Shown here in pieces: positions 1 through 64,000 of a stretch of DNA of 64,000 nt. Position numbers and translations under genes: made by a program. The stretch comes from Aeromicrobium choanae (GTDB taxonomy: Bacteria; Actinomycetota; Actinomycetes; Propionibacteriales; Nocardioidaceae), in assembly GCF_900167475.1 (NCBI RefSeq), contig NZ_LT796768.1:1178001-1242000 (forward strand), read 5' to 3'. Positions within the stretch are counted from its first letter, which is position 1. Every line of letters begins with the position of its first letter. Below the pieces are notes generated by a model. The model saw only the letters and a program-made list of their open reading frames with translations, searched no databases and had not been told where the DNA came from.

Positions 1-1073
1 CCGACGGCATGTCGATGATGGTGCCCCACGCCGAGCCGGCCTACTACGCCGCGCGGCCGTCCATCGCGGTCAAGAAGGGCGAGCTGCTCCGGCCCGACGC
101 CACCTTCGGCCTGCACCCGTCGTTCGCGCCGCTGGCAAGCCTGTGGGACAGCGGCAGGATGGCCGCCATCCACGCCGTCGGACTGCCCACACCGAACCGC
201 TCGCACTTCGAGGCGATGGAGCTGGTCGAGGACGCCGACCCCGGCTCGTCGGAGCGCATCGGCTGGCTCAACCGCGTGATCGGCTGCTTCACGTCCAACG
301 ACGTCTTCGACGGGATCCGCGTCGGGTCCACCGTCATGCCGACCTCGTTGATCGGGCCCGAGCCGTCGTTCGCGACGTCCGACTTCTCGTCCCTCTCGGT
401 GCCCTGGGCCGACCACGCGACCCTCGGCCCGCGGCTGCGCTCGGTGCTCTCGACGATGTATCGCGACGCCGGGACCGTCATCGGGCGCGCGGGCCAGGAG
501 GCCATCGCGCTGGACCGGCGCAGCGGCCCGATCGCCGCCGAGGAGAAGAAGGGGCCGCAGAACGGGGCGGTCTACCCCGAGCACAACGAGCTCGGGAAGG
601 CCCTGGCGAGCTCCGCCGCGCTGATCCGCTCGGGTGTCGGGGTGCGCGCGATCGCGGTGGACTTCGGCGGCTGGGACCACCACGTCGACATCTCGTGGAG
701 GATCAGCCGCCAGATCGAGCAGATGTCGCAGTCCATCGCGGCGTTCCTGACCGATCTCGGCCCGCACGCCTCACGCGTGACGATCGTGACGCTCAGCGAG
801 TTCGGCCGGCGGTTGGGCCAGAACGGGGCGGCGGGACTCGACCACGGCTACGGCAACGCGGTCTTCGCGTTCGGCGCGGGCGTCAAGGGCGGCTACTACG
901 CGAACTGGCCCACGCTCGCGAACGGGCGGCAGGTCGACGGCGACCTCGCCGTGACCACGGACTACCGCAACGTCCTGGCCGAGATCCTGCAGACGCGCTT
1001 CCCGGAGGTGGGGGTCGGGACCGTGTTCCCGGGGCTGGGCCGCACATCTCTGGGATTCATGTCGCCGCACTGA
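1..1073 (+). CDS. DUF1501 family protein, 5' part cut off by the window edge
   Basis: C-terminal part of a DUF1501 protein entering from the left edge. The frame is already open at base 3 (Asp-Gly precede the first Met), matching the family's conserved GGxDG-x-S-x-VPH segment that normally lies well inside the protein, so the ATG at base 9 is not taken as the start. DUF1501 proteins belong to the alkaline phosphatase/sulfatase-like fold and are usually Tat-exported; their substrate is unknown. Visible family blocks are VPHAEPAYYAARPSIAV at the left, GGWDHHVD in the middle, and LSEFGRR followed by DHGYGN. The last six codons including the stop are duplicated in tandem directly downstream. Confidence 0.88.
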   Translation, partial: DGMSMMVPHAEPAYYAARPSIAVKKGELLRPDATFGLHPSFAPLASLWDSGRMAAIHAVGLPTPNRSHFEAMELVEDADPGSSERIGWLNRVIGCFTSNDVFDGIRVGSTVMPTSLIGPEPSFATSDFSSLSVPWADHATLGPRLRSVLSTMYRDAGTVIGRAGQEAIALDRRSGPIAAEEKKGPQNGAVYPEHNELGKALASSAALIRSGVGVRAIAVDFGGWDHHVDISWRISRQIEQMSQSIAAFLTDLGPHASRVTIVTLSEFGRRLGQNGAAGLDHGYGNAVFAFGAGVKGGYYANWPTLANGRQVDGDLAVTTDYRNVLAEILQTRFPEVGVGTVFPGLGRTSLGFMSPH

Positions 1074-1091
1074 TTCATGTCGCCGCACTGA
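1054..1091. repeat. 18-bp tandem duplication over a stop codon
   Basis: The unit GATTCATGTCGCCGCACT occurs twice head to tail (1054-1071 and 1072-1089) and is followed by GA, so the last codons Phe-Met-Ser-Pro-His-stop of the DUF1501 gene are repeated in frame after its stop. If the first stop were read through, the protein would gain the same five residues and meet a second TGA. Both copies are identical, which suggests a recent slippage event. Confidence 0.95.
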
Positions 1092-1106
1092 GCGGTCCCG
1101 ACCGGC

Positions 1107-1514
1107 TCAGCTGGCGAACTGACGCACGCGCCGGCCGCCGATCTCCTCGATCGTGATCGCGATGTGCGTGGACGCACCCGTCGCACCGGCCCACGAGCTC
1201 GGCAGTCGGGTGCCGAACGACTCCAGCTGCTCGGCGGTGGCCTCCTGGGCGGTTCCACGCACGATGACGCTCCAGCCGGTCTGGTAGGTGTCGTCGTGGT
1301 GATCCGCCTCCAGCACGAACCGCCGATCGACGATCGTCGCCAGGCCCGAGGTGCGGCTCGTGCTGATCAGGATCGTGTCGTCGTCGTACGCGTAGTTGAC
1401 GGGCAGCAGCTCCAGGCGGTCGCCGGCGTCGAACGCGATCCGCGCGAACCGGCCGACCTTCAGCAGCTCACGGCACTCGTCCTGGTCCAACTCCTGGATC
1501 GTTCCGGTGCTCAT
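1107..1514 (-). CDS. Pyridoxamine 5'-phosphate oxidase (PPOX) family flavin-binding protein
   Basis: A 135-residue split-barrel protein of the small PPOX-like type found in actinobacteria, which bind FMN or a deazaflavin; the substrate is not predictable. Typical features are the N-terminal L..D.CRELL...RFARIAF helix-strand, LLPVNYAYDDDTI, and GWSVIVRG on the barrel. The start was placed at the ATG at 1514 (MSTGTIQELDQ); an in-frame ATG 15 bp upstream at 1529 has no ribosome site either. The gene ends opposite the DUF1501 gene and its 5' end faces the YhhN gene, so the roughly 40-bp gap carries both promoters. Confidence 0.85.
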   Translation of the reverse strand: MSTGTIQELDQDECRELLKVGRFARIAFDAGDRLELLPVNYAYDDDTILISTSRTSGLATIVDRRFVLEADHHDDTYQTGWSVIVRGTAQEATAEQLESFGTRLPSSWAGATGASTHIAITIEEIGGRRVRQFAS

Positions 1515-1554
1515 GGATCCATTGTGCACGTGTGAGCCGCGTTACGGTGAGCCC

Positions 1555-2259
1555 ATGAACTCGCTCCGGAGCCCCTGGCTCGCCGCCTTCGGCATCGCCG
1601 TCGTGGTGCACCTGGCCCTCGTGCTGGCGCAGGCCCAGCCCTGGGACAGCATCACCAAGTGCCTCCTCGCCCCTCTCCTCGTCGCGTGGGTGATCGAGCA
1701 GCGCGGTCCGCGACTCCTCGCGATCGCGCTGGTCCTCTGCCTGTTCGGTGACCTCTTCCTGGAGATCGACGGCCTCTTCATCGCCGGCATGGCGTCGTTC
1801 GCCGCGGCGCACGTGTGCTTCGTGACCTTCTTCGTCCGCCGCGGCGCCCTCGACGTGCTGCGCCGCACCGTCTGGATCCCGCTCGCCCTCGCGGCGGGAG
1901 CGGTCCTGCTGCTGGCCTGGGTGTGGTCGGGCCTCGAGCCGGGGCTTCGCGTCCCGGTCGTGGTCTACGCCCTGCTGCTCGCCTCGACGGCCGCCACGGC
2001 CCTCGCGGTCGACCTCCGGGCCGGCATCGGCGCGCTGCTGTTCCTGTTCAGTGACGGGCTCATCGCGGCGCGCATCGCCGACCGCGTCCCCGAGGAATCC
2101 GCGTTCGGCGGCTTCGTCGTCATGCTGACCTACTCGCTGGCCCTGTTCCTGCTCACCACGGCGATCGTCCAGAAGGAGGCGCGCAGCCGCGCCGCCGGAG
2201 GGTTCGATGCGACGCGGGCCACGGACTGCTGGCCGAAGCTCCCCGCGGGAGCGGTGTGA
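1555..2259 (+). CDS. YhhN family membrane protein (lysoplasmalogenase-like)
   Basis: A 234-residue integral membrane protein with about eight hydrophobic segments, matching the YhhN/TMEM86 family. Characterised members hydrolyse the vinyl-ether bond of lysoplasmalogens; for bacterial members this role is inferred. Conserved acidic membrane positions are visible in [10 protein letters not shown] and [10 protein letters not shown]. The open frame runs further upstream, but the ATG at 1555 is chosen: a TACGGT -10-like hexamer ends six bases before it, the usual layout of a leaderless actinobacterial message. Its stop overlaps the GTG start of the alpha/beta hydrolase, so the two are probably co-expressed. 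Confidence 0.82.
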
Positions 2260-3097
2260 GCACCGTGGAGGCCGCGGGCCTCACCTTCGACCTCGACCTG
2301 TTCGGCCCCGAGGACGGCACGCCCGTGGTCCTGCTGCACGGCTGGCCCCAGGACCGCCGCTCGTGGCGCGGTGTCGCCGAGCGCCTCGCCGCCGAGGGGC
2401 TGCGGGTCGTCGTCCCCGACCAGCGCGGCTACAGCCCGGGGGCGCGTCCCGAGGGGGTCGAGCACTACCGCGCCGAGATCCTCGCCGACGACGTCGTCGC
2501 GATCATGGCGGCGCTCGGGCACGAGCGGTTCCACCTCGTCGGACACGACTGGGGCGCCGCGGTCTCGTGGGTCGCGGCCACCCGTCACGCCGACCGGGTG
2601 CTGACCCTGACGGCCGTATCCGTGCCCCACCTCGCGGCCTACAACGAGGCGCTGGCCGGCGACCCCGACCAGCAGCAGCGCGGCGCGTACATCGGCCTGC
2701 TGCGCCGGCCGGGCAAGGCGGAGGAGGTGCTGCTCGAGGACGACGGCGCCCGCCTGCGCGCGATGTACGGCGGCGACGTCGACCCCGAGGACGAGGCTGC
2801 CTACGTCGTGAAGCTCAGCGAGCCGGGCGCCCTCACGGCCACGCTGAACTGGTACCGCGCGATGGGTCCCGAGCTCTCGGCCACGCCCGACGTCACCGTG
2901 CCCACCACGTTCGTCTGGGGCGCCACCGATCTCGCGATCGGCCGCTACGGCGCCGAGCGCTGCGGCGACCACGTCAGCGGCGACTTCCGCTTCGTCGAGG
3001 TCGACAGTGGCCACTGGCTGCCCGACACCCACCCGGACCTGCTCACCTCCGAGATCGTCGACCGGGTGCGAAGCGTCGGAAACGGCATGATGGACGC

Positions 3098-3101
<4 letters not shown>
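2256..3101 (+). CDS. Alpha/beta hydrolase, epoxide-hydrolase-like
   Basis: A 281-residue alpha/beta hydrolase. The oxyanion-hole motif HGWP is at residues 28-31 and the nucleophile elbow is GHDWG at 96-100, so Asp98 is the likely nucleophile, as in epoxide hydrolases and haloalkane dehalogenases rather than serine esterases. The general-base His lies in [11 protein letters not shown] near the C-terminus. It starts with GTG overlapping the stop of the YhhN gene and ends in an ATGA overlap with pgm. The natural substrate cannot be told from the sequence; a soluble epoxide or ester hydrolase is most likely. Confidence 0.85.
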
Positions 3102-4735
<1,634 letters not shown>

Positions 4736-4736
4736 C

Positions 4737-5501
4737 TCAGGCGAACGGCCAGTTGAGGTCGGGGATCGTCAGCCCGCGGCCCAGCTCGTGCGCGCGCTTG
4801 TTCCAGTCCATCGTGCGCGCGGCGATCCAGTAGCGCTGCTGCGCCATGAGCATCGTCAGGCTCGATCCGATCGCCTTCTCGAAGCTCTTGCCCATCGTGA
4901 TCGCGATCTCGCGCGCCGCGCGGGCGTCGTGGGCCGCGTCGTGCGCCCGGTCGAGGCGGACCCCGTAGTGCGCGGCGACGTCGGCCAGCCGACGCTGGCC
5001 CTCGCGCTCGCGGTCGATGCCCCAGTCGATGACGAACGGGTCGACGACGAGCAGCCGGTCCCAGTCGGGCTGGTCGAGGTCGTGACGGATGGCCTCGGCG
5101 CGCAGCAGCGTGAGGTCGAACGAGGCGTTGTAGACGACCAGGCCGATCCGGCGCTCGATCACGTCGTGGACCCAGGCCAGCACGGGACGCAGCGCCTGCG
5201 CCGACATCGGCGCGCGGGCGAGGTCGGAGGCCGTGATGCCGTGGATGTCGGCCGAGGACTCGGGGATCGGCACGCCGGGATTGACCATGCCCATGAGGTC
5301 CCCGCCGACGTCCGACAGCGCGGCGAAGCTCAGGATCCGGTCCCGGTGGGGATCGATGCCCGTGGTCTCGAAGTCGAGGGACGCGAGCGGCTGGCGGTAC
5401 CAGGCATTCGGGTCCTCGCGCGGGGGCAGGACGTTCTTGGCGCGCCGTCCCGCGCCGGGACGACCCGGCTCGGACGTGGGACTGGCGGACGCTTCAGGCA
5501 T
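4737..5501 (-). CDS. DEDDh 3'-5' exonuclease (DnaQ/epsilon-like)
   Basis: A 254-residue cytoplasmic exonuclease of the DEDDh family related to the proofreading subunit of DNA polymerase III. Exo I is LDFETTG with Asp43 and Glu45, Exo II is YNASFDLTLL, and Exo III is AHDAAHDARAA with the His-x4-Asp pair. It has neither the BRCT nor the GIY-YIG extensions of larger actinobacterial paralogues, so a repair or RNA-processing role is as likely as replication proofreading. The ATG at 5501 is preceded by GAGG at a good distance. It overlaps the upstream membrane-protein gene by 8 bp, forming a two-gene operon. Confidence 0.9.
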   Translation of the reverse strand: MPEASASPTSEPGRPGAGRRAKNVLPPREDPNAWYRQPLASLDFETTGIDPHRDRILSFAALSDVGGDLMGMVNPGVPIPESSADIHGITASDLARAPMSAQALRPVLAWVHDVIERRIGLVVYNASFDLTLLRAEAIRHDLDQPDWDRLLVVDPFVIDWGIDREREGQRRLADVAAHYGVRLDRAHDAAHDARAAREIAITMGKSFEKAIGSSLTMLMAQQRYWIAARTMDWNKRAHELGRGLTIPDLNWPFA

Positions 5502-6129
5502 GGGGTGGTTCCTCTCGGTGCTCGACGCTCGACTCTGCCGTCCCCGCCCGCGTCGCCGCGTCCCGTTCCGCCAACTGACCTCGTAGCTCGGAGACCTTCG
5601 ACTTGCGTCGCCGCGCCGCGGTGATCGTGGCGATCAGGGCGAACGACGCCAGCACGCCCACGAGGGCGCCGAAGAAGGTCGCCCACTGGAAGCCGGGCGC
5701 CTCGTTCACCAGCGTGATCCATCCGGCATCCGACGCGCTGTTGTCGCCGAGGCTGATCGCCAGGGTGAGCCAGTTCGGCGCCGCCAGCAGCAGCGCCACC
5801 AGGAAGACGCCGACCTTCCACGGCCACTTCAGGAACGGGCGTCGGACCTGCCACACGACGAGCACCGGGAGGAAGCTGAAGATGAAGCCGTAGAACACAC
5901 CCCAGAAGATGCCGACGGTCATGCGTCCGTCGACCTGGTTCCCGACACGTTGGGCCCACCAGCGCGGCAGAGCCGCGGCCAGCAGTCCGTAGACGACGAG
6001 AGCCGCCACCACGAGCACGAGCACGACGACGATCCGCCGTACCCAGATCTCGGCCCCGGTCCGAGTCCCGGGACCTTCTGACGGCAGACCTGGGGAACGG
6101 GAGTTCGCGGGGTCGGCCATGGCGCCCAT
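5494..6129 (-). CDS. Multi-pass membrane protein of unknown function
   Basis: I do not recognise this 211-residue protein. It has a polar N-terminus, about four transmembrane segments (one directly after the N-terminus at IVVVLVLVVAALVVYGLLAA, three more up to about residue 170) and a charged C-terminal tail rich in Arg/Lys/Glu that could be cytoplasmic and helical. The first of two nearby ATGs (6129) is chosen because AGGAG lies seven bases upstream. It overlaps the exonuclease gene by 8 bp and diverges from the mrp operon. Confidence 0.75.
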   Translation of the reverse strand: MGAMADPANSRSPGLPSEGPGTRTGAEIWVRRIVVVLVLVVAALVVYGLLAAALPRWWAQRVGNQVDGRMTVGIFWGVFYGFIFSFLPVLVVWQVRRPFLKWPWKVGVFLVALLLAAPNWLTLAISLGDNSASDAGWITLVNEAPGFQWATFFGALVGVLASFALIATITAARRRKSKVSELRGQLAERDAATRAGTAESSVEHREEPPHA

Positions 6130-6187
6130 TCTCGCACTCCTGCCGGACAGTTCACAGGGGGCTACCCGCTAGGGTTGAGCCGAGCCC

Positions 6188-9046
6188 ATGGTCTTCCTCG
6201 TCGCGCTGCACTTTCTCGTTGCAGCGGCTTCCCCTGCGCTCGTCCGCATGCTGGATAGACGGGCTTTCCTGGTCCTCGCGCTGGTCCCGGCGGCGTCATT
6301 CGTGTGGCTCCTGGGGCCCGTTTCGCGGGCCACCGACGGCGATCCCACGTACGAGCGAGTGGCCTGGATTCCCCAGATCGGACTCGATCTCGACTTCGCC
6401 GTGAACTCCCTCAGCGGCATCGTGGCGCTGCTCGTCACGGGTGTCGGCTCCCTCGTCCTCGTCTACTGCGCCTGGTACTTCCGGCCCAAGGACACCGAGA
6501 TCTGGCGCTTCTCCGGCGTCCTGACCGCCTTCGCCGGCGCGATGCTCGGCCTGGTGCTCGCGGACAACGTCTACGTGCTCTACGTGTTCTGGGAGCTCAC
6601 GACCGTCCTGTCCTTCCTGCTGATCGGCCACAACCCCGAGCGCCGCGCCAACCGCCGTGCCGCCCTCAACGCGCTCATCGTGACCACGTTCGGTGGCCTG
6701 GCGATGCTGGTGGGCCTGGTCGGACTGCACCAGCTGAGCGGCACCGCGCGCCTGAGCGAGATCCTCGCCGATCCGCCCGAGCCGGGTGCCGCGGTGACCG
6801 CGTCGATCGCGCTGGTCCTGGTGGGCGCGCTCTCCAAGTCGGCCCTGCTGCCGTTCCACTTCTGGCTCCCGGGCGCGATGGCCGCCCCCACCCCGGTCAG
6901 CGCCTACCTGCACGCCGCGGCCATGGTGAAGGCCGGCATCTACCTCGTCGCCCTGCTGGCCCCCGCCTTCGCCGAGACCCCCGGCTGGCGCCCGGTGCTG
7001 ATCGGCCTCGGCGTCGCCACGATGATCCTGGGCGGCCTGCGCGCGCTGCGGCAGTACGACGTGAAGCTGCTGCTGGCCTACGGCACCGTCAGCCAGCTGG
7101 GCTTCCTCATGGCCGTGGTCGGCGCGGGCACGCGGTCGGCCGCGTTCGCCGGGCTGGCCCTGGTGTGCGCCCACGGACTGTTCAAGTCGGCACTCTTCCT
7201 CGTCGTCGGCGTGATCGACCGCTCGGTCGGCACGCGCGACCTGCGCGAGCTGTCGGGCCTGCGGCAGGCCCGCCCCCTGCTCTTCGTCACCACCGTCGTC
7301 GCCGCGGCGTCGATGGCCGGCCTGCCCGTGCTGTTCGGCTTCACCGCGAAGGAGGCGGCGCTCGCCGCCTTCGTCGATCTGGGCCACGACCTCGGCCACC
7401 CGGCCTGGGGCCTGATCGCCCTCGCGGGCATCGTGATCGGCTCGGTGCTGACCGTCGCGTACAGCGCCCGCTTCGTCTGGGGCACGTTCGCCGACAAGCC
7501 CGGCGTCGAGCCGTGCAGGCCGCGCGACTTCTCGCCGTGGTTCGCAGCCGTGCCCGCCGTGCTCGCTGCCCTCAGCCTCGTCGCCGGTCTCGCCGGGCCG
7601 TTCCTGACCCCGCGGCTGGCCACCTACTCCGACCAGTTCCCGCCCGGTTCGCACGAGGCGGTGCTGACCCTCTGGCACGGCTTCACCCCGGCCCTGTGGC
7701 TCTCGATCCTCGCCGTCGCGGCCGGCATCGCCCTGTTCGTGTGGCGCCGTCCGGTGGCGGCCGCCCAGCACGCGATCGTCGACCGGCTCCCGTTCCCCGA
7801 CGCCGAGCGCGCCTACCAAGCCGTCATGCGCGGGGTCGACCGCTTGGCCGTCGAGGTCACCGGCCGCACGCAGCGAGGCTCGCTGCCGGTCTACCTCGGC
7901 ATCATCCTGGTGACGCTCGTCGTGGTGCCGGGCACCGCGCTCGTGCGGGCCTGGGAGCGACCCGAGGTCCGGGTCTCCGACAACCCCCTGCAGATCGTCG
8001 TCGGCGTCGTGATGATCGCCGCGGCCGTGCTCACCGTCCGGTCGCGCCGCCGTCTCCGCGCGGTGCTCCTGCTCGGCGTCACCGGCTACGGAACGTCGAT
8101 CCTGTTCGTCGCCCACGGCGCCCCCGACCTCGCGCTCACCCAGGTGCTCGTCGAGACGTTCCTGCTCGTCACGTTCGTGCTCGTGCTGCGCCGTCTCCCC
8201 CCGTTCTTCAGCGACCGGCCGTTCAACATCGCCCGCTGGTGGCGGGTCGGCCTGGGCACCGCCGTGGGCCTCTCGGTGGCCGGGTTCGCGTTCGTCGCCA
8301 CCAACGCCCGCACCGCCACCCCCATCTCCGCGGGCTGGGCCGAGCCGGCCTATGAGTACGGCGGCGGCAAGAACATCGTCAACGTGGCCCTCGTCGACAT
8401 CCGTGCCTGGGACACCATCGGCGAGCTGAGCGTGCTCGTCGTCGCCGCGACCGGCATCGCGAGCCTGATCTTCCTGCTGACCGACCGCGCCGGACGCCAG
8501 GTCCGCCCGCGCCGCGTGGTCACCCCCGACTCCAACGCCTGGCTCGCGGCCAACCTCCACGACCAGCGCCGCTCGATCGTGTTCGAGATCGTCACCCGCC
8601 TGGTGTTCCACACGGTGATCGTCTTCTCGGTCTACCTCATGATCTCGGGCCACAACTCCCCCGGTGGCGGGTTCGCCGGCGGTCTCATCGCGGGCCTCGC
8701 GCTGATGATCCGCTACCTGGCCGGCGGTCGCGAGGAGCTCGACAACGCCGCGCCGGTCGACGCCGGATTCGTGCTGGGCCTCGGCCTCGCGGTGGCGGCC
8801 CTCTCGGGCCTGCTGCCCACGCTGCTCGGCGGCGGCGTCCTCCAGAGCGCCATCATCGACGTCCCGATCCCGGTGCTCGGCGAGCTGCACCTGGTCACGT
8901 CGGTCTTCTTCGACATCGGCGTGTACCTCGTCGTCGTCGGCCTCGCACTCGACGTCCTGCGCAGCCTCGGCAGCGGCATCGACGCCCACATGGAGGACGA
9001 GGACGGCGGCGCCCCCGACCCCCGGAAGGACCAGGTGCCGGTGTGA
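6188..9046 (+). CDS. mrpA: Na+/H+ antiporter subunit A fused to subunit B (MrpA-MrpB)
   Basis: Largest subunit, 952 residues, of the multi-subunit Mrp/Mnh cation/proton antiporter in the cytoplasmic membrane, which expels Na+ for H+ under alkaline or salt stress. The N-terminal part is homologous to complex I antiporter subunits: KSALLPFHFWLPGAMAAPTP and then HAAAMVKAG carry the conserved channel Lys and His residues. A subunit-B domain follows from about residue 796, with NSPGGGFAGGLIAG, so MrpB is fused rather than separate, as is common in actinobacteria. First gene of a six-gene operon; the GTG of mrpC overlaps its stop. No strong ribosome site precedes the ATG at 6188. Confidence 0.94.
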   Translation: MVFLVALHFLVAAASPALVRMLDRRAFLVLALVPAASFVWLLGPVSRATDGDPTYERVAWIPQIGLDLDFAVNSLSGIVALLVTGVGSLVLVYCAWYFRPKDTEIWRFSGVLTAFAGAMLGLVLADNVYVLYVFWELTTVLSFLLIGHNPERRANRRAALNALIVTTFGGLAMLVGLVGLHQLSGTARLSEILADPPEPGAAVTASIALVLVGALSKSALLPFHFWLPGAMAAPTPVSAYLHAAAMVKAGIYLVALLAPAFAETPGWRPVLIGLGVATMILGGLRALRQYDVKLLLAYGTVSQLGFLMAVVGAGTRSAAFAGLALVCAHGLFKSALFLVVGVIDRSVGTRDLRELSGLRQARPLLFVTTVVAAASMAGLPVLFGFTAKEAALAAFVDLGHDLGHPAWGLIALAGIVIGSVLTVAYSARFVWGTFADKPGVEPCRPRDFSPWFAAVPAVLAALSLVAGLAGPFLTPRLATYSDQFPPGSHEAVLTLWHGFTPALWLSILAVAAGIALFVWRRPVAAAQHAIVDRLPFPDAERAYQAVMRGVDRLAVEVTGRTQRGSLPVYLGIILVTLVVVPGTALVRAWERPEVRVSDNPLQIVVGVVMIAAAVLTVRSRRRLRAVLLLGVTGYGTSILFVAHGAPDLALTQVLVETFLLVTFVLVLRRLPPFFSDRPFNIARWWRVGLGTAVGLSVAGFAFVATNARTATPISAGWAEPAYEYGGGKNIVNVALVDIRAWDTIGELSVLVVAATGIASLIFLLTDRAGRQVRPRRVVTPDSNAWLAANLHDQRRSIVFEIVTRLVFHTVIVFSVYLMISGHNSPGGGFAGGLIAGLALMIRYLAGGREELDNAAPVDAGFVLGLGLAVAALSGLLPTLLGGGVLQSAIIDVPIPVLGELHLVTSVFFDIGVYLVVVGLALDVLRSLGSGIDAHMEDEDGGAPDPRKDQVPV

Positions 9047-9501
9047 CAGCGAACCTGATGCTGATCGCCGTCGTCGGCGTCCTCGTGGGCAGCGGGGTCA
9101 CGCTCGTGCTCGAGCGCAGCCTGACCCGCATCCTCGTGGGCTTCGTCCTCATCGGCAACGGCCTGAACGTGCTGTTCCTCGTGGTCTCCGGACCCGCCGG
9201 CGCGGCGCCCATCCTGGGGCTGTCCGGTGACCCGATGGCCGATCCGCTGCCCCAGGCGATGGCGCTGACGGCGATCGTGATCACCCTCGGCACCACCGCG
9301 TTCGGGCTCGCGCTGGCGTACCGCGCCTGGCAGCTGACCGGCACCGACGACGTCCAGGACGACGTCGAGGACGACCTGATCCGCCGCCGCGCCGAGCGCG
9401 ACGAGGTCTCGGCCACCTTCGACGAGGCCGACTCCGAGCTTCCCGACGAGGGCTACGCGGGCGACTCCACGCTCGCCCCCGAGGACGAGGTGCCCGCATG
9501 A
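9043..9501 (+). CDS. mrpC: Na+/H+ antiporter subunit C (MrpC)
   Basis: A 152-residue NuoK-like subunit of the Mrp antiporter with three transmembrane helices in the first ~105 residues (VGVLVGSGVTLVLERSLTRI, then IGNGLNVLFLVVSGPAG, then QAMALTAIVITLG, which carries the family's typical ALTAIVI block). It begins with GTG overlapping the mrpA stop. After the third helix there is an acidic cytoplasmic tail of about 40 residues rich in Asp/Glu, longer than in the ~113-residue Bacillus protein. A 76-bp gap, the only sizeable one in the operon, separates it from mrpD. Confidence 0.92.
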   Translation: MTANLMLIAVVGVLVGSGVTLVLERSLTRILVGFVLIGNGLNVLFLVVSGPAGAAPILGLSGDPMADPLPQAMALTAIVITLGTTAFGLALAYRAWQLTGTDDVQDDVEDDLIRRRAERDEVSATFDEADSELPDEGYAGDSTLAPEDEVPA

Positions 9502-9577
9502 GCGAGCGCCAGCGAGTGAGTCATGCAGCCCTCATGCCGGCGCCGGCGTACGGTGCTCTTTCCACGGAGGTGACGGC

Positions 9578-11194
9578 ATGAGCGACGGCCTGCTGGACCA
9601 GCTGGTCCTCGCCCCCGTGATCCTGCCCCTGCTCGGCGCGGGCCTGTGCCTGGCGTTCGGCCGGTTCGCCGGGGCCCAGCGCGTCATCAGCATTCTCACG
9701 CTGCTGGCCGTCGTGGCCTCGGCCTCGGTGCTGCTGGTGCGCGCGGACCAGCACGGCCCGCAAGCGTTCAACGTGGGCGGCTGGCCCGCCGAGATCGGCA
9801 TCAGCCTCGTGGCCGACCGGCTGAGCTCCCTGCTGCTGCTGATCTCGACGATCGTCACGCTGTGCGTGCTGCTGTACTCGATCGGCCAGGGCATCGTCGA
9901 GTTCGGCCGCGACACCCCGCTCTCGGTCTTCTACCCCACGTTCCTCGTGCTGAGCGCCGGCGTCTCCAACGCCTTCCTCTCGGCCGACCTGTTCAACCTG
10001 TTCGTCGGCTTCGAGATCCTGCTGGCGTCGTCGTACGTGCTCATCACCCTCGGCGGCACCGAGGCCCGCGTGCGGTCGGGAACGATCTACATCATCGTGA
10101 GCCTGGCCTCGTCGGCGCTGTTCCTGATCGCGGTCGCCTGCGTCTACGCCGCCACCGGCACCATCAACTTCGCCCAGCTCGCGCTGCGCATGCAGGACCT
10201 GCCCGACAGCACCGCCACGATGCTGCAGCTGCTGCTCCTGCTGACCTTCGCGGTCAAGGCCGCGGTGTTCCCCCTGTCGGCGTGGCTCCCCGACTCCTAC
10301 CCCACCGCCCCGGCACCGGTCACGGCCGTGTTCGCGGGCCTGCTGACCAAGGTCGGCGTCTACGCGATGCTGCGGACCCAGACCCTGCTCTTCCCCACGC
10401 ACGAGCTGCGCACGCTGCTGCTGTGGGCGTCGGTGCTGACGATGGTGGTGGGCATCATGGGCGCGGTCGCGCAGTCGGACATCAAGCGTGTGCTGTCGTT
10501 CACCCTGGTCAGCCACATCGGCTACATGCTCTTCGGCATCGCCCTGGGCAGCGAGCTCGGCGTGGCCGGCGCGATCTTCTACATCATCCACCACATCACG
10601 GTGCAGACCACGCTCTTCCTGGTCGCCGGGCTGGTGGAGTATCGATCCGGGACGACGAACCTCGACCGGCTCGGCGGGCTGGCCCGCTATGCCCCGGTGC
10701 TGTCCGTCATGTTCTTCGTCCCGGCCATGAACCTCGCCGGCATCCCGCCGTTCTCGGGCTTCCTGGGCAAGCTGGCGCTGCTCGAGGCCGGCGTCGAGGC
10801 CGGCGACTCGCTCGCCCTGCTCGGCGTCGGGGCCGCCGTCGCCACGAGCCTGCTGACGCTGTACGCCGTCGCGAAGATCTGGAACCGCGCCTTCTGGCAG
10901 CCGCTCGCCGATCCCGAGGACGACACCCCGGTGCCGTTCGGACCGGCCGGACTCGGTGGCTCGCTGCACGGCCGCAGTGGCGTCTCGACCGCCACCCAGC
11001 GCGAGACCACCTGGAAGACCGACACCGAGGGTGAGCGACTGCCGTCCCGGATGGCGCTGCCGACGATCGCACTGGGCCTGGTCACCATCGCGCTCACCGT
11101 GTTCGCCGGCCCGCTGTTCGCGATGACCGAGCGCGCCGCCGACGAGCTGCACGAGCGCACTCCCTACATCGAGGCGGTGCTGGGCGATGGCTGA
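9578..11194 (+). CDS. mrpD: Na+/H+ antiporter subunit D (MrpD)
   Basis: A 538-residue NuoM/NuoN-like proton-channel subunit with about 14 transmembrane helices. Diagnostic blocks are FNLFVGFEILLASSYVL with the membrane Glu, FAVKAAVFPLSAWLPDSYPT with the channel Lys, and LLTKVGVYAMLRTQTLL. A hydrophilic stretch of about 50 residues (near 440-490: PLADPEDDTPVPFG to TEGERLP) is inserted before the last helix, longer than in the Bacillus protein. GGAGG seven bases upstream supports the ATG at 9578. Its end overlaps mrpE by 8 bp. Confidence 0.94.
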   Translation: MSDGLLDQLVLAPVILPLLGAGLCLAFGRFAGAQRVISILTLLAVVASASVLLVRADQHGPQAFNVGGWPAEIGISLVADRLSSLLLLISTIVTLCVLLYSIGQGIVEFGRDTPLSVFYPTFLVLSAGVSNAFLSADLFNLFVGFEILLASSYVLITLGGTEARVRSGTIYIIVSLASSALFLIAVACVYAATGTINFAQLALRMQDLPDSTATMLQLLLLLTFAVKAAVFPLSAWLPDSYPTAPAPVTAVFAGLLTKVGVYAMLRTQTLLFPTHELRTLLLWASVLTMVVGIMGAVAQSDIKRVLSFTLVSHIGYMLFGIALGSELGVAGAIFYIIHHITVQTTLFLVAGLVEYRSGTTNLDRLGGLARYAPVLSVMFFVPAMNLAGIPPFSGFLGKLALLEAGVEAGDSLALLGVGAAVATSLLTLYAVAKIWNRAFWQPLADPEDDTPVPFGPAGLGGSLHGRSGVSTATQRETTWKTDTEGERLPSRMALPTIALGLVTIALTVFAGPLFAMTERAADELHERTPYIEAVLGDG

Positions 11195-11744
11195 CCGCGC
11201 ACGGGGCCTGCACGTGTGGCACGTCCCGGTGATCCTGTGGCTCACCGTCGTGTGGCTGCTGCTGTGGGGCGAGGTCACCCCCATCAACCTCATCGGCGGT
11301 CTGCTCGTCAGCGCGATCATCGTCATGGTCTTTCCCTTCCCCCGCGTGTCGGTGGACGGAACGGTCCGGCCCTGGGCCTCCGTGGTGCTGATCACGCGGT
11401 TCCTCGCCGACCTCAGCGTCGCGAGCTTCGGCGTGGCCTGGCTCGCCATCCGTCCGAAGGCGCCGCCGCCCAGCGCCGTGCTGAGGATCGACCTCGTCAG
11501 CAGGTCCGAGCTGCGCCAGACGCTCACCGGAGAGCTGATCTCGCTGGTGCCCGGGTCGCTGCTCATCGAGCTCGACTCCGAGGGCCAGCGGATGTGGCTG
11601 CACGTGCTGGACGCCGGCACCCCCGAGCGCATCGAGACCGCCCGCCGCAAGGCCCGGATGCAGGAGCACCGCCTGCTCAAGGCCATCGGCACCAAGGCCG
11701 AGATCAACGAGAGCGAACGCCGACTCCTCGAGGAGCACGCATGA
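11187..11744 (+). CDS. mrpE: Na+/H+ antiporter subunit E (MrpE)
   Basis: A 185-residue subunit needed for assembly and stability of the Mrp complex. Two or three hydrophobic segments occupy the first ~90 residues (WHVPVILWLTVVWLLLWGE, then INLIGGLLVSAIIVMVF), followed by a soluble domain with the typical DLSVASFGVAWLAIRP and LVPGSLLIELDSEG blocks. The C-terminal ~40 residues are highly charged and probably helical. The stop overlaps the ATG of mrpF (ATGA), indicating translational coupling. Confidence 0.93.
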   Translation: MADRARGLHVWHVPVILWLTVVWLLLWGEVTPINLIGGLLVSAIIVMVFPFPRVSVDGTVRPWASVVLITRFLADLSVASFGVAWLAIRPKAPPPSAVLRIDLVSRSELRQTLTGELISLVPGSLLIELDSEGQRMWLHVLDAGTPERIETARRKARMQEHRLLKAIGTKAEINESERRLLEEHA

Positions 11745-12010
11745 CCTTCGTCGGAATCGTCTGCGCCGCACTGCTCGGCCTCACGGGCCTGCTGTGCCTC
11801 GTGCGCATCGTCCGCGGCCCGACCATGCTCGACCGCACCGTCGCGTCGGACGTGTTCGTGGCCGCGTGCGTCGGCGCGATCGGCGTCGAGGCGGCGATCG
11901 GGCGCCACAACACCACCCTGCCGATCCTCGTGGCGCTGGCGCTCGTGGCGTTCCTCGGCTCGGTCAGCATCGCGCGCTACGCCGCGCAGGCGTCGGGCGG
12001 TGGCCAGTGA
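11741..12010 (+). CDS. mrpF: Na+/H+ antiporter subunit F (MrpF)
   Basis: An 89-residue, three-helix subunit of the Mrp antiporter. The family signature is the first loop, RIVRGPTMLDRTVASDVF, followed by two further helices ending at about residue 80. The true start is the ATG at 11741 in the ATGA overlap with mrpE, not the much longer open frame upstream. The stop shares one base with the start of mrpG. Confidence 0.92.
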   Translation: MTFVGIVCAALLGLTGLLCLVRIVRGPTMLDRTVASDVFVAACVGAIGVEAAIGRHNTTLPILVALALVAFLGSVSIARYAAQASGGGQ

Positions 12011-12339
12011 TGGACTGGAGCCTGGCCGTCGACGTCCTCTCCGGCACCCTGCTGATCCTGGGGGCCGCGTTCGCGCTGGTCGCCGCCATCGGCGTCGTGC
12101 GCTTCCCCGACGTGCTCACCCGCATGCACGCGGCCACGAAGCCCCAGACGTTCGGGCTGCTGCTGATCCTGGCGGGGCTGGCCCTGCGGATCGAGAGCGT
12201 GGGCGACCTCACGCTCGTGGCCGTCGTCGCGCTGTTCCAGCTGCTGACGGCCCCGGTCTCGGCGCACATGGTCGGCCGCGCCGCGTTCCGGGCCGACCAG
12301 GTCGATCGCGAGGCGCTCGTCGTGGACGAGGGCGACTGA
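12010..12339 (+). CDS. mrpG: Na+/H+ antiporter subunit G (MrpG)
   Basis: A 109-residue, three-helix subunit closing the mrp operon. The family block GVVRFPDVLTRMHAATKPQT is intact at about residues 28-47, followed by LLLILAGLALRI and the third helix LTAPVSAHMVGRAAF. The ATG at 12010 overlaps the mrpF stop by one base. An acidic C-terminal tail follows the last helix. No convincing terminator hairpin was seen before the next gene 40 bp downstream. Confidence 0.92.
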   Translation: MDWSLAVDVLSGTLLILGAAFALVAAIGVVRFPDVLTRMHAATKPQTFGLLLILAGLALRIESVGDLTLVAVVALFQLLTAPVSAHMVGRAAFRADQVDREALVVDEGD

Positions 12340-12379
12340 ACGCTGGGCAGCAGCCCATCGGGGGCCCTAGAGTTCGGGC

Positions 12380-12775
12380 ATGATCCGATTGCTCATCCGC
12401 GCGGCCATCAACCTCGTCTCCGCCGCCATCGGCCTGCTCGTGGCCAACGCCGTGCTGGACGATCTCGAGGTCACCACCTCAGGATTCGTCATCACGGTCG
12501 TGATCTTCGCCCTGGCGCAGGCGATCCTGTCCCCGTTCATCCTCGTCGTGGTGAAGCGCAACGCCGAGGCCTTCCTCGGCGGCGTCGGCATCGTCTCCAC
12601 TCTCGTGGCGCTGTGGATCGCCAGCCTCTTCGGCGATGCCCTGACCATCTCGGGCCTGAGCACCTGGCTCATCGCCGCGGTGATCGTCTGGCTCGCCGCC
12701 GCGCTCGCCTCGTTCCTGCTGCCGTTCATCCTGCTCAAGGCCGGCGTCGAGAACGCGCGCGAGCGCCGCGCCTGA
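12380..12775 (+). CDS. Small four-helix membrane protein of the phage-holin-like family
   Basis: A 131-residue protein with four transmembrane segments resembling the mycobacterial 4-TMS holin-like family (PF04020). In actinobacterial chromosomes this family usually sits away from prophages, and no phage gene is near here, so the name reflects fold only. ILLKAGVENARERRA forms a basic C-terminal tail. The TAGAGT hexamer at 12368-12373 lies six bases before the ATG, suggesting a leaderless transcript separate from the mrp operon. It converges with the exonuclease III gene, one base away. Confidence 0.8.
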   Translation: MIRLLIRAAINLVSAAIGLLVANAVLDDLEVTTSGFVITVVIFALAQAILSPFILVVVKRNAEAFLGGVGIVSTLVALWIASLFGDALTISGLSTWLIAAVIVWLAAALASFLLPFILLKAGVENARERRA

Positions 12776-12776
12776 C

Positions 12777-13565
12777 TCAGTCGGCGAGGTCGACCACGAC
12801 GGGTGCGTGGTCGCTGGCGCCCTTGCCCTTGCGCTCCTCGCGGTCGATGAACGCGCCCTCGACGCGCGCCGCCAGGGCCGGGGAGCCGAGCACGAAGTCG
12901 ATCCGCATGCCCTTCTTCTTCGGGAAGCTCAGCTGGGTGTAGTCCCAGTACGTGTAGACGCCGGGGCCGGGGGTGTGCGGCCGGACCACGTCGGCGTAGC
13001 CCGCGTCGACGATCGCGGAGAACGCGGCGCGCTCGGCGGGCGACACGTGGGTGCGCCCCTCGAAGACGGCCATGTCCCACACGTCGTCGTCCTGCGGCGC
13101 GATGTTCCAGTCGCCGGTCAGCGCGATCTGGGCGTCGGGATCCTTGGCCAGCCACGCCTCGCCCGAGGCGCGGAGCCGCGCCAGCCAGTCGAGCTTGTAG
13201 GCGTAGTGGGCGTGGTCGAGGTCGCGCCCGTTGGGCACGTAGAGGCTCCACATCCGCACACCGCCGCAGGTGGCGCCGATGGCGCGCGGCTCGAGCAGGT
13301 CGTCGAACATCGGCTGGTCGACGCCGAACGAGCGCTCGACGTCCTCCAGGCCGACGCGCGAGATGATCGCGACGCCGTTCCACTGGTTGACGCCGACATG
13401 GGCGTACTCGTAGCCCAGCGCACTCAGCTCGAGGGCCGGGAACTGGTCCTCACGGCACTTCGTCTCCTGGATCGCCAGGACGTCGACGTCGTGACGTTCG
13501 AGCCAGCTGACGACGCGCCCGATGCGGCTGCGGATCGAGTTGACGTTCCAGGTGGCGATCCGCAT
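12777..13565 (-). CDS. xthA: Exodeoxyribonuclease III
   Basis: A 262-residue enzyme of base-excision repair with AP-endonuclease and 3'-5' exonuclease activity on duplex DNA. Catalytic blocks of the exonuclease/endonuclease/phosphatase fold are present: TWNVNSIRSR at the N-terminus, metal-ligand Glu34 in IQETKCRED, TGDWNIAP in the middle, and the terminal SDHAPVVVDL with the catalytic Asp-His. Length is typical. The ATG at 13565 overlaps by one base the stop of the upstream methyltransferase gene, so it is probably the last gene of an operon with the fatty-acid pair. Confidence 0.95.
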   Translation of the reverse strand: MRIATWNVNSIRSRIGRVVSWLERHDVDVLAIQETKCREDQFPALELSALGYEYAHVGVNQWNGVAIISRVGLEDVERSFGVDQPMFDDLLEPRAIGATCGGVRMWSLYVPNGRDLDHAHYAYKLDWLARLRASGEAWLAKDPDAQIALTGDWNIAPQDDDVWDMAVFEGRTHVSPAERAAFSAIVDAGYADVVRPHTPGPGVYTYWDYTQLSFPKKKGMRIDFVLGSPALAARVEGAFIDREERKGKGASDHAPVVVDLAD

Positions 13566-14851
13566 CAGAAGTCGACTCGCAGGGGGTAGGAGGAGCTTCC
13601 CTCGGCGGGGGTGTTCACGCCCAGGACGTGGGTCAACTGGATCTCGTTCCTCTCGAAGGCCAACCTCGATCCTGCCATGTAGATGCCCCAGACCTTGGCC
13701 CGGCCCGGCGTCACTTCATCGAGCGCCTCGTCCCAGTGGTCGACGAGGTTCTGGCACCACGCCTTGAGCGTCAGCGCGTAGTGGTCGCGCAGGTCCTCGA
13801 GGTGGCGCACCTCGAAGCCGGCGTCCTGCATCGCCGTGACGATGGTGCCGGCGCCGGCGAGCTCGCCGTCGGGGAACACGTACCGGTCGATGAACTGGCC
13901 CGCGTTGGCCCGGCCGGTGTTGTCTCGACGGGTGATGCAGTGGTTGAGCATCCGGCCGTCGACCTTGACCCGGCTGCGGGCGAAGCCGAAGTAGTCGGCG
14001 TACTGCCGTACGCCGATGTGCTCGGTGAGGCCGATCGAGCTGATCGCGTCGAACCCGGTCTCGGTGACGTCGCGGTAGTCGCTGTGGCGCACCTCGGCCA
14101 GGCCGGACAGCCCCTCGCGCTCGATCGCGGCCCCCGCCCAGGCGGCCTGCTCACGCGAGAGGGTGACGCCGAGCGCGCGGACGCCGTAGTGCTGGGCCGC
14201 GTGGCGGACCATGCCGCCCCAGCCGCAGCCCAGGTCGAGCAGGCGGTCGCCGGCCTTGAGGTCGAGCTTGCGGCAGATCAGGTCGTACTTCTCGCTCTGG
14301 GCCTCCTCCAGGCTGGCATCGGCCTTGGGGAACACGGCGCACGTGTAGGTCATCGACGGGCCGAGCACCAGCTCGTAGAAGCGGTTCGAGACGTCGTAGT
14401 GGTGCTCGATGGCCTCGGCGTCGCGCGTCTTGCTGTGCCGCAGCCCCTCCAGGGCCCGGCGCCACTTCGGCAGGTGCTCCTCCGTCGGCGGCGTGGGCGG
14501 CTTGAGGTTCCCGAAGCCCAGGCTGCGGATGATCCGCACCATCTCCGGAGCGCTCGGCACCCGGAAGCGCAGGCGGCTCATGAGCGCGACCATGATGTCG
14601 TAGGGATCGCCGGGATGGACGCCGTCGATCTCGAGGTCGCCCGAGACGTAGGCGCGGGCGAACCCGAGGTCGCCCGGGGCGGTCATGAGGTAGGCCAGGC
14701 CACGCTCGTTCAGCAGGCGCAGGCGCAGGAGGGAGTCCTCGGGCCCCAGCGAGCTGCCGTCGAACGCCTCGAACCGGATGGGCATGCCGTCACGCAGCAG
14801 CCGGTCGAATGCCTGAGCGATCGTGAGTCGCGTCTCGGATGCGATGCTCAT
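13565..14851 (-). CDS. tmsB: Cyclopropane-fatty-acid-synthase family methyltransferase, TmsB/BfaB-like
   Basis: A 428-residue SAM-dependent methyltransferase acting on acyl chains of membrane phospholipids. The SAM site LDLGCGWGG is at 205-213, preceded by the family block IEHHYDVSNRFYE (148-160) and followed by the substrate-tunnel region around SSIGLTEHIG. Its ATG overlaps the stop of an FAD oxidoreductase. In mycobacteria and relatives such a pair (TmsB/TmsA, also called BfaB/BfaA) methylenates the C9-C10 double bond of oleoyl chains and then reduces the product to 10-methylstearate (tuberculostearate). The specific assignment is from gene pairing; a plain cyclopropane synthase is the alternative. 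Confidence 0.85.
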   Translation of the reverse strand: MSIASETRLTIAQAFDRLLRDGMPIRFEAFDGSSLGPEDSLLRLRLLNERGLAYLMTAPGDLGFARAYVSGDLEIDGVHPGDPYDIMVALMSRLRFRVPSAPEMVRIIRSLGFGNLKPPTPPTEEHLPKWRRALEGLRHSKTRDAEAIEHHYDVSNRFYELVLGPSMTYTCAVFPKADASLEEAQSEKYDLICRKLDLKAGDRLLDLGCGWGGMVRHAAQHYGVRALGVTLSREQAAWAGAAIEREGLSGLAEVRHSDYRDVTETGFDAISSIGLTEHIGVRQYADYFGFARSRVKVDGRMLNHCITRRDNTGRANAGQFIDRYVFPDGELAGAGTIVTAMQDAGFEVRHLEDLRDHYALTLKAWCQNLVDHWDEALDEVTPGRAKVWGIYMAGSRLAFERNEIQLTHVLGVNTPAEGSSSYPLRVDF

Positions 14852-16206
14852 GAGTTCCTCACCGCCTTGTCGTACAGAGTGTGGAGTCGGGCCTGCGGGT
14901 CGTACCGGTCACGCACGCGGTCGAGTCCCGCGGTGTCGTAGAGGGAGTCGAAGGTCTCCCGGTCGTAGAACGCCTCGGAGTACAGCGACTTGTGGCCGCC
15001 GAGCCGGTGCACCTCGGCCTCGACGCGGCGGTTGACCGTGCCGGGCGCGGTGCCGGCCGGGACGACGACCGTGCCCCAGAAGCCGACGTTCACGTAGACC
15101 TCGCCGGGCGCCAGCGGGTAGGTGGGCCAGGCGCGGCGGGTGCGCAGGGGACACAGCCAGACGGGGCGCATCCCGACCTCGCGGTCGAACCACGTCAGGA
15201 AGTCGTCGAGCCGCTCCAGCGGGACCTCGATGTCCTGGATGACGCGCTCGCGGCCCGGGACGGCTCTGACCCGGTCGAGCAGGCGGCTGATGCCCACCTT
15301 CGAGTCGAGCGCGACGATGCGGTGGTAGACGTCGCTGCGGCGCCAGCGGCGCGGCCAGACCCGGCGGACGAGCGGGTGCTGCGCGCCGAAGGCGCCCGAG
15401 CACCAGAACCAGTCGGTGTCCCAGCGCCACAGGTAGTCGTGGATGGTCAGGACGTCCTCGGCGCGCTCGCGGATCGAGCGGTAGAAGACGTCCTGGCCGG
15501 TGTAGTCGCTGGTGGGGCCGACGCCGTCGGCGAACTGAGCCAGCGTCAGGTAGACCTCGTCGGGAGTGAAGGCGGTGCCGTCGACCGCGTCGACCGGCAC
15601 CCCGTGCCACGTGCCCGCGTCGGCGATCTCGGCGATGGCCTTGGCGGCGTCGACCACGGACGCGAACCGGACGTGCCGCAGGCGCACCTGCGCGGGTGCG
15701 GGCTCCAGGGCGATCCGAAGCCGGACCGCGTAGCCGAGGCTGCCGTAGGAGTTGGGGAACGCCGCGAACAGCTCGGCGTGCTCGTTGTCGGGCGTGGCCG
15801 TGACGATCTCACCCGAGCCGGTGAGGACGTCCATCTCGAGCACCGCCTCGTGGGGCAGGCCCAGCCGCAGCGACGTGGACTCGATGCCCAGCCCGGTGAC
15901 CGCCCCGCCGAGGGTGATGGTGCGCAGCTGCGGCACGACCGTGGGCATCAGCCCGTGGGCGAGGGTCTCGTCGACGAGGCGCTCGTAGGTGCACATGCCC
16001 TGCACGTCGGCCGTGTGGGCCACCGGGTCGATCTCGATGACGCCGTCGAGCCCGGAGACGTCGAGCCCGGGACCGTCGGGGCGCGAGCGCGGGCGGAAGA
16101 GGTTGGACGTGCGCTTCGCGAGGCGGACCGGCCGGCCGGGCGGGATCGCGTCCCACGAGGCGCGGAGTGCGGCGACGGCGTCCGCGTGCTTCGTCCACCC
16201 CTGCAT
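14848..16206 (-). CDS. tmsA: FAD-binding oxidoreductase, TmsA/BfaA-like
   Basis: A 452-residue flavoprotein of the FAD-linked oxidase type related to DHCR24. The FAD-binding segment includes TYERLVDETLAHGLMPTVV and then LGGAVTGLGIESTSLRLGL, followed by FPNSYGSLGYAVRLRIALEP; the C-terminal half is the substrate domain. Coupled by ATGA to the cyclopropane-synthase-like gene, it is the likely reductase that converts the methylene intermediate to a 10-methyl branched fatty acid. The ATG at 16206 has no ribosome site, but TAGCCT on the minus strand ends six bases upstream, so the message may be leaderless. Confidence 0.83.
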   Translation of the reverse strand: MQGWTKHADAVAALRASWDAIPPGRPVRLAKRTSNLFRPRSRPDGPGLDVSGLDGVIEIDPVAHTADVQGMCTYERLVDETLAHGLMPTVVPQLRTITLGGAVTGLGIESTSLRLGLPHEAVLEMDVLTGSGEIVTATPDNEHAELFAAFPNSYGSLGYAVRLRIALEPAPAQVRLRHVRFASVVDAAKAIAEIADAGTWHGVPVDAVDGTAFTPDEVYLTLAQFADGVGPTSDYTGQDVFYRSIRERAEDVLTIHDYLWRWDTDWFWCSGAFGAQHPLVRRVWPRRWRRSDVYHRIVALDSKVGISRLLDRVRAVPGRERVIQDIEVPLERLDDFLTWFDREVGMRPVWLCPLRTRRAWPTYPLAPGEVYVNVGFWGTVVVPAGTAPGTVNRRVEAEVHRLGGHKSLYSEAFYDRETFDSLYDTAGLDRVRDRYDPQARLHTLYDKAVRNS

Positions 16207-16215
16207 GCAAGCAGG

Positions 16216-16881
16216 CTAGCGCTGCGGACCGACGAGCCGCCAGACCAAGATCTCAGCGCCCTTCCCGGCGAGGCTGAACGTCGTCGCGCCATCGACACGC
16301 AGCTCGTCGCCGGGCTCGAGGAGCGTGCCGTCGACCGTCGCCGTTCCGAGCGTGACGTGCAGGAGCGCGCCGTGGTCGGCGACGACCTCGAGCGGGTCCT
16401 CCGCGGGGCGCGCCACGAGCAGCTCGGCGTCGGCGTGGACGGGCACCGTCTCGTGCAGCCCGGGGCCCTCGGGCACCTGCGCCTGCGCGTACTCGGGGGC
16501 GTCCTCGTTGCGGCTGCGCAGCATCATCTGGACGAAGCGCAGCGGCGCCGTGTCGCTCGCGTTGCGCTCGGCGTGGGTGACCCCGGAGCCGGCGCTGAGC
16601 CGCTGGGCCAGGCCCGGTGCGATCTCGCCCCGCTGGCCCGTGGAGTCCTCGTGGGCGAGCACCCCGTCGAGGACCCACGTGACGATGTCGGCGTCGGCGT
16701 GGTGGTGCTCGTCGTAGCCGGCGCCCGGCGCCAGCCGCTCCTCGTTGATGGCGACCACCGGACCGAACGCGACGTTCGCGGCGTCGTAGTGCCTCCCGTA
16801 GGAGAACGAGTGGAGCGTCTCGGTGCCGTCGGCGACGGTGCGGTAGCGGTCGGCGGCCCGGCGGACGATGCGCTCAGGCAT
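16216..16881 (-). CDS. Pirin family protein
   Basis: A 221-residue bicupin of the pirin family. The metal-binding His cluster is visible in YDEHHHADADIVTWVLDG, with further ligands in GSGVTHAERN. Bacterial pirins include quercetinases and redox-related regulators; the role here is not predictable. The start overlaps the stop of the metallopeptidase gene by 8 bp, so the two are co-transcribed. Its stop codon overlaps the presumed -10 hexamer of the downstream FAD oxidoreductase gene. Confidence 0.88.
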   Translation of the reverse strand: MPERIVRRAADRYRTVADGTETLHSFSYGRHYDAANVAFGPVVAINEERLAPGAGYDEHHHADADIVTWVLDGVLAHEDSTGQRGEIAPGLAQRLSAGSGVTHAERNASDTAPLRFVQMMLRSRNEDAPEYAQAQVPEGPGLHETVPVHADAELLVARPAEDPLEVVADHGALLHVTLGTATVDGTLLEPGDELRVDGATTFSLAGKGAEILVWRLVGPQR

Positions 16882-17224
16882 AGCCGAGCTCGTGCAAGCG
16901 GGCGTCGTCGATGCCGAAGAAGTGCGCGATCTCGTGGACCACGGTGATGCGGACCTCCTCGACCACGTCCTCCTCGGTGTCGCAGATCGCGAGCGTGGGA
17001 TGGCGGTAGACGAAGATGCGGTCGGGCACGACGCCCGCGTACGTGGAGTCGCGCTCGGTCAGCGGGATGCCGTCGTAGAGGCCCAGCAGGTGCGGGTCGT
17101 GCGGCGGCGCATCGTCCTCGATGAACAGCACCACGTTGTCGAGCAGGTCGGCCAGCTCGGCCGGCACCTCGGCCAGCGCGGCGGTCACCAGCTGCTCGAA
17201 CCGGTCCGCGTCGAGGTCGATCAC
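16874..17224 (-). CDS. Small zincin-like metallopeptidase family protein
   Basis: A 116-residue protein of the minimal zincin family (PF06262 type). The zinc motif HEIAHFFGID lies at 97-106, close to the C-terminus, with a downstream Asp that can serve as third ligand. Proteins of this family are short, often annotated as possible acetylases in older databases, and their substrates are unknown. It is the first gene of a two-gene unit with pirin and is read away from the tRNA gene. Confidence 0.88.
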   Translation of the reverse strand: MIDLDADRFEQLVTAALAEVPAELADLLDNVVLFIEDDAPPHDPHLLGLYDGIPLTERDSTYAGVVPDRIFVYRHPTLAICDTEEDVVEEVRITVVHEIAHFFGIDDARLHELGYA

Positions 17225-17306
17225 GCCCCGAGTCTAGGAGGGCGGGAGAACTCGGCTGCCATGATCGGGCAGACGCCCCGGTGCCCTATGCTTGACGGGT
17301 TGTCCG

Positions 17307-17379
17307 GCCCCCTTCGTCTAGCGGCCTAGGACGCCGCCCTTTCAAGGCGGTAGCGCGGGTTCGAATCCCGTAGGGGGTA
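17307..17379 (+). tRNA. tRNA-Glu (anticodon UUC)
   Basis: A 73-nt cloverleaf. The acceptor stem GCCCCCT (17307-17313) pairs with AGGGGGT (17372-17378) with a G-U first pair; the discriminator base is A. The anticodon stem CCGCC/GGCGG encloses the loop CTTTCAA, giving anticodon TTC; the T arm is GCGGG-TTCGAAT-CCCGT-like. No CCA is encoded. A possible -10 (TATGCT, 17287-17292) lies 14 bases upstream, but no clear -35 was found. Confidence 0.96.
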
Positions 17380-17396
17380 CTGCGGACTCTGCCCGC

Positions 17397-18158
17397 TCAT
17401 CTTGGGAAGCCGCCGACGGTGCGGCCCATCGATCGCGTGATCGCGTGCGAGGCCTCCAGCAGCGCGGCGCCCAGCTCGGTGCGCCGGTCCTCGCCGAAGC
17501 GCGACTCCACGCCCGTCAGGCTGACGGCCCACTGAGGACTCCCGGACGCGTCGAACACCGCGGCGCCGAGCCCCCAGCTGCCCTCGACGATGAGCCCGGG
17601 GTTCACGGCATAGCCGTCGCGCTGGGTCACCGCGACCCGATCCCTGATGGCCTCCGCCGTGTGGTCGGGTCCCCAGTCGTCCGTCAGATCGGTCCGCGCC
17701 AGGTACGCGTCGATCTCGTCGGGGCGGCACATCGACAGGATCGCCAGGCCCGCCGACGCGACCCCCAGCGGGAAGCGGATCCCCTCGTGGAGGACGTGGG
17801 ACCGCAGCGGGAAGCTGCCGTCCTCGCGCAGCAGGCACACCGTCTCGTCCCCGCGACGGACCGAGAAGAAGGCACTCTCGCCCGTGCGGCGGGCGAGCTC
17901 CGCGACGATCCGTCGCGCCGCGGGCGTCACGTCGTACCGGGCGGCGGCCGCCATCCCGAGCACGTAGGCCTCCGGACCCAGGAACCAGCGCCCGGTTCGG
18001 TGGTCGCGGTCGACGAATCCCTCGTCGAGCATCGCGGTCAGGACGCGGTGCGCCGTCGGCCGCGGCATCCCGGCGCGGGCTGCGGCCTCGGTCGTGGAGG
18101 AGCCCGACTCCTGGGCGACCGACAAGGCGCGCAGGAGGGAAGCGAACCTGCGCACCAT
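17397..18158 (-). CDS. IclR family transcriptional regulator
   Basis: A regulator of about 253 residues (up to 268 if the GTG at 18203 is used). It has the N-terminal winged helix-turn-helix (STTEAAARAGMPRPTAHRVL) and the C-terminal effector domain (LARRTGESAFFSVRRGDET, then GVASAGLAIL and GLGAAVFDASG). IclR proteins usually control an adjacent catabolic operon in response to a small carboxylate. The ATG at 18158 is preferred because GGGA precedes it. It is divergent from the CoA-transferase operon, which is its likely target. Its end lies 17 bp from the tRNA gene. Confidence 0.88.
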   Translation of the reverse strand: MVRRFASLLRALSVAQESGSSTTEAAARAGMPRPTAHRVLTAMLDEGFVDRDHRTGRWFLGPEAYVLGMAAAARYDVTPAARRIVAELARRTGESAFFSVRRGDETVCLLREDGSFPLRSHVLHEGIRFPLGVASAGLAILSMCRPDEIDAYLARTDLTDDWGPDHTAEAIRDRVAVTQRDGYAVNPGLIVEGSWGLGAAVFDASGSPQWAVSLTGVESRFGEDRRTELGAALLEASHAITRSMGRTVGGFPR

Positions 18159-18202
18159 CGGGTCCCGGCCTGCCACGCGGCCAGAGTAGCGCAGAGCGTT
18201 CA

Positions 18203-18243
18203 CTCAGTGGACGCCGCGACATCGGCTGGACCGCCCAGTGAGC
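18203..18243. promoter_or_regulatory. Imperfect inverted repeat between IclR gene and CoA-transferase operon, possible operator
   Basis: CTCAGTGGACG (starting at 18203) and CGCCCAGTGAG (ending at 18242) form imperfect arms with a spacer of about 18 bp in the region between the divergent regulator and scoA. Position fits an IclR operator, but the arms carry mismatches and only one copy is seen, so this is a weak call. Confidence 0.3.
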
Positions 18244-18334
18244 AGAACGGATCGGCGATCCACGAGCTTCTTGCGCGTTCCGTGCCCCGTGGGCTGACAT
18301 GGTGGCGACCGTCCAATGAACGAACGGAGATCCC

Positions 18335-19045
18335 GTGACGAAGATCCGACCACCCGAGGCTGCCTTGGAGGACCTGCTGTTCGACGGCATGACGCTGGCC
18401 GTCGGGGGCTTCGGGCTCTGCGGCATCCCCTCGACGCTCATCGAGCTGGTGCGGGACTCCGGAGTCCGCGACCTCACCGTGGTGTCGAACAACATGGGCG
18501 TCGACGGCAAGGGCCTGGGACTCCTGCTGGAGAACCAGCAGGTGCGGAAGGTGGTCGCGTCGTACATCGGCGAGAACAGGCTGTTCGCCCGCCAGTACCT
18601 GGACGGGCTCCTGGACGTCGAGTTCAACCCGCAGGGCACGCTCGCCGAGCGCCTGCGGGCCGGCGGAGCCGGCATCCCCGCCTTCTACACCCGCACAGGA
18701 GTCGGGACGGTCGTGGCGGAGGGCAAGCCCCTCGCCGAGTTCGACGGTCTCGAGTACGTGATGGAGCGCGCGATCGTCGCCGATGTCGCACTGGTCCACG
18801 CCCACACGGGCGACCGCCACGGCAACCTGCGCTACCGGCTGGCGGCCCGGAACTTCAACCCCGCGATCGCCACGTGCGGCCGCGTGACGGTCGCGGAGGT
18901 CGAGCACCTCGTCGACGCGATCGATCCCGAGGACGTCCAGACACCCGGCGTCCACGTGTCCCGTCTGATCGAGGCGAGCGACGTCACCCGGCACATCGAG
19001 CAGCGCACCACCCGCGGCCCCCGTCCCCAGGGAGTCCTCGCATGA
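18335..19045 (+). CDS. scoA: 3-oxoacid CoA-transferase subunit A family (possible itaconate/C5-dicarboxylate CoA-transferase)
   Basis: A 236-residue alpha subunit of a family I CoA-transferase that moves CoA from succinyl-CoA or another donor to a free acid. The family block [17 protein letters not shown] is at about 23-39 and [13 protein letters not shown] at about 50. The GTG at 18335 is supported by CGGAG upstream. The operon continues with subunit B, a MaoC hydratase and a CitE-like lyase. In Mycobacterium tuberculosis the corresponding genes (Rv2504c, Rv2503c, Rv2499c, Rv2498c) lie close together, but there with an acyl-CoA dehydrogenase and an acyl-CoA carboxylase, which are missing here. 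Confidence 0.88.
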
Positions 19046-19707
19046 CGTGGACGCGTGACGAGATGGCCGCACGGGCGGCGGCCGAGCTCCGGGACGGTGA
19101 CTACGTCAATCTCGGCATCGGGATCCCGACGCTCGTGGCCAACCACCTGCCGGCCGGTGTCGACGTGACGCTGCAGTCGGAGAACGGCATCCTCGGCCTC
19201 GGCCCCTACCCCTACGACGGGGAGGAGGATCCCGACCTGATCAACGCCGGCAAGCAGACCGTCACGGTGGCGGACGGTGCGAGCTTCTTCGACTCCGCCG
19301 AGTCCTTCGCGATGATCCGAGGCGGGAAGGTCGACGTGGCGATCCTCGGTGCGATCCAGGTCTCCGCCACGGGCGACCTCGCGAACTGGGCCATCCCGGG
19401 CGCCCTGGTCAAGGGCATGGGCGGCGCGATGGACCTCGTCGCCGGCACGCGGCGGATCGTGGTGCTGACCGATCACGTCGCCAAGGACGGCAGTCCGAAG
19501 GTCGTCGAGCAGTGCGACGTCCCCCTGACCGGCCGGGCCGTGGTGGACCGCATCATCACGGACCGCGCCGTCTTCGACGTGAGGCCCGGCGGGCTCGCGC
19601 TCGTCGACCTGGCTCCCGGGACGACGGTGCAGCAGGTGCGCGACCTGACCGACGCCTCGTTCACCGTCGATCTCAGCGGGTCCGTCGAGAACGTGGAGTC
19701 GCGATGA
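19042..19707 (+). CDS. scoB: 3-oxoacid CoA-transferase subunit B family
   Basis: A 221-residue beta subunit with the catalytic Glu47 in SENGILG, which forms the glutamyl-CoA thioester in this family. Other blocks are [15 protein letters not shown] at 21-35 and [11 protein letters not shown] about 120 residues further on. The ATG at 19042 lies in an ATGA overlap with subunit A. Acetoacetate activation is the classical role; the hydratase and lyase genes directly downstream make activation of a C5 dicarboxylate such as itaconate more likely (inference). Confidence 0.88.
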
Positions 19708-20183
19708 GCGTCCGGCGGATCGTCCAGCGCGGCCTGTGGTTCGAGGAGTTCGAGGTCGGCACGGTGTACGTGCACCGTCCCGGGCGCACCGCGACCGAGG
19801 CCGACAACGTGCTCTTCACCGCCCTGACCATGAACACCCAGCCGCTGCACCTCGACGCCCACGAGAGCGCCCAGCAGGAGCCGTTCCACGAGCGGCTCGT
19901 GAACTCGATGTTCACGCTCTCCACCCTCGTCGGGCTGTCGGTCGCCCAGCTCACGCAGGGGACGATCGTCGCGAATCTCGGCTTCAGCGAGATCACCTTC
20001 CCGGCGCCCGTCCGACACGGGGACACCATCTACGCCGAGACGGCGGTGCTCGACAAGCGGCCGTCGTCCAGCCGCCCGGGTGAGGGTGTGGTGTCCCTGC
20101 GGCACGTCGCGCTCAACCAGCGGGACGAGGTCGTGGCCACCGCCGTGCGCCAGACGCTCGTCCGGATGGCGCCCCATGAGTGA
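19704..20183 (+). CDS. MaoC-family hydratase, itaconyl/mesaconyl-CoA hydratase-like
   Basis: A 159-residue hotdog-fold hydratase resembling M. tuberculosis Rv2499c and Ich-type itaconyl-CoA hydratases. It shares the distinctive [16 protein letters not shown] segment, in which Asn takes the place of the usual catalytic Asp while the His is kept, then [17 protein letters not shown] and [19 protein letters not shown]. Predicted reaction: hydration of the C5 unsaturated diacyl-CoA to citramalyl-CoA. It overlaps subunit B by 4 bp and the lyase by 8 bp, placing all four proteins in one operon. Confidence 0.83.
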
Positions 20184-20997
20184 CTGGGACCCGGGACCGG
20201 CCTGGCTGTTCTGCCCCGCCGACCGGACGGACCGCTACCCGAAGGCCCTGGCGGCCGCGGACGTCGTGATCCTCGACCTCGAGGACGCCGTCGCGCCGGA
20301 CCGGAAGGCCGCGGCTCGCGATGCCGTGCGCGCAGCGGCGAGCTCGTCCGCCTGGGATCCGCAGCGCACCGTCCTGCGTGTCAACGCCGCATCGTCGCCC
20401 GAGCACGCGGCCGACCTGGACCTCGTCCGCGAGACGGGGACACGTCGGGTGATGCTCGCCAAGTCCGAGAGCGTCGCCGAGGTCGAGGCGGTCCCCGCCG
20501 AGGTCGTGGTGCTCGTCGAGACACCACGCGGTCTGCAGTCGGTCGACGCGATCGCCGCCGCGGCCAACGTCATCGCCGTCTTCTGGGGAGCCGACGACCT
20601 CGTCGCGGGGCTCGGCGGGCAGTCGAGCCGGCACGTCGACGGCAGCTACCGCGACATCGCCCGGCACGCGCGCTCGCGCGCGCTCATCGCCGCCAAGGCC
20701 AGCGGCCGGATCGCGCTGGACGCCGTGCACATGGACATCCCGGACCTCGACGGACTGACTGCCGAGTGCCTCGACGCCGTCGCGATCGGGTTCGACGCCA
20801 CGGTCGCGATCCACCCCAGCCAGATCGGCGCGATCCGCTCGGCCTACGCGCCCACGGCGGCGGCCGTCGACTGGGCGCGTCGCCTGCTCGACCACGTGGG
20901 AGCCGCCCGCGGCGTCACCACCTTCGAGGGCCGGATGGTCGACGGGCCGATCTACGCCCAGGCCGAGCGCATCCTGCGGCGCTCGGCCCGGGCGTGA
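20176..20997 (+). CDS. CitE-like acyl-CoA lyase (citramalyl-CoA/HMG-CoA lyase-type, Rv2498c-like)
   Basis: A 273-residue TIM-barrel lyase of the HpcH/CitE family, the same length as M. tuberculosis Rv2498c and very similar to it at WLFCPADRTDRYPKA and DVVILDLEDAVA. Active-site residues include Arg68 (LRVN), Glu115 (LVETPRG) and Asp140/141 (WGADDL), plus IHPSQI near the end. Rv2498c cleaves citramalyl-CoA to pyruvate and acetyl-CoA and serves itaconate and leucine breakdown. Here, without the leucine-pathway carboxylase nearby, a role in C5-dicarboxylate dissimilation is favoured. The gene ends 12 bp from the convergent substrate-binding-protein gene. Confidence 0.85.
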   Translation: MSDWDPGPAWLFCPADRTDRYPKALAAADVVILDLEDAVAPDRKAAARDAVRAAASSSAWDPQRTVLRVNAASSPEHAADLDLVRETGTRRVMLAKSESVAEVEAVPAEVVVLVETPRGLQSVDAIAAAANVIAVFWGADDLVAGLGGQSSRHVDGSYRDIARHARSRALIAAKASGRIALDAVHMDIPDLDGLTAECLDAVAIGFDATVAIHPSQIGAIRSAYAPTAAAVDWARRLLDHVGAARGVTTFEGRMVDGPIYAQAERILRRSARA

Positions 20998-21009
20998 TCG
21001 CCACCGGCC

Positions 21010-22194
21010 TCAGTCGGACTCGAACGACTCCACGTGGCTGACCTGCTCGCCCGTGATCTGGTACAGGTGCCACTGCGCGTAGGGGTAGTGGTCCCCCTCG
21101 GCGTAGCCGAACTCCGACGCCAGTCCCGGCAGCTCGATCGAAGTCTTCTCGAGCTCCTTCCTGAGGTCCTCGCCGCTGCACGGATAGCCGCACGTCTCCA
21201 TCGCCGCACCGAACAGGCGCGCCGTCATGTACGCGGGCACCGTGTAGGCGCCGTTGACCTGGAGCAGGTTGTCGGACTTCATCCGCGAGCCGACGGACTT
21301 CAGGAACTCCGCGGCGGCACCCTCGGCCTTCGCCGGGTCGACGACCTCGGCGACGGTCAGGGCGTAGACGCCCTCGTCGGTCGACTCGGCCAGCGACGGC
21401 AGGTTGCCCGTGCCGTCGACCCAGATGATCGGGGCGTCGATCTTCGCACTGCGCAGTCCCTTGAGGACGCTGAGGAAGCCGGGACCGGTGTTGCTCATCA
21501 TCACCACGTCGGGTCGCGCCGCGACCAGCTTCGCGATCTGCGTGGAGGAGTCGCTGGCGGCCAGGTCGATCTCCTGGCGTGTCACGAGCTCGACGCCCTC
21601 CGCCGCGGCCTTCTCCTCCACCTGGTCCCCGAACCCGATGGAGGTCAGGGTGTTGATGTTGACCAGCGCGGCCCGGGGGTTCTGCTGGCCCGAGACCTCC
21701 TTCGCTGCGGCGATCATCGCGGACCCGGCCCGCGTGTTGTCCGCGCCGAGGCTGAACGCGTAGTCGTTGCTCTCCGCCAGCGACATGCAGGCGAGCGGCA
21801 CCTTGTAGCGCTCCGCCACCGGCGTGCCGGCCGAGCAGTTCGCGCTCAGCACGAAGCCGAAGATCGCGCTGACCTCCTCCGCCGTGGCCAGTTGCGTCGT
21901 GTTGGTCGCGGTGCGGGAGGCGTCCGCCCCGTTGTCCAGCGTGACCAGCTCGATCTCGTGACCGTTGATCCCACCGGCCGCGTTGACCTCCTCGACGTAG
22001 GACTCGAGGCCGACCTCCATGCCCTCGCCGTAGTAGGCGGTCACCCCGGAGAGCTCGGCGTTGATGCCCCACTTGTAGGTGCCGTCCCCCTCGGCCGCCT
22101 CGTCGTCGGAGCCGCCGCCGCAGGCCGCGACGAGCAGGGCGAGCGCGGCCGCGGCCGTGGCCGCCCTGAAACGACGCGTGGACGTGTTCTTCAC
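21010..22194 (-). CDS. Substrate-binding lipoprotein of a LIV-type ABC importer (set 1)
   Basis: A 394-residue periplasmic-binding-type lipoprotein (Leu/Ile/Val family) that would capture the set-1 substrate outside the membrane. The GTG at 22194 follows GGAGG at an ideal distance, so the longer frame upstream is discarded. The signal peptide ends at LVAAC with lipid-modified Cys25. The mature part opens with WGINAELSG and contains IFGFVLSANCSAGTPVAERY. It is last in the operon livH-livM-livF-livG-SBP and very similar along its length to the orphan binding protein at 54.8-56.0 kb. LIV-type systems often carry aromatic or other organic acids, so the ligand is open. Confidence 0.9.
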   Translation of the reverse strand: MKNTSTRRFRAATAAAALALLVAACGGGSDDEAAEGDGTYKWGINAELSGVTAYYGEGMEVGLESYVEEVNAAGGINGHEIELVTLDNGADASRTATNTTQLATAEEVSAIFGFVLSANCSAGTPVAERYKVPLACMSLAESNDYAFSLGADNTRAGSAMIAAAKEVSGQQNPRAALVNINTLTSIGFGDQVEEKAAAEGVELVTRQEIDLAASDSSTQIAKLVAARPDVVMMSNTGPGFLSVLKGLRSAKIDAPIIWVDGTGNLPSLAESTDEGVYALTVAEVVDPAKAEGAAAEFLKSVGSRMKSDNLLQVNGAYTVPAYMTARLFGAAMETCGYPCSGEDLRKELEKTSIELPGLASEFGYAEGDHYPYAQWHLYQITGEQVSHVESFESD

Positions 22195-22210
22195 TGTGCC
22201 TCCATGGGGT

Positions 22211-22957
22211 TCAGTCGGCCTCTTGGCCGAGGTAGGAACGCTTGACCTCGGCGCTGGACATGACCTCGTCCGGCGCACCGATCCGCAGGACCTCGCCGAA
22301 GTTCATGGCCATCAGCTGATCGCAGTTGGCGACCACGAAGCCGGGATCGTGGTCGATCAGGACGATGGTCCGCCCGAGGCGCCTCATCTCGGCGAGGGCG
22401 TCGGAGATCGCGCCGCGCTCCGAGGCGCTCACGCCCGATGTCGGCTCGTCCAGCAGCACGAGCTCCGTGCCGATCGCGAGCGCCCGCGCCATGTCGGCGA
22501 GCTTCTGCACCGCGCTGGAGAGCTCCTTGAGCGGCCGGTGGGCGTAGCCACCGAGGTCCAGCAGGTCCAGCGCCGCCATGGCACGGGACTCCGCATCGTC
22601 GGCCCGCCGGTGGTCGGTGAACCGCAGCGCTCCCCAGACCGAGTTCTTCAGCAGCCCCAGCGAGACGAGGTTCAGGACCGTCAGGTCGTTGAAGTACTGG
22701 GTCGACTGCAGGCTGCGCCCGATCCCGTGGTCACGCACCCGGTGCGGGGTCACACCTCCGAACGGCTCGCCGCGGAAGCGGACCTCGCCGGCGACCGTGG
22801 GGACCACGGCGCTGATGACGTTGAGGATCGTGGTCTTGCCGGCACCGTTCGGGCCGACGATTCCGAGGGTCTCGCCCTGGTCGACCCCGAAGCTGATGTC
22901 CCGCAGGATCGAGACTCCCCCGAGCTCGACGTCGACTTCCTTGAGCTGCAGCAGCAC
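22211..22957 (-). CDS. livG: LIV-type ABC transporter ATP-binding protein (LivG), variant signature motif
   Basis: A 248-residue ATPase of the set-1 importer. Walker A is GPNGAGKT (35-42), Walker B is LVLLDEP ending at Glu171-Pro172, and the H-loop is His203 in LIDHDPGFV. The signature motif, normally LSGGQ or LSYGQ, reads LSSAV (146-150), so the residues contacting ATP gamma-phosphate in the partner subunit are altered. The LivF partner keeps an intact signature, suggesting one canonical and one degenerate ATP site. The GTG at 22957 is preceded by GAAGGT and lies two bases from the LivF stop. Confidence 0.88.
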   Translation of the reverse strand: MLLQLKEVDVELGGVSILRDISFGVDQGETLGIVGPNGAGKTTILNVISAVVPTVAGEVRFRGEPFGGVTPHRVRDHGIGRSLQSTQYFNDLTVLNLVSLGLLKNSVWGALRFTDHRRADDAESRAMAALDLLDLGGYAHRPLKELSSAVQKLADMARALAIGTELVLLDEPTSGVSASERGAISDALAEMRRLGRTIVLIDHDPGFVVANCDQLMAMNFGEVLRIGAPDEVMSSAEVKRSYLGQEAD

Positions 22958-22958
22958 G

Positions 22959-23672
22959 TCAGACCTTCTCTCGACCGAGGTACGTGTCGAGGACTCCCTC
23001 GACGTCCAGCTCTCCGATGGCACCCTCGGCCACCACGGCACCGTCGTCCATCACCTGGACCCGATCCGCGACGGCGAGCGCCTCGGACACCGACTGGTCG
23101 GCGGCGAGGATCGCGATGCCCTGGTCGTCGGCTAGCCGGCGCAGGTGCTGCATGAGCTCGCGGACCACCGCGGGCGCGAGGCCGAGGGACAGCTCGTCGA
23201 CCAGCAGCACCTCCGGGGACCGCAGCAGCGCGAGGGCGGTGGCGAGCATCTGGCGCTCACCGCCGCTCAGCAGCCCGGCGCGGACCGCCAGCCGCTCCTG
23301 CAGCCGCGGGAAGTACTCGAGCACCTCCAGCTTGCGCGCCCGGTCGGGCGCGATGAGACGCAGCTGGTCGTCGACCGTCATCCCGGTGAAGACCTTGTTC
23401 CGCTCGGCGATCAGCTCCAGGCCCGCCCGCGCGAGAGTCAGCGGATCCGGTCGGCGGACCGGCTTGCCGAGCAGCTCGATGCGGCCGGACGACCGGCCGG
23501 TCTCGCCGGGCAGGAACCCGACGATCCCGCGCAGGGTCGACGTCTTCCCCGCGCCGTTGCGCCCCAGCATCATGGTCAGGGTTCCGGGCTCGAGGTCCAC
23601 GGCGTAGTCGCTCACCGCCGGCACCCCGCGGTAGGAGACGTTCAGGTCCCGGACGGACAGGCTCGCGGTCAT
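22959..23672 (-). CDS. livF: LIV-type ABC transporter ATP-binding protein (LivF)
   Basis: A 237-residue ATPase of the set-1 importer. Walker A is GRNGAGKT (37-44), the signature LSGGERQM is intact, and Walker B is VLLVDELSLGLAP, the usual LivF form. The switch position is Gln (AADQSV) instead of His, as in many LivF proteins. The ATG at 23672 overlaps the livM stop by 4 bp. Because its partner LivG lacks a standard signature, this subunit's LSGGE together with LivG's Walker motifs would form the active site. Confidence 0.9.
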   Translation of the reverse strand: MTASLSVRDLNVSYRGVPAVSDYAVDLEPGTLTMMLGRNGAGKTSTLRGIVGFLPGETGRSSGRIELLGKPVRRPDPLTLARAGLELIAERNKVFTGMTVDDQLRLIAPDRARKLEVLEYFPRLQERLAVRAGLLSGGERQMLATALALLRSPEVLLVDELSLGLAPAVVRELMQHLRRLADDQGIAILAADQSVSEALAVADRVQVMDDGAVVAEGAIGELDVEGVLDTYLGREKV

Positions 23673-24832
23673 CGGCCGGCCTCCTTCTTCACGCGGGCGC
23701 GGCGCAGGAGCCCACGCACCTTGGACTCGACCTTGTGCAGGATCCCCTCGATGCCCTCGGGCTCGAACAGGATCACGAGGACGAACAGCAGGGAGAACAG
23801 GCCGGCATTGACCGTGCTGACGTTGCTGAGGTACCAGTCGAAGTTCAGCCCGGCGTCCTGGATCCAGACGGACACCTGGTTCTGCAGGAAGTAGGGCAGC
23901 ACCGAGATGACGACCGCGCCGATGATGGCGCCCAGGCGTGAGTTGACGCCGCCGATGAAGATCATCGTGACGAGCGTGATGGTGAGCGTCAGCGTGTAGG
24001 ACTCGTAGTCGGCGCGACCGACCCAGTACGCGAAGAGGCAGCCCGCCATCGCCGTCACCGCGCCGCTGGCCGCGAACGCGTAGAGCTTCCAGCGCACGAC
24101 GTCGACGCCGCTCATCGCCGCGGCGACCTCGCTCTCCTTGAGCGCGCGCCAGGCCAGGCCGACGCCCGTGCGCTCGACGAGCGCCGTCAGGGCGGAGACC
24201 ACGAGCAGGATGATGATCAGCAGCCAGTACAGGCCCGTGCCGTGCGACAGGTCCCACGACCCGATCGTCAGGGGCGGCAGCACGAGCCCCGCGGGCTCGT
24301 TCGCCGCCTGGTACTGCCGCGTCAGCGAGGTGACGATGAACTGGAGCGCCAGGCTGGAGAGCAGCAGGTAGAGGCCCTTGAACCGGAGCCCGGGAAGTCC
24401 CGAGACGATGCCGACGGTCCATCCCACCAGGACGCTCGTCAGCAGGATGATCGGGAAGCTCTCGACACCCCAGCGGGCCATGATCCCCGCGGTGAACGCA
24501 CCGATGCCCATGAAGGCACCGCCGCTGAGGGCGATCTGCCCGGCACCGCCGACGAGGATGGACTGGCCGACGGAGGCGATGGCGAAGATCGCGCACGACT
24601 GGGCGATCAGGTTGACGTAGGGCCCTCCGCCGGCCGCCCACAGGGCCGCGGCGATGAGGAACAGGGTCACGACGAGACTCGTCGGTGCCCCCGGGCGGGC
24701 CAGCGCGGCCCTCCATCGGGTGAGCCGCGGCGATCGAGGGCCGCGCGAGCCGGGATCGGTACCGGGCTGGTCCGGGCCGTCTGTCCGGTCGGAGGCGGGG
24801 GGCGTGGCAGGCACCTGCGTCGACATCTCCAT
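23669..24832 (-). CDS. livM: LIV-type ABC transporter permease (LivM)
   Basis: A 387-residue membrane permease. After a polar N-terminus of about 45 residues rich in Pro/Asp/Arg it has nine or ten hydrophobic segments. Family blocks are QIALSGGAFMGIGAFTAGI, WRALKESEVAAAMSGVDV (the coupling loop for the ATPases) and IFIGGVNSRLGAIIGA. ATG 24832 is chosen because GAGG lies eight bases upstream; a second in-frame ATG follows six bases later. The start lies just beyond the livH TAG stop, so translation is probably coupled. Confidence 0.9.
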   Translation of the reverse strand: MEMSTQVPATPPASDRTDGPDQPGTDPGSRGPRSPRLTRWRAALARPGAPTSLVVTLFLIAAALWAAGGGPYVNLIAQSCAIFAIASVGQSILVGGAGQIALSGGAFMGIGAFTAGIMARWGVESFPIILLTSVLVGWTVGIVSGLPGLRFKGLYLLLSSLALQFIVTSLTRQYQAANEPAGLVLPPLTIGSWDLSHGTGLYWLLIIILLVVSALTALVERTGVGLAWRALKESEVAAAMSGVDVVRWKLYAFAASGAVTAMAGCLFAYWVGRADYESYTLTLTITLVTMIFIGGVNSRLGAIIGAVVISVLPYFLQNQVSVWIQDAGLNFDWYLSNVSTVNAGLFSLLFVLVILFEPEGIEGILHKVESKVRGLLRRARVKKEAGR

Positions 24833-24834
24833 CA

Positions 24835-25707
24835 CTACAACCTCACGACCTCGGCCTTGCCGAACAGGCCGGTCGGGCGCACCATCAGGAACGCGAGCAT
24901 CATCGAGAAGGCGATCAGGTCGACCCACTCGGCGCCGAAGGCGGCGGCGACGAAGTTCTGCAGCGTGCCGAGCACGAGGCCGCCGACCAGAGCACCCGGC
25001 ACCGAGTCGAGCCCGCCCAGGATGATCGCCGGGAAGGCGAAGAACCCGATGTTCGCGACTCCCACCGGATCGACCGAGGCACGCAGGGCGAACGCGATGC
25101 CCGCGAAGGCCGCCGTCAGTCCGGCCAGACCCCAGGCGATGGTCGCGATCCGTGCCGCGCTCACGCCCAGGTGCACCGACAGCCCGGGGTTGTCGGCGAC
25201 TGCGTTCATCTGCAGGCCGAGCTGCGTCTTGGCCAGGACCAGCAGCAGCACCGAGACCACGATGAGGGTCATCGCGACCGAGACGAGGTCCGCCACCGTG
25301 ATCGTGGCGCCGGCGACCTTGAACGAGGTGGTCCCCACGACGTCCGGCAGAGCGAGCGGACTCGTCCCGTACCGCACCGCGACGATCGCCTGCAGGACGC
25401 CGGCGAGACCGATCGTCGCCACGGAGGTGGCGAACGGCTCTCGTGCGGCGATGCGGGCGAAGCACGCGAGGTAGACCAGGGCACTCAGGACCGCCACGAC
25501 CGACACCGTGATGAGCGTGGCCACCGTGAACGGCAGCTCGTGGCGCTTCACGAGGTCGTAGAAGATGAAGGCGCCGAGGAGCATGAAGGCCCCTTGGCAG
25601 AAGCTCAGCACCTTCGAGGCCCGGAAGAGCAGGACGAAGCCCACTCCCACCAAGCCGTAGAGCGCTCCGGTGACTATGGAGCCCCAGACTGCTTGCGCGA
25701 AGACCAC
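24835..25707 (-). CDS. livH: LIV-type ABC transporter permease (LivH)
   Basis: A 290-residue permease with about eight transmembrane helices and the LivH blocks LVGVGFVLLFRASKVLSFCQG near the N-terminus (a hydrophobic entry helix) and FPAIILGGLDSVPGALVGG near the C-terminus, the ATPase-coupling region. It begins with GTG at 25707 behind GGGAG. It is the first gene of the set-1 importer operon and its promoter carries one of the five set-1 palindromes 50 bp upstream. Confidence 0.9.
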   Translation of the reverse strand: MVFAQAVWGSIVTGALYGLVGVGFVLLFRASKVLSFCQGAFMLLGAFIFYDLVKRHELPFTVATLITVSVVAVLSALVYLACFARIAAREPFATSVATIGLAGVLQAIVAVRYGTSPLALPDVVGTTSFKVAGATITVADLVSVAMTLIVVSVLLLVLAKTQLGLQMNAVADNPGLSVHLGVSAARIATIAWGLAGLTAAFAGIAFALRASVDPVGVANIGFFAFPAIILGGLDSVPGALVGGLVLGTLQNFVAAAFGAEWVDLIAFSMMLAFLMVRPTGLFGKAEVVRL

Positions 25708-25759
25708 GGTTCGACTCTCCCTCGCTGGCGCATGCGGTTCCGGAAGCCCGGAACCGATT

Positions 25760-25775
25760 CTGACATCGACGTCAC
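25760..25775. promoter_or_regulatory. Set-1 operator a, with promoter of the livHMFG-SBP operon
   Basis: CTGACATCGACGTCAC is a near-perfect palindrome around TCGA. On the minus strand a promoter TTGACG (25797-25802), 17 bp, TAAAGT (25774-25779) precedes it, so the palindrome lies at or just after the -10 and a bound repressor would block RNA polymerase. Same element as at 28.25, 32.14, 40.30 and 61.53 kb. Confidence 0.75.
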
Positions 25776-25788
25776 TTTATGGTGCGGG

Positions 25789-26679
25789 TCACATGTCGTC
25801 AAGGGAGTTCCGGGATCGCTGCGCCGCGAGATCGGTCAGCAGTGCCCACGTCCGCTCCTCGTCCCCTCCGCGCGCGACGACATGGGCCGCGACCTCGGTG
25901 ACCCCGGCCTCGGTCAGGCGGCGCAGCCCGGCCACCACCTCACCCTCGTCCCCGACGATGGCGACCGAGGCGATCCCGTCGACGCCCTCGCGCTCGAGCA
26001 CCCGCCGGTAGGACGGCAGGGCGTCGTTCGCGCCGAGCTTGCGCGCGATCGCCGCGCGGACCTTGTCCGGATCGCTCGTCACACACAGCGGGATCGCCGC
26101 GATGATCCTGAACGGTGTCGTCCGCGACGCCGCGGCGGGCGCGATCACCTGCTCGATCGTGCGCGGTCCCGCCGCCCACGTGACGACACCGTCGGCATGC
26201 TCGGCCGCGACGGCCGCCATCCTCGGATTCACGGCCCCGAGCACGACCTGGGGCGACGGGATCCGCGGTTGCATGCGCTCGGGCTGCCCGCCCGCCATGA
26301 GATCCCTCAGCTCGGCCAGGTACGTCGTCATGGTCGCGAGCGGAGGCGTCCACTCGGCCCTGAAGATCCCCTCGGCCAACGGCCGGTGCGACGTCCCGAG
26401 GCCGAGGGTGAGCCGACCTCCCGACAGCTCGGCGACGGTGAGCGCCTGCTGGGCCAGCGCGTAGGGCGAGCGCAACGGGATGGGCACGACGGCGGTCCCG
26501 ACCTCCACGTCGGGCACCAGCGCCGCGGCGACACCGAGCGCGGTCATCGTGTCGAGGCCGTTCAGCATCGGCGCCCAGTAGCCGCCCAGGCCAGCCTCGG
26601 CGACCCGACGCACCTCGCCGACCACCTGCTCGACGGTCCCGTGGTTGGTGGTGGACGAGTGCAGGCAGTAGCGGGTCAC
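25789..26679 (-). CDS. LLM-class (F420-dependent type) oxidoreductase
   Basis: A 296-residue TIM-barrel oxidoreductase of the luciferase-like monooxygenase family. The blocks LTVAELSGGRLTLGLGTSHR and EHADGVVTWAAGPRTIEQV are typical of the F420-dependent members, though FMN cannot be excluded. GTG at 26679 is in GTGA overlap with the SDR gene. As the third gene of an operon with an enoyl-CoA hydratase and an SDR it probably reduces or oxidises an intermediate of set 1, for instance a conjugated double bond or ketone. The exact step is unknown. Confidence 0.83.
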   Translation of the reverse strand: MTRYCLHSSTTNHGTVEQVVGEVRRVAEAGLGGYWAPMLNGLDTMTALGVAAALVPDVEVGTAVVPIPLRSPYALAQQALTVAELSGGRLTLGLGTSHRPLAEGIFRAEWTPPLATMTTYLAELRDLMAGGQPERMQPRIPSPQVVLGAVNPRMAAVAAEHADGVVTWAAGPRTIEQVIAPAAASRTTPFRIIAAIPLCVTSDPDKVRAAIARKLGANDALPSYRRVLEREGVDGIASVAIVGDEGEVVAGLRRLTEAGVTEVAAHVVARGGDEERTWALLTDLAAQRSRNSLDDM

Positions 26680-27404
26680 AGGTGGGTCCTCATCAGTTGT
26701 CCGCCGTCGACCAGGAGCTCGGAGCCCACCAGGTACGAGGCGCGGTCGGAGAGCAGGAACGCCACGACGTGGGCGACCTCCTCGGGGGTTCCCGGACGCC
26801 CGAGGGGCACCCAGGAGGACACGCGGGGAACGCTCGCCGCGGGCAGCATCGGCGTGTCGATCGCTCCGGGCAGCACCGTGTTGAGCCGGATGCCCAGCTC
26901 GGCCAGCTCGAGTGCCGCGACCTGCGCCAGACCACGAGCGGCCCACTTCGACGCGGAGTACCCGGCATGACCCACGAACGGACGCATGGCGGCATTGCTG
27001 ACCGTGACGACGACAGCGGGGTCGTCGGCCGCCTTGAGGAGGGGGACGCACGCCTGGAGCCCGAGCAGCAGGCCGAGCGTGTTCACGCGCCACGCGCGCT
27101 CGAAGTCGCCGACCTCCTCGTCGACCAGGGCGGCTCGGTGCAGGAGCCCGGCGTTGCTCACCAGCCCGTCGAGCCGACCGAAGCGCGTCTCGACGGCAGC
27201 CGTGACTCGATCCCAGTCCGCCGCGGCACTGACGTCCATCGGCGCGACCAGCACGCGGTCCTCGGGCAGGTCCGCCGCGGCCCGGACGAGGGCCTCCTCA
27301 CGGAGGTCGCCCATCACGACGGCGCAGCCCTCGTCCAGCAGCACCCGGGTCACCGCCAGGCCCTGGCCGCGAGCGGCACCGGTGACGAGGACGACCCGCG
27401 TCAT
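26676..27404 (-). CDS. SDR family NAD(P)-dependent oxidoreductase
   Basis: A 242-residue classical short-chain dehydrogenase. The cofactor motif is TGAARGQG near the N-terminus, NAG occurs in VSNAGLLHR, and the catalytic triad is Ser in VTVSNAAM with YSASKWAARG (Tyr-x3-Lys). PGAIDTPM follows. It would act as 3-hydroxyacyl-CoA or ring-hydroxyl dehydrogenase in set 1. It sits between an enoyl-CoA hydratase and an LLM oxidoreductase with 4-bp overlaps on both sides. Confidence 0.9.
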   Translation of the reverse strand: MTRVVLVTGAARGQGLAVTRVLLDEGCAVVMGDLREEALVRAAADLPEDRVLVAPMDVSAAADWDRVTAAVETRFGRLDGLVSNAGLLHRAALVDEEVGDFERAWRVNTLGLLLGLQACVPLLKAADDPAVVVTVSNAAMRPFVGHAGYSASKWAARGLAQVAALELAELGIRLNTVLPGAIDTPMLPAASVPRVSSWVPLGRPGTPEEVAHVVAFLLSDRASYLVGSELLVDGGQLMRTHL

Positions 27405-28231
27405 CCGTCCGCTCCGGCCGACCGTGCTGACGACCGCTCGACCAGCCGCGCGACCAGCGCGCGGTGGGCGTCCGTCCCGGCGAGGCGGACATGGATCCGT
27501 GCGTCGCGGTCGCACGCCTCTGCGAAGGACAGCGACGGCGCGAGATCGGACGCCGACAGCATGGCCTCGACCGCGGCGGCCGGGACCCGGGCCAGGCGTC
27601 GTGCCAGCGCGAGGCCTCTCTCCATCAGCTCGTGGTCCGGATGCACCTCGCTGACCAGGCCCCGCCGCAGCGCCTCCGACGCGGGGACGGGTGCCGAGGT
27701 GAGCAGCAGCTCGCGCGCGGTCGACCGGCCCACGAGGTCGTGCAGCAGCCAGTTGCACCCGAAGTCCCCCGCGAGGCCGACACGACCGAAGCCGGTCATG
27801 AGCATCGCCGACTCCCCGGCGACTCGCAGATCGCACGCCAGCGCGAGCGCGAGGCCCGCGCCGACGGCCGGCCCGTCCACGATCGCCACGGTCGGCTTGC
27901 CGAGCTCGCGCAACCGGACGACCGTCCGCCGCTGGGCGTCGGACTGCGCGGCGGCGCGGCGCTCGGGCTCGTCGGCCGGACCGAAGATGCTGCGGCCCTG
28001 CGCCATCAGCCGGACGTCGCCGCCGGCGCAGAAGGCACCGCCGGCACCCGTCAGCGCGACCGCCCGCACGGCATCGGACGTGGCCGCGAGGTCCAACGCC
28101 TGCGCGAGGGCTTCGAGCAGGTCGAGCGAGAGGGCATGGCGTGCCCCGGGTCGGTCGAGCGTGACGAGCAGGACGCCCGTGTCGTCGAGCTCCGCGCGGA
28201 GGGCGGGGGTCCCGTCCATCGTCTCTCGCAT
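27401..28231 (-). CDS. Enoyl-CoA hydratase/isomerase family protein
   Basis: A 276-residue crotonase-fold protein. The oxyanion-hole segments are GAGGAFCAGGDVRLMA and DGPAVGAGLALALACDLRVA. At the two positions of the canonical catalytic glutamates it has non-acidic residues in the FGRVGLAGDFG region apart from an Asp, so isomerase, hydrolase or other crotonase chemistry is possible. The ATG at 28231 follows a perfect AGGAG six bases upstream, and one of the set-1 palindromes lies 14 bp before that. First gene of the operon with the SDR and LLM genes. Confidence 0.87.
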   Translation of the reverse strand: MRETMDGTPALRAELDDTGVLLVTLDRPGARHALSLDLLEALAQALDLAATSDAVRAVALTGAGGAFCAGGDVRLMAQGRSIFGPADEPERRAAAQSDAQRRTVVRLRELGKPTVAIVDGPAVGAGLALALACDLRVAGESAMLMTGFGRVGLAGDFGCNWLLHDLVGRSTARELLLTSAPVPASEALRRGLVSEVHPDHELMERGLALARRLARVPAAAVEAMLSASDLAPSLSFAEACDRDARIHVRLAGTDAHRALVARLVERSSARSAGADG

Positions 28232-28244
28232 GAGTTCTCCTTTT

Positions 28245-28260
28245 TTGATATTGACGTCAA
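28245..28260. promoter_or_regulatory. Set-1 operator b, between divergent operons
   Basis: TTGATATTGACGTCAA, palindromic except for two central-left positions, lies between the enoyl-CoA hydratase operon (minus) and the CaiB-type operon (plus). On the minus strand TATAAC (28262-28267) directly precedes it, with a weak -35; on the plus strand TATAGT (28264-28269) follows it. The right half is identical to the site at 61.53 kb. Confidence 0.72.
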
Positions 28261-28306
28261 AGTTATAGTGAGGCGACGCACCCCACAAGCACCCCGGAGG
28301 ATCGCC

Positions 28307-29464
28307 GTGGAAACCACGACCCTGCCGCTCGACGGCATCACGGTCGTCGCCTTCGAACAGGCCGTCTCGGCCCCGTACGCGACCCGCATGCTCGCCGACC
28401 TCGGCGCCCGCGTGATCAAGGTCGAGCGCCCGGGCGTGGGCGACTTCACCCGGCACTTCGACCGCGACGCGGGTGGGCTCGCCACGCACTTCGTCTGGCT
28501 GAACCGCAACAAGGAGTCCGTCGCGCTCGATGTGAAGGACCCCGCCTCGCGGCCCGCCCTGGAGGCACTGCTGGACCGGGCCGACATCGTGATCCAGAAC
28601 CTCGCGCCGGGCGCGGCGGAGCGACTGGGCCTCGACGCCGAGGCGCTCGTGGCGGCACGTCCGGGGCAGATCGCCATCGACATCTCCGGGTACGGACACG
28701 ACGGGCCGAACCGGCACCGCCGCGCCTACGACCTGCTGGTGCAGGCCGAGGCGGGATCCTGCGCCTCGACGGGCTGGCCCGGGCGCCCGGCACGTCCCGC
28801 GATTCCGTCGGCGGACGTAGGCAGCGGGCTCATGGCCGTCGTCGCGGCGCTCGCGGCACTGCGTGATCGGGAACGGCACGGGCGCGGTGCGCCCATCCAC
28901 GTGAACATGTTCGACGTCACGACCGACTTCCTCGGCTTCGCGCTGCTGCACGCCCACTACACCGGCCAGGAGCGCGTGCCCCACGGGATGAGCTCGCCCA
29001 CGGTCGCCCCCTACTCCGCCTATCCCACGCGCGACGGCCGCCAGGTCGTCCTCGGCACCACGAACGACGGGGAGTGGCAGCGACTCACGCGCGACCTGCT
29101 CGATCGCGCCGACCTCGCCGAGGAGCCGGCCTACGCGACGAACGAGCAGCGCTGGCACCACACGGACGTCATCGACGCCGAGATCGCACGGTGGACGAGT
29201 GCGCACGACGCGCAGGACATCTGTGATCGCGCCGACGCCGCCGGCATCGGCAGCGCGATCCTGCGCAGCGTGCCCGAGGCGGCCCGCCATCGAGAGCTGG
29301 AGGAGCGAGGTCGCTGGGCGGACGTGCCGTCGCCCGTCGGGCCGGTCGCCAGTCTCCTCCCGCCCTTCGACCTCGGATCGGCGCCGGCGCGACTGGACGG
29401 CGTCCCGGGGCTGGGCGAGCACACCGAGAAGATCCTGGCCGAGCTCGGGGTCGAGCATGCGTGA
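28307..29464 (+). CDS. CaiB/BaiF family (type III) CoA-transferase
   Basis: A 385-residue type III CoA-transferase, which activates a carboxylic acid by swapping CoA from another acyl-CoA. The catalytic Asp170 lies in IPSADVGSG, at the place of Asp169 in formyl-CoA transferase; N-terminal ADLGARVIKVERPGVGD is diagnostic. The GTG at 28307 follows CCGGAGG at seven bases. Its stop overlaps the next ligase gene. Having both a CoA-transferase and a ligase in one operon suggests initial activation by ligase and recycling of CoA by transfer from an end product, as in the bile-acid bai operon; that comparison is inference. Confidence 0.9.
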   Translation: METTTLPLDGITVVAFEQAVSAPYATRMLADLGARVIKVERPGVGDFTRHFDRDAGGLATHFVWLNRNKESVALDVKDPASRPALEALLDRADIVIQNLAPGAAERLGLDAEALVAARPGQIAIDISGYGHDGPNRHRRAYDLLVQAEAGSCASTGWPGRPARPAIPSADVGSGLMAVVAALAALRDRERHGRGAPIHVNMFDVTTDFLGFALLHAHYTGQERVPHGMSSPTVAPYSAYPTRDGRQVVLGTTNDGEWQRLTRDLLDRADLAEEPAYATNEQRWHHTDVIDAEIARWTSAHDAQDICDRADAAGIGSAILRSVPEAARHRELEERGRWADVPSPVGPVASLLPPFDLGSAPARLDGVPGLGEHTEKILAELGVEHA

Positions 29465-31055
29465 GCCGGCCAGCGCCCTGCCCGAGCAGGTGCAGCGGTC
29501 GTACCTCGAGCGGGGCCTGTGGGACGAGCGACCGCTCGGCTCCGGCCTGGAGGACTGGGCCGAGCGGGAAGCCGGGCGCGTCGCGCTGGTCGACGCCGAG
29601 GGCACCTGGACCTACGGCGAGCTCGCCCGCCGCGTGTCGGCCGCCGTCCGACGACTGAGAGGCCTCGGCGTGGGACCGGGCAGCGTGGTGCTCCTGGTGG
29701 CGCCCGTCAGCGCCCCCGCGGTCGCCGCCTACCTGGCCCTCCTGCGGACCGGCGCCCTCGTGGTGGCGCTCGACCGGAAGGCCGGGATGTCCGACGTGCG
29801 ACACGCACGGGACCAGCACCGGATCAGCGCCGCCCTGGCGCCCGACGGGGTCGAGATCGGTCTCGACGACCTGGGTGTCCCCGTCCTGGACCTGGACTCC
29901 GTCGTGACGGACGGGGCGCCCGCCGGGAGCGGGCCCGAGCCCGATCCCGCCGCCCCGGCCGTGGCCCTGCCCACCTCGGGGACGACGAGCCGTCCGAAGA
30001 CCGTCCTGCACTCCATCCGCACCCTGCGGGCCGGTGCCCGCAACATGGCCGTCACCACGGCGTTCGCCGAGCACGACGCGGCCTTTCTCAGCAGTCCGAT
30101 CGCGAGCATCACGGGACTGATGCACGTGCACCTGGCGATCGATCGCGGCGGCGCGCTCGTCCTGGAGGAGCGGTTCGAGCCCGCGGCCTCCCTGGACCGC
30201 GTGATCCGGCACGGATGCACGGTGCTCGGCGGCGCGCCCGTGATCGCCGAGGAGCTCCTGCGTGAGGCTGCGCGCCGGGGACTGCGCGACCTGCCGATCA
30301 GATCCGTGGCACTCGGCGGCGCCATGATCCCGCGCGACCTGGTCGAGACCGCGATGCGGGACTGGGGCATCGTCCCGAGCCGCGTGTACGGCTCGTCCGA
30401 GGTCCCGGTCGCCACCCACACGCTGCCCGAGGACCGCGACGAGTCGCGGCTGGGCGACGACGGCGCCCCGGCGGAGGGGACCGAGATCCGGATCTCCGAC
30501 GAGGGAGAGGTGCTGGTGCGCGGGCCGATGCTGTTCCTCGGGTACGCCGACCCCGCCGACCAGGTGACCGCGTTCACCGGCGACGGGTGGTTCCGCACGG
30601 GCGACCTCGGCACCGTGCACGACGGTCGCCTCGCCGTGACCGGCCGCCTCAAGGAGATCGTGATCCGCAAGGGCCTCAAGGTCTCGCTGCCCGAGATCGA
30701 CGCCGCCGCTCGGTCGCTGCCGGACGTGGAGGAGGTCGCGGCCTACGCCGTGCCCGACCCGCAGACCGGGGAGCGCCTCGCCCTGGCCGTGCGCCCCTCG
30801 CCGGGCCGGGCCCCCACCCTGGCGTCCGTCGTCGAGGCGCTGCGGACGGACGGGCTGGCGACCCGCAAGCTGCCCGAGGAGCTCGTGGTGTGGGAGGAGC
30901 CGCTCCCCCGCACCGCCACCGGCAAGATCCAGCGCGCCCGGCTGGCCGCGGGTGGCGCGCGACGCTACCTCGCGGACCGCCTCCTCGCCGACGACGCGCC
31001 AGCACGACCATTCGACTCCGACATCACCGTTGATTCAGGAAAGGACAGAGGATGA
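29457..31055 (+). CDS. AMP-dependent acyl-CoA synthetase (ligase)
   Basis: A 532-residue ANL-family ligase forming an acyl-adenylate and then an acyl-CoA. The P-loop-like motif is LPTSGTTSRPKTVLHS, the A5 region is VYGSSEVPVAT, the hinge GDGWFRTGDLG is followed by GRLKEIVIRKGLKVS, and the catalytic Lys is in RTATGKIQR near the C-terminus. The ATG at 29457 overlaps the CaiB-type gene by 8 bp, and ATGA joins it to the SnoaL-like gene. The substrate acid is unknown. Confidence 0.9.
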   Translation: MREPASALPEQVQRSYLERGLWDERPLGSGLEDWAEREAGRVALVDAEGTWTYGELARRVSAAVRRLRGLGVGPGSVVLLVAPVSAPAVAAYLALLRTGALVVALDRKAGMSDVRHARDQHRISAALAPDGVEIGLDDLGVPVLDLDSVVTDGAPAGSGPEPDPAAPAVALPTSGTTSRPKTVLHSIRTLRAGARNMAVTTAFAEHDAAFLSSPIASITGLMHVHLAIDRGGALVLEERFEPAASLDRVIRHGCTVLGGAPVIAEELLREAARRGLRDLPIRSVALGGAMIPRDLVETAMRDWGIVPSRVYGSSEVPVATHTLPEDRDESRLGDDGAPAEGTEIRISDEGEVLVRGPMLFLGYADPADQVTAFTGDGWFRTGDLGTVHDGRLAVTGRLKEIVIRKGLKVSLPEIDAAARSLPDVEEVAAYAVPDPQTGERLALAVRPSPGRAPTLASVVEALRTDGLATRKLPEELVVWEEPLPRTATGKIQRARLAAGGARRYLADRLLADDAPARPFDSDITVDSGKDRG

Positions 31056-31444
31056 CCACGACCGACGCCGCCCGATACGCACGGGTGAGCACGCTGCTGA
31101 CCGACTACGCGGTTCACATCGACGCCCGCGAGCAACGAGCCTGGGCCGAGCTGTTCCTGCCGGACGGCGTCCTGGAGTTCGGCCGGCGGCGCACGGTGGG
31201 CCACGAGGCCCTGGAGGAGTTCGCCGCCGCGTCGCCGCCGGGGATCCACCTGGGTGGCGCCCCCACCATCCGCGAGTCCGGTGACCGCCTGACCGTCCGC
31301 TCGCAGTTCATCTTCACGCCGGCCGACGGCACGCCCGGCGTCTCCGGGAGCTACGTGGACGTGATCGTCGACGACGGCGAGAGGGCGCGCTTCGTGCACC
31401 GCACCATCACGATCGTGAGCCCGGCACGGCCGGAGCGCGGCTGA
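31052..31444 (+). CDS. SnoaL-like (NTF2-fold) protein, possible CoA-ester dehydratase
   Basis: A 130-residue NTF2-fold protein of the SnoaL-like type. Tyr19 and Asp24 (LLTDYAVHIDAREQRAW) and His66 (GIHLGGAPTI) stand where dehydratases of this superfamily, such as scytalone dehydratase and the bile-acid 7-alpha-dehydratase BaiE, carry their acid/base residues with the same Tyr-x4-Asp spacing. It closes the operon CaiB-ligase-SnoaL. A dehydration step on a cyclic hydroxyacyl-CoA is a reasonable guess; a plain ligand-binding role remains possible. Confidence 0.8.
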   Translation: MTTTDAARYARVSTLLTDYAVHIDAREQRAWAELFLPDGVLEFGRRRTVGHEALEEFAAASPPGIHLGGAPTIRESGDRLTVRSQFIFTPADGTPGVSGSYVDVIVDDGERARFVHRTITIVSPARPERG

Positions 31445-31483
31445 AGGTCGACGGACCCCGCAGTGCGTCAGGGCCTGTGTAAT

Positions 31484-31499
31484 CTGACGACCGACCAGA
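31484..31499. promoter_or_regulatory. Degenerate set-1-like site in the TetR promoter
   Basis: CTGACGACCGACCAGA keeps the left half of the set-1 element (TGACG) preceded by TGTAAT in the same spacing as the -10 hexamers elsewhere, but the right half is poorly conserved. It would be a weak autoregulatory site if real. Confidence 0.35.
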
Positions 31500-31509
31500 A
31501 GGAGTGGTG

Positions 31510-32121
31510 ATGGCGGACAACGAACCTCGCTCGGCCAAGGGGCGCCGAACGCGGGTGCGCCTCTTCGAGGCGGGAAAGACGGTGTTCGAGCGCGACGGCT
31601 TCCTGCCCGCGCGCGTCACCGACATCTCGGCCGAGGCAGGCGTCTCGCACGGCTCCTTCTACCACTACTTCGACTCCAAGGAGACCCTGTTCCGCGAGAT
31701 CGCCGAACAGGTCGAGGTGCGCCTGGTGGGCATGGACGAGCTGGCCTACGAGGGCGATCCGCCCCCGGTCGTCGAGCGCATCCGCGAGTCGAACCGCGCG
31801 TACCTGCGGGCCTACAAGAAGGAAGCCCGCATCATGCGGGTGATCGAGGAGGTCAGCCGCTACGACTCCGAGGTCCAGGCCGTGCGCAAGCGCCGCGACG
31901 ACCACCTCGCCTCGCGCATGGAGAGCTCGATCACCCGGCTGCAGGAGAAGGGCCTGGCCGACCGCCGGGTGAACGTCCGGTACGCGGCCACGGCCCTCGG
32001 CAGCATGGTCGCGCGCTTCGCGGAGGAGATGTTCATCCGCGGCGGCGACTTCGAGATGAACGAGGCCGTGGAGCAGCTGACGCTGCTGTGGTGCAACGCG
32101 CTGGGCATCGAGATCGAGTAG
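31510..32121 (+). CDS. TetR family regulator, likely repressor of set 1
   Basis: A 203-residue TetR protein. The N-terminal helix-turn-helix (about 33-55) reads RVTDISAEAGVSHGSFYHYF, a typical recognition helix; the remaining ~140 residues are the ligand/dimer domain. The ATG at 31510 is preferred over two GTGs just before it because GGAG then lies six bases upstream. It sits in the middle of set 1, with a full set-1 palindrome 13 bp after its stop, and is the only regulator among these genes, so it is the natural candidate to bind the TTGACNTCGANGTCAA sites. Ligands of such repressors are usually acyl-CoA intermediates. Confidence 0.88.
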   Translation: MADNEPRSAKGRRTRVRLFEAGKTVFERDGFLPARVTDISAEAGVSHGSFYHYFDSKETLFREIAEQVEVRLVGMDELAYEGDPPPVVERIRESNRAYLRAYKKEARIMRVIEEVSRYDSEVQAVRKRRDDHLASRMESSITRLQEKGLADRRVNVRYAATALGSMVARFAEEMFIRGGDFEMNEAVEQLTLLWCNALGIEIE

Positions 32122-32134
32122 CCAAGAATCATTA

Positions 32135-32150
32135 TTGACGTCGACTAATG
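32135..32150. promoter_or_regulatory. Set-1 operator c, upstream of the enoyl-CoA hydratase/thiolase operon
   Basis: TTGACGTCGACTAATG keeps the left half and centre of the set-1 palindrome, while the right half is degenerate (read on the other strand, TTAG replaces TTGAC with two bases fewer). CATTAT just before it could be the -10. It precedes the gene at 32194 by about 45 bp. Confidence 0.6.
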
Positions 32151-32193
32151 TTTTGGGCAGACTGAGGCTCCGATCCCCAAGGAGTGGCTGCCC

Positions 32194-32961
32194 ATGTCTC
32201 ACGACGTCATCACCGTCGAGGTCGACGACACCGTCGCCGTCATCACGCTCAACCGGCCTGACGACCTCAACGCGTCGAACGCCGCCCTGCACGGCCGGCT
32301 CGCCACGATCTGGGACGAGGTCGCGGCGCTCGACGGGATCCGCGCGGTCGTCCTGACCGGCGCCGGACCGGCCTTCTCCGCCGGCGGGGACTTCGGCCTG
32401 CTCGACCAGATGGTCCAGGACCCGCAGCTGCGCTCCGACGTCATGGACGAGGCGGCCGTGATCGCCCGTGCCGTCGTCGACTTCCCCCTGCCGCTGATCG
32501 CCGCCGTGAACGGTCCGGCCGTGGGTCTCGGCGCGAGCCTCGCCGGTTTCGCCGACCTGGTCGTGATGGACGAGAAGTCGTTCCTGGCCGACCCGCACGT
32601 CTCGCTGGGTCTCGTGGCCGGCGACGGCTCGGTGCTGTCCTGGCCGCTGCACATCGGGCTGCAGCGCGCGAAGGAGTGGATCCTGCTCGGGGGCCGCATC
32701 TCGGCCCAGGAGGCGCTGCGCATCGGCCTGGCCAACCGCGTGGCCCCGGCCGGTCAGGCGCTGAAGGAGGCGCTGGAGCTGGCTCGTCGCGTCGCCGCGC
32801 TGCCCCCGCAGTCCGTGCGGGGCACCCTGGACGCCCTCGACCGTCCCCTCCGCGACCGCATGGCGTCCGACCTCGACCCCATCCTCGACTCCGAGAAGCA
32901 GTCGTTCGACGAGCCCGAGTTCCAGGCGAACCTCGCCCGGCTCTCCGCCGCGTCCAAGTAG
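32194..32961 (+). CDS. Enoyl-CoA hydratase/isomerase family protein
   Basis: A 255-residue crotonase-fold protein with oxyanion-hole segments GAGPAFSAGGDFGLLD and NGPAVGLGASLAGFADLVV. The region ADPHVSLGLVAGDGS lacks the second catalytic Glu of true hydratases and instead has Asp, so the chemistry could be hydration, isomerisation or ring cleavage. AAGGAG precedes the ATG at 32194. First gene of a long plus-strand operon (hydratase, thiolase, ACAD, SnoaL-like, ACAD pair) reaching 37965. Confidence 0.88.
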   Translation: MSHDVITVEVDDTVAVITLNRPDDLNASNAALHGRLATIWDEVAALDGIRAVVLTGAGPAFSAGGDFGLLDQMVQDPQLRSDVMDEAAVIARAVVDFPLPLIAAVNGPAVGLGASLAGFADLVVMDEKSFLADPHVSLGLVAGDGSVLSWPLHIGLQRAKEWILLGGRISAQEALRIGLANRVAPAGQALKEALELARRVAALPPQSVRGTLDALDRPLRDRMASDLDPILDSEKQSFDEPEFQANLARLSAASK

Positions 32962-32986
32962 TCCACCACCGATCCAGGAGAGCTCC

Positions 32987-34195
32987 GTGCCAGAAGCCGT
33001 CGTCGTCGCGTCCGCCCGAACCCCCATCGGGAGGGCCCACAAGGGATCCCTCACCGACGTCCGGGCCGACGACCTCGCCGCGTTCGCCGCGTCGTCCGCC
33101 CTCGAGCAGGTCCCGGGTCTCGACCCGTCGCTCATCGAGGACCTCTACCTCGGCGCGTCGAACCACACGGGTGAGCAGTCGCAGAACCTGGCCCGGCGCG
33201 TCGCCGTCCTGCTCGGTCGCGACGACCTCCCGGGAGTGGCCGTCAACCGCGCCTGCGCATCGTCCATCCAGACCACACGCATGGCGTTCCACGCGATCCG
33301 CGCCGGCGAGGGCGAGGCCTTCCTCTCCGTCGGTGCCGAGAGCGTGTCACGCTTCCGGACGCCGCCCGAGGGCGTGGAGCACCCCGGATTCGACGAGGCG
33401 CGGGCACGGACGGCGCGCCGTGCGGAGGGCGACGACGGCCCGTGGAGTGATCCCCGCGAGCACGGAGCGCTGCCGGACTACTACATCCCGATGGGCCACA
33501 CGGCCGAGAACGTCGCGGAGCACAGCGGCGTCAGCCGCGAGGACCAGGACGCGTTCGCGCTGCGCTCGCAGCAGCAGTACGCCGCCGCGGAGGAGTCGGG
33601 CTTCAACGCCCGGGTCATCACACCGCTCACGCTGCCCGACGGCACCGTCGTGGACCGCGACGACTCCCCTCGGCCGCAGACCACCCTGGAGAAGCTCGGC
33701 CAGCTCCAACCCGTGTTCCGCCCCGGTGGCACCGTGACGGCGGGCAACAGCTGCCCGCTCAACGACGGCGCTGCCGCGCTCGTGGTGGTGAGCGACCGCG
33801 TCGCCGCGACGCTGGACGCTCCGCTCAAGGCACGCGTCCTCGGCACGGCCGCGACCGGGATCTCTCCGGAGATCATGGGGCTCGGCCCGGTCGAGGCGAC
33901 CGCGAAGGTGCTCCAGCGGTGCGGCCTGCAGGCTGCCGACCTCGACGTCATCGAGATCAACGAGGCGTTCGCCGCCCAGGTCATCGCCTCCCAGCGTGCG
34001 CTCAAGCTCGATGAGGACAAGGTCAACGTCAACGGCGGCGCGATCGCCCTGGGCCACCCCTTCGGCATGACCGGCGCACGCCTGATCGGGCAGGCCATGC
34101 ACCTGCTGCAGGAGCGCGACGAGGAACTGGCCCTGGTGACCCTCTGCGTCGGGATGGGCCAAGGCATGGCCCTCGTCCTGCAGCGTGTCGCCTGA
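32987..34195 (+). CDS. Thiolase (acetyl-CoA acyltransferase)
   Basis: A 402-residue thiolase releasing acetyl-CoA or propionyl-CoA from a 3-oxoacyl-CoA in set 1. Nucleophile Cys90 is in VNRACASSIQT, His357 is in ALGHPFGMTGARL, and the second active-site Cys387 is in LCVGMGQG. All catalytic residues are intact. It starts with GTG 25 bp after the hydratase gene behind AGGAG. Length and motifs match degradative trifunctional-type thiolases. Confidence 0.93.
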   Translation: MPEAVVVASARTPIGRAHKGSLTDVRADDLAAFAASSALEQVPGLDPSLIEDLYLGASNHTGEQSQNLARRVAVLLGRDDLPGVAVNRACASSIQTTRMAFHAIRAGEGEAFLSVGAESVSRFRTPPEGVEHPGFDEARARTARRAEGDDGPWSDPREHGALPDYYIPMGHTAENVAEHSGVSREDQDAFALRSQQQYAAAEESGFNARVITPLTLPDGTVVDRDDSPRPQTTLEKLGQLQPVFRPGGTVTAGNSCPLNDGAAALVVVSDRVAATLDAPLKARVLGTAATGISPEIMGLGPVEATAKVLQRCGLQAADLDVIEINEAFAAQVIASQRALKLDEDKVNVNGGAIALGHPFGMTGARLIGQAMHLLQERDEELALVTLCVGMGQGMALVLQRVA

Positions 34196-34215
34196 TTCGC
34201 GAAAGGACTGAGCCC

Positions 34216-35361
34216 ATGCGTCTGAGCCTGTACGACCAGGAGCACGAGGACTTCCGGTCGATGATCCGCACCTATCTGCGCGACGAGGTCGTTCCGGCCT
34301 ACCCCCAGTGGGAGGCCGACGGCCTGGTGCCGCGGTCGTTCTTCGAGCGACTCGGGGAGCTCGGCGTGATGGGCCTGACGATCCCCGAGCAGTTCGGCGG
34401 CTCGGGTGAGCCCAGCTACCGCTTCGGCGCGATCATCAGCGAGGAGGTGTCGGCCGCCGTCGTGGCGACCGGGCCGCTGCGCTGCCATCTCGACGTGGTG
34501 CTCCCGTACTTCCTGGCGTACGCCGACGAGCAGCAGCAGGAGCGCTGGTTCCCGGGCTTCGCCTCGGGGCACCTGCTCACCGCCGTGGCCATGACCGAGC
34601 CGGGAACCGGCTCGGACCTGTCGGGCATCCGGACCCGCGCCCGGCGCGAGGGCGACACGTACGTGCTCAACGGCGCGAAGACCTTCATCACCGGCGGGAT
34701 GCTGGCCGACCTCACCATCGTGGTCGCGCGCACCTCCGACGAGGAGAACCCGCGCCAGGGACTGTCGCTGCTGGTCGTGGAGTCCGGTTCGCCCGGCTTC
34801 ACCCGCACGGGCCCCATGCAGAAGCTGGGCATGCACGTGCAGGACACCGCCGAGCTCTCGTTCGACGACGTGCGCGTGCCGGTGGCCAACCTCCTCGGCG
34901 AGGAGGGTCGCGCCTTCGAGTACCTGGGCAACAACCTGCCCAAGGAGCGCCTGGGCATCGCCGTGACGGCGGTGGCGAACTCGCGCGCCGCGATCGAGCT
35001 GACGAAGTCCTACGTCCGCGAGCGCCAGGTGTTCGGCAAGCCGGTCGCCTCGTTCCAGAACACCCGGTTCGAGCTCGCCTCGGTCACGACCGAGATCGAC
35101 GCCGCGCAGCTCATGGTCGACCACGGCATCGTCGAGCTGGACGCGGGCCGCCTGTCCGCCGTCGACGCCGCCAAGATCAAGCTCTTCGCCACCGAGGCGC
35201 AGGGCCGGTGCCTCGATCGGTGCCTGCAGCTGTTCGGCGGCTACGGCTACATCGCCGAGTATCCGATCTCGCGGCTCTACGCCGATGCGCGCGTGACGCG
35301 CATCTACGGTGGCACCAGCGAGGTCATGCGCACCATCATCGCCAAGTCGCTCGGCATCTGA
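34216..35361 (+). CDS. Acyl-CoA dehydrogenase
   Basis: A 381-residue homomeric-type ACAD that introduces the alpha-beta double bond using FAD. FAD/substrate blocks are TAVAMTEPGTGSDLSGIRT, KTFITGGMLADL and LQLFGGYGYIAEYPISRLY; the end is YGGTSEVMRTIIAKSLG. The usual catalytic Glu of the YEGT motif is Gly here, as in family branches that place the base elsewhere. It lies between the thiolase and the second SnoaL-like gene and has no adjacent partner subunit, unlike the other set-1 ACADs on this operon. Confidence 0.92.
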   Translation: MRLSLYDQEHEDFRSMIRTYLRDEVVPAYPQWEADGLVPRSFFERLGELGVMGLTIPEQFGGSGEPSYRFGAIISEEVSAAVVATGPLRCHLDVVLPYFLAYADEQQQERWFPGFASGHLLTAVAMTEPGTGSDLSGIRTRARREGDTYVLNGAKTFITGGMLADLTIVVARTSDEENPRQGLSLLVVESGSPGFTRTGPMQKLGMHVQDTAELSFDDVRVPVANLLGEEGRAFEYLGNNLPKERLGIAVTAVANSRAAIELTKSYVRERQVFGKPVASFQNTRFELASVTTEIDAAQLMVDHGIVELDAGRLSAVDAAKIKLFATEAQGRCLDRCLQLFGGYGYIAEYPISRLYADARVTRIYGGTSEVMRTIIAKSLGI

Positions 35362-35408
35362 GCACCCTCAAGACCCTGAAGACCCACCCACCCTCCGGAG
35401 GACCCACC

Positions 35409-35849
35409 GTGGACCACGACACGATCGCCGACATCACCCAGATCCAGCAGCTGCTGGCCCGGTACGCCGTGTACATGAGCCAGCACGACGTCGAGGGGAT
35501 GGTGTCCCGGGTGTTCGCACCGGGCGGGACGTACAGCGCATTCGGGGACGTCTACAGCACCACCGACTTCCCCCGCCTGATGGAGGCCGCACCCCGCGGG
35601 CTCTACACGACGGGCCTCCCCCTCATCGAGCTCGACGGCGACACCGCGTCGGGCGTCCAGACCCTGCAGTTCGTCGCCCAGGCGACCCACGAGCTGCGCA
35701 TCGGCTACTACACCGACACCTACACCCGTACCGAGGACGGGTGGCGGCTCCAGACCCGCCGGATGACCTTCATGCGGCGCAACGGTGCGCACGACTCCGG
35801 CCGGCCGCACGACCCCGGCCGGCCGACGCCCAGCGCGACGAACGTCTGA
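35409..35849 (+). CDS. SnoaL-like (NTF2-fold) protein lacking the dehydratase-type residues
   Basis: A 146-residue paralogue of the SnoaL-like protein at 31.1 kb; both align without gaps over the first ~80 residues (LLARYAVYM against LLTDYAVHI, and APRGLYTTGLPLI against SPPGIHLGGAPTI). Tyr19 is kept, but Ser24 replaces Asp and Tyr66 replaces His, so the acid/base pair seen in dehydratases is missing. It may be a binding protein or an inactive partner of the other copy. The GTG at 35409 follows CCGGAGG. The C-terminus is a Pro/Gly-rich tail. Confidence 0.78.
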   Translation: MDHDTIADITQIQQLLARYAVYMSQHDVEGMVSRVFAPGGTYSAFGDVYSTTDFPRLMEAAPRGLYTTGLPLIELDGDTASGVQTLQFVAQATHELRIGYYTDTYTRTEDGWRLQTRRMTFMRRNGAHDSGRPHDPGRPTPSATNV

Positions 35850-35857
35850 GCCCGGCG

Positions 35858-36988
35858 ATGGACCTCCGGACGTATCGGCAGGAGCTGGACGAGTGGATCG
35901 TCCACCACCACGAGGACCTCACCCCGACCCCTGAGGCCTTCACGGGCCTCGAGGGGCAGTTCGCCCACCTGTCCAAGGTGAAGCGGCTGGCCTACGAGGC
36001 CGGATTCGGGCGTTGGGGCTGGCCCGAGCGGGTCGGCGGGCTGGGCGGTGCGCCGCTCCTGCGAGCCCTCCTCGGCGAGCGACTGACGGCGGGCGGCTAC
36101 GTCCAGCCGGGTGGCTGGTCGATGACCGAGGTCCTCGCCCCGACGATGATCGACTTCGCTTCCCCGGAGCTGGCGGCCGAGGTCGTGCCGCTGCTGCTGC
36201 GCGGCGACGAGCACTGGTGCCAAGGATTCTCCGAGCCCGGCAGCGGGAGCAACCTCGCGGCACTCTCGTGCCGCGCGGTGCGGGCGGACGACGGATGGGT
36301 GGTGACCGGCCAGAAGGTCTGGACGAGCTTCGCGCACCTGTCCGACCGCTGCGTCCTGCTGACGCGCACCGGGCCGAAGGAGTCGTTGCACCGGGGCATC
36401 ACCGCGCTGTTCGTCGACATGGACACACCCGGGATCACGGTCCGGCCCCTGCGCACGATGCACGGGGTGGACGAGTTCTGCGAGGTCTTCTTCGACGACG
36501 TCCACGTGCCCGCCGACCGGCTGCTCGGCGTCGAGGACGGCGGGTGGTCGATCGCGATGGACCTGCTGCCCTACGAGCGCAGCACGGCCCTGTGGCACCG
36601 CGGCGCCTACGTGCGCCGCCGCTTCGAGGACCTGCTCCACGACGCCCACCCCGACCACCTCGACCCGCACGCCGTCGGCGAGGTCGCGTTGCAGCTGTTC
36701 GCCCTGCGCTCGGTGTCGCGGCGCACGCAGCACCGCATCTCCGACGGCGAACGTCTCGGCGCGGAGACCTCGGTCGACAAGCTCCTGCTCAGCTCGACCG
36801 AGCAGGCGGTCTACGACCTGGCGTCCGAGGCACTGGCGGAAGCGGTGACCACCGGATCCGATCCGGCGAGCGAGCGCTGGCGCTCGGAGTTCCTGTACTC
36901 CCGCGCCGCCACCATCTACGGCGGCACGACCGAGATCCAGCGCAACGTGCTGGCCCGGCGCGTGCTCGGACTGGCTGAGGAGCACTGA
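35858..36988 (+). CDS. Acyl-CoA dehydrogenase, larger subunit of a probable heteromer
   Basis: A 376-residue ACAD with the FAD-binding blocks WCQGFSEPGSGSNLAAL, VTGQKVWTSFAHLSDRCVLL and the terminal IYGGTTEIQRNVLARRVLGL. It has no Glu at the YEGT position. It shares its stop/start base (TGATG) with a smaller, divergent ACAD. This arrangement matches steroid- and cholate-degrading actinobacteria, where alpha2-beta2 ACADs split the active site between two genes. The ATG at 35858 is chosen from length; only a weak ribosome site is seen. Confidence 0.9.
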   Translation: MDLRTYRQELDEWIVHHHEDLTPTPEAFTGLEGQFAHLSKVKRLAYEAGFGRWGWPERVGGLGGAPLLRALLGERLTAGGYVQPGGWSMTEVLAPTMIDFASPELAAEVVPLLLRGDEHWCQGFSEPGSGSNLAALSCRAVRADDGWVVTGQKVWTSFAHLSDRCVLLTRTGPKESLHRGITALFVDMDTPGITVRPLRTMHGVDEFCEVFFDDVHVPADRLLGVEDGGWSIAMDLLPYERSTALWHRGAYVRRRFEDLLHDAHPDHLDPHAVGEVALQLFALRSVSRRTQHRISDGERLGAETSVDKLLLSSTEQAVYDLASEALAEAVTTGSDPASERWRSEFLYSRAATIYGGTTEIQRNVLARRVLGLAEEH

Positions 36989-37965
36989 TGGACCGAACCG
37001 AGCTCGACCTCTTCGCCGGGAGCGTCGCGGGGGCACTGGCCCGCACGGGCGGTGCCGACGTCGACGCCGCCCTCGCGCAGGTGGGCTGGCACGACGCGTT
37101 GCAGGAATGGGGTGGGCCTGCCATCGGTGTCGTGCTCGAGGCCCAGGGCCGGGCGACCGCCACCTCCGGCGCTCTCGACGACGTCCTGGCGACCGCCTGC
37201 GGGCTGGCGACCCCCCACGCGGTCCTGCTGCCCCGTCTCGGCGGTCATGCGCTGCCGGCCCACGTGGACGGCAACCGCATCACGGTCCACGCGCACGCGG
37301 GCTCGCGCCTCGCGCACGCGGACCGCGTGGCGATCCTGGTCGGTGACGACGACGAGGTCGCGGTGATCGAGGTGCCCGCCGAGGCGCTCACCCGCACGGC
37401 CGTCCAGGGGATCGACCCGGACCTCGGCCTGCTCTCGGTGACGGCGGACCTGTCGCGCGACGAGGTCGGGGACGGCACCGAGGTCGACTGGGACCGCGTC
37501 CTGGCGTTCGGCCGGATCGCTGTGGCGAGTGAGCTCGTCGGAGTCGCTCGCGCCACGCTCGAGCTCGGCATCGACCATGCGAACTCCCGCATCCAGTTCG
37601 GTGCCCCGATCGCCGCGTTCCAGGCCGTCCGACACCGGCTGGCCGACACGTTCGTGACGGTGGAGGGCGCAGCGGCCGCGGTGGCGGCCTGCTGCGACCA
37701 GGCCGGTCCCGGCGGTCCCGAGCCCCTGACGCCGGCGCACGCCCTGATGGCCAAGGCGCTGGCGGGCAACGCCGCGCGGCTGGCCACGAAGCACGTCCAG
37801 CAGGTGCTCGCGGGCATCGGCTTCACCGCGGAGCATCCGTTCCACCACCACCTGCGGCGGGCGATGCTGCTCGAGCGGATGCTCGGCTCCACCGACGACC
37901 TGACCGCCGAGACGGGCCGGCTCGCGATCGCGCAGGGACGTGTGCCCATGGAGCTCGCGCTCTGA
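36988..37965 (+). CDS. Acyl-CoA dehydrogenase-like partner subunit
   Basis: A 325-residue, shortened and divergent ACAD. The C-terminal helical domain is recognisable (IQFGAPIAAFQAVRHRLAD and QQVLAGIGFTAEHPFHHHL), while the middle FAD-binding motifs are not. Such a subunit supplies part of the substrate pocket and often the catalytic base in heterotetrameric ACADs. It directly follows the larger ACAD subunit with a one-base overlap and ends the plus-strand operon, 17 bp before a strong hairpin. Confidence 0.87.
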   Translation: MDRTELDLFAGSVAGALARTGGADVDAALAQVGWHDALQEWGGPAIGVVLEAQGRATATSGALDDVLATACGLATPHAVLLPRLGGHALPAHVDGNRITVHAHAGSRLAHADRVAILVGDDDEVAVIEVPAEALTRTAVQGIDPDLGLLSVTADLSRDEVGDGTEVDWDRVLAFGRIAVASELVGVARATLELGIDHANSRIQFGAPIAAFQAVRHRLADTFVTVEGAAAAVAACCDQAGPGGPEPLTPAHALMAKALAGNAARLATKHVQQVLAGIGFTAEHPFHHHLRRAMLLERMLGSTDDLTAETGRLAIAQGRVPMELAL

Positions 37966-37981
37966 CGCTCGCACCACGACG

Positions 37982-38018
37982 ACGAGTGGCTCGGCACGCG
38001 ATGTGCCGAGCCACTCGT
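37982..38018. terminator. Hairpin between convergent operons
   Basis: ACGAGTGGCTCGGCAC (37982-37997) pairs perfectly with 38003-38018 across the loop GCGAT, a 16-bp stem. It lies between the ACAD pair on the plus strand and the convergent ACAD pair on the minus strand. There is no U-run, as is common in high-GC genomes, so it can serve both directions. Confidence 0.85.
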
Positions 38019-38061
38019 GCGTCGCGCGGGGAGGAGGAGCCCCCGCGCGCCGCTGGCGGAC

Positions 38062-39192
38062 CTACGAGGTGGGTAGTCCCAGGATCCGCGTCGCCACGAG
38101 GTTCCGCTGGATCTGGGCCGTTCCGCCCATGACGCTCTGGGCCCGGCTGTAGAGGTACATCTTCAGCCACGTGTCCTCGTCGCGATCGGGGTGCAGGGTG
38201 CTGGCACGCAGGGCCGCATGGCCCACCTGCTGCTCCACCTCGATCATCAGCAGCTTGTCCACGGAGCCCTCGGGACCGTGCGTGACACCGTCGAGGCGGT
38301 CGGACAGTCGCCGCCGGACGTGGTGGTGCAGCATCTCGCTGCCGATCAGCGACCAGCCGAGCGTGTGGAGCGCCTCGACGTCGTAGCCGCCGGGCGCGCT
38401 CCGGGCGTGCTCGGTGAGCTCGCGCACGGCCTTGCGGTAGCGGGAGACGAAGCCCAGCTCACCGGGCTCGCGCTCGTGGCTGACGACGGTCATCGCCAGC
38501 GCCCAGCCCTCCCCCGGCTCGCCGATCATGTCCTCGGCCCGGGCCCGGGCGCCGTCGAAGGTGACCTCTCCGAACTCGCGCGTGATGCCGTTGATCATCC
38601 GCAGCGGACGCTGCTGGATGCCGGGCTGGTCCATCCGCACCGCGAACGCGGAGATCCCGCGATGCTTGGGTGCCTCCGGGTCGGTCCGCGCCAGCACGAG
38701 GCACCAGTCGGCCTGGTCGGAGTAGCTGGTCCAGACCTTGTGGCCGGTGATGACGTACTCGTCACCGTCGCGCACGGCGCGGGTGCGCAGCGCGGCCAGG
38801 TCGGAGCCGGCGCCCGGCTCGCTGAAGCCCTGGCACCAGCGGTCGCGGCCGCTGACGATGCCCGGGATGAAGCGGGCTCGTGCCTCGTCGCCGGCGTGGC
38901 GCATGATGCCCTGGACGAGATAGCCGACACTGGGTCGCGGCGGGGCGCCCGCCGCGGCGAGCTCCTCGTCGAGGATCACGTCGTAGACCGAGGGCAGACC
39001 CTGACCGCCGGCCTCCGGCGGCCAGGACATGCCGAAGAAGCCGGCCCCGTGGAGCGCCCGGTGCCACGGCGCCTGGCCGGCCCAGTACGCGTCGGACGTC
39101 GAGGACGCGGGCAGGCCCGGGTTGTTCTCGGCCAGCCAGCCGCGCAGGCGCTGCCGGAAGCGTGCTTCCTCGGGAGAGTCACCGAAGTCCAT
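38062..39192 (-). CDS. Acyl-CoA dehydrogenase, larger subunit of a probable heteromer
   Basis: A 376-residue ACAD. Blocks are WPPEAGGQGLPSVYDVIL, WCQGFSEPGAGSDLAALRT, ITGHKVWTSYSDQADWCLVL and the end VMGGTAQIQRNLVATRILGL. The ATG at 39192 (MDFGDSPEEARFR) is chosen over the TTG and GTG just upstream because GAGG is nine bases away. It overlaps the smaller ACAD gene, which is upstream in the same minus-strand operon, by 14 bp. With that partner it forms the second heteromeric ACAD of set 1. Confidence 0.9.
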   Translation of the reverse strand: MDFGDSPEEARFRQRLRGWLAENNPGLPASSTSDAYWAGQAPWHRALHGAGFFGMSWPPEAGGQGLPSVYDVILDEELAAAGAPPRPSVGYLVQGIMRHAGDEARARFIPGIVSGRDRWCQGFSEPGAGSDLAALRTRAVRDGDEYVITGHKVWTSYSDQADWCLVLARTDPEAPKHRGISAFAVRMDQPGIQQRPLRMINGITREFGEVTFDGARARAEDMIGEPGEGWALAMTVVSHEREPGELGFVSRYRKAVRELTEHARSAPGGYDVEALHTLGWSLIGSEMLHHHVRRRLSDRLDGVTHGPEGSVDKLLMIEVEQQVGHAALRASTLHPDRDEDTWLKMYLYSRAQSVMGGTAQIQRNLVATRILGLPTS

Positions 39193-40252
39193 GGGCACCA
39201 ACCTCGAGTCCGTGCTGGGCGAGCACGTACGCCAGGCTGGCGTCGGCTCCTCCCAGGATGTCGCTGGAGTGCAGGGCCCGGCGCAGGTACACGTGCGCCA
39301 TGCACTCCCAGGTGTTGCCGATGCCGCCGTGTACCTGGATCGCGGTCTCGCAGACCGATCGCGCCGCGCGGCTGGCGTACGCCTTCGCCTCGCGGGCGGC
39401 GAGGAGCGCCGCGCTCGGCTCGAGCGCGTCCGCCGCCCAGGCAGCGTGCAGCGTCAGGCTGTAGGCCCCTTCGGTCGCCACGTGGGCGTCGGCGATCAGG
39501 TGCTGCACACTCTGGAAGGCGCCGATGGGCGAGCCGTACTGCTCGCGCACCGTGGCGTAGTCCCGCGCCAGCTCCACGGCTCCTCGCATGACGCCGACGA
39601 GATCTGCCGACAGCGCGGCCAGCGCCAGGGCGGACCAGGCGGCGAGGTCGTCCGGACTCAGCGCCTGCGTGCCCTCGAGCACGGACGCACGCGAGAGGTC
39701 GACGCCCGCGACGGCGCGTGTGAGGTCGGTTCGCGCCACCGGGGGTCGCAGGGGGCACTGCTCGAGTCCGATGCCTCCGGCGCCGTCCCGCAGGACCAGC
39801 GCGGCCGTGCTGGACGTCGCGTCCACGGCGACCAGGTCGCCTTCGGCGTCGGTGCCGGTCGCGTGGCCGAGCCGGCGCAGGTCGGGGCTCAGGGCGATCG
39901 TGGTGCCGGCGAGCTCGGGCCGGCCGGCACGACGGGCCAGGTCCGCCGCCAGCACGGGGCCGATGAAGGCCACGTCGGCCGCACCGCGACCGAGCTCCTC
40001 GGCGACGATCGCGACCTCGACACCTGAGGCCAAGGGGAGGTTCCCCTCACCGACGTCCCTGAGTTCGCGCCAACCGGCGGCCGCGACGGCCGCGTCCAGC
40101 CGAGCGGCACGGTCGCCGTCGTCCAGATCGGCGACACTGTGCGGCCCATGGCCGGCGACGAGCTTGCGAGCGGTCTGCCGCAGCGCGACCTGCTCGGGAG
40201 CGAGCCGAACGTCCACCTTCACCTCCGTCGAATCTCGGTCCGTGGAGCTCAT
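39179..40252 (-). CDS. Acyl-CoA dehydrogenase-like partner subunit
   Basis: A 357-residue divergent ACAD. The N-terminal helical domain (RLAPEQVALRQTARKLVAG) and the C-terminal domain (REQYGSPIGAFQSVQHLIAD, then IQVHGGIGNTWECMAHVYL) are clear; the central beta domain lacks the TEPGxGSD motif. It opens the minus-strand operon whose second gene is the larger ACAD subunit. The start is the ATG at 40252. A set-1 palindrome 40 bp upstream is shared with the divergent ligase operon. Confidence 0.88.
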   Translation of the reverse strand: MSSTDRDSTEVKVDVRLAPEQVALRQTARKLVAGHGPHSVADLDDGDRAARLDAAVAAAGWRELRDVGEGNLPLASGVEVAIVAEELGRGAADVAFIGPVLAADLARRAGRPELAGTTIALSPDLRRLGHATGTDAEGDLVAVDATSSTAALVLRDGAGGIGLEQCPLRPPVARTDLTRAVAGVDLSRASVLEGTQALSPDDLAAWSALALAALSADLVGVMRGAVELARDYATVREQYGSPIGAFQSVQHLIADAHVATEGAYSLTLHAAWAADALEPSAALLAAREAKAYASRAARSVCETAIQVHGGIGNTWECMAHVYLRRALHSSDILGGADASLAYVLAQHGLEVGAHGLR

Positions 40253-40292
40253 GACGCCCAGGGCTTCCGAAGAGCCCCCATGTAAGTCTATA

Positions 40293-40308
40293 TTGACGTC
40301 GAAGTCAA
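40293..40308. promoter_or_regulatory. Set-1 operator d, between divergent operons
   Basis: TTGACGTCGAAGTCAA is the best palindrome of the set-1 group, with one mismatch. On the plus strand it directly follows TATATT (40289-40294). On the minus strand it supplies the -35 TTGACT (40303-40308), followed after 17 bp by TTACAT (40280-40285). One bound dimer could therefore silence both the ACAD-pair operon and the ligase operon. Confidence 0.8.
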
Positions 40309-40329
40309 GAATCGAGTGAGGAGCTCAGC

Positions 40330-41919
40330 GTGGTCGAGAACCAGGACAGCTGGCCGAGCATCGCCGCGATGGTGCACGACCGCGCGACCGCCAACGCGGA
40401 CGAGGTGGCGATCGTCGAGGACGAGCGAGCGCTGACGTATGCCGAGCTGCTCGAGAGCGCTCGCCGGTTCGCGGGCGCCCTGGTGGCCGACGGTGTCGGT
40501 CCTCGTGATCGCGTCGCCGTCTGGGCCCCCAACGGCACCGAGTGGATCGTCTCGGTCCTCGGGATCCATCTCGCCGGCGCCACCTTGATCCCCGTCAACA
40601 CGCGCTTCAAGGGCTTCGAGGCGTCCGACCTCCTCCAGCGCGGCCGGGTCAGCGTCCTCGTGACGGTGACCGACTTCCTCGGCACCGACTACGTCGACCT
40701 GCTCCAGTCCTCCGAGAGCGTGGAGCTCCCCGACCTTCGCACGATCGTCGTGGCGCGAGGACCCGCCACGGCGCCGGGCGTCGGCTGGACCGACTTCCTC
40801 GCCCGCGCGACCACCGCGGACCTCGACGAGGTGGATCGGCGACGCGACGCCGTCCAGCCGGACGACCCTGCCGACATCCTGTTCACGTCCGGGACGACCG
40901 GCGTCCCGAAGGGCGTCGTCTCCGGACAGCGCCAGTCCCTGGCCGTCGCCAGCGACTGGGCCCGGATGACTGGACTGCGGCGCGGTGACCGGTACCTCAT
41001 GGTGAACCCGTACTTCCACATGTTCGGGCTGAAGGCCGGCATCCTCGTGAGCGTCATGACCGGTGCGCGCATGCTGCCCATGCCCGTGTTCGACGCCGGA
41101 CGCGCGCTCGCCCTCGTCGAGCAGCACGCCGTCACGGTGTTCCCCGGGCCCCCGACCCTCTACCAGTCGGTGCTCGACCACCCGGACCGCGATCACGTCG
41201 ACCTCTCCTCCTTGAGGGTCGCCGTCACGGGCGCTGCCGACATCCCGGTCGAGCTGATCCGCCGCATCTACGCCGAGCTGCCCTTCGACGTGGTCGTCTC
41301 GGGCTACGGGCTGACCGAGGCCGGCACGGCCGCCAGCACGGCCCACGACGACTCGCCCGAGACGATCGCGACCACGGTGGGCCGCGCGCGACCGGGCTTC
41401 GAGATCCGCCTCGTCGACTCCTTCGACGTCCCGGTCCCGGCCGGCGCGGTCGGCCAGATCCTCGTCCGCGGCCCGTCGGTGATGAGCGGCTACCTCGACG
41501 AGCCGGCCACGACCGAGTCGGTGCTCACCGACGACGGCTGGCTGAGGACGGGCGACCTGGGCACGCACCTTCCCGACGGCACCCTGCGCATCGTCGGACG
41601 CACCAAGGAGATGTTCCTCGTCGGCGGCTTCAACGCCTACCCCGCTGAGATCGAGCAGATCCTCATGCGGCATCCCGCCATCAGCGCCGCCGCCGTCGTG
41701 GCCGTCCCGGACGAGCGCCTCGGCGAGGTCGGCACGGCCTTCGTCGTGGCCAGGGAGCCGCTCGACGCGGCCTCGGTCATCGCCTGGGCCCGCGAGCACA
41801 TGGCCAACTACAAGGTCCCGAGATTCGTCACGGTGCTCGACGACCTCCCCCTCACCGCGACCGGCAAGGTCCACAAGTCGGCGCTGCACCAGCGCGCCAT
41901 CACCGAAAGGACGTCATGA
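40330..41919 (+). CDS. AMP-dependent acyl-CoA synthetase, FadD3-like
   Basis: A 529-residue ANL ligase. The motif ILFTSGTTGVPKGVV, SGYGLTEAG, DDGWLRTGDLG and TATGKVHKSAL are intact, the last with the catalytic Lys. The N-terminal stretch VAVWAPNGTEWIVSVLGIHL followed by GATLIPVNTRFKGFEASDLL recalls FadD3, the ligase for the propionate side chain of the steroid C/D-ring fragment; this similarity is by memory and only suggestive. GTG start at 40330 behind GAGGAG. First gene of the operon with an SDR, an ACAD and a split MaoC hydratase. Confidence 0.9.
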   Translation: MVENQDSWPSIAAMVHDRATANADEVAIVEDERALTYAELLESARRFAGALVADGVGPRDRVAVWAPNGTEWIVSVLGIHLAGATLIPVNTRFKGFEASDLLQRGRVSVLVTVTDFLGTDYVDLLQSSESVELPDLRTIVVARGPATAPGVGWTDFLARATTADLDEVDRRRDAVQPDDPADILFTSGTTGVPKGVVSGQRQSLAVASDWARMTGLRRGDRYLMVNPYFHMFGLKAGILVSVMTGARMLPMPVFDAGRALALVEQHAVTVFPGPPTLYQSVLDHPDRDHVDLSSLRVAVTGAADIPVELIRRIYAELPFDVVVSGYGLTEAGTAASTAHDDSPETIATTVGRARPGFEIRLVDSFDVPVPAGAVGQILVRGPSVMSGYLDEPATTESVLTDDGWLRTGDLGTHLPDGTLRIVGRTKEMFLVGGFNAYPAEIEQILMRHPAISAAAVVAVPDERLGEVGTAFVVAREPLDAASVIAWAREHMANYKVPRFVTVLDDLPLTATGKVHKSALHQRAITERTS

Positions 41920-42680
41920 ACACCTTCCAGGACCGCGTGGCACTCGTCACCGGCGCAGCACAGGGGCTCGGCGCCCAGGTCGCCAAGGAGCTCGCGGAGC
42001 AGGGCGCCAAGGTCGCCGTGCTCGACCTCGACGAGTCACGGACGGCGGCGGTGGTCGAGGAGATCCGCCGCAACGGCGGCGAGGCCATCGGGGTCGGCGC
42101 GGACGTCGGCGTGAGCGAGCAGGCCGAGGCGGCCGTGGCCCGCGCCGTCGAGGCGTTCGGGGGCCTGCACGTCCTGGTGAACAACGCCGGGATCACGCGC
42201 GACAACCTGCTGTTCAAGATGACCGACGACGACTGGGACAGCGTGATGCACGTGCACCTGCGCGGCACCTTCGCGATGACCCGCGCCGCCCAGCGCAGCA
42301 TGGTGGAGCAGAGGTACGGGCGCATCGTGAACCTCTCCTCGACGGCCGCGCTCGGGAACCGGGGGCAGGCGAACTACTCCGCCGCGAAGATGGGCCTGCA
42401 GGGCTTCACCCGCACGGTCGCGCTCGAGCTGGGCCCGATGGGGATCACCGCCAACTGCGTGGCTCCCGGCTACATCGACACGGAGATGACCCGGGCCGTC
42501 GCCGAGCGCATGGGGGTGTCGCTGGAGGAGCGCGTCGCCGAGTACGCCGCGCGCATGCCGCTGCGCCGCGTCGGCCAGCCGGGCGACATCGCCAACGCCG
42601 TGCTCTTCTTCGCCTCGGAGCGGTCGAGCTTCGTCACCGGACAGGTGCTCTACGTCGACGGCGGGCGGTGGCTGGTGTGA
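41916..42680 (+). CDS. SDR family oxidoreductase (FabG-like)
   Basis: A 254-residue short-chain dehydrogenase with TGAAQGLG, NNAGITRDNLLFKM, Ser in NLSSTAA and YSAAKMGLQG (Tyr-x3-Lys), very close to FabG-type 3-oxoacyl reductases. In this catabolic operon it is more likely the 3-hydroxyacyl-CoA dehydrogenase that follows hydration by the MaoC pair two genes downstream. The ATG overlaps the ligase stop by 4 bp and its stop overlaps the GTG of the ACAD gene. Confidence 0.92.
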   Translation: MNTFQDRVALVTGAAQGLGAQVAKELAEQGAKVAVLDLDESRTAAVVEEIRRNGGEAIGVGADVGVSEQAEAAVARAVEAFGGLHVLVNNAGITRDNLLFKMTDDDWDSVMHVHLRGTFAMTRAAQRSMVEQRYGRIVNLSSTAALGNRGQANYSAAKMGLQGFTRTVALELGPMGITANCVAPGYIDTEMTRAVAERMGVSLEERVAEYAARMPLRRVGQPGDIANAVLFFASERSSFVTGQVLYVDGGRWLV

Positions 42681-43852
42681 GCACCATCGCCACGGACGAC
42701 CTGCCCACCGAGGACGAGATCCGCACCGCCGTCCGCGACCTCGCCGGTCGCTTCGACGACGCCTACTGGGCCGAGCGCGACGAGCGGACCGAGTTCCCCT
42801 GGGAGTTCTACAACGCCTTCGCCGAGGCCGGCTGGCTCGGGATCGCCATCCCGACGAAGTACGGCGGTGCCGGGATGGGCATCGCCGCGGCGTCTGCTCT
42901 GCTGTACGAGATCGCCGCCTCCGGCGCCGGCATGAACGGCTGCAGTCCGTTCCACCTGACGATCTTCGGGCTGAACCTGGTGGCCAAGCACGGCGGCGAC
43001 GCCCTGTGCGAGGAGCTGCTCCCCCGAGCCGCCGACGGCACCCTCCACGTCTGCTTCGCCATCACGGAGCCCGACGCGGGGTCCGACACGAGCCGCATCC
43101 GGACCCAGGCGCGACGCGACGGGTCGGACTGGGTCATCAACGGCCGCAAGGTGTGGATCACCAAGGCGGCCCAGTCGGAGAAGGCCGTCATGCTGGTCCG
43201 GACGAGTCCGGCTCCCGAGGGCGGCCGGCCCACCGACGGGCTCTCGATGTTCGTGGTGGACCTGCAGAACGACAGCGTCGAGATGCGGGCCATTCCCAAG
43301 ATGGGGCGCAACGCGGTCTCCTCCTACGAGCTCTTCATCGACGACCTCCGCGTCCCCGCCAGCGCTCTCGTGGGCGAGGAGGGCAAGGGGTTCCGCTACC
43401 TGCTCGACGGCATCAATCCCGAGCGCATCCTGCTGGCCAACGAGGCCCTCGGGATCGGTCGCGCCGCCCTGCGGCGTGCCGTGGCCTACGCCAAGGATCG
43501 GGTCGTCTTCGACCGGCCGATCGGCCAGAACCAGGGCGTCGCCTTCCCGCTCGCGGAGGCCGCCATGCGCCTCGACGCGGCCGAGGCGATGGCGCGCATC
43601 GCCGCGCAGAAGTACGACCGCGGGGAGCCGTGCGGCCGCGAGGCGAACACGGCGAAGTTCCTCTGTGCCGACGCCGGCTTCCAGGCCGCCGACGCGGCCG
43701 TGCAGACGCACGGCGGCTTCGGCTTCGCGCGGGAGTACCACGTCGAGCGGTACTTCCGGGAGTCCCGCCTCATGCGGATCGCCCCGGTGAGCCAGGAGAT
43801 GGTGCTCAACTACGTGAGCGAGCACGTCCTCGGCCTGCCGAAGTCGTACTGA
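42677..43852 (+). CDS. Acyl-CoA dehydrogenase
   Basis: A 391-residue ACAD with FAITEPDAGSDTSRIRT, VINGRKVWITKAAQSEKAV and HGGFGFAREYHVERYFRES. The C-terminus reads RLMRIAPVSQEMVLNYV, a variant seen in a separate ACAD branch in place of YEGTSEIQ, with a Glu three residues from the usual position. It has no adjacent ACAD partner and is probably homomeric. GTG at 42677 overlaps the SDR stop. It feeds the MaoC pair that follows. Confidence 0.92.
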   Translation: MSTIATDDLPTEDEIRTAVRDLAGRFDDAYWAERDERTEFPWEFYNAFAEAGWLGIAIPTKYGGAGMGIAAASALLYEIAASGAGMNGCSPFHLTIFGLNLVAKHGGDALCEELLPRAADGTLHVCFAITEPDAGSDTSRIRTQARRDGSDWVINGRKVWITKAAQSEKAVMLVRTSPAPEGGRPTDGLSMFVVDLQNDSVEMRAIPKMGRNAVSSYELFIDDLRVPASALVGEEGKGFRYLLDGINPERILLANEALGIGRAALRRAVAYAKDRVVFDRPIGQNQGVAFPLAEAAMRLDAAEAMARIAAQKYDRGEPCGREANTAKFLCADAGFQAADAAVQTHGGFGFAREYHVERYFRESRLMRIAPVSQEMVLNYVSEHVLGLPKSY

Positions 43853-43858
43853 GGAACC

Positions 43859-44464
43859 GTGGACGACCTCAGCCCCGAGGGGGCAACCTGGATGCGGGCC
43901 TGGGACCCGGTGGTCTCGCGCGTGGGCGAGCTGATCGACGAGGACCGGGTGACGTTCGGCCCGGACCGGGTGGAGCCCGGAGCGATCCGCCGGTACCTCG
44001 AGCCGATCGAGCTGGACTCGGCGATCCACACCGACGTCGAGGCCGCTCGGCGACACGGCTGGCCCGGCATCGTGGCGCCGTACACGTCCGTGTGGTCGGC
44101 GCTGCTGCCCGCGGTCTGGAGCCCCGAGCGCGGGCCGCTGTATCCCGAGGGCGCCGGCCGCGATGCCCAGCCCGCGTGGAGCCCGATCGGCGACGACGTC
44201 GTCCCCGGCGCCCCCGCGACGAGTGCGGTGTTCGGCGCCGACCTGTCACTGGAGTTCGACCGGCCCCTTCTCGTCGGCGAGCGGGCCGGCGCCGGACCGC
44301 GCCGGCTGGTGGCGTGCACACCGAAGGAGACCCGCGTCGGGCGCGGCGCCTTCGTGCGCTTCGAGCGCGACGTGGTGGTGGAGTCGGGCGAGCGCGTGTG
44401 CCGCATGAGCGCCGAGATCTATCTCTACGACCCGCATCCGGCGAAAGGGGCCGACGGTGACTGA
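43859..44464 (+). CDS. MaoC-like dehydratase, N-terminal (FAS1-like) domain protein
   Basis: A 201-residue single hotdog-domain protein of the FAS1-like dehydratase N-terminal type: EPGAIRRYLEPIELD near the N-terminus, WPGIVAPYTSVWSALLP, and GADLSLEFDRPLLVGERAG in the second half. It lacks the Asp-x4-His catalytic pair, which the next gene provides. Such halves form a heteromeric enoyl-CoA hydratase, as ChsH1-ChsH2 do in cholesterol side-chain degradation. GTG at 43859 with GAGG upstream; overlaps the next gene by 8 bp. Confidence 0.85.
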   Translation: MDDLSPEGATWMRAWDPVVSRVGELIDEDRVTFGPDRVEPGAIRRYLEPIELDSAIHTDVEAARRHGWPGIVAPYTSVWSALLPAVWSPERGPLYPEGAGRDAQPAWSPIGDDVVPGAPATSAVFGADLSLEFDRPLLVGERAGAGPRRLVACTPKETRVGRGAFVRFERDVVVESGERVCRMSAEIYLYDPHPAKGADGD

Positions 44465-44888
44465 CCTGACCACGAGGACGTTCGCGAGCGTGTCGGTCGG
44501 CGAGGCGCTGCCCGTCGTGACGTACCCGCTGACCGTCCACCGGCTGGTGGTGGCGGCCGGCTCGACGCGCGACCACACGGCGATCCACCACAACGACGAC
44601 CACGCCCGGGCGACGGGAGCACCCGGGATGTACGCCAGCGCCATCCTGCTCCAGGGCATGTGGGAGCGCTCCGTACGGGACTGGGCGGGACCCGGTGCGC
44701 GGATCGCGGCACTCCGGGGCTTCCGCATGCGCCGGTTCACCGTGGTCGGCTCCCTCGTCGAGGTGCACGGCGAGGTCGTGTCGCTGCAGCCCTCCCGCTC
44801 GGGCGGACTGGTCGAGCTGGCCATGAGCACCGTGGTCGACGGGACGATCACCGTCGGCCCGGGATCCGTCCTCGTCGCGCTGGACTGA
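44457..44888 (+). CDS. MaoC-like dehydratase, catalytic subunit
   Basis: A 143-residue hotdog protein with the (R)-hydratase motif: Asp39 and His44 in STRDHTAIHHNDDHARA, followed by GAPGMYASAILLQG. Together with the preceding non-catalytic half it would hydrate a bulky enoyl-CoA. GTG start at 44457. It ends set 1 on this side, 12 bp before a strong hairpin shared with the convergent binding-protein gene of set 2. Confidence 0.88.
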   Translation: MTDLTTRTFASVSVGEALPVVTYPLTVHRLVVAAGSTRDHTAIHHNDDHARATGAPGMYASAILLQGMWERSVRDWAGPGARIAALRGFRMRRFTVVGSLVEVHGEVVSLQPSRSGGLVELAMSTVVDGTITVGPGSVLVALD

Positions 44889-44900
44889 GGGACACGAACG

Positions 44901-44935
44901 AGGGGGTGTGGCACCGATCCGGTGCCACACCCCCT
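44901..44935. terminator. Hairpin between set 1 and set 2
   Basis: AGGGGGTGTGGCACCG (44901-44916) pairs perfectly with 44920-44935 across a three-base loop ATC. It separates the convergent MaoC gene and the set-2 binding-protein gene and marks the boundary of the two gene sets. No long U-run. Confidence 0.87.
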
Positions 44936-44954
44936 CCCTCTCGGTCGCGTCAGG

Positions 44955-46172
44955 TCACTGCTTCAACGCGTTGACCACCGGCGGCTCGAGCTCCTTCGCG
45001 GTGAACTCGTCGAGGATCTCGACCCCCCACTCGCCGTCCTTCTCCACGAGGCGCACGGTGAACTGCGGCACCGTCACCTGGTTGTCCTCGGCGCGGATGA
45101 TGACCTCGCCGGCCGGGCCCTCGAAGGAGTGGCCCTGCAGCGCCTCGGCCATCGCCTCGGTGTCGGTGCCACCCTCCTGGATCGCCCGGACCACCATCGC
45201 CCCGGCGTGCCAGCCCACGGCGTCGTCGTACTCGATCGCGTGGTCGTTGGCCTTCGAGTACGCCTGCAGCGCCTCGTCGGCCTCGTTGCCGGTGGCCCCG
45301 GCGAAGTACGACAGGTAAAACGTCGAGTTGTCGACGCTGTCCCCGAGGGCCTCGCCGACCGGCGCCCAGTCGCTCTTGAGCAGCAGCGGCTTGAAGAAGG
45401 TCGCGTCGTCGAGCAGGCCCTGGCTGTCGAGCGAGCCGAGCAGCTGGTTGTAGCCCTTGCCGGCCCACGTGGTGGTGATGAAGTCCGGTGCATCCTTCTC
45501 CACCTTCAGCATCGTGGGCGTGAAGTCCGACGTGCTGACCGGCAGCAGGTAGGAGACGACCTTCACCCCGAGCGGCTCGAGCTGGGCCTTGTAGGCCTTC
45601 GCCATGGTCTGGCCGAACGCGTAGTCCTGGTCGACCGTGACGAGCGTCTTGCCCTTGAGGTCGTCGCCGAGGATCTTGGGCACGATCATCTGGCCCGCCG
45701 GGGAGGATCCGGCCGTGCCGAAGACCTTCTTGTCCATCCCGACGAACGCGGTGGTGCCGGCGGTTCCGCCGATGAACATCGCGTTGTTCTGGACGGCCTG
45801 CTCCGCGACCGCCACGGCGACGGCGGAGTCGGTCGTGCCGGCCAGGATGGTCGCTCCCTGGCCCAGGAACTCCTTCGCCTTGGCGGTGCCGACGGCCGCG
45901 TCCCCGGTGTCGTCGCCGACCATGACCTCGATCTTGTGGCCGTCCACCTCACCGGTGCCGTCGGTCAGGTGCTCGATGGCGGCGTTGAAGCCGTTCTGGA
46001 AGTCCTTGGCCTGCGTCGAGAAGACGCCGGTCTCGGACACGATGATCCCCACCTTCACGGGATCCTTGCTCGAGGAGTCGTCGTCAGACGATCCAGAGCT
46101 GCAGGCGGACAGGGTCAGGCATGCGGCGGCACCTGCGACCAGCAGGTACCTCGCGCTCCGGTGCGTCTTCAA
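44955..46172 (-). CDS. Substrate-binding lipoprotein of a LIV-type ABC importer (set 2)
   Basis: A 405-residue lipoprotein. The signal peptide ends LTLSAC with Cys24, followed by a Ser/Asp-rich linker and the binding domain starting VKVGIIVSETGVFSTQAKD. It is clearly different from the other two binding proteins in the window, which share a WGINAELSG start. The start codon is taken as TTG at 46172, overlapping the stop of the enoyl-CoA hydratase gene, with GAGG about nine bases upstream; no ATG gives a full signal peptide. Last gene of the set-2 importer operon. Confidence 0.88.
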   Translation of the reverse strand: MKTHRSARYLLVAGAAACLTLSACSSGSSDDDSSSKDPVKVGIIVSETGVFSTQAKDFQNGFNAAIEHLTDGTGEVDGHKIEVMVGDDTGDAAVGTAKAKEFLGQGATILAGTTDSAVAVAVAEQAVQNNAMFIGGTAGTTAFVGMDKKVFGTAGSSPAGQMIVPKILGDDLKGKTLVTVDQDYAFGQTMAKAYKAQLEPLGVKVVSYLLPVSTSDFTPTMLKVEKDAPDFITTTWAGKGYNQLLGSLDSQGLLDDATFFKPLLLKSDWAPVGEALGDSVDNSTFYLSYFAGATGNEADEALQAYSKANDHAIEYDDAVGWHAGAMVVRAIQEGGTDTEAMAEALQGHSFEGPAGEVIIRAEDNQVTVPQFTVRLVEKDGEWGVEILDEFTAKELEPPVVNALKQ

Positions 46173-47110
46173 TCTCTCGTGCCTCTCTCGTGGGGGGTCG
46201 TTCGGTCGTCGCGTGGTGCGACGGAGGAAGCTGTGGTGCGCCCGACGACGCGGTTCCAGCTGGACGCCTTCTCCGAGGACTCGGGGGGGCGCACGAGCGC
46301 CTGGCCCCCGGTCTCGACGGCCCAGCGTGCGTGGTTGAGCTGGTGCAGGGTGAACGCCGACTGCAGCGAGTTGTAGAACCCCTGGTGGTCCTGGGTCTGG
46401 TTGACCGAGTCCTTGATCATCAGGGCCGCGGCCGTGTCGACCTGGGCGATGCGCCGCGCGAGCGCCATCGTGCTGTCGACGAGGCTGCCCTCGGGGAAGA
46501 CCTTGCTGACCATGCCGAGGCGGTGCGCCTCCTCGACCGACAGGGAGTCGCCGGTCAGGAGGAGCTCCTTGGCCTTCCGCGGACCGAACTCCCACGGGTG
46601 GCCGAAGTACTCGACCCCGCACATGCCCAGCCGCGTGCCGACCACGTCGGCGAAGACCGCCGTCTCGTCGGCGACGATCAGGTCGCACGCCCACATCAGC
46701 ATGAGGCCCGCGGAGTACACCGGGCCCTGCACCGAGGCGATCGTGATCTTGCGCAGGTCCCGCCAGCGGCGCGTGTTGTGGAAGAAGTAGTGCCACTCCT
46801 GCAGGTAGGTCGACTCGACCGTCCCCTTGGTGCCGCCGTTGATCCCGTAGGTCGGATGCTGACCCGGCCCCGGCGACATCTCCTCGATGAGGTCCGCGCT
46901 GCCCATGTCGTGACCGGCCGAGAACGCCGTCCCGGCGCCGCGGAGGATCACGACGCGGACGGTGTCGTCCTGCTCGGCACGCTCGAAGGCGTCCCCGAGC
47001 TCGACCAGGAGGCCTCGGTGCTGGGCGTTGCGCTGTCGCGGTCGGTCGAGGGTGATCGTGGCGATCGTCCCCTCGTCCTCTGTCGCGTACTGGATGAATC
47101 GGTACGTCAT
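46169..47110 (-). CDS. Enoyl-CoA hydratase family protein within the set-2 transporter operon
   Basis: A 313-residue crotonase-fold protein with GAGTAFSAGHDMGSAD and VQGPVYSAGLMLMWACDLIV (oxyanion hole) and a C-terminal extension of about 30 residues ending in a charged tail. It is longer than usual and has an insertion after the first motif (GPGQHPTYGINGGTKG). ATG at 47110 behind GGAAGG. Its location between the permease and the binding-protein genes ties uptake and degradation in set 2 into one transcript. Specific reaction unknown. Confidence 0.87.
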   Translation of the reverse strand: MTYRFIQYATEDEGTIATITLDRPRQRNAQHRGLLVELGDAFERAEQDDTVRVVILRGAGTAFSAGHDMGSADLIEEMSPGPGQHPTYGINGGTKGTVESTYLQEWHYFFHNTRRWRDLRKITIASVQGPVYSAGLMLMWACDLIVADETAVFADVVGTRLGMCGVEYFGHPWEFGPRKAKELLLTGDSLSVEEAHRLGMVSKVFPEGSLVDSTMALARRIAQVDTAAALMIKDSVNQTQDHQGFYNSLQSAFTLHQLNHARWAVETGGQALVRPPESSEKASSWNRVVGRTTASSVAPRDDRTTPHERGTRD

Positions 47111-47127
47111 GGGACCTTCCTGGTTCA

Positions 47128-48159
47128 TCAGGACCCCACCGGGGTCCGTCGTTGGGAGAACAAGCCCGCGATGCCCCCGGGCAAGAAGAAGATGAGCGCG
47201 ATGAAGACCACGCCGAAGAGCAGCTGGGGCTCCGAGAGCGGGATGCGCACGACCTCGGGCAGGTTCTTCACGCCCTCGGAGGACGCCAGCTCGGGGAGCC
47301 GCTGCTCGAGCAGGACGTAGACCGCCGCTCCGAGCGCCGCGCCCCAGATCCTGCCGCGGCCGCCGATCACGACCATCACGATCAGGCTCAGCGACATCAT
47401 GAGCCCGGCCATGTGCGGCACGCCGCCGCCCAGGACGATGACGTACGCGATGCCGCAGATCCCGGCGAGGAACGCGCTGAGCGAGGCGGAGACGAGCTTG
47501 GCCAGATAGGTGTTGACGCCCATGACGTTGACCCGCAGCTCGTTCTCGCGGATCGCCTGCCAGATCCGGCCCAGGCGGGTCGAGGTCGCCCACAGCGCCA
47601 CCGCCACCACCAGGACCAGGGTGGCCAGCGCGACCCAGTAGATGTTGCGCGTGTTCACGACGCCCACCAGCTGCTCGGGCATCGAGCGGTACGGGACCGT
47701 CAGGCCCTCCTCGCCGCCGGTGCCCCAGTAGTTGCGGCCGATGCCGATGGCCACGACCTCGGCGAAGGCCAGCGTCACCATCGCGAAGGACAGGCCCGCG
47801 ACGCGCAGCGCGACTCCGTTGACGAGGACTCCGCCGACCGCCGAGGCCACCAGGCCGATGCCGATGGCGGCGCCGAACCCGAGCTCCGTGTGGGCCAGGG
47901 TCATCGCGAAGCCGTAGCCGCCCAGGGTGAAGAACAGGGCGTGGCCGAACGAGTTGAGGCCCGTGTACCCGAAGACGATGTCGAACGACACGGCCAGCGC
48001 GGCCGTGACCAGCACGAGCGCGAGGACCTGCAGGCTGCCCGGGCTGTTGATCTCATAGGGCAGGAAGCCGCCGGTCGTGAACGAGAAGAACGGGACGCAG
48101 GCCAGGACGACGAGCAGTACGGCGACGCCGCCCACCCGGACCATCGTGTGCCGACTCAT
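47128..48159 (-). CDS. livM: LIV-type ABC transporter permease (LivM)
   Basis: A 343-residue permease with about ten hydrophobic segments. LivM blocks are GYTGLNSFGHALFFTLGGYG, WQAIRENELRVNVMGVN (ATPase-coupling loop) and IVMVVIGGRGRIWGAALGA. It overlaps the LivH gene by 4 bp. The C-terminus ends shortly after the last helix. Part of the five-gene importer unit of set 2, whose operon also carries an enoyl-CoA hydratase. Confidence 0.91.
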   Translation of the reverse strand: MSRHTMVRVGGVAVLLVVLACVPFFSFTTGGFLPYEINSPGSLQVLALVLVTAALAVSFDIVFGYTGLNSFGHALFFTLGGYGFAMTLAHTELGFGAAIGIGLVASAVGGVLVNGVALRVAGLSFAMVTLAFAEVVAIGIGRNYWGTGGEEGLTVPYRSMPEQLVGVVNTRNIYWVALATLVLVVAVALWATSTRLGRIWQAIRENELRVNVMGVNTYLAKLVSASLSAFLAGICGIAYVIVLGGGVPHMAGLMMSLSLIVMVVIGGRGRIWGAALGAAVYVLLEQRLPELASSEGVKNLPEVVRIPLSEPQLLFGVVFIALIFFLPGGIAGLFSQRRTPVGS

Positions 48160-49052
48160 ACCGCACGCCCCTCTCGGCCGAAGAGCCCTTGCGGTCGGAC
48201 CAGCACCGTGAGCGCCATCAGCATCACCGCGAGCAGGTCACCCGCTCCGCCGTTGATGTAGTAGTTCGCGAACTGCTGGATCAGCCCGATGCCCAGCGCG
48301 GCGACGAACGCGCCGGGAACCGAGCCGAGCCCGCCGATGATCAGCACGATGAAGGCGAAGATGAGGAAGGCCTCGCCCGTGGCGGGGCTGATCGCGCGCA
48401 GGTAGACGCCGCTCAGCGCTCCGCCGGCACCGGCGAGCAGTCCGCCCAGCACGAAGACGAGCGTGAACGAGTGGCGCACGTCGATGCCGAGCGCCCGGAC
48501 CATGTCGCGGTTCTCCACGCCGGCGCGCACGATGAGGCCGTGCCGGGTGTGGCGCAGGAAGAGCATGATCGCGAGGAAGACCGCCACGGCGACCGCGATG
48601 ATCATCAGCCGGTCGTTCGTGATCGGCGCGCCGAAGATCGACGTCGTCGACGTGAGGGAGTCCGGCAGCGGGATGATCCGCTCCTCGTGCCCCCAGATGC
48701 CGCTGATCAGCGCGGTCAGGACGAACCCCAGGCCCAGGGTCACCAGCACGATGTCGAAGTGGTCGCGCGAGTAGAGCGGCCTCAGCAGGACGAGTTCGGT
48801 CACCAGCGCGATGAGGCCACCGACCAGGGTCGCCAGCACGATCGCCAGCAGGAGGCGCCCGAGCGTCGGGTCCTCGCCGTTCGTCTCGCGGACGACGAGC
48901 CAGCTCGCGTACGCACAGACCGTCAGGAAGGCGGCGTGCGCCAGGCTCAGCACGTTCATCAGCCCGAAGACCAGGCTCAGGCCCGATGACAGCAGGAAGT
49001 ACAGGGAGCCGATCCCCAGGCCGGTGAAGGCCAGGACGAGCACGGTGTCCAT
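48156..49052 (-). CDS. livH: LIV-type ABC transporter permease (LivH)
   Basis: A 298-residue permease with about eight hydrophobic segments. LivH blocks are FGLMNVLSLAHAAFLTVCAY near the N-terminus, ENRDMVRALGIDVR (coupling loop) and LIIGGLGSVPGAFVAALG near the end. ATG at 49052, one base of overlap with the stop of LivF. Its partner permease LivM follows immediately. Confidence 0.91.
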   Translation of the reverse strand: MDTVLVLAFTGLGIGSLYFLLSSGLSLVFGLMNVLSLAHAAFLTVCAYASWLVVRETNGEDPTLGRLLLAIVLATLVGGLIALVTELVLLRPLYSRDHFDIVLVTLGLGFVLTALISGIWGHEERIIPLPDSLTSTTSIFGAPITNDRLMIIAVAVAVFLAIMLFLRHTRHGLIVRAGVENRDMVRALGIDVRHSFTLVFVLGGLLAGAGGALSGVYLRAISPATGEAFLIFAFIVLIIGGLGSVPGAFVAALGIGLIQQFANYYINGGAGDLLAVMLMALTVLVRPQGLFGREGRAV

Positions 49053-49765
49053 CAGTGGCCCCCCTGCGTCGTGCCGACCCCGAGTGCTTCGCGGATCGTC
49101 GCCTCGTCGTGCAGCACGGCGGCGGGATGCTGGGCCACGACCCGGCCCTCGGCCATGATCACGACGTGGTCGGCCAGGCGGCGTGCGGCCGCGATGTTCT
49201 GCTCGACCATCAGCACGGTCGCGGTGCCCTTGATCAGCTCGAGCGCCTTGACGACCTCGGAGACCACCTTGGGCGCCAGGCCCTTCGTCGGCTCGTCGAT
49301 CAGCAGGAGGGGGCTCTCGTTGAGCAGGCCGCGGGCGAGGGAGACCATCTGCTGCTGACCACCCGAGAGCGTCCCGGCGCGCTGCTTGGCACGCGACTCC
49401 AGCTCGGGGAACAGGTCGTGCACGAGGTCGTAGCGGTGGGGCCGGCCCTTGCGCTCGGCGAGGGCGAGGTTCTCGGCCACCGTGAGGTCGGCGAAGACGT
49501 CGCGGTCCTCCGGGACGTAGGCGATGCCCTCGCGCACGATGCGCGACGTCTCCATCGCGTCGATCCGGCGGCCGTCGTAGCGGATCTCCCCCGTGCGCTC
49601 GACGAGGCCGAGGACCGCCCGCAGCGTCGTGGTCTTGCCGACGCCGTTGCGGCCGATGATCACGGTGACGTCGCCCGCCGGCACGTCGAAGGAGACGCCC
49701 TGCAGGATGTGGGAGACCCCGATCGACGCATGGACGTCGCTCAGCTCCAGGAGGTGCTCGGTCAC
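49052..49765 (-). CDS. livF: LIV-type ABC transporter ATP-binding protein (LivF)
   Basis: A 237-residue ATPase of the set-2 importer with an intact Walker A (GRNGVGKTT), signature LSGGQQQM and Walker B LLLIDEPTKGLAP; the switch residue is Gln in MVEQNI, normal for LivF. It begins with GTG at 49765 in a GTGA overlap with the LivG stop. Confidence 0.93.
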   Translation of the reverse strand: MTEHLLELSDVHASIGVSHILQGVSFDVPAGDVTVIIGRNGVGKTTTLRAVLGLVERTGEIRYDGRRIDAMETSRIVREGIAYVPEDRDVFADLTVAENLALAERKGRPHRYDLVHDLFPELESRAKQRAGTLSGGQQQMVSLARGLLNESPLLLIDEPTKGLAPKVVSEVVKALELIKGTATVLMVEQNIAAARRLADHVVIMAEGRVVAQHPAAVLHDEATIREALGVGTTQGGH

Positions 49766-50526
49766 AGGAGCTCCCCGACGTAGGCGGTCTGCACGCGCTC
49801 GTCGGCGGTGACCCGGTCAGGGAGGTCGACCGCGAGCAGCTCGCCCTTGTGCATCACGGCGACCCGGTCGGCCAGGCCCAGGACGACGTCGAGGTGGTGC
49901 TCCACCATGAGGAAGGTCGCCCCGGTGTCCACGTGCAGCCGTCGGATGAGCTCGGTGAGGTCGTGGACGTCCTCGGAGTTCACGCCGGCCATGGGCTCGT
50001 CCAGCAGCACGAAGGGAGCCTCGGCGGCCACCACGATCGCGAGCTCGAGCTTGCGTCGGTCGCCGTGCGAGAGCGCACCGGCCTGCAGCGTCGCGGCACC
50101 CCCGAGGCCCACCCGCTCGAGTGCCGCGTGGGCCGCGTCGAGCGTCTCGTCCGTGGAGGTCAGCGTCCGCAGCAGCCCCATGCGGCGGACGCCGCGGGTC
50201 TGCGCCATGAGGCGCACGTTCTCCAGCACCGTCAGCCCGAGCAGCAGGTACGAGGTCTGGAACGTGCGGGCCAGGCCCAGGCGAGCCCGCCGGTGGGGCG
50301 CCATCCGCGTGACGTCGGTGTCGCCGAGCCACACCGTGCCGGCGGTCGTGCGCACCGTGCCGGTCAACAGGTTCAGCAGGGTGGTCTTGCCGGCACCGTT
50401 GGGTCCGATGATGCCCAGGAACTCGCCGGGCGGGACGGTGAGGCTCACGTCCTCGACGATCTTGGCGCCGCCGGCGCGGAACGTCAGGCCCTCCGTCCTC
50501 AGGACGGACGGTTCTCGTGGAGTCAT
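49762..50526 (-). CDS. livG: LIV-type ABC transporter ATP-binding protein (LivG)
   Basis: A 254-residue ATPase, first gene of the set-2 importer operon. Walker A GPNGAGKTT, signature LSHGDRRKLELA (one of the normal LivG forms), Walker B FVLLDEPMAGVN and H-loop MVEHHLDV are all present, in contrast to the set-1 LivG whose signature is degenerate. ATG at 50526. The set-2 palindrome lies about 50 bp upstream. Confidence 0.93.
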   Translation of the reverse strand: MTPREPSVLRTEGLTFRAGGAKIVEDVSLTVPPGEFLGIIGPNGAGKTTLLNLLTGTVRTTAGTVWLGDTDVTRMAPHRRARLGLARTFQTSYLLLGLTVLENVRLMAQTRGVRRMGLLRTLTSTDETLDAAHAALERVGLGGAATLQAGALSHGDRRKLELAIVVAAEAPFVLLDEPMAGVNSEDVHDLTELIRRLHVDTGATFLMVEHHLDVVLGLADRVAVMHKGELLAVDLPDRVTADERVQTAYVGELL

Positions 50527-50577
50527 TCGGCGTGTCCTCGCAGTGATGAGACGCAGTGCGTCGCGGTGTGATGAGCG

Positions 50578-50604
50578 TAATACGTACGGGAACCATACGC
50601 AATA
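50578..50604. promoter_or_regulatory. Set-2 operator f and promoter of the livGFHM operon
   Basis: Arms TAATACGTACG (50578-50588) and CATACGCAATA (50594-50604) are separated by 5 bp. On the minus strand the arms contain a promoter TTGCGT (50597-50602), 17 bp, TACGCT (50574-50579) reading into livG. Arm sequence and 5-bp spacing match the sites at 54.71, 56.11 and 57.73 kb. Confidence 0.78.
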
Positions 50605-50701
50605 AGATTGACGTAATTCATTGCACGTCAGGGAATATCCCTCTCCCCTCGCCTCGTGCGCGTGGCGGATGGGTCCACCCGGTACGAAATGGGACCCTCG
50701 G

Positions 50702-52267
50702 TCAGCCGATCTCGCCGGACTCGATCCGGCGCAGCAGCTCGCGCTTGTCGGGCTTCGTGGTGGGCAGGAGCGGCAGCTCCTCGACGACGATCCAGCGCTT
50801 GGGGATCTTGTACGGGGAGATCTCCGAGCGCAGGTGACGCGTCACGACCTCGGGATCGAAGGTCTCCGGATTCCGCGGCACGACCGCGGCGACGACCTCC
50901 TGACCGACCTCCGGATCGCCCAGACCGACGACGAAGCAGTGGTTGACGTCAGGATGCTCGTCGATCACCGCCTCGACCTCCTTCGGCGACACGTTGGCAC
51001 CGGACGTCTTGATCAGCTCGGTGAAGCGACCGGCGAAGTAGACGGAGGGGTCGCCCTCACGTCGGAACACCCGGTCCCCGGTGTGCAGCCACCCGTCGTC
51101 GTCCAGCACCTCCCAGGCCTCGCGCTTGTTGTAGCCGAGCATGAACCCGGGACCACGGACCCAGAGCTCGCCCTCGAGCCCCGTGGGCACGGCCGCACCG
51201 TCCTCGTCCACCACCGTGATGTCCGTGGTCAGGAAGCTGCCCGCCGTCTCGGTCATGCTGCGGTGCCGCGGGACGTTGTCGGTGGTGCCCTGCAGGGCGA
51301 GGTCGGCCGGGCCGTCGAGCAGCGACGGCGCCGAGGAGAGGTCGCGCGTGCCGAAGTCCGGGTGCAGTCGCAGGCGCTGGGTGAACGTGGGCCAGCCGGC
51401 GACCGCGGTCCCCCGCTCACGCTCCAGCAGCTCCAGCGCGCCGCCCGCGTCCAGCCGGTCCATGACCAGGAGCGTCACCGGGCCGTGCAGCGTGCCGGCC
51501 GCGCCGAGCACTCCCCCGATCCAGAAGAAGGGCATCGCGCAGAGGTACTTGGGTGCCAGCCCCTCCGGCGCCATCGCCGCCATGGTGGACGGGATGATCG
51601 CCGTCTGGCGCATCACGGCGCCGTGGGAGTGCACCACGCCCTTCGGATCGGCCGTCGTGCCCGACGTGTGGATGATCAGCGCGGCGTCGGAGGGGAAGAC
51701 CTCGGCCTCGACCGCCTCGAGGAGGCCTGCATCGGCGTCCGCCTCCGTCGGCTCACCGCGCAGGTCGTGGGCGACCGCCCAGGCGGGGGCATCGTCGGCT
51801 CCGTCCAGCCAGATCCGTCGCAGGTACGGCGCGTCAGGGAGCCGCAGTCCGGGGCCGTCGTGGGAGGCCAGGCCGGGCAGGGCCTGCTCCAGGAACGACG
51901 GCACGTCGATCTTCAGCACGCGGGCGGGCGCCAGCAGGACGTCGACGTCGCCGAGCCGCAGCACCTTCCGCAGCTCGCCCGGGGCGTAGAACGTGCTGAG
52001 CGGCAGGACCACGGCGCCGATCCGTGACGCGGCGAGCCACGCGACCACCCAGTCGGTGCCGTTCGCGTAGAACAGGCCCACCCGGGTTCCCTTGCCGACT
52101 CCCTGCCCCAGCATCCGCCGGGCGAGGGCGGCGGACGCCGCCTCGGCCTGCGCGTACGTCATCCGGTCGTCGAGGCTCACGACGTAGTCGACGTCCCCGA
52201 ACTCCGTCGCGGCCCGGCGGATCGCCGTGCCGATCGTCGGGCGGAAGCCGATGTCGGCTGGTTCCAT
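50702..52267 (-). CDS. AMP-dependent acyl-CoA synthetase
   Basis: A 521-residue ANL ligase. Motifs: IIHTSGTTADPKGVVHS, RSMTETAGSF, DDGWLHTGDRVF, and the C-terminal PTTKPDKREL, where the catalytic Lys is kept although the usual Thr-Gly-Lys reads Thr-Thr-Lys. ATG at 52267 behind GAGGAG. Third gene of a minus-strand operon after the ACAD pair; it would activate the acid imported by the set-2 transporter or an intermediate. Confidence 0.9.
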   Translation of the reverse strand: MEPADIGFRPTIGTAIRRAATEFGDVDYVVSLDDRMTYAQAEAASAALARRMLGQGVGKGTRVGLFYANGTDWVVAWLAASRIGAVVLPLSTFYAPGELRKVLRLGDVDVLLAPARVLKIDVPSFLEQALPGLASHDGPGLRLPDAPYLRRIWLDGADDAPAWAVAHDLRGEPTEADADAGLLEAVEAEVFPSDAALIIHTSGTTADPKGVVHSHGAVMRQTAIIPSTMAAMAPEGLAPKYLCAMPFFWIGGVLGAAGTLHGPVTLLVMDRLDAGGALELLERERGTAVAGWPTFTQRLRLHPDFGTRDLSSAPSLLDGPADLALQGTTDNVPRHRSMTETAGSFLTTDITVVDEDGAAVPTGLEGELWVRGPGFMLGYNKREAWEVLDDDGWLHTGDRVFRREGDPSVYFAGRFTELIKTSGANVSPKEVEAVIDEHPDVNHCFVVGLGDPEVGQEVVAAVVPRNPETFDPEVVTRHLRSEISPYKIPKRWIVVEELPLLPTTKPDKRELLRRIESGEIG

Positions 52268-52284
52268 GCTCACTCCTCGTGTGG

Positions 52285-53421
52285 TCACTCGTTCGAGTCC
52301 AGGGTCAGTCGCGCGATGCGCTCGCGGTGGTGGTCGGGCGTTCCCAGCCACTGCCGGTCGAAGGTCGCCCTCTTGAAGAACAGCTGGGCGGTGTGCTCCC
52401 AGGTGAAGCCGAGCCCGCCGTGCACCTGAACGGATGCGCCCGCGGCCGCCAGGGCGACGTCGGAGCCGACCGCCTGGCACAGGTGCGTCAGGAGTCGCGC
52501 CCGCGGATCCCCGGCGTCGGTCGCGCGCGCGGTCTGGTGCACCGAGGCGCTCAGGGCCTCGACCTCGACGTACCGGTCCGCCAGCAGGTGCTTGATGGCC
52601 TGGAACGACCCGATCGGCCGGCCGAACTGCGTCCGCTCGGTCGCGTACGCGACAGCCGACTCCAGCGCCCGCGAGGCCACGCCGAGCTGCTCGGCAGCCA
52701 GGGCCAGCGCACCCACCAGGAGCGCCGGCTCGGCCGAGATCGCACCAGGTCGGCCGACCGGCTGCGCGGGCGCACCGGACAGCTCCAGCCGGCCGAGCCC
52801 TCGCGTCGGATCCAGCGACGGCACCGTCTCGCGGCGCAGACCCGGTGCGCTGGCCTCGACGGCGAAGAGGCCGGGCCCGTCGTCGGTCCCCGCCCAGACG
52901 AGCACCACGTCGGCCACGTCGAGGTCGACGACCCAGTCCTTCGCGCCCTCCAGCCGCCAGCCGCCGTCCCGCTTCTCGGCACGGGTGTCGAGCAGGTCGA
53001 GCGACCAGTCGTGGGCCCGCTCCTGGAGGGCGGGCACCACGATCGTGTCGCCTCGGGCGATGCCGGGGAGCCAGGCCTCCTGCCCCTCGAGATCATCGGT
53101 CGCCAGCAGCAGCGCGATCGCCAGCGCCGTCGTGGTCAGGGGAAGCGGCGAGACGACCCGCCCGGCCTCCTCCCAGGCGATCACCTGATAGGCCAGCGCC
53201 GCACCGTCACCACCGAACGCCTCGGGCACGCCCAGTCCGGCCAGTCCCAGCTCGGCACATCCCCGGCGCCAGGTCGCGGCCACCGCGGACACGTCACGAT
53301 CCGTCCCGAAGTCGGGAACTCGATCGGGATCGCCGTGGGCGGCCAGGAAGGAGCGCACGCTGCGCCGGAAGTCGGCGAGGTCCTGCTGCTCCCGCGCGAC
53401 CGCGTCCTGTGTCGTCGTCAT
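52285..53421 (-). CDS. Acyl-CoA dehydrogenase-like partner subunit
   Basis: A 378-residue divergent ACAD: N-terminal helical domain (FRRSVRSFLAAHGDPDR) and C-terminal domain (RTQFGRPIGSFQAIKHLLAD, then VQVHGGLGFTWEHTAQLFF) are clear, while the central TEPGxGSD motif is absent. It overlaps the larger ACAD subunit by 4 bp and forms with it the heteromeric ACAD of set 2, arranged like the two pairs in set 1. Confidence 0.88.
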   Translation of the reverse strand: MTTTQDAVAREQQDLADFRRSVRSFLAAHGDPDRVPDFGTDRDVSAVAATWRRGCAELGLAGLGVPEAFGGDGAALAYQVIAWEEAGRVVSPLPLTTTALAIALLLATDDLEGQEAWLPGIARGDTIVVPALQERAHDWSLDLLDTRAEKRDGGWRLEGAKDWVVDLDVADVVLVWAGTDDGPGLFAVEASAPGLRRETVPSLDPTRGLGRLELSGAPAQPVGRPGAISAEPALLVGALALAAEQLGVASRALESAVAYATERTQFGRPIGSFQAIKHLLADRYVEVEALSASVHQTARATDAGDPRARLLTHLCQAVGSDVALAAAGASVQVHGGLGFTWEHTAQLFFKRATFDRQWLGTPDHHRERIARLTLDSNE

Positions 53422-54653
53422 CGCAGGTCCGCCATCGCTCGGGGCTCGCGCGGGAGGCCGAGGACCTGCTCGCCGATCGTCGTCCTCTGGATCTGGCTGG
53501 ATCCGCCGTAGATCACCGCTGCCCTGGAGCGCAGGTAGGACTGCTGCCAGGCAGCGGCCGAGTTCGGCGTGCCGACCGGGTCCGGGCCCAGCACCGTGGC
53601 CGAGGGCGGGCCCGTCCGGGCGGTGCCACCCATCCCCAGCAGGTCCATCGCCAGGTCGGTGAGCCGCAGGTCGAACGTGGTCTCGAAGAGCTTGAACACC
53701 GAGGACTCCGGCCCCGGCCCCTTCCCGCCCCGCGCGTTCTCACGCGCTTGCATGGTGAGCATCCGCATCGTCTCGACGCCGATGCGGATGTCGGCGATGC
53801 GCTGCCGCACCAGCGGATCGGTGGCGCGCCCCTGCTCGCGCGCCAGGGCCACGAGTCGCTCCAGCTCGTGGGCGTAGTGCACGTGCGCCGCGCCGAAGGC
53901 GGAGCGCTCGAGCCCGAGCAGGCTGAGCGCGACTCGCGCGCCCTCGCCCGGCCGGCCCAGTACATGGCTCGCCGCGGTGCGCGCACCCTCCAGCCTCACC
54001 TCGGCGAACTCGTGCTCGCCCGTCATCGAGCGGATCGGCGTCACGACGACCCCCGGCTGGTCCAGCGGGACGAGGAGGAAGGACAGCGCGTCACGGTTGC
54101 GCGCCGTCGCGTCGGTCCGGGCGAGCAGGAAGATCCAGTTGGCCCGATGGCCCTGCGTCTGCCAGATCTTGTGCCCGTCGACGACCCAGTCGTCACCATC
54201 GAGGACGGCCCGGGTCCTCAGGCCGAAGAGGTCGCTGCCGGCCTCGGGCTCGGAGAACCCCTGGGCCCATCGGTGCTCGCCGGTGACCAGGCGCGGCAGG
54301 AAGTGGGCCTGCTGCTCGGGCGTCCCCCACGCGAGCACCGTGGCGCCGAGCAGGGCGAAGCCGATCGGGTCCGTCGGGAGGGGCCACTGCGGGACACCCG
54401 CCCGCGCGAACGCCTCGTCCAGGATGATGCGCTCCGCTTCGGAGAGTCCGGCGCCTCCGTGCTCGAGAGGCCAGTCCGGGGCGATGAGGCCGCTCTCCGC
54501 CAGGGCAGCACGCCACGGGCCCAGGAACTCCTCGCGCGCCCCTGCGTCCAGCGCGCCGATGCCCGGGAACCCTGGCGGGACGTGCTCGTCGAGGAATCGC
54601 TCGATCCGGTCACGGATCTCGTTGTCGCTCGATCCGGCGTCAGCCTCCGCCAC
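53418..54653 (-). CDS. Acyl-CoA dehydrogenase, larger subunit of a probable heteromer
   Basis: A 411-residue ACAD with WAQGFSEPEAGSDLFGLRT, VDGHKIWQTQGHRANWIFLL and the end IYGGSSQIQRTTIGEQVLGL. The open frame reaches a GTG at 54677, but the GTG at 54653 is preferred because AGGAGG lies four bases before it. First gene of the operon with its partner ACAD and a ligase. A set-2 palindrome and promoter lie about 40-80 bp upstream. Confidence 0.9.
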   Translation of the reverse strand: MAEADAGSSDNEIRDRIERFLDEHVPPGFPGIGALDAGAREEFLGPWRAALAESGLIAPDWPLEHGGAGLSEAERIILDEAFARAGVPQWPLPTDPIGFALLGATVLAWGTPEQQAHFLPRLVTGEHRWAQGFSEPEAGSDLFGLRTRAVLDGDDWVVDGHKIWQTQGHRANWIFLLARTDATARNRDALSFLLVPLDQPGVVVTPIRSMTGEHEFAEVRLEGARTAASHVLGRPGEGARVALSLLGLERSAFGAAHVHYAHELERLVALAREQGRATDPLVRQRIADIRIGVETMRMLTMQARENARGGKGPGPESSVFKLFETTFDLRLTDLAMDLLGMGGTARTGPPSATVLGPDPVGTPNSAAAWQQSYLRSRAAVIYGGSSQIQRTTIGEQVLGLPREPRAMADLR

Positions 54654-54693
54654 GGGTCCTCCTAGGGTGTGATCCACGCCACCAGTGTGTTTC

Positions 54694-54732
54694 GGATCCT
54701 ATTACGTACGGGTTTCGTTCGCAATAGGATCC
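54694..54732. promoter_or_regulatory. Set-2 operator g and promoter of the ACAD-pair/ligase operon
   Basis: Outer arms GGATCCTATT (54694-54703) and AATAGGATCC (54723-54732) are perfect inverted repeats. Inside are the set-2 arms TATTACGTACG and CGTTCGCAATA separated by 5 bp. On the minus strand the element contains TTGCGA (54719-54724), 17 bp, TAGGAT (54696-54701), so operator and promoter coincide. Confidence 0.85.
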
Positions 54733-54756
54733 TCGAAGTTCGCCCGAGACGAAGAG

Positions 54757-54794
54757 CGACCGGGCGCCCCTGCGGCAGCAGGGGCGCCCGGTCG
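54757..54794. terminator. Hairpin downstream of the orphan binding-protein gene
   Basis: CGACCGGGCGCCCCTGC (54757-54773) pairs perfectly with 54778-54794 across the loop GGCA, a 17-bp stem. It lies 14 bp after the stop of the minus-strand gene at 54.8-56.0 kb and insulates it from the ACAD operon promoter just beyond. Confidence 0.88.
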
Positions 54795-54807
54795 GTCCGG
54801 GAGGCAC

Positions 54808-55983
54808 TCAGTCGACGTCGAAGGAGGAGACCTTCTCGTACTTCGGCCCGGTCACCTGGTAGAGGTACCAGTCCGAGAACGGGTAGTGGTCACCCTCGTA
54901 GGAGAAGTCCGAGACCAGACCTTCCATGTCGAACGTCTCCGTGCTCAGGACCTTCGCGAGGTCCTTGCCGGAGCACGGGTGGCCGCACTCCTTCGTGGCC
55001 TGCCCGAAGGCGTTGGCGGTGATGTACGCCATCGCGGTGTAGCCGGCGTTCAGCGTGACGGCGTTGACCTCCTTCAGCGTCGGGGAGATGGCGTCGATGT
55101 AGTCGACCGCGACGCCGGTGGCGTTGTCCGGGTCCACCAGCTCGTAGGCCGTCATCGCGTAGACGTTCTCGTCCGTCGACTCCTCGAGCGACGTCAGGTT
55201 CCCGGTGCCGTCGGCCCAGACCACCGGCACGTCGAGACCCGCCGACCGGACCGCCTTGAGCACGGCCAGGAAGCCCGGCCCGAAGTTGCTCACGATGACG
55301 ACGTCGGGCTTGGACGCCACGACCTTGGCGACCTGCGGGGAGACGTCAGTGGCGGCGAGGTCGAGCTCCTGCGACGTCACCAGATCGACACCGGCGCCGT
55401 CGGCCTGCTCCTTGATCGCCTCGGCGAGCGCCAGGACGGTGAGGGTGTTCAGGTGCACGAGCGCGGCCTTCGGCGCGTCCTTGCCCGAGACCTCCTTGGC
55501 GGCCTCGAGGAGGGCGCCACCCATGCGGGCGCTGTTCGGCCCCAGGTTGTAGACGTAGTCACTGCTCTCCGCGACCGAGAGGCACGCGAGCGGCACGGTG
55601 TACCGCTCGACGACCGGCGTGGCGGCCGAGCAGTTCGCGCTGAGCACGAAGCCGAACATCGCACTGACCTCGTCGGACGTGATCAGCTGCGTCGCGTTCG
55701 TCGCGGACCGCGACGAGTCGCCCGCGTTGTCGACGGACGTCAGGTCGATCTCGTGACCGTCGATGCCGCCGTCCTTGTTGACCTGGTCGACGTAGGCCTT
55801 CACCCCGGCCTGCAGCGACTCGCCGTAGAAGGCGACATTGCCGGAGAGCTCGGCATTGATGCCCCACGCGTGCTTGTCATCCCCGGCGGCGGCGTCGTCC
55901 CCGCCACCGCACGCGGCGGCGGTCGCAGCGAGAGCGAAGGACGCAAGAGCGACCTTCGCGCGGGTCAAATGGTGTGTCCTCAT
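54808..55983 (-). CDS. Orphan substrate-binding lipoprotein, LIV type
   Basis: A 391-residue binding protein with lipobox TAAAC (Cys25) and a mature start WGINAELSGNVAFYG. It is close along its length to the set-1 binding protein at 21.0-22.2 kb (for example FGFVLSANCSAATPVVERY), not to the set-2 one at 45.0 kb. No permease or ATPase genes accompany it and a terminator follows, so it must use a transporter encoded elsewhere, perhaps the set-1 importer. ATG at 55983 behind GGGAG. Its promoter shares the set-2 palindrome with the divergent ligase gene. Confidence 0.9.
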   Translation of the reverse strand: MRTHHLTRAKVALASFALAATAAACGGGDDAAAGDDKHAWGINAELSGNVAFYGESLQAGVKAYVDQVNKDGGIDGHEIDLTSVDNAGDSSRSATNATQLITSDEVSAMFGFVLSANCSAATPVVERYTVPLACLSVAESSDYVYNLGPNSARMGGALLEAAKEVSGKDAPKAALVHLNTLTVLALAEAIKEQADGAGVDLVTSQELDLAATDVSPQVAKVVASKPDVVIVSNFGPGFLAVLKAVRSAGLDVPVVWADGTGNLTSLEESTDENVYAMTAYELVDPDNATGVAVDYIDAISPTLKEVNAVTLNAGYTAMAYITANAFGQATKECGHPCSGKDLAKVLSTETFDMEGLVSDFSYEGDHYPFSDWYLYQVTGPKYEKVSSFDVD

Positions 55984-56095
55984 CAGTTCTCCCTGTGCGA
56001 ATGCGCCGTTTATTAATTCCGACGTCGGTGTCAATCTAAGTGTGACCTCCACCACTGTCAATCGCCTTGAAAGACCCCGTTCCCAGAGCCCTCCC

Positions 56096-56122
56096 TATTG
56101 TGTCCGAAGTCCGTCCGTAATA
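56096..56122. promoter_or_regulatory. Set-2 operator h, bidirectional promoter-operator
   Basis: Arms TATTGTGTCCG (56096-56106) and CGTCCGTAATA (56112-56122) with a 5-bp spacer. Plus strand: TTGTGT (56098-56103), 17 bp, TAGCCT (56121-56126) towards the ligase. Minus strand: TTACGG (56115-56120), 17 bp, TAGGGA (56092-56097) towards the binding-protein gene. Both promoters overlap the same element face to face. Confidence 0.8.
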
Positions 56123-56155
56123 GCCTTCCTGCCACATCCCCCAAGGAGGCACACC

Positions 56156-57712
56156 GTGACGGCATTCGACTACTCGACGATCCTCGACCAGACGGCGAGC
56201 CGGTCGCCGGAGCGCGTCGGCCTGCTCGCGGGCGACGTCGAGCTCACGTACGGGGAGATCCGGGCGGCGTCCGACGCGATGGCGCGAGGCCTCCACGCGC
56301 TGGGAGTGCGCCCCGGCGATCGGGTCGCACTGTGCCTGGGCACGCAGCCGGAGTGGGTCTTCGCCTTCTTCGCCCTGTGCCGGCTGCGCGCCTCGGCCGT
56401 GCTGATGCCGAGCGCCTGGCGCAGCACCGAGATCCGTCACGCGTTCACCCTCACCGGACCGCGGGCCGTGGTGGCCAGTCGCGAGCTCGCGGAGTTCGTC
56501 GACGAGATCGACCGCCCCGAGATCGCCGTCGTCACGGGTCCGGGCGACGAGCGTCCCGGATGGACCGAGATGGCATCGCTCCTCAGCGGAGACTTCGCCG
56601 ACGTGCCGGAGGAGATCCACGCGATCGACCCGACCGACAGCGAGGTCGCCCTGCCCTTCAGCTCCGGGACGACCGGGATGCCCAAGGCGGTCCGCCACAC
56701 GCACCGCAGCCTCGTCGTGGCGACGGAGCAGTGGCGCGCGAGCCTCGACATCGGACCGCAGGACCGGCTGCAGGCACTGACGCCGCTCGCCCACATCCTG
56801 GGCATCGTCAACATCGGGGCGACGTTCATCGGGGAGGCGGCGATCCGGCTGTTCCCGAAGTTCAGCACCCGCGCCATGGTCGAGAGCTTCCAGGCGGACC
56901 GCGTGACGATCGGCATGGCGGTGGCGCCGATCGCCGCCGCCCTGGCGGACATGCCCGACCTCGAGGACTTCGACCTGTCGAGCCTGCGCTACCTCAACTG
57001 GTCGGCCACCCCGGTCAACCGCGACATCGCCGCGCGGGTCACCGAGCGCACCGGCGTCCACTGGGCACCGGCCTACGGGACGACCGAAGTGCCGATCATC
57101 GCGGTGAACCCCGTCACCCCCGGGGCTGCGCGGCTCGACTCGGTCGGACTGCCTCCGAGGGAGGTCGAGGTCGAGGCCATCGACCTGGTGAGCCACGAGT
57201 TCCTGCCCCGGGGGGAGACCGGCGAGATCGTCGTCCGGAGCCCTGCCGCGATGGCGGGCTACCTTCCCGCCGGCCAGCCGCCGTTCCTGCCCGGAGGCTG
57301 GTACCGCACCGGTGACATCGGGCACGTGGAGGCGCAGGGCTGGGTCATGCTGAGCGATCGCGTCAAGGACATCATCCGGGTCTCCGGGAACCAGGTGTCC
57401 CCCGTCGAGATCGAGCAGGTGCTGCTGACGTCCCCGGACGTCGCCGACTGCGCGGTCTTCGGGGTTCCGGACGACCGTCGCGGCGAGCGACCCGTGGCCG
57501 CGGTGATCCTGGCCGCCGACGCCGATCCCGATCCGGAGCTGCTGATCGAGTGGCTGGCGCCGCGGCTGGCGCCCTACAAGCGCCTGCGCGAGGTCTTCGT
57601 GGTCCAGGAGATCCCCCGGACGCCGTCGGGCAAGATCCAGCGACGACGCCTCGCCGAGGCGTTCCCCGTGGACGACTCGACGATGACGGCCGTCGGGGAG
57701 AAGATGAACTAG
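56156..57712 (+). CDS. AMP-dependent acyl-CoA synthetase
   Basis: A 518-residue ANL ligase. Motifs: LPFSSGTTGMPKAVRHT, PAYGTTEVP, GGWYRTGDIG, DRVKDIIRVSGNQVSP and RTPSGKIQRRRL with the catalytic Lys. GTG at 56156 follows AAGGAGG, so the longer frame upstream is rejected. Transcribed alone from the bidirectional set-2 promoter; 60 bp downstream lies the regulator operon. Substrate unknown; with the ligase at 50.7 kb it gives set 2 two activation steps. Confidence 0.91.
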   Translation: MTAFDYSTILDQTASRSPERVGLLAGDVELTYGEIRAASDAMARGLHALGVRPGDRVALCLGTQPEWVFAFFALCRLRASAVLMPSAWRSTEIRHAFTLTGPRAVVASRELAEFVDEIDRPEIAVVTGPGDERPGWTEMASLLSGDFADVPEEIHAIDPTDSEVALPFSSGTTGMPKAVRHTHRSLVVATEQWRASLDIGPQDRLQALTPLAHILGIVNIGATFIGEAAIRLFPKFSTRAMVESFQADRVTIGMAVAPIAAALADMPDLEDFDLSSLRYLNWSATPVNRDIAARVTERTGVHWAPAYGTTEVPIIAVNPVTPGAARLDSVGLPPREVEVEAIDLVSHEFLPRGETGEIVVRSPAAMAGYLPAGQPPFLPGGWYRTGDIGHVEAQGWVMLSDRVKDIIRVSGNQVSPVEIEQVLLTSPDVADCAVFGVPDDRRGERPVAAVILAADADPDPELLIEWLAPRLAPYKRLREVFVVQEIPRTPSGKIQRRRLAEAFPVDDSTMTAVGEKMN

Positions 57713-57739
57713 CATTCCGTACGCCTCCCATACTCAATC
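57713..57739. promoter_or_regulatory. Set-2 operator i, upstream of the TetR gene
   Basis: CATTCCGTACG (57713-57723) and CATACTCAATC (57729-57739), again with a 5-bp spacer, form the weakest of the four set-2 sites. It lies 35 bp before the TetR gene of set 2 and would allow autoregulation. A -35 TTCCGT is visible but no good -10. Confidence 0.65.
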
Positions 57740-57774
57740 TCTCATCGGCGGACTCGCCAGAGCAGGACGGCCAG

Positions 57775-58425
57775 ATGTCATCCACCAGCGAAGGAACGCG
57801 CCGGCGCGCCGGGCGGAAGCGGGACCCGCGCGTCGAGCCACTCGTGCTGAGTGCCGCCCTGGAGATCTACGCCCTCCAGGGCTGGCGTGGGCTGACGTTC
57901 GACGCGGTCGCCCGCGCGGCGAAGATCGGCAAGCCGGCGATCTACCGGCGATGGGAGAGCCGCGAGCTGCTCCTCGTGTCCGCGTTCAACCGCACGAACT
58001 TCCCGACCGCACGGGACATGGGCAGCCTGGAAGCGGACGTCCGCGACTACCACGCGCAATGGCTCGACTGGTACGCGGCGCCGTTCCTGCCGCAGGCCGG
58101 GAACCGCATCCTGGTGGACTGCACCAGCAACGACGAGCTCGACCGGCTCTACCGCGAGATGGTGATCGGGCCCCGGACCCGCGCCGCCCGCCAGGTGACA
58201 CGGCGGGCGATCGCCCGCGGCGAGCTGGACCCCCGCACCTCCCCTGCCACGCTCCCCGACCTGATCCTCGGCGGCATGTTCATGCACTGGGTCTTCGCAC
58301 CCGACCGCGAGGAGCCGGCGTTCGCCGCCTCCTTCGAGAAGGAGTCGGCCGCACTCGTCGAGGTGATCCTGCAGGGGCTCCGCCACGGCTCCGGGGAGCC
58401 GGCGGAGGAGGAGTCCGATGCGTGA
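57775..58425 (+). CDS. TetR family regulator, likely repressor of set 2
   Basis: A 216-residue TetR protein with an Arg/Lys-rich N-terminus and the helix-turn-helix LTFDAVARAAKIGKPAIYRR (about 40-60); the C-terminal domain is of the type with FDAVARAAKIGKPAIYRRW followed by a conserved Trp-rich core. It is first in an operon with a thiolase and an ACAD, joined by an 8-bp overlap. It is the only regulator in set 2 and has a set-2 palindrome at its own promoter, making it the likely binder of the four 27-bp elements. No ribosome site is obvious for the ATG at 57775. Confidence 0.88.
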   Translation: MSSTSEGTRRRAGRKRDPRVEPLVLSAALEIYALQGWRGLTFDAVARAAKIGKPAIYRRWESRELLLVSAFNRTNFPTARDMGSLEADVRDYHAQWLDWYAAPFLPQAGNRILVDCTSNDELDRLYREMVIGPRTRAARQVTRRAIARGELDPRTSPATLPDLILGGMFMHWVFAPDREEPAFAASFEKESAALVEVILQGLRHGSGEPAEEESDA

Positions 58426-59625
58426 GGTCGTGATCTGCGAGCCGGTGCGCACGGCGATCGGCGGCTACGGCGGCTCGCTCGCCCCGCTCAGCGCTACCGA
58501 CCTCGGCGTCAGCGCCGTGACCGGACTGCTCCAGCGGACCGGGATCCCGCCGGAGACGGTCGACGACGTCATCCTCGGCCACTGCTATCCCACCGCCGAC
58601 GCCCCCGCGATCGGGCGCGTGGTCGCCCTCGACTCCGGCCTGCCCGTCACCGTGGGCGGACAGCAGGTCGACCGGCGCTGCGGGTCCGGCCTGCAGGCCG
58701 TGATCACCGCTGCACTGCAGGTCGGCTCCGGAGCGAACGACGTCGTTCTCGCTGGCGGGACCGAGTCGATGAGCAACGCGGCCCACTTCTCGACCGACAT
58801 GCGCTGGGGCGCCTCCCGGTCCGGAGTACGCATCCACGACGCTCTGGCCCGGGGCCGTCAGACGGCGGGCGGGCGCTTCCACCCGGTGCCAGGGGGCATG
58901 CTCGAGACGGCCGAGAACCTGCGCCGGGAGTACGGGATCACCCGGGACGAGCAGGACCGGTACGCGCTCGAGTCCCACCGCCGCGCCGTGGCGGCTCGCG
59001 CCGCGGGTCTCACGGCCGGTGAGGTCGTCCCCACGACCGTGCCCCACCGGCGTGGCGACGTCGTCGTCGACCAGGACGAGCACCCGCGCAGCGACGTCAC
59101 GCTCGAGTCGCTCGCCGCGCTGCGGCCGGTGTTGGGCGCTTCCGACCCCGAGGCCACCGTCACGGCAGGGAACGCCAGTGGGCAGAACGACGCGGCCGCG
59201 ATCGCCCTCGTCACCACGCGCGAGAAGGCCGAGAGCCTCGGGGTCCGCCCGCTCGTGCGCTTGGTCTCGTGGGGCTTGGGCGGCGTCCGCCCGGACGTGA
59301 TGGGCATCGGGCCCGTGCCGGCGAGCGCCGCGGCGCTCGATCGCGCCGGCCTCACCCTGGCCGACATGGACCTGATCGAGCTCAACGAGGCCTTCGCCGC
59401 CCAGGCTCTCGCCGTCGTCCGCGCCTGGGACTTCACCGAGGCCGACCTGGAGCGGACGAACGTCAGCGGCTCCGGCATCTCGCTCGGACACCCCGTCGGG
59501 GCGACGGGCGGCCGCATGCTGGCGACGCTCGCGCGAGAGCTGCACCGGCGCGAGCAGCGCTACGGGCTGCTGACCATGTGCATCGGCGGGGGCCAGGGCC
59601 TCGCGGGCGTGTTCGAGCGGGTCGC

Positions 59626-59629
<4 letters not shown>
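58418..59629 (+). CDS. Thiolase (acetyl-CoA acyltransferase)
   Basis: A 403-residue thiolase of set 2. Nucleophile Cys88 is in VDRRCGSGLQAV, ELNEAFAAQALAV and LGHPVGATGGR (His) follow, and Cys388 is in MCIGGGQG. All catalytic residues are present. ATG at 58418, overlapping the TetR gene by 8 bp; its stop overlaps the ACAD start by 4 bp. Performs the final cleavage of a 3-oxoacyl-CoA. Confidence 0.93.
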
Positions 59630-60801
<1,172 letters not shown>

Positions 60802-60808
60802 CCCGGTC

Positions 60809-61507
60809 CTACCGCTGCAGCAGGTGCTCGCGCGGCGAGCGCAGCACCGAGATCGCCTCGTCCGGGTCGTCCTGACCGGCCGGCTGTTCCAGCAGGCCCA
60901 GGACGTGCTCGCCGATCTCGTCGTCGGTGATCCACTCGGGCCGCATCTGCGCGCGGTTGCTGACGCCCGCCACGAAGGACGCGACGAGGAGCTCGCGGAT
61001 CCGCACGCGTGCGGCGCCACGACCCTCGCGGATGAGCCCGCGATAGAGCTGGCGCTGCGCGGCCTGCGCGGTGGCCAGCGGGATGAACCGGGGAATGACC
61101 ACATCGGCCATGCCTCCACCGATGCCGAGGAAGTCACCGCCGTCGCGCACGAGGGGCATCACGTGGCGAGCAGCGGCCAGGTGGGCGCCCACGTTGCCGG
61201 CGACGAAGGCGTTGAACTCCTCCACCGGCCACTCGAGGACCTCTCGGGTCTCGTACCTCGGCGACACCGTGACGACGGCAGCGTCGAGCGGGCCCAGCGC
61301 GCGAGCGAGCTCGGCCGCCGACGCATCGGTACCGACGTCCCCGACGACGAGGCGCACCTGCGTCCCGTGCTCGTCGACCAGAGGCTGCAGTCGCTCGGCG
61401 GAGCGCCCCACGGCGGTCACCGACCAGCCTCGCTCGACCGCGGAGCGGACGATCCCGCCGCCGACGTCGCCGCTCGCACCCAGGATCGCGAGTACTCGGT
61501 TGTCCAT
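60809..61507 (-). CDS. NAD(P)-binding Rossmann-fold oxidoreductase (SDR-like)
   Basis: A 232-residue protein with an N-terminal nucleotide-binding motif ILGASGDVGGGI. It lacks a clear Tyr-x3-Lys active site in the usual place (an YRGLIREGRG segment is nearest), so it is an atypical SDR. ATG at 61507 is supported by GGGAG upstream; the in-frame ATG at 61540 would start inside the operator. Although it lies directly behind set 2, its promoter carries a set-1 palindrome. Function in the pathway is unknown; a dehydrogenase role is likely. Confidence 0.8.
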   Translation of the reverse strand: MDNRVLAILGASGDVGGGIVRSAVERGWSVTAVGRSAERLQPLVDEHGTQVRLVVGDVGTDASAAELARALGPLDAAVVTVSPRYETREVLEWPVEEFNAFVAGNVGAHLAAARHVMPLVRDGGDFLGIGGGMADVVIPRFIPLATAQAAQRQLYRGLIREGRGAARVRIRELLVASFVAGVSNRAQMRPEWITDDEIGEHVLGLLEQPAGQDDPDEAISVLRSPREHLLQR

Positions 61508-61524
61508 GATGACTCCCTCTAGTT

Positions 61525-61540
61525 TTGACTTCGACGTCAA
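61525..61540. promoter_or_regulatory. Set-1 operator e and promoter of the oxidoreductase gene
   Basis: TTGACTTCGACGTCAA is palindromic with one mismatch. On the minus strand TATAGT (61541-61546) directly precedes it, with -35 TTGACC at 61563-61568 and a 16-bp spacer, giving the best promoter of the group. The operator would cover the transcription start. Confidence 0.8.
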
Positions 61541-61648
61541 ACTATATTGTGGGCCGTTCCCGGGTCAACGCTCGCCGCGGATTCACGGGCTGCTGCGCAC
61601 CTCGCATACCCTGTCGTGAGACTTGACCCCTCACTCGATTCGAATCAC

Positions 61649-62260
61649 ATGCCTTCACGCACCTTGCCCCCCGCCGCGCCCGCGGAGGAGGAGTCCCCCC
61701 GCCTGCACTGGGCCGCCATGACCTTCACGATCCTCGTGATGATCGGGGCCGCCGTCGTCGGGCTGACCGCGAACGACCACTTCACGCGACTCACGATGGC
61801 CGCGAGCGTCATCGGCTGCATCGCGCTGTGGCAGACCCTGCGCGACCCGGTGGTGCTGACCGGCCTGACGTTCGTGATCCTCGGTGCCGTCCTGGGCTGG
61901 GGCCTGGACTTCTACGACCGCATCTGGTGGTACGACGACTTCGCGCACTTCACCTTCTCGCTCGTGAGCACGATGGGGATCGCCCGGCTGGTGCTGCACC
62001 GCTACCGCGCCGACACGGCAGCGCTGCTGCTGCTCGCGCTGTGGCTCTCGTGGCTCGGCATCGGCTCGCTGTGGGAGATCGGCGAGTGGGCCTCGGACCA
62101 GATGCAGTCGACCCACCACTCGCGCGGCTACGCCGACACGATGCTCGACATGATCCTCAACGCCGCCGGGTCGGCCCTCGGCATCGCGATCTACTGGCGC
62201 TGGCTGCGCACCCCGGCCGACGTCGCGAGCGTCACGGCCCCGGAGCCCCAGCCGCGCTAG
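61649..62260 (+). CDS. YjdF/DUF2238-like integral membrane protein
   Basis: A 203-residue protein with about five hydrophobic segments. Conserved polar positions in and beside the membrane (WWYDDFAHFTFSL, LWEIGEWASDQM, GYADTMLDMILNAAGS) resemble the DUF2238/YjdF family, whose function is unknown. The ATG at 61649 is chosen; the open frame upstream overlaps the set-1 operator region. Not evidently linked to the catabolic genes. Confidence 0.75.
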   Translation: MPSRTLPPAAPAEEESPRLHWAAMTFTILVMIGAAVVGLTANDHFTRLTMAASVIGCIALWQTLRDPVVLTGLTFVILGAVLGWGLDFYDRIWWYDDFAHFTFSLVSTMGIARLVLHRYRADTAALLLLALWLSWLGIGSLWEIGEWASDQMQSTHHSRGYADTMLDMILNAAGSALGIAIYWRWLRTPADVASVTAPEPQPR

Positions 62261-62294
62261 GTTCGAGGGGAACCGACCTGCGGAAGGCCCCACC

Positions 62295-62768
62295 ATGAGC
62301 TTCGACACTCCCCGCGGAACTCGCGGCAGGAAGAGCACGAGCAACCCCGTCGTCCGTCTGGTCAACCGGTTCATGGTGCGCAAGGCCCGGCGATCGGAGT
62401 CCGCGAAGCTCGGCCCGATGAGGATCCTTGCGCTGACCACGGTCGGCGCGAAGAGCGGCGAGCGGCGCGAGGTGCCCGTCGCCTGGTTCCCGGGTGGCGA
62501 CGGCTCGTGGCTCGTCGTGGCCTCGGCGAACGGCGCCGCCAGGAATCCAGCGTGGTACCACAACATCGCCGCGCACCCGGGCGACGTGACGATCGAGATC
62601 GGCGACCGGAAGATCGACGTGACGGCCGAGCAGCTGCACGGCCAGGAGCGCGCCGACGCCCTGGCCTCGATCATCGCCTCGGCGCCGAACTTCGCCTCGT
62701 ACAACGACAAGACGGATCGCGAGATCCCCGTCATCCGGCTCACCGAGCGCCCCGCCCCGCAGGGCTGA
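62295..62768 (+). CDS. Deazaflavin (F420)-dependent nitroreductase family protein
   Basis: A 157-residue split-barrel protein of the Ddn/DUF385 family, which reduces quinones or other acceptors with F420H2. The blocks ILALTTVGAKSGERREVPV, NPAWYHNIAAHPGDVTIE and a basic N-terminus (NRFMVRKARR) are typical. ATG at 62295, 34 bp after the preceding gene. It converges with the AcuI-type gene. Confidence 0.87.
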   Translation: MSFDTPRGTRGRKSTSNPVVRLVNRFMVRKARRSESAKLGPMRILALTTVGAKSGERREVPVAWFPGGDGSWLVVASANGAARNPAWYHNIAAHPGDVTIEIGDRKIDVTAEQLHGQERADALASIIASAPNFASYNDKTDREIPVIRLTERPAPQG

Positions 62769-62784
62769 GGCGCCCGGCGAGGCG

Positions 62785-63774
62785 TCAGGCGCCGGCGACG
62801 TCGATCACGTAGCGGCCGCGCACCTGGCCGGCGAGGATCTTCTCGCTCAGCTCGGGCAGGTCGGTGAAGGCGGCGTCCACGGCCACCTCGCGCAGGTCGT
62901 CGGCCGTGAAGAGCTCGTCGAGTCGCGCCCAGGCCTGCGCCCGCGCCTCGGAGGTCGCGTGGACGCTGTCGACGCCCAGCAGCGCGACGTTGCGCAGGAT
63001 GAAGGGCATCACCGTGGCGGGCAGGCCGTGGCCGCCGGCCAGGCCGCACGCGGCGACCGAGCCGCCGTACGAAATCTGCGAGAGCACGTTCGCCAGGGTC
63101 GTCCCGCCGACGCTGTCGACCGCGGCGGCCCAGCGCTCCTTGGCGAGTGGGCGCGGATCGCCGGAGAGCTCGTCGCGGGCGATGATCTGCGCCGCGCCGA
63201 GGCTCGTCAGGTACGGGTGCTCGCTGTCCTTGCCGGTGGCCGCGTGGACCTCGTACCCGAGGCGGGACAGGATCGACACCGCGAAGCTGCCGACGCCGCC
63301 GGTCGCGCCGGTGACCAGCACCGGACCGTCCTCGGGCTTCACGCCCGCCGCCTCGAGCCGCAGCACGCACAGCATGGCCGTCAGGCCGCCGGTGCCGACG
63401 GCCATCGCGCCCCACGGACCGAGCCGCTCGGGCGCCGCCACGACCGACTCCGCCTCGACCCTCTGGTACTGCGAGTAGCCACCCGGCTTGGTCTCGGACA
63501 GCTCGGCGCCGGTCAGCACCACCTGGTCGCCCGCGGCGAATCCACCGCCGGCCTCGACCACCTCGCCGGCCAGGTCGATGCCGCAGGTCAGCGGGAACGT
63601 CCGCACGACGCCGGGCTTGCCGAGCATCGCCAGGCCGTCCTTGTAGTTGAGCGACGAGTGGGTGACCCGCACGAGCACGTCGCCCTGGCCGAGATCGTCC
63701 CGGCTCAGGGTCACCAGCTCGGCGGGCTGCTTCGGCGCGGTGACCTGGTAGGCCTGGAAGGTGGTGTCGGGCAT
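62785..63774 (-). CDS. acuI: Acrylyl-CoA reductase/AcuI-type MDR oxidoreductase
   Basis: A 329-residue medium-chain dehydrogenase/reductase without the catalytic zinc ligands. The AcuI/YhdH features are LNYKDGLAMLGKPGVV, the GIDLAGEVVEAG strand, ETKPGGYSQYQRV and the cofactor motif VTGATGGVGS. Characterised members reduce acrylyl-CoA to propionyl-CoA with NADPH. ATG at 63774 with AGGAG nine bases upstream; the open frame beyond it is discarded. It lies 35 bp after an Asp/Glu racemase family gene and may share its transcript. Confidence 0.9.
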   Translation of the reverse strand: MPDTTFQAYQVTAPKQPAELVTLSRDDLGQGDVLVRVTHSSLNYKDGLAMLGKPGVVRTFPLTCGIDLAGEVVEAGGGFAAGDQVVLTGAELSETKPGGYSQYQRVEAESVVAAPERLGPWGAMAVGTGGLTAMLCVLRLEAAGVKPEDGPVLVTGATGGVGSFAVSILSRLGYEVHAATGKDSEHPYLTSLGAAQIIARDELSGDPRPLAKERWAAAVDSVGGTTLANVLSQISYGGSVAACGLAGGHGLPATVMPFILRNVALLGVDSVHATSEARAQAWARLDELFTADDLREVAVDAAFTDLPELSEKILAGQVRGRYVIDVAGA

Positions 63775-63809
63775 CGGGATGTCTCCTTGGACGAGCGGTT
63801 GAACGATGG

Positions 63810-64000
63810 TCAGAAGGTGCCGCTGTACGGCTTCGGGGCCACAGCGGCGTGGACATAGCGGATGAACTGGGCCCAGTCCCACACTGGCAGGCCTGTCGCG
63901 CGATGCACGGCGGAGGCATAGGGAGGCAGGTCGCTGCACTCGAGGAAGATGCCGCCGACCGGGACCTCTCGGGTCGCGCGGACCGCGGCGTCGACGACGT
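63810..64000 (-). CDS. Asp/Glu racemase family protein, C-terminal end only
   Basis: The last 62 codons of a gene that enters from the right edge; no start is visible. The residues IFLECSDLPPYASAVHRAT followed by GLPVWDWAQFIRYVH are typical of the C-terminal active-site half of aspartate/glutamate racemase-like proteins, with the catalytic Cys in LECSDLPPY. Substrate cannot be judged from this fragment. Probably co-transcribed with the AcuI-type gene. Confidence 0.75.
   Translation of the reverse strand, partial: VVDAAVRATREVPVGGIFLECSDLPPYASAVHRATGLPVWDWAQFIRYVHAAVAPKPYSGTF

Follow-up and report, generated by a model that had tools for sequence, protein, structure and literature searches.

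The window (the whole 64-kb stretch of DNA analysed) contains a cluster of uptake, acyl-CoA synthetase and acyl-CoA dehydrogenase genes, here called set 2, lying next to a TetR-type gene. One presumed operon opens on the minus strand with a livG-type ABC ATPase (49762..50526) and comprises livF (49052-49765), livH (48156-49052), livM (47128-48159), an enoyl-CoA hydratase-type gene within the ORF at 46169-47593 and a second binding protein (44955-46184). Another, ACAD2-ACAD1-ACS1, begins with ACAD2 (53418..54653, minus strand), followed by ACAD1 (52285-53421) and ACS1 (50702-52267). A livK-type substrate-binding protein is encoded at 54808..55983 on the minus strand, and ACS2, an acyl-CoA synthetase (AMP-binding), at 56156..57712 on the plus strand. 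The proposed repressor gene, tetR (57775..58425, plus strand), encodes 216 aa with a TetR_N helix-turn-helix (PF00440; 40.5 bits, cut-off 24) and the C-terminal ligand domain TetR_C_11 (PF16859; 74.6 bits, cut-off 32); a thiolase gene (58418-59629) follows directly, and then ACAD3 (59626-60801), both on the plus strand. The window has a second TetR gene, that of set 1, at 31504-32121. When ten proteins of the ACS, ACAD, liv, TetR, thiolase and SDR types were scored against NCBIfam (up to 25 families listed each), the thiolase was the only one to exceed any cut-off, and did so for two broad subfamilies. Within the livG operon, the hydratase-type gene passes a broad enoyl-CoA hydratase subfamily among the matches listed (E<=1e-60).

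Four dyads and their specificity

The first-pass annotation described four 27-bp elements with common arms and an exact 5-bp spacer, and direct sequence reading bears this out at all four, with arms close to TATTRCGTACG / CGTWCGCAATA. Predicted operator site 1 (50578..50604, minus strand; TAATACGTACG-GGAAC-CATACGCAATA) lies upstream of livG, and site 2 (TATTACGTACG-GGTTT-CGTTCGCAATA, minus strand) upstream of ACAD2; the latter was rightly located in the "54698-54728 region", its exact span being 54700..54726, with symmetry continuing for 3 bp beyond either end (54697-54729). Predicted site 3 (56096..56122, plus strand; TATTGTGTCCG-AAGTC-CGTCCGTAATA) lies between the divergent livK and ACS2, and predicted site 4, the weakest (57713..57739, plus strand; CATTCCGTACG-CCTCC-CATACTCAATC), abuts the ACS2 stop codon, 35 bp before tetR. 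Arms pair at 8, 9, 7 and 7 of 11 positions at sites 1 to 4, so that sites 3 and 4, with just seven paired positions, are imperfect dyads.

The motif is confined to this cluster. Scanning both strands for ATTNCGTNCG-N5-CRTNCNNAAT at <=3 mismatches gave eight strand-matches in the window, every one at the four sites, against a mean of 0.89 and a maximum of 4 in 100 shuffled windows, none of which reached eight; in the own 3.42-Mb genome, matches at <=2 mismatches fell at the four sites only, and the reversed-pattern control gave 0 forward matches and 1 reverse. With a position weight matrix built from seven sites outside the window, the four sites rank 1-4 (41.0, 35.8, 34.7 and 24.1) and the fifth-best of 63,974 window positions scores 2.9, the best score in 100 first-order Markov 64-kb sequences being 16.1; this ranking is a consistency test rather than a blind one, because the seven sites had been reached via the window motif or the TetR. 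Site 4 scores 18.6 with a separate matrix built without it (null 99%, 5.9). A terminator scan of the window names none of the four dyads.

Occurrence in other genomes

At 2 mismatches the element occurs in 5 of 339 family genomes: the own genome (G000), G122, G305, G109 and G358. G122, from another genus, has a TetR 78-79% identical to that of the window and keeps the liv, ACAD2-ACAD1-ACS1, livK and ACS2 genes; as in the window, sites precede livG and ACAD2 and another separates livK from ACS2, and tetR has two in front of it, so that both loci have a shared palindrome before the regulator and neighbouring operons. An extra G122 element before livG, at 12850 in the concatenated sequence, was discarded because it is probably a hairpin in which one arm fits the motif by chance.

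More distant relatives, with TetR proteins 46-52% identical, keep the site beside tetR and have largely different target genes. In G305, a Nocardioides MAG (TetR 48-52%), one site lies between divergent tetR and alpha/beta-hydrolase genes, the latter followed by oligopeptide-type ABC genes; Mycobacterium sp. BK086 (TetR 47%) has one site on the ferredoxin/P450 side of the TetR gene and a weaker one near paired ACAD genes. The cross-genome pattern had been relaxed to fit the G305 site, which makes the Nocardioides match one by design; BK086 is the sole blind match, found by motif alone, and the other four pattern matches have no TetR relative within up to 8 kb (E>5 or none). In G109 the element adjoins a 34% TetR homologue. 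In G358 it adjoins an RpiR-type gene, the nearest relatives of the window TetR (<=34% identity, E>=2.6e-15 or weaker) lying elsewhere on the single contig; the expectation that the element is absent from genomes without this TetR is thus contradicted once among the five element-bearing genomes of the 339.

Wider searches for the protein returned little: a single-protein scan of genome contigs with the window TetR found no relatives, and samples of the class (393 genomes) and order (245) yielded only three further homologues at E<=1e-28, 36-41% identical. Upstream of homologues, 12 of 55 regions, including the window and seed-bearing loci, exceeded the 99% null (5.9) of the family-wide matrix. 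A strict ACG-N5-CGT dyad scan found 4 of the 55 (null 0.65% per region), not recovering even the tetR sites of the window and of G122, and because of that low count we claim no family-wide motif. Taken at the level of sequence, the comparisons support a motif that is specific to the set-2 cluster and is tied to the 57775-58425 TetR gene by co-occurrence elsewhere.

Dyads and core promoters

The arms had also been said to supply promoter hexamers at three sites, and these read as claimed, with 17-bp spacing: TTGCGT-17-TACGCT on the minus strand toward livG (site 1), TTGCGA-17-TAGGAT on the minus strand toward ACAD2 (site 2) and TTGTGT-17-TAGCCT on the plus strand toward ACS2 (site 3). The further claim that the four sites cover every set-2 operon was overstated. 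The predicted livK promoter (56033..56061, minus strand; TTGACA-17-TAGATT) lies 34 bp outside site 3, is untouched by it and is conserved in G122 as TTGACA-17-TATGTT; an element at its -10/start region (56019-56034) is 3 mismatches from the set-1-like motif. Site 4, standing before the TetR gene at 57.8 kb, has no promoter pair (TTCCGT-17-TCTCTC). In G122 and G109, too, the tetR sites show no such pair facing tetR, and the G305 site has a -10 and no -35 toward tetR.

Eight sites were chosen for comparison because they face an operon other than tetR, leaving out G000 site 4, both G122 tetR sites, G109, the tetR direction in G305, the G122 element discarded above and the weaker of the two BK086 sites (at 4844). 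TTG occurs in the gene-side arm at 8/8 and in the opposite arm at 1/8 (Fisher 0.0014); with one site per gene group the counts are 5/5 vs 0/5 (0.008, using the G000 member), or 0.048 when the G122 ACS2 site, whose opposite arm also has TTG, is used instead. TANNNT follows 17 bp after the gene-side TTG hexamer in all eight, each with T at position 31, and arm position 5 is G on the gene side throughout (on the other side A in six, C in one and G in one). Position 31 may belong partly to the operator, because T is also common there in the opposite orientation (4/7 sites, or 5/8 with BK086 added).

Predicted leaders measure 23-45 nt at the promoter sites of G000 and G122 (six in all), 73 nt in G305 and about 190 nt, by eye, in BK086; for the G000/G122/G305 comparison, start codons of G122 ACAD2 and ACS2 and of the G305 genes were chosen by eye. 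In an alignment of the G000 and G122 loci, the operators and hexamers form conserved blocks before livG, ACAD2 and ACS2. Conservation by itself does not distinguish the operator, because the livG block extends beyond the -10 (TCATCACACCGCG) and G122 preserves the livK promoter and leader equally well. Overall, the hexamer geometry supports putative operators of one family that coincide with core promoters at three of the sites.

A putative TetR switch and its relatives

We consider it highly probable that the dyads are operators of the 57775-58425 TetR, overlapping core promoters at livG, ACAD2 and ACS2; site 4 would mediate autoregulation. It is rather unlikely that this TetR binds the sites while the overlap is incidental, with transcription starting elsewhere and control exerted by an upstream or downstream block or by activation. 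Such a reading would suit the operator-borne hexamers, all three of which miss the sigma-70 consensus threshold that the livK promoter alone passes, as well as the pairless tetR sites of G000, G122 and G109 and the clear livK promoter outside site 3; the gene-side bias in TTG and the TANNNT at a fixed 17 bp in every one of the eight, both kept in G122, argue against it.

Ownership by another regulator, such as the set-1 TetR (31504-32121) or an RpiR-type protein, seems very improbable: the window does hold that second TetR, and G358 has a close match beside an RpiR-type gene with no close relative of the window TetR, but the second TetR and other operons have a different palindrome, and homologues of the 57775 TetR adjoin the dyad in three further genomes, and in two of these most of the target genes are others. 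As for chance or hairpin/terminator palindromes, two exact pattern matches elsewhere (Pseudomonas lactis, Phormidium) look hairpin-like by eye, yet genome-wide confinement, conserved placement, the drop in matrix score from 24.1 to 2.9 and the silent terminator scan leave this explanation next to no credence.

If the dyads are indeed operators of the 57775-58425 TetR, operator and core promoter would form one 31-bp sequence at livG, ACAD2 and ACS2, with the -35 (TTGNNN, positions 3-8) inside the gene-side arm and the -10 (TANNNT, positions 26-31) starting with the TA that ends the opposite arm. Because the two would coincide, binding of one dimer, or of a pair, would obstruct RNA polymerase; at site 4, autoregulation would come from covering the ACS2-tetR gap, without a promoter of the site's own. 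The inducer would probably be a CoA ester formed from the acid that is taken up; by releasing the repressor it would switch on the genes for uptake (liv), activation (ACS1, ACS2) and dehydrogenation (ACADs) at once. More tentatively, and with somewhat less than even confidence, we suggest a portable 31-bp cassette of repressor site plus complete core promoter, in which arm position 5, left free by the palindrome, and one flanking T would set the direction of transcription. In at least two families of actinobacteria this cassette would have stayed with its TetR while coming to serve different catabolic genes.

We found no earlier description of the window TetR or its motif among the titles and abstract openings listed from open-licence literature. 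The type of switch is familiar, and the predicted four-site TetR regulon is a well-supported new example of it that leaves the general understanding of TetR repression unchanged. For one PF16859-type TetR, the operator, regulon and promoter geometry can now be predicted, two putative interleaved regulons of one catabolic region are told apart, and actinobacteria gain a candidate acid-inducible promoter part. KstR and KstR2 exert TetR control over CoA-thioester catabolism genes, as proposed for the window TetR; their operator sequences, as far as we are aware, differ from the window dyads.

According to PMC8728441, MftR of Mycobacterium smegmatis has a footprinted 27-bp palindromic operator, T-N2-GGCA-N5-TGCC-N2-A. 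It resembles the present system in belonging to the TetR family and in its 27-bp operator with a 5-bp centre, but differs in arm sequence and in its regulon of mycofactocin genes; length and N5 centre alone agree, the core GGCA-N5-TGCC being absent from the window dyads, and against the mycofactocin TetR model TIGR03968 of NCBIfam the window protein scores 21.4 bits, below the cut-off of 224.9. PMC3920632 and PMC4418694 describe BkaR/Fad35R (Rv2506, MSMEG_4718), with one dimer bound to a 24-bp motif of 16-bp core GTTA-N-T-N4-A-N-TAAC, the former also naming KstR/KstR2-type lipid-catabolism repressors of actinobacteria. Although its motif and genes are others, BkaR is described there as a TetR repressor that controls its own gene, with palindromes in that promoter and in those of nearby acyl-CoA metabolism genes; its regulon was identified by the same motif logic.

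Four copies of a 27-bp element

The four 27-bp elements with a fixed 5-bp spacer that the first-pass annotation described are present in the sequence, at 50578-50604, 54700-54726 (the precise position of the second), 56096-56122 and 57713-57739 (sites 1-4), and the motif they share is real and specific. Across the organism's own genome (3,421,926 bp), a loose consensus allowing up to 2 mismatches picks out these sites only (reversed-pattern control: 0 forward matches, 1 reverse); with up to 3 allowed it gives 8 strand-hits in the window, every one at sites 1-4, against a shuffle mean of 0.89. A matrix built from seven non-window sites ranks sites 1-4 top of 63,974 window positions (41.0, 35.8, 34.7 and 24.1; fifth-best position, 2.9; maximum over 100 Markov sequences, 16.1), a consistency test and not a blind one, the seven having originally been located via the window motif or its TetR.

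Site 1 precedes the livG operon (livG, F, H and M, an enoyl-CoA hydratase-type gene and a second binding protein gene; 50526 down to 44955), and site 2 the acyl-CoA dehydrogenase-type and synthetase genes ACAD2-ACAD1-ACS1 (54653 down to 50702). Site 3 lies between livK (- strand) and the synthetase gene ACS2 (+ strand), and site 4 between ACS2 and tetR-thiolase-ACAD3. Predicted domains in this neighbourhood point to carboxylic acid uptake, CoA activation and dehydrogenation; among the matches listed, NCBIfam cut-offs are passed by the thiolase and the hydratase-type gene only, both broad subfamilies. Site 1 has, within a few bases on its upstream side, a dyad, TGACGTGCAATGAATTACGTCA (50609-50630), that is terminator-like by scan and has no evident counterpart in G122, a genome of the same family. 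Long perfect inverted repeats, possibly transcription terminators, are also found between genes at 37984-38016 and 44902-44934.

Proposed operator-promoter overlap and the livK exception

The proposal that the arms themselves supply -35 and -10 hexamers with a 17-bp gap is supported at livG, ACAD2 and ACS2, both here and in G122. Counted toward the gene, TTGNNN at positions 3-8 of the gene-side arm followed after 17 bp by TANNNT occurs at 8 of 8 sites, namely livG, ACAD2 and ACS2 in both genomes, the hydrolase of family genome G305 and the ferredoxin/P450 side in Mycobacterium sp. BK086. Position 5 is the loose point of the palindrome: the gene-side arm has G at all eight sites, and the opposite arm has A in six, C in one and G in one. 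With site direction set by us as toward the non-tetR operon, TTG occurs on the gene side in 8/8 and on the other arm in 1/8 (Fisher, 0.0014); because orthologous sites are not independent, we also give one site per gene group, 5/5 vs 0/5 (0.008, or 0.048 with G122 ACS2 as the group member). The T at position 31 carries less weight, being common in the opposite orientation too (4/7 sites; 5/8 counting BK086). Pairwise alignment with G122 shows operators and hexamers as conserved blocks; before livG the block extends past the -10, and conservation is also seen in the promoter and leader of livK. Predicted starts lie 23-45 nt from the start codon in these two genomes, 73 nt in G305 and, by eye, ~190 nt in BK086.

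No tetR-facing promoter pair was found at site 4 or at the tetR sites of G122 and of another family genome, G109; toward tetR, the G305 site has TAGGGT and lacks a -35. Site 4 could act by blocking ACS2 read-through, or on an as yet unrecognised promoter.

The further claim that the four sites cover every operon of the set is overstated in view of livK, whose own promoter (TTGACA-17-TAGATT, 56061-56033), the region's only consensus-grade one by promoter scan, lies 34 bp outside site 3 and is kept in G122. Its -10/start region overlaps CCGACGTCGGTGTCAA (56019-56034), 3 mismatches from the set-1-like palindrome TTGACNTCGANGTCAA. Given this promoter and palindrome, control of livK may lie with the other, set-1 regulator, so that both regulons would be interleaved. 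TTGACNTCGANGTCAA is exact at 40293-40308 and 61525-61540 and has 2 mismatches at 28245-28260; at up to 3 mismatches there are 11 matches vs 1.55 expected, several of them intragenic. The 40330-44888 operon and an SDR gene at 61.5 kb appear to carry TTGACNTCGANGTCAA, not the 27-mer. The first gene of that operon, an acyl-CoA ligase (40330-41919), scores 646.7 bits with a FadD3-family model, just under the cut-off of 657, and a related dyad (32127-32153) stands just after a second TetR gene.

The element and its TetR across genomes

The window TetR (57775-58425, + strand) carries TetR_N and PF16859 domains. Its homologues in 341 family genomes include one at 78% identity (G122) and one at 48% (G305); a further 39 genomes, own genome aside, match at E<=1e-20 with 29-38% identity. 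Nearly the whole neighbourhood is kept in G122 (proteins 52-83% identical). There, livG and ACAD2 are each preceded by a site, another separates livK from ACS2, and a further two precede tetR, whose orientation is reversed relative to the window arrangement; the 50 kb examined contains no thiolase and no close ACAD3. ACAD2 at E<=1e-140 is confined to the own genome and G122 of 339. G305 has a single site, between divergent tetR and alpha/beta-hydrolase genes, with oligopeptide-type ABC genes after the hydrolase.

Scanning 84,980 named genomes with the motif gave six stretches: a Nocardioides MAG whose site agrees with that of G305 and which matched by design, BK086, and four in which no TetR relative was found within the sequence stretch examined. 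The BK086 motif adjoins a PF16859 TetR 46.7% identical to the window TetR, beside a P450 gene and a ferredoxin (the latter read by eye), and a second, weaker copy at 4844 has two ACAD genes near it. Motif-TetR pairs with such different neighbours in BK086 and G305 argue, at the level of sequence comparison, that the element travels with a window-type TetR while its target genes differ.

The first-pass annotation expected no conserved element where this TetR gene is missing. At up to 2 mismatches the element occurs in 5/339 family genomes (the own genome, G122, G305, G109 and G358); G122 and G305 pair it with the TetR as expected, and G358 goes against the expectation. The G109 element adjoins a homologue that is 34% identical and therefore not a clear orthologue. 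In G358 the 27-mer (L074:8885-8911) is flanked by genes of amidohydrolase and RpiR type, and the best relative of the window TetR (34% identity, E=2.6e-15) is on the same contig, far from the element; this copy may be the operator of another protein. A looser pattern gave scattered weak matches in three of these four other genomes, its control one match each in G305, G109 and G358.

Among 36 aligned rows (homologues L004-L062), seven have IYRRW in the recognition helix, including the window, G122, G305 and G109 proteins, and BK086 has it as well; L036, L040 and L062 have IYRRW, with no clear operator match. YLRW stands in 25 of the 36, several of which have a TGAACG- or TACTGA-like sequence as their top upstream element; the difference may mark a specificity residue. 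By comparison across genomes, the motif is well linked to its TetR.

Proposed regulation and precedents

The best reading is predicted steric repression by TetR at a combined operator and promoter, which a CoA ester would lift. The N-terminus of the window TetR holds a basic stretch, RRRAGRKRDPR (GRPRDP in 19/36 aligned rows); for SimR, use of a positively charged N-terminal extension in the minor groove is reported (PMC4418694), and by analogy the basic stretch might recognise the A/T-rich 27-mer ends.

The system is ordinary in kind. The TetR protein MftR has a 27-bp N5 palindrome, established by footprinting, and responds to long-chain acyl-CoA effectors (PMC8728441); BkaR is autoregulatory and has a local regulon (PMC3920632). 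Both are precedents for the mechanism proposed for the window operator.
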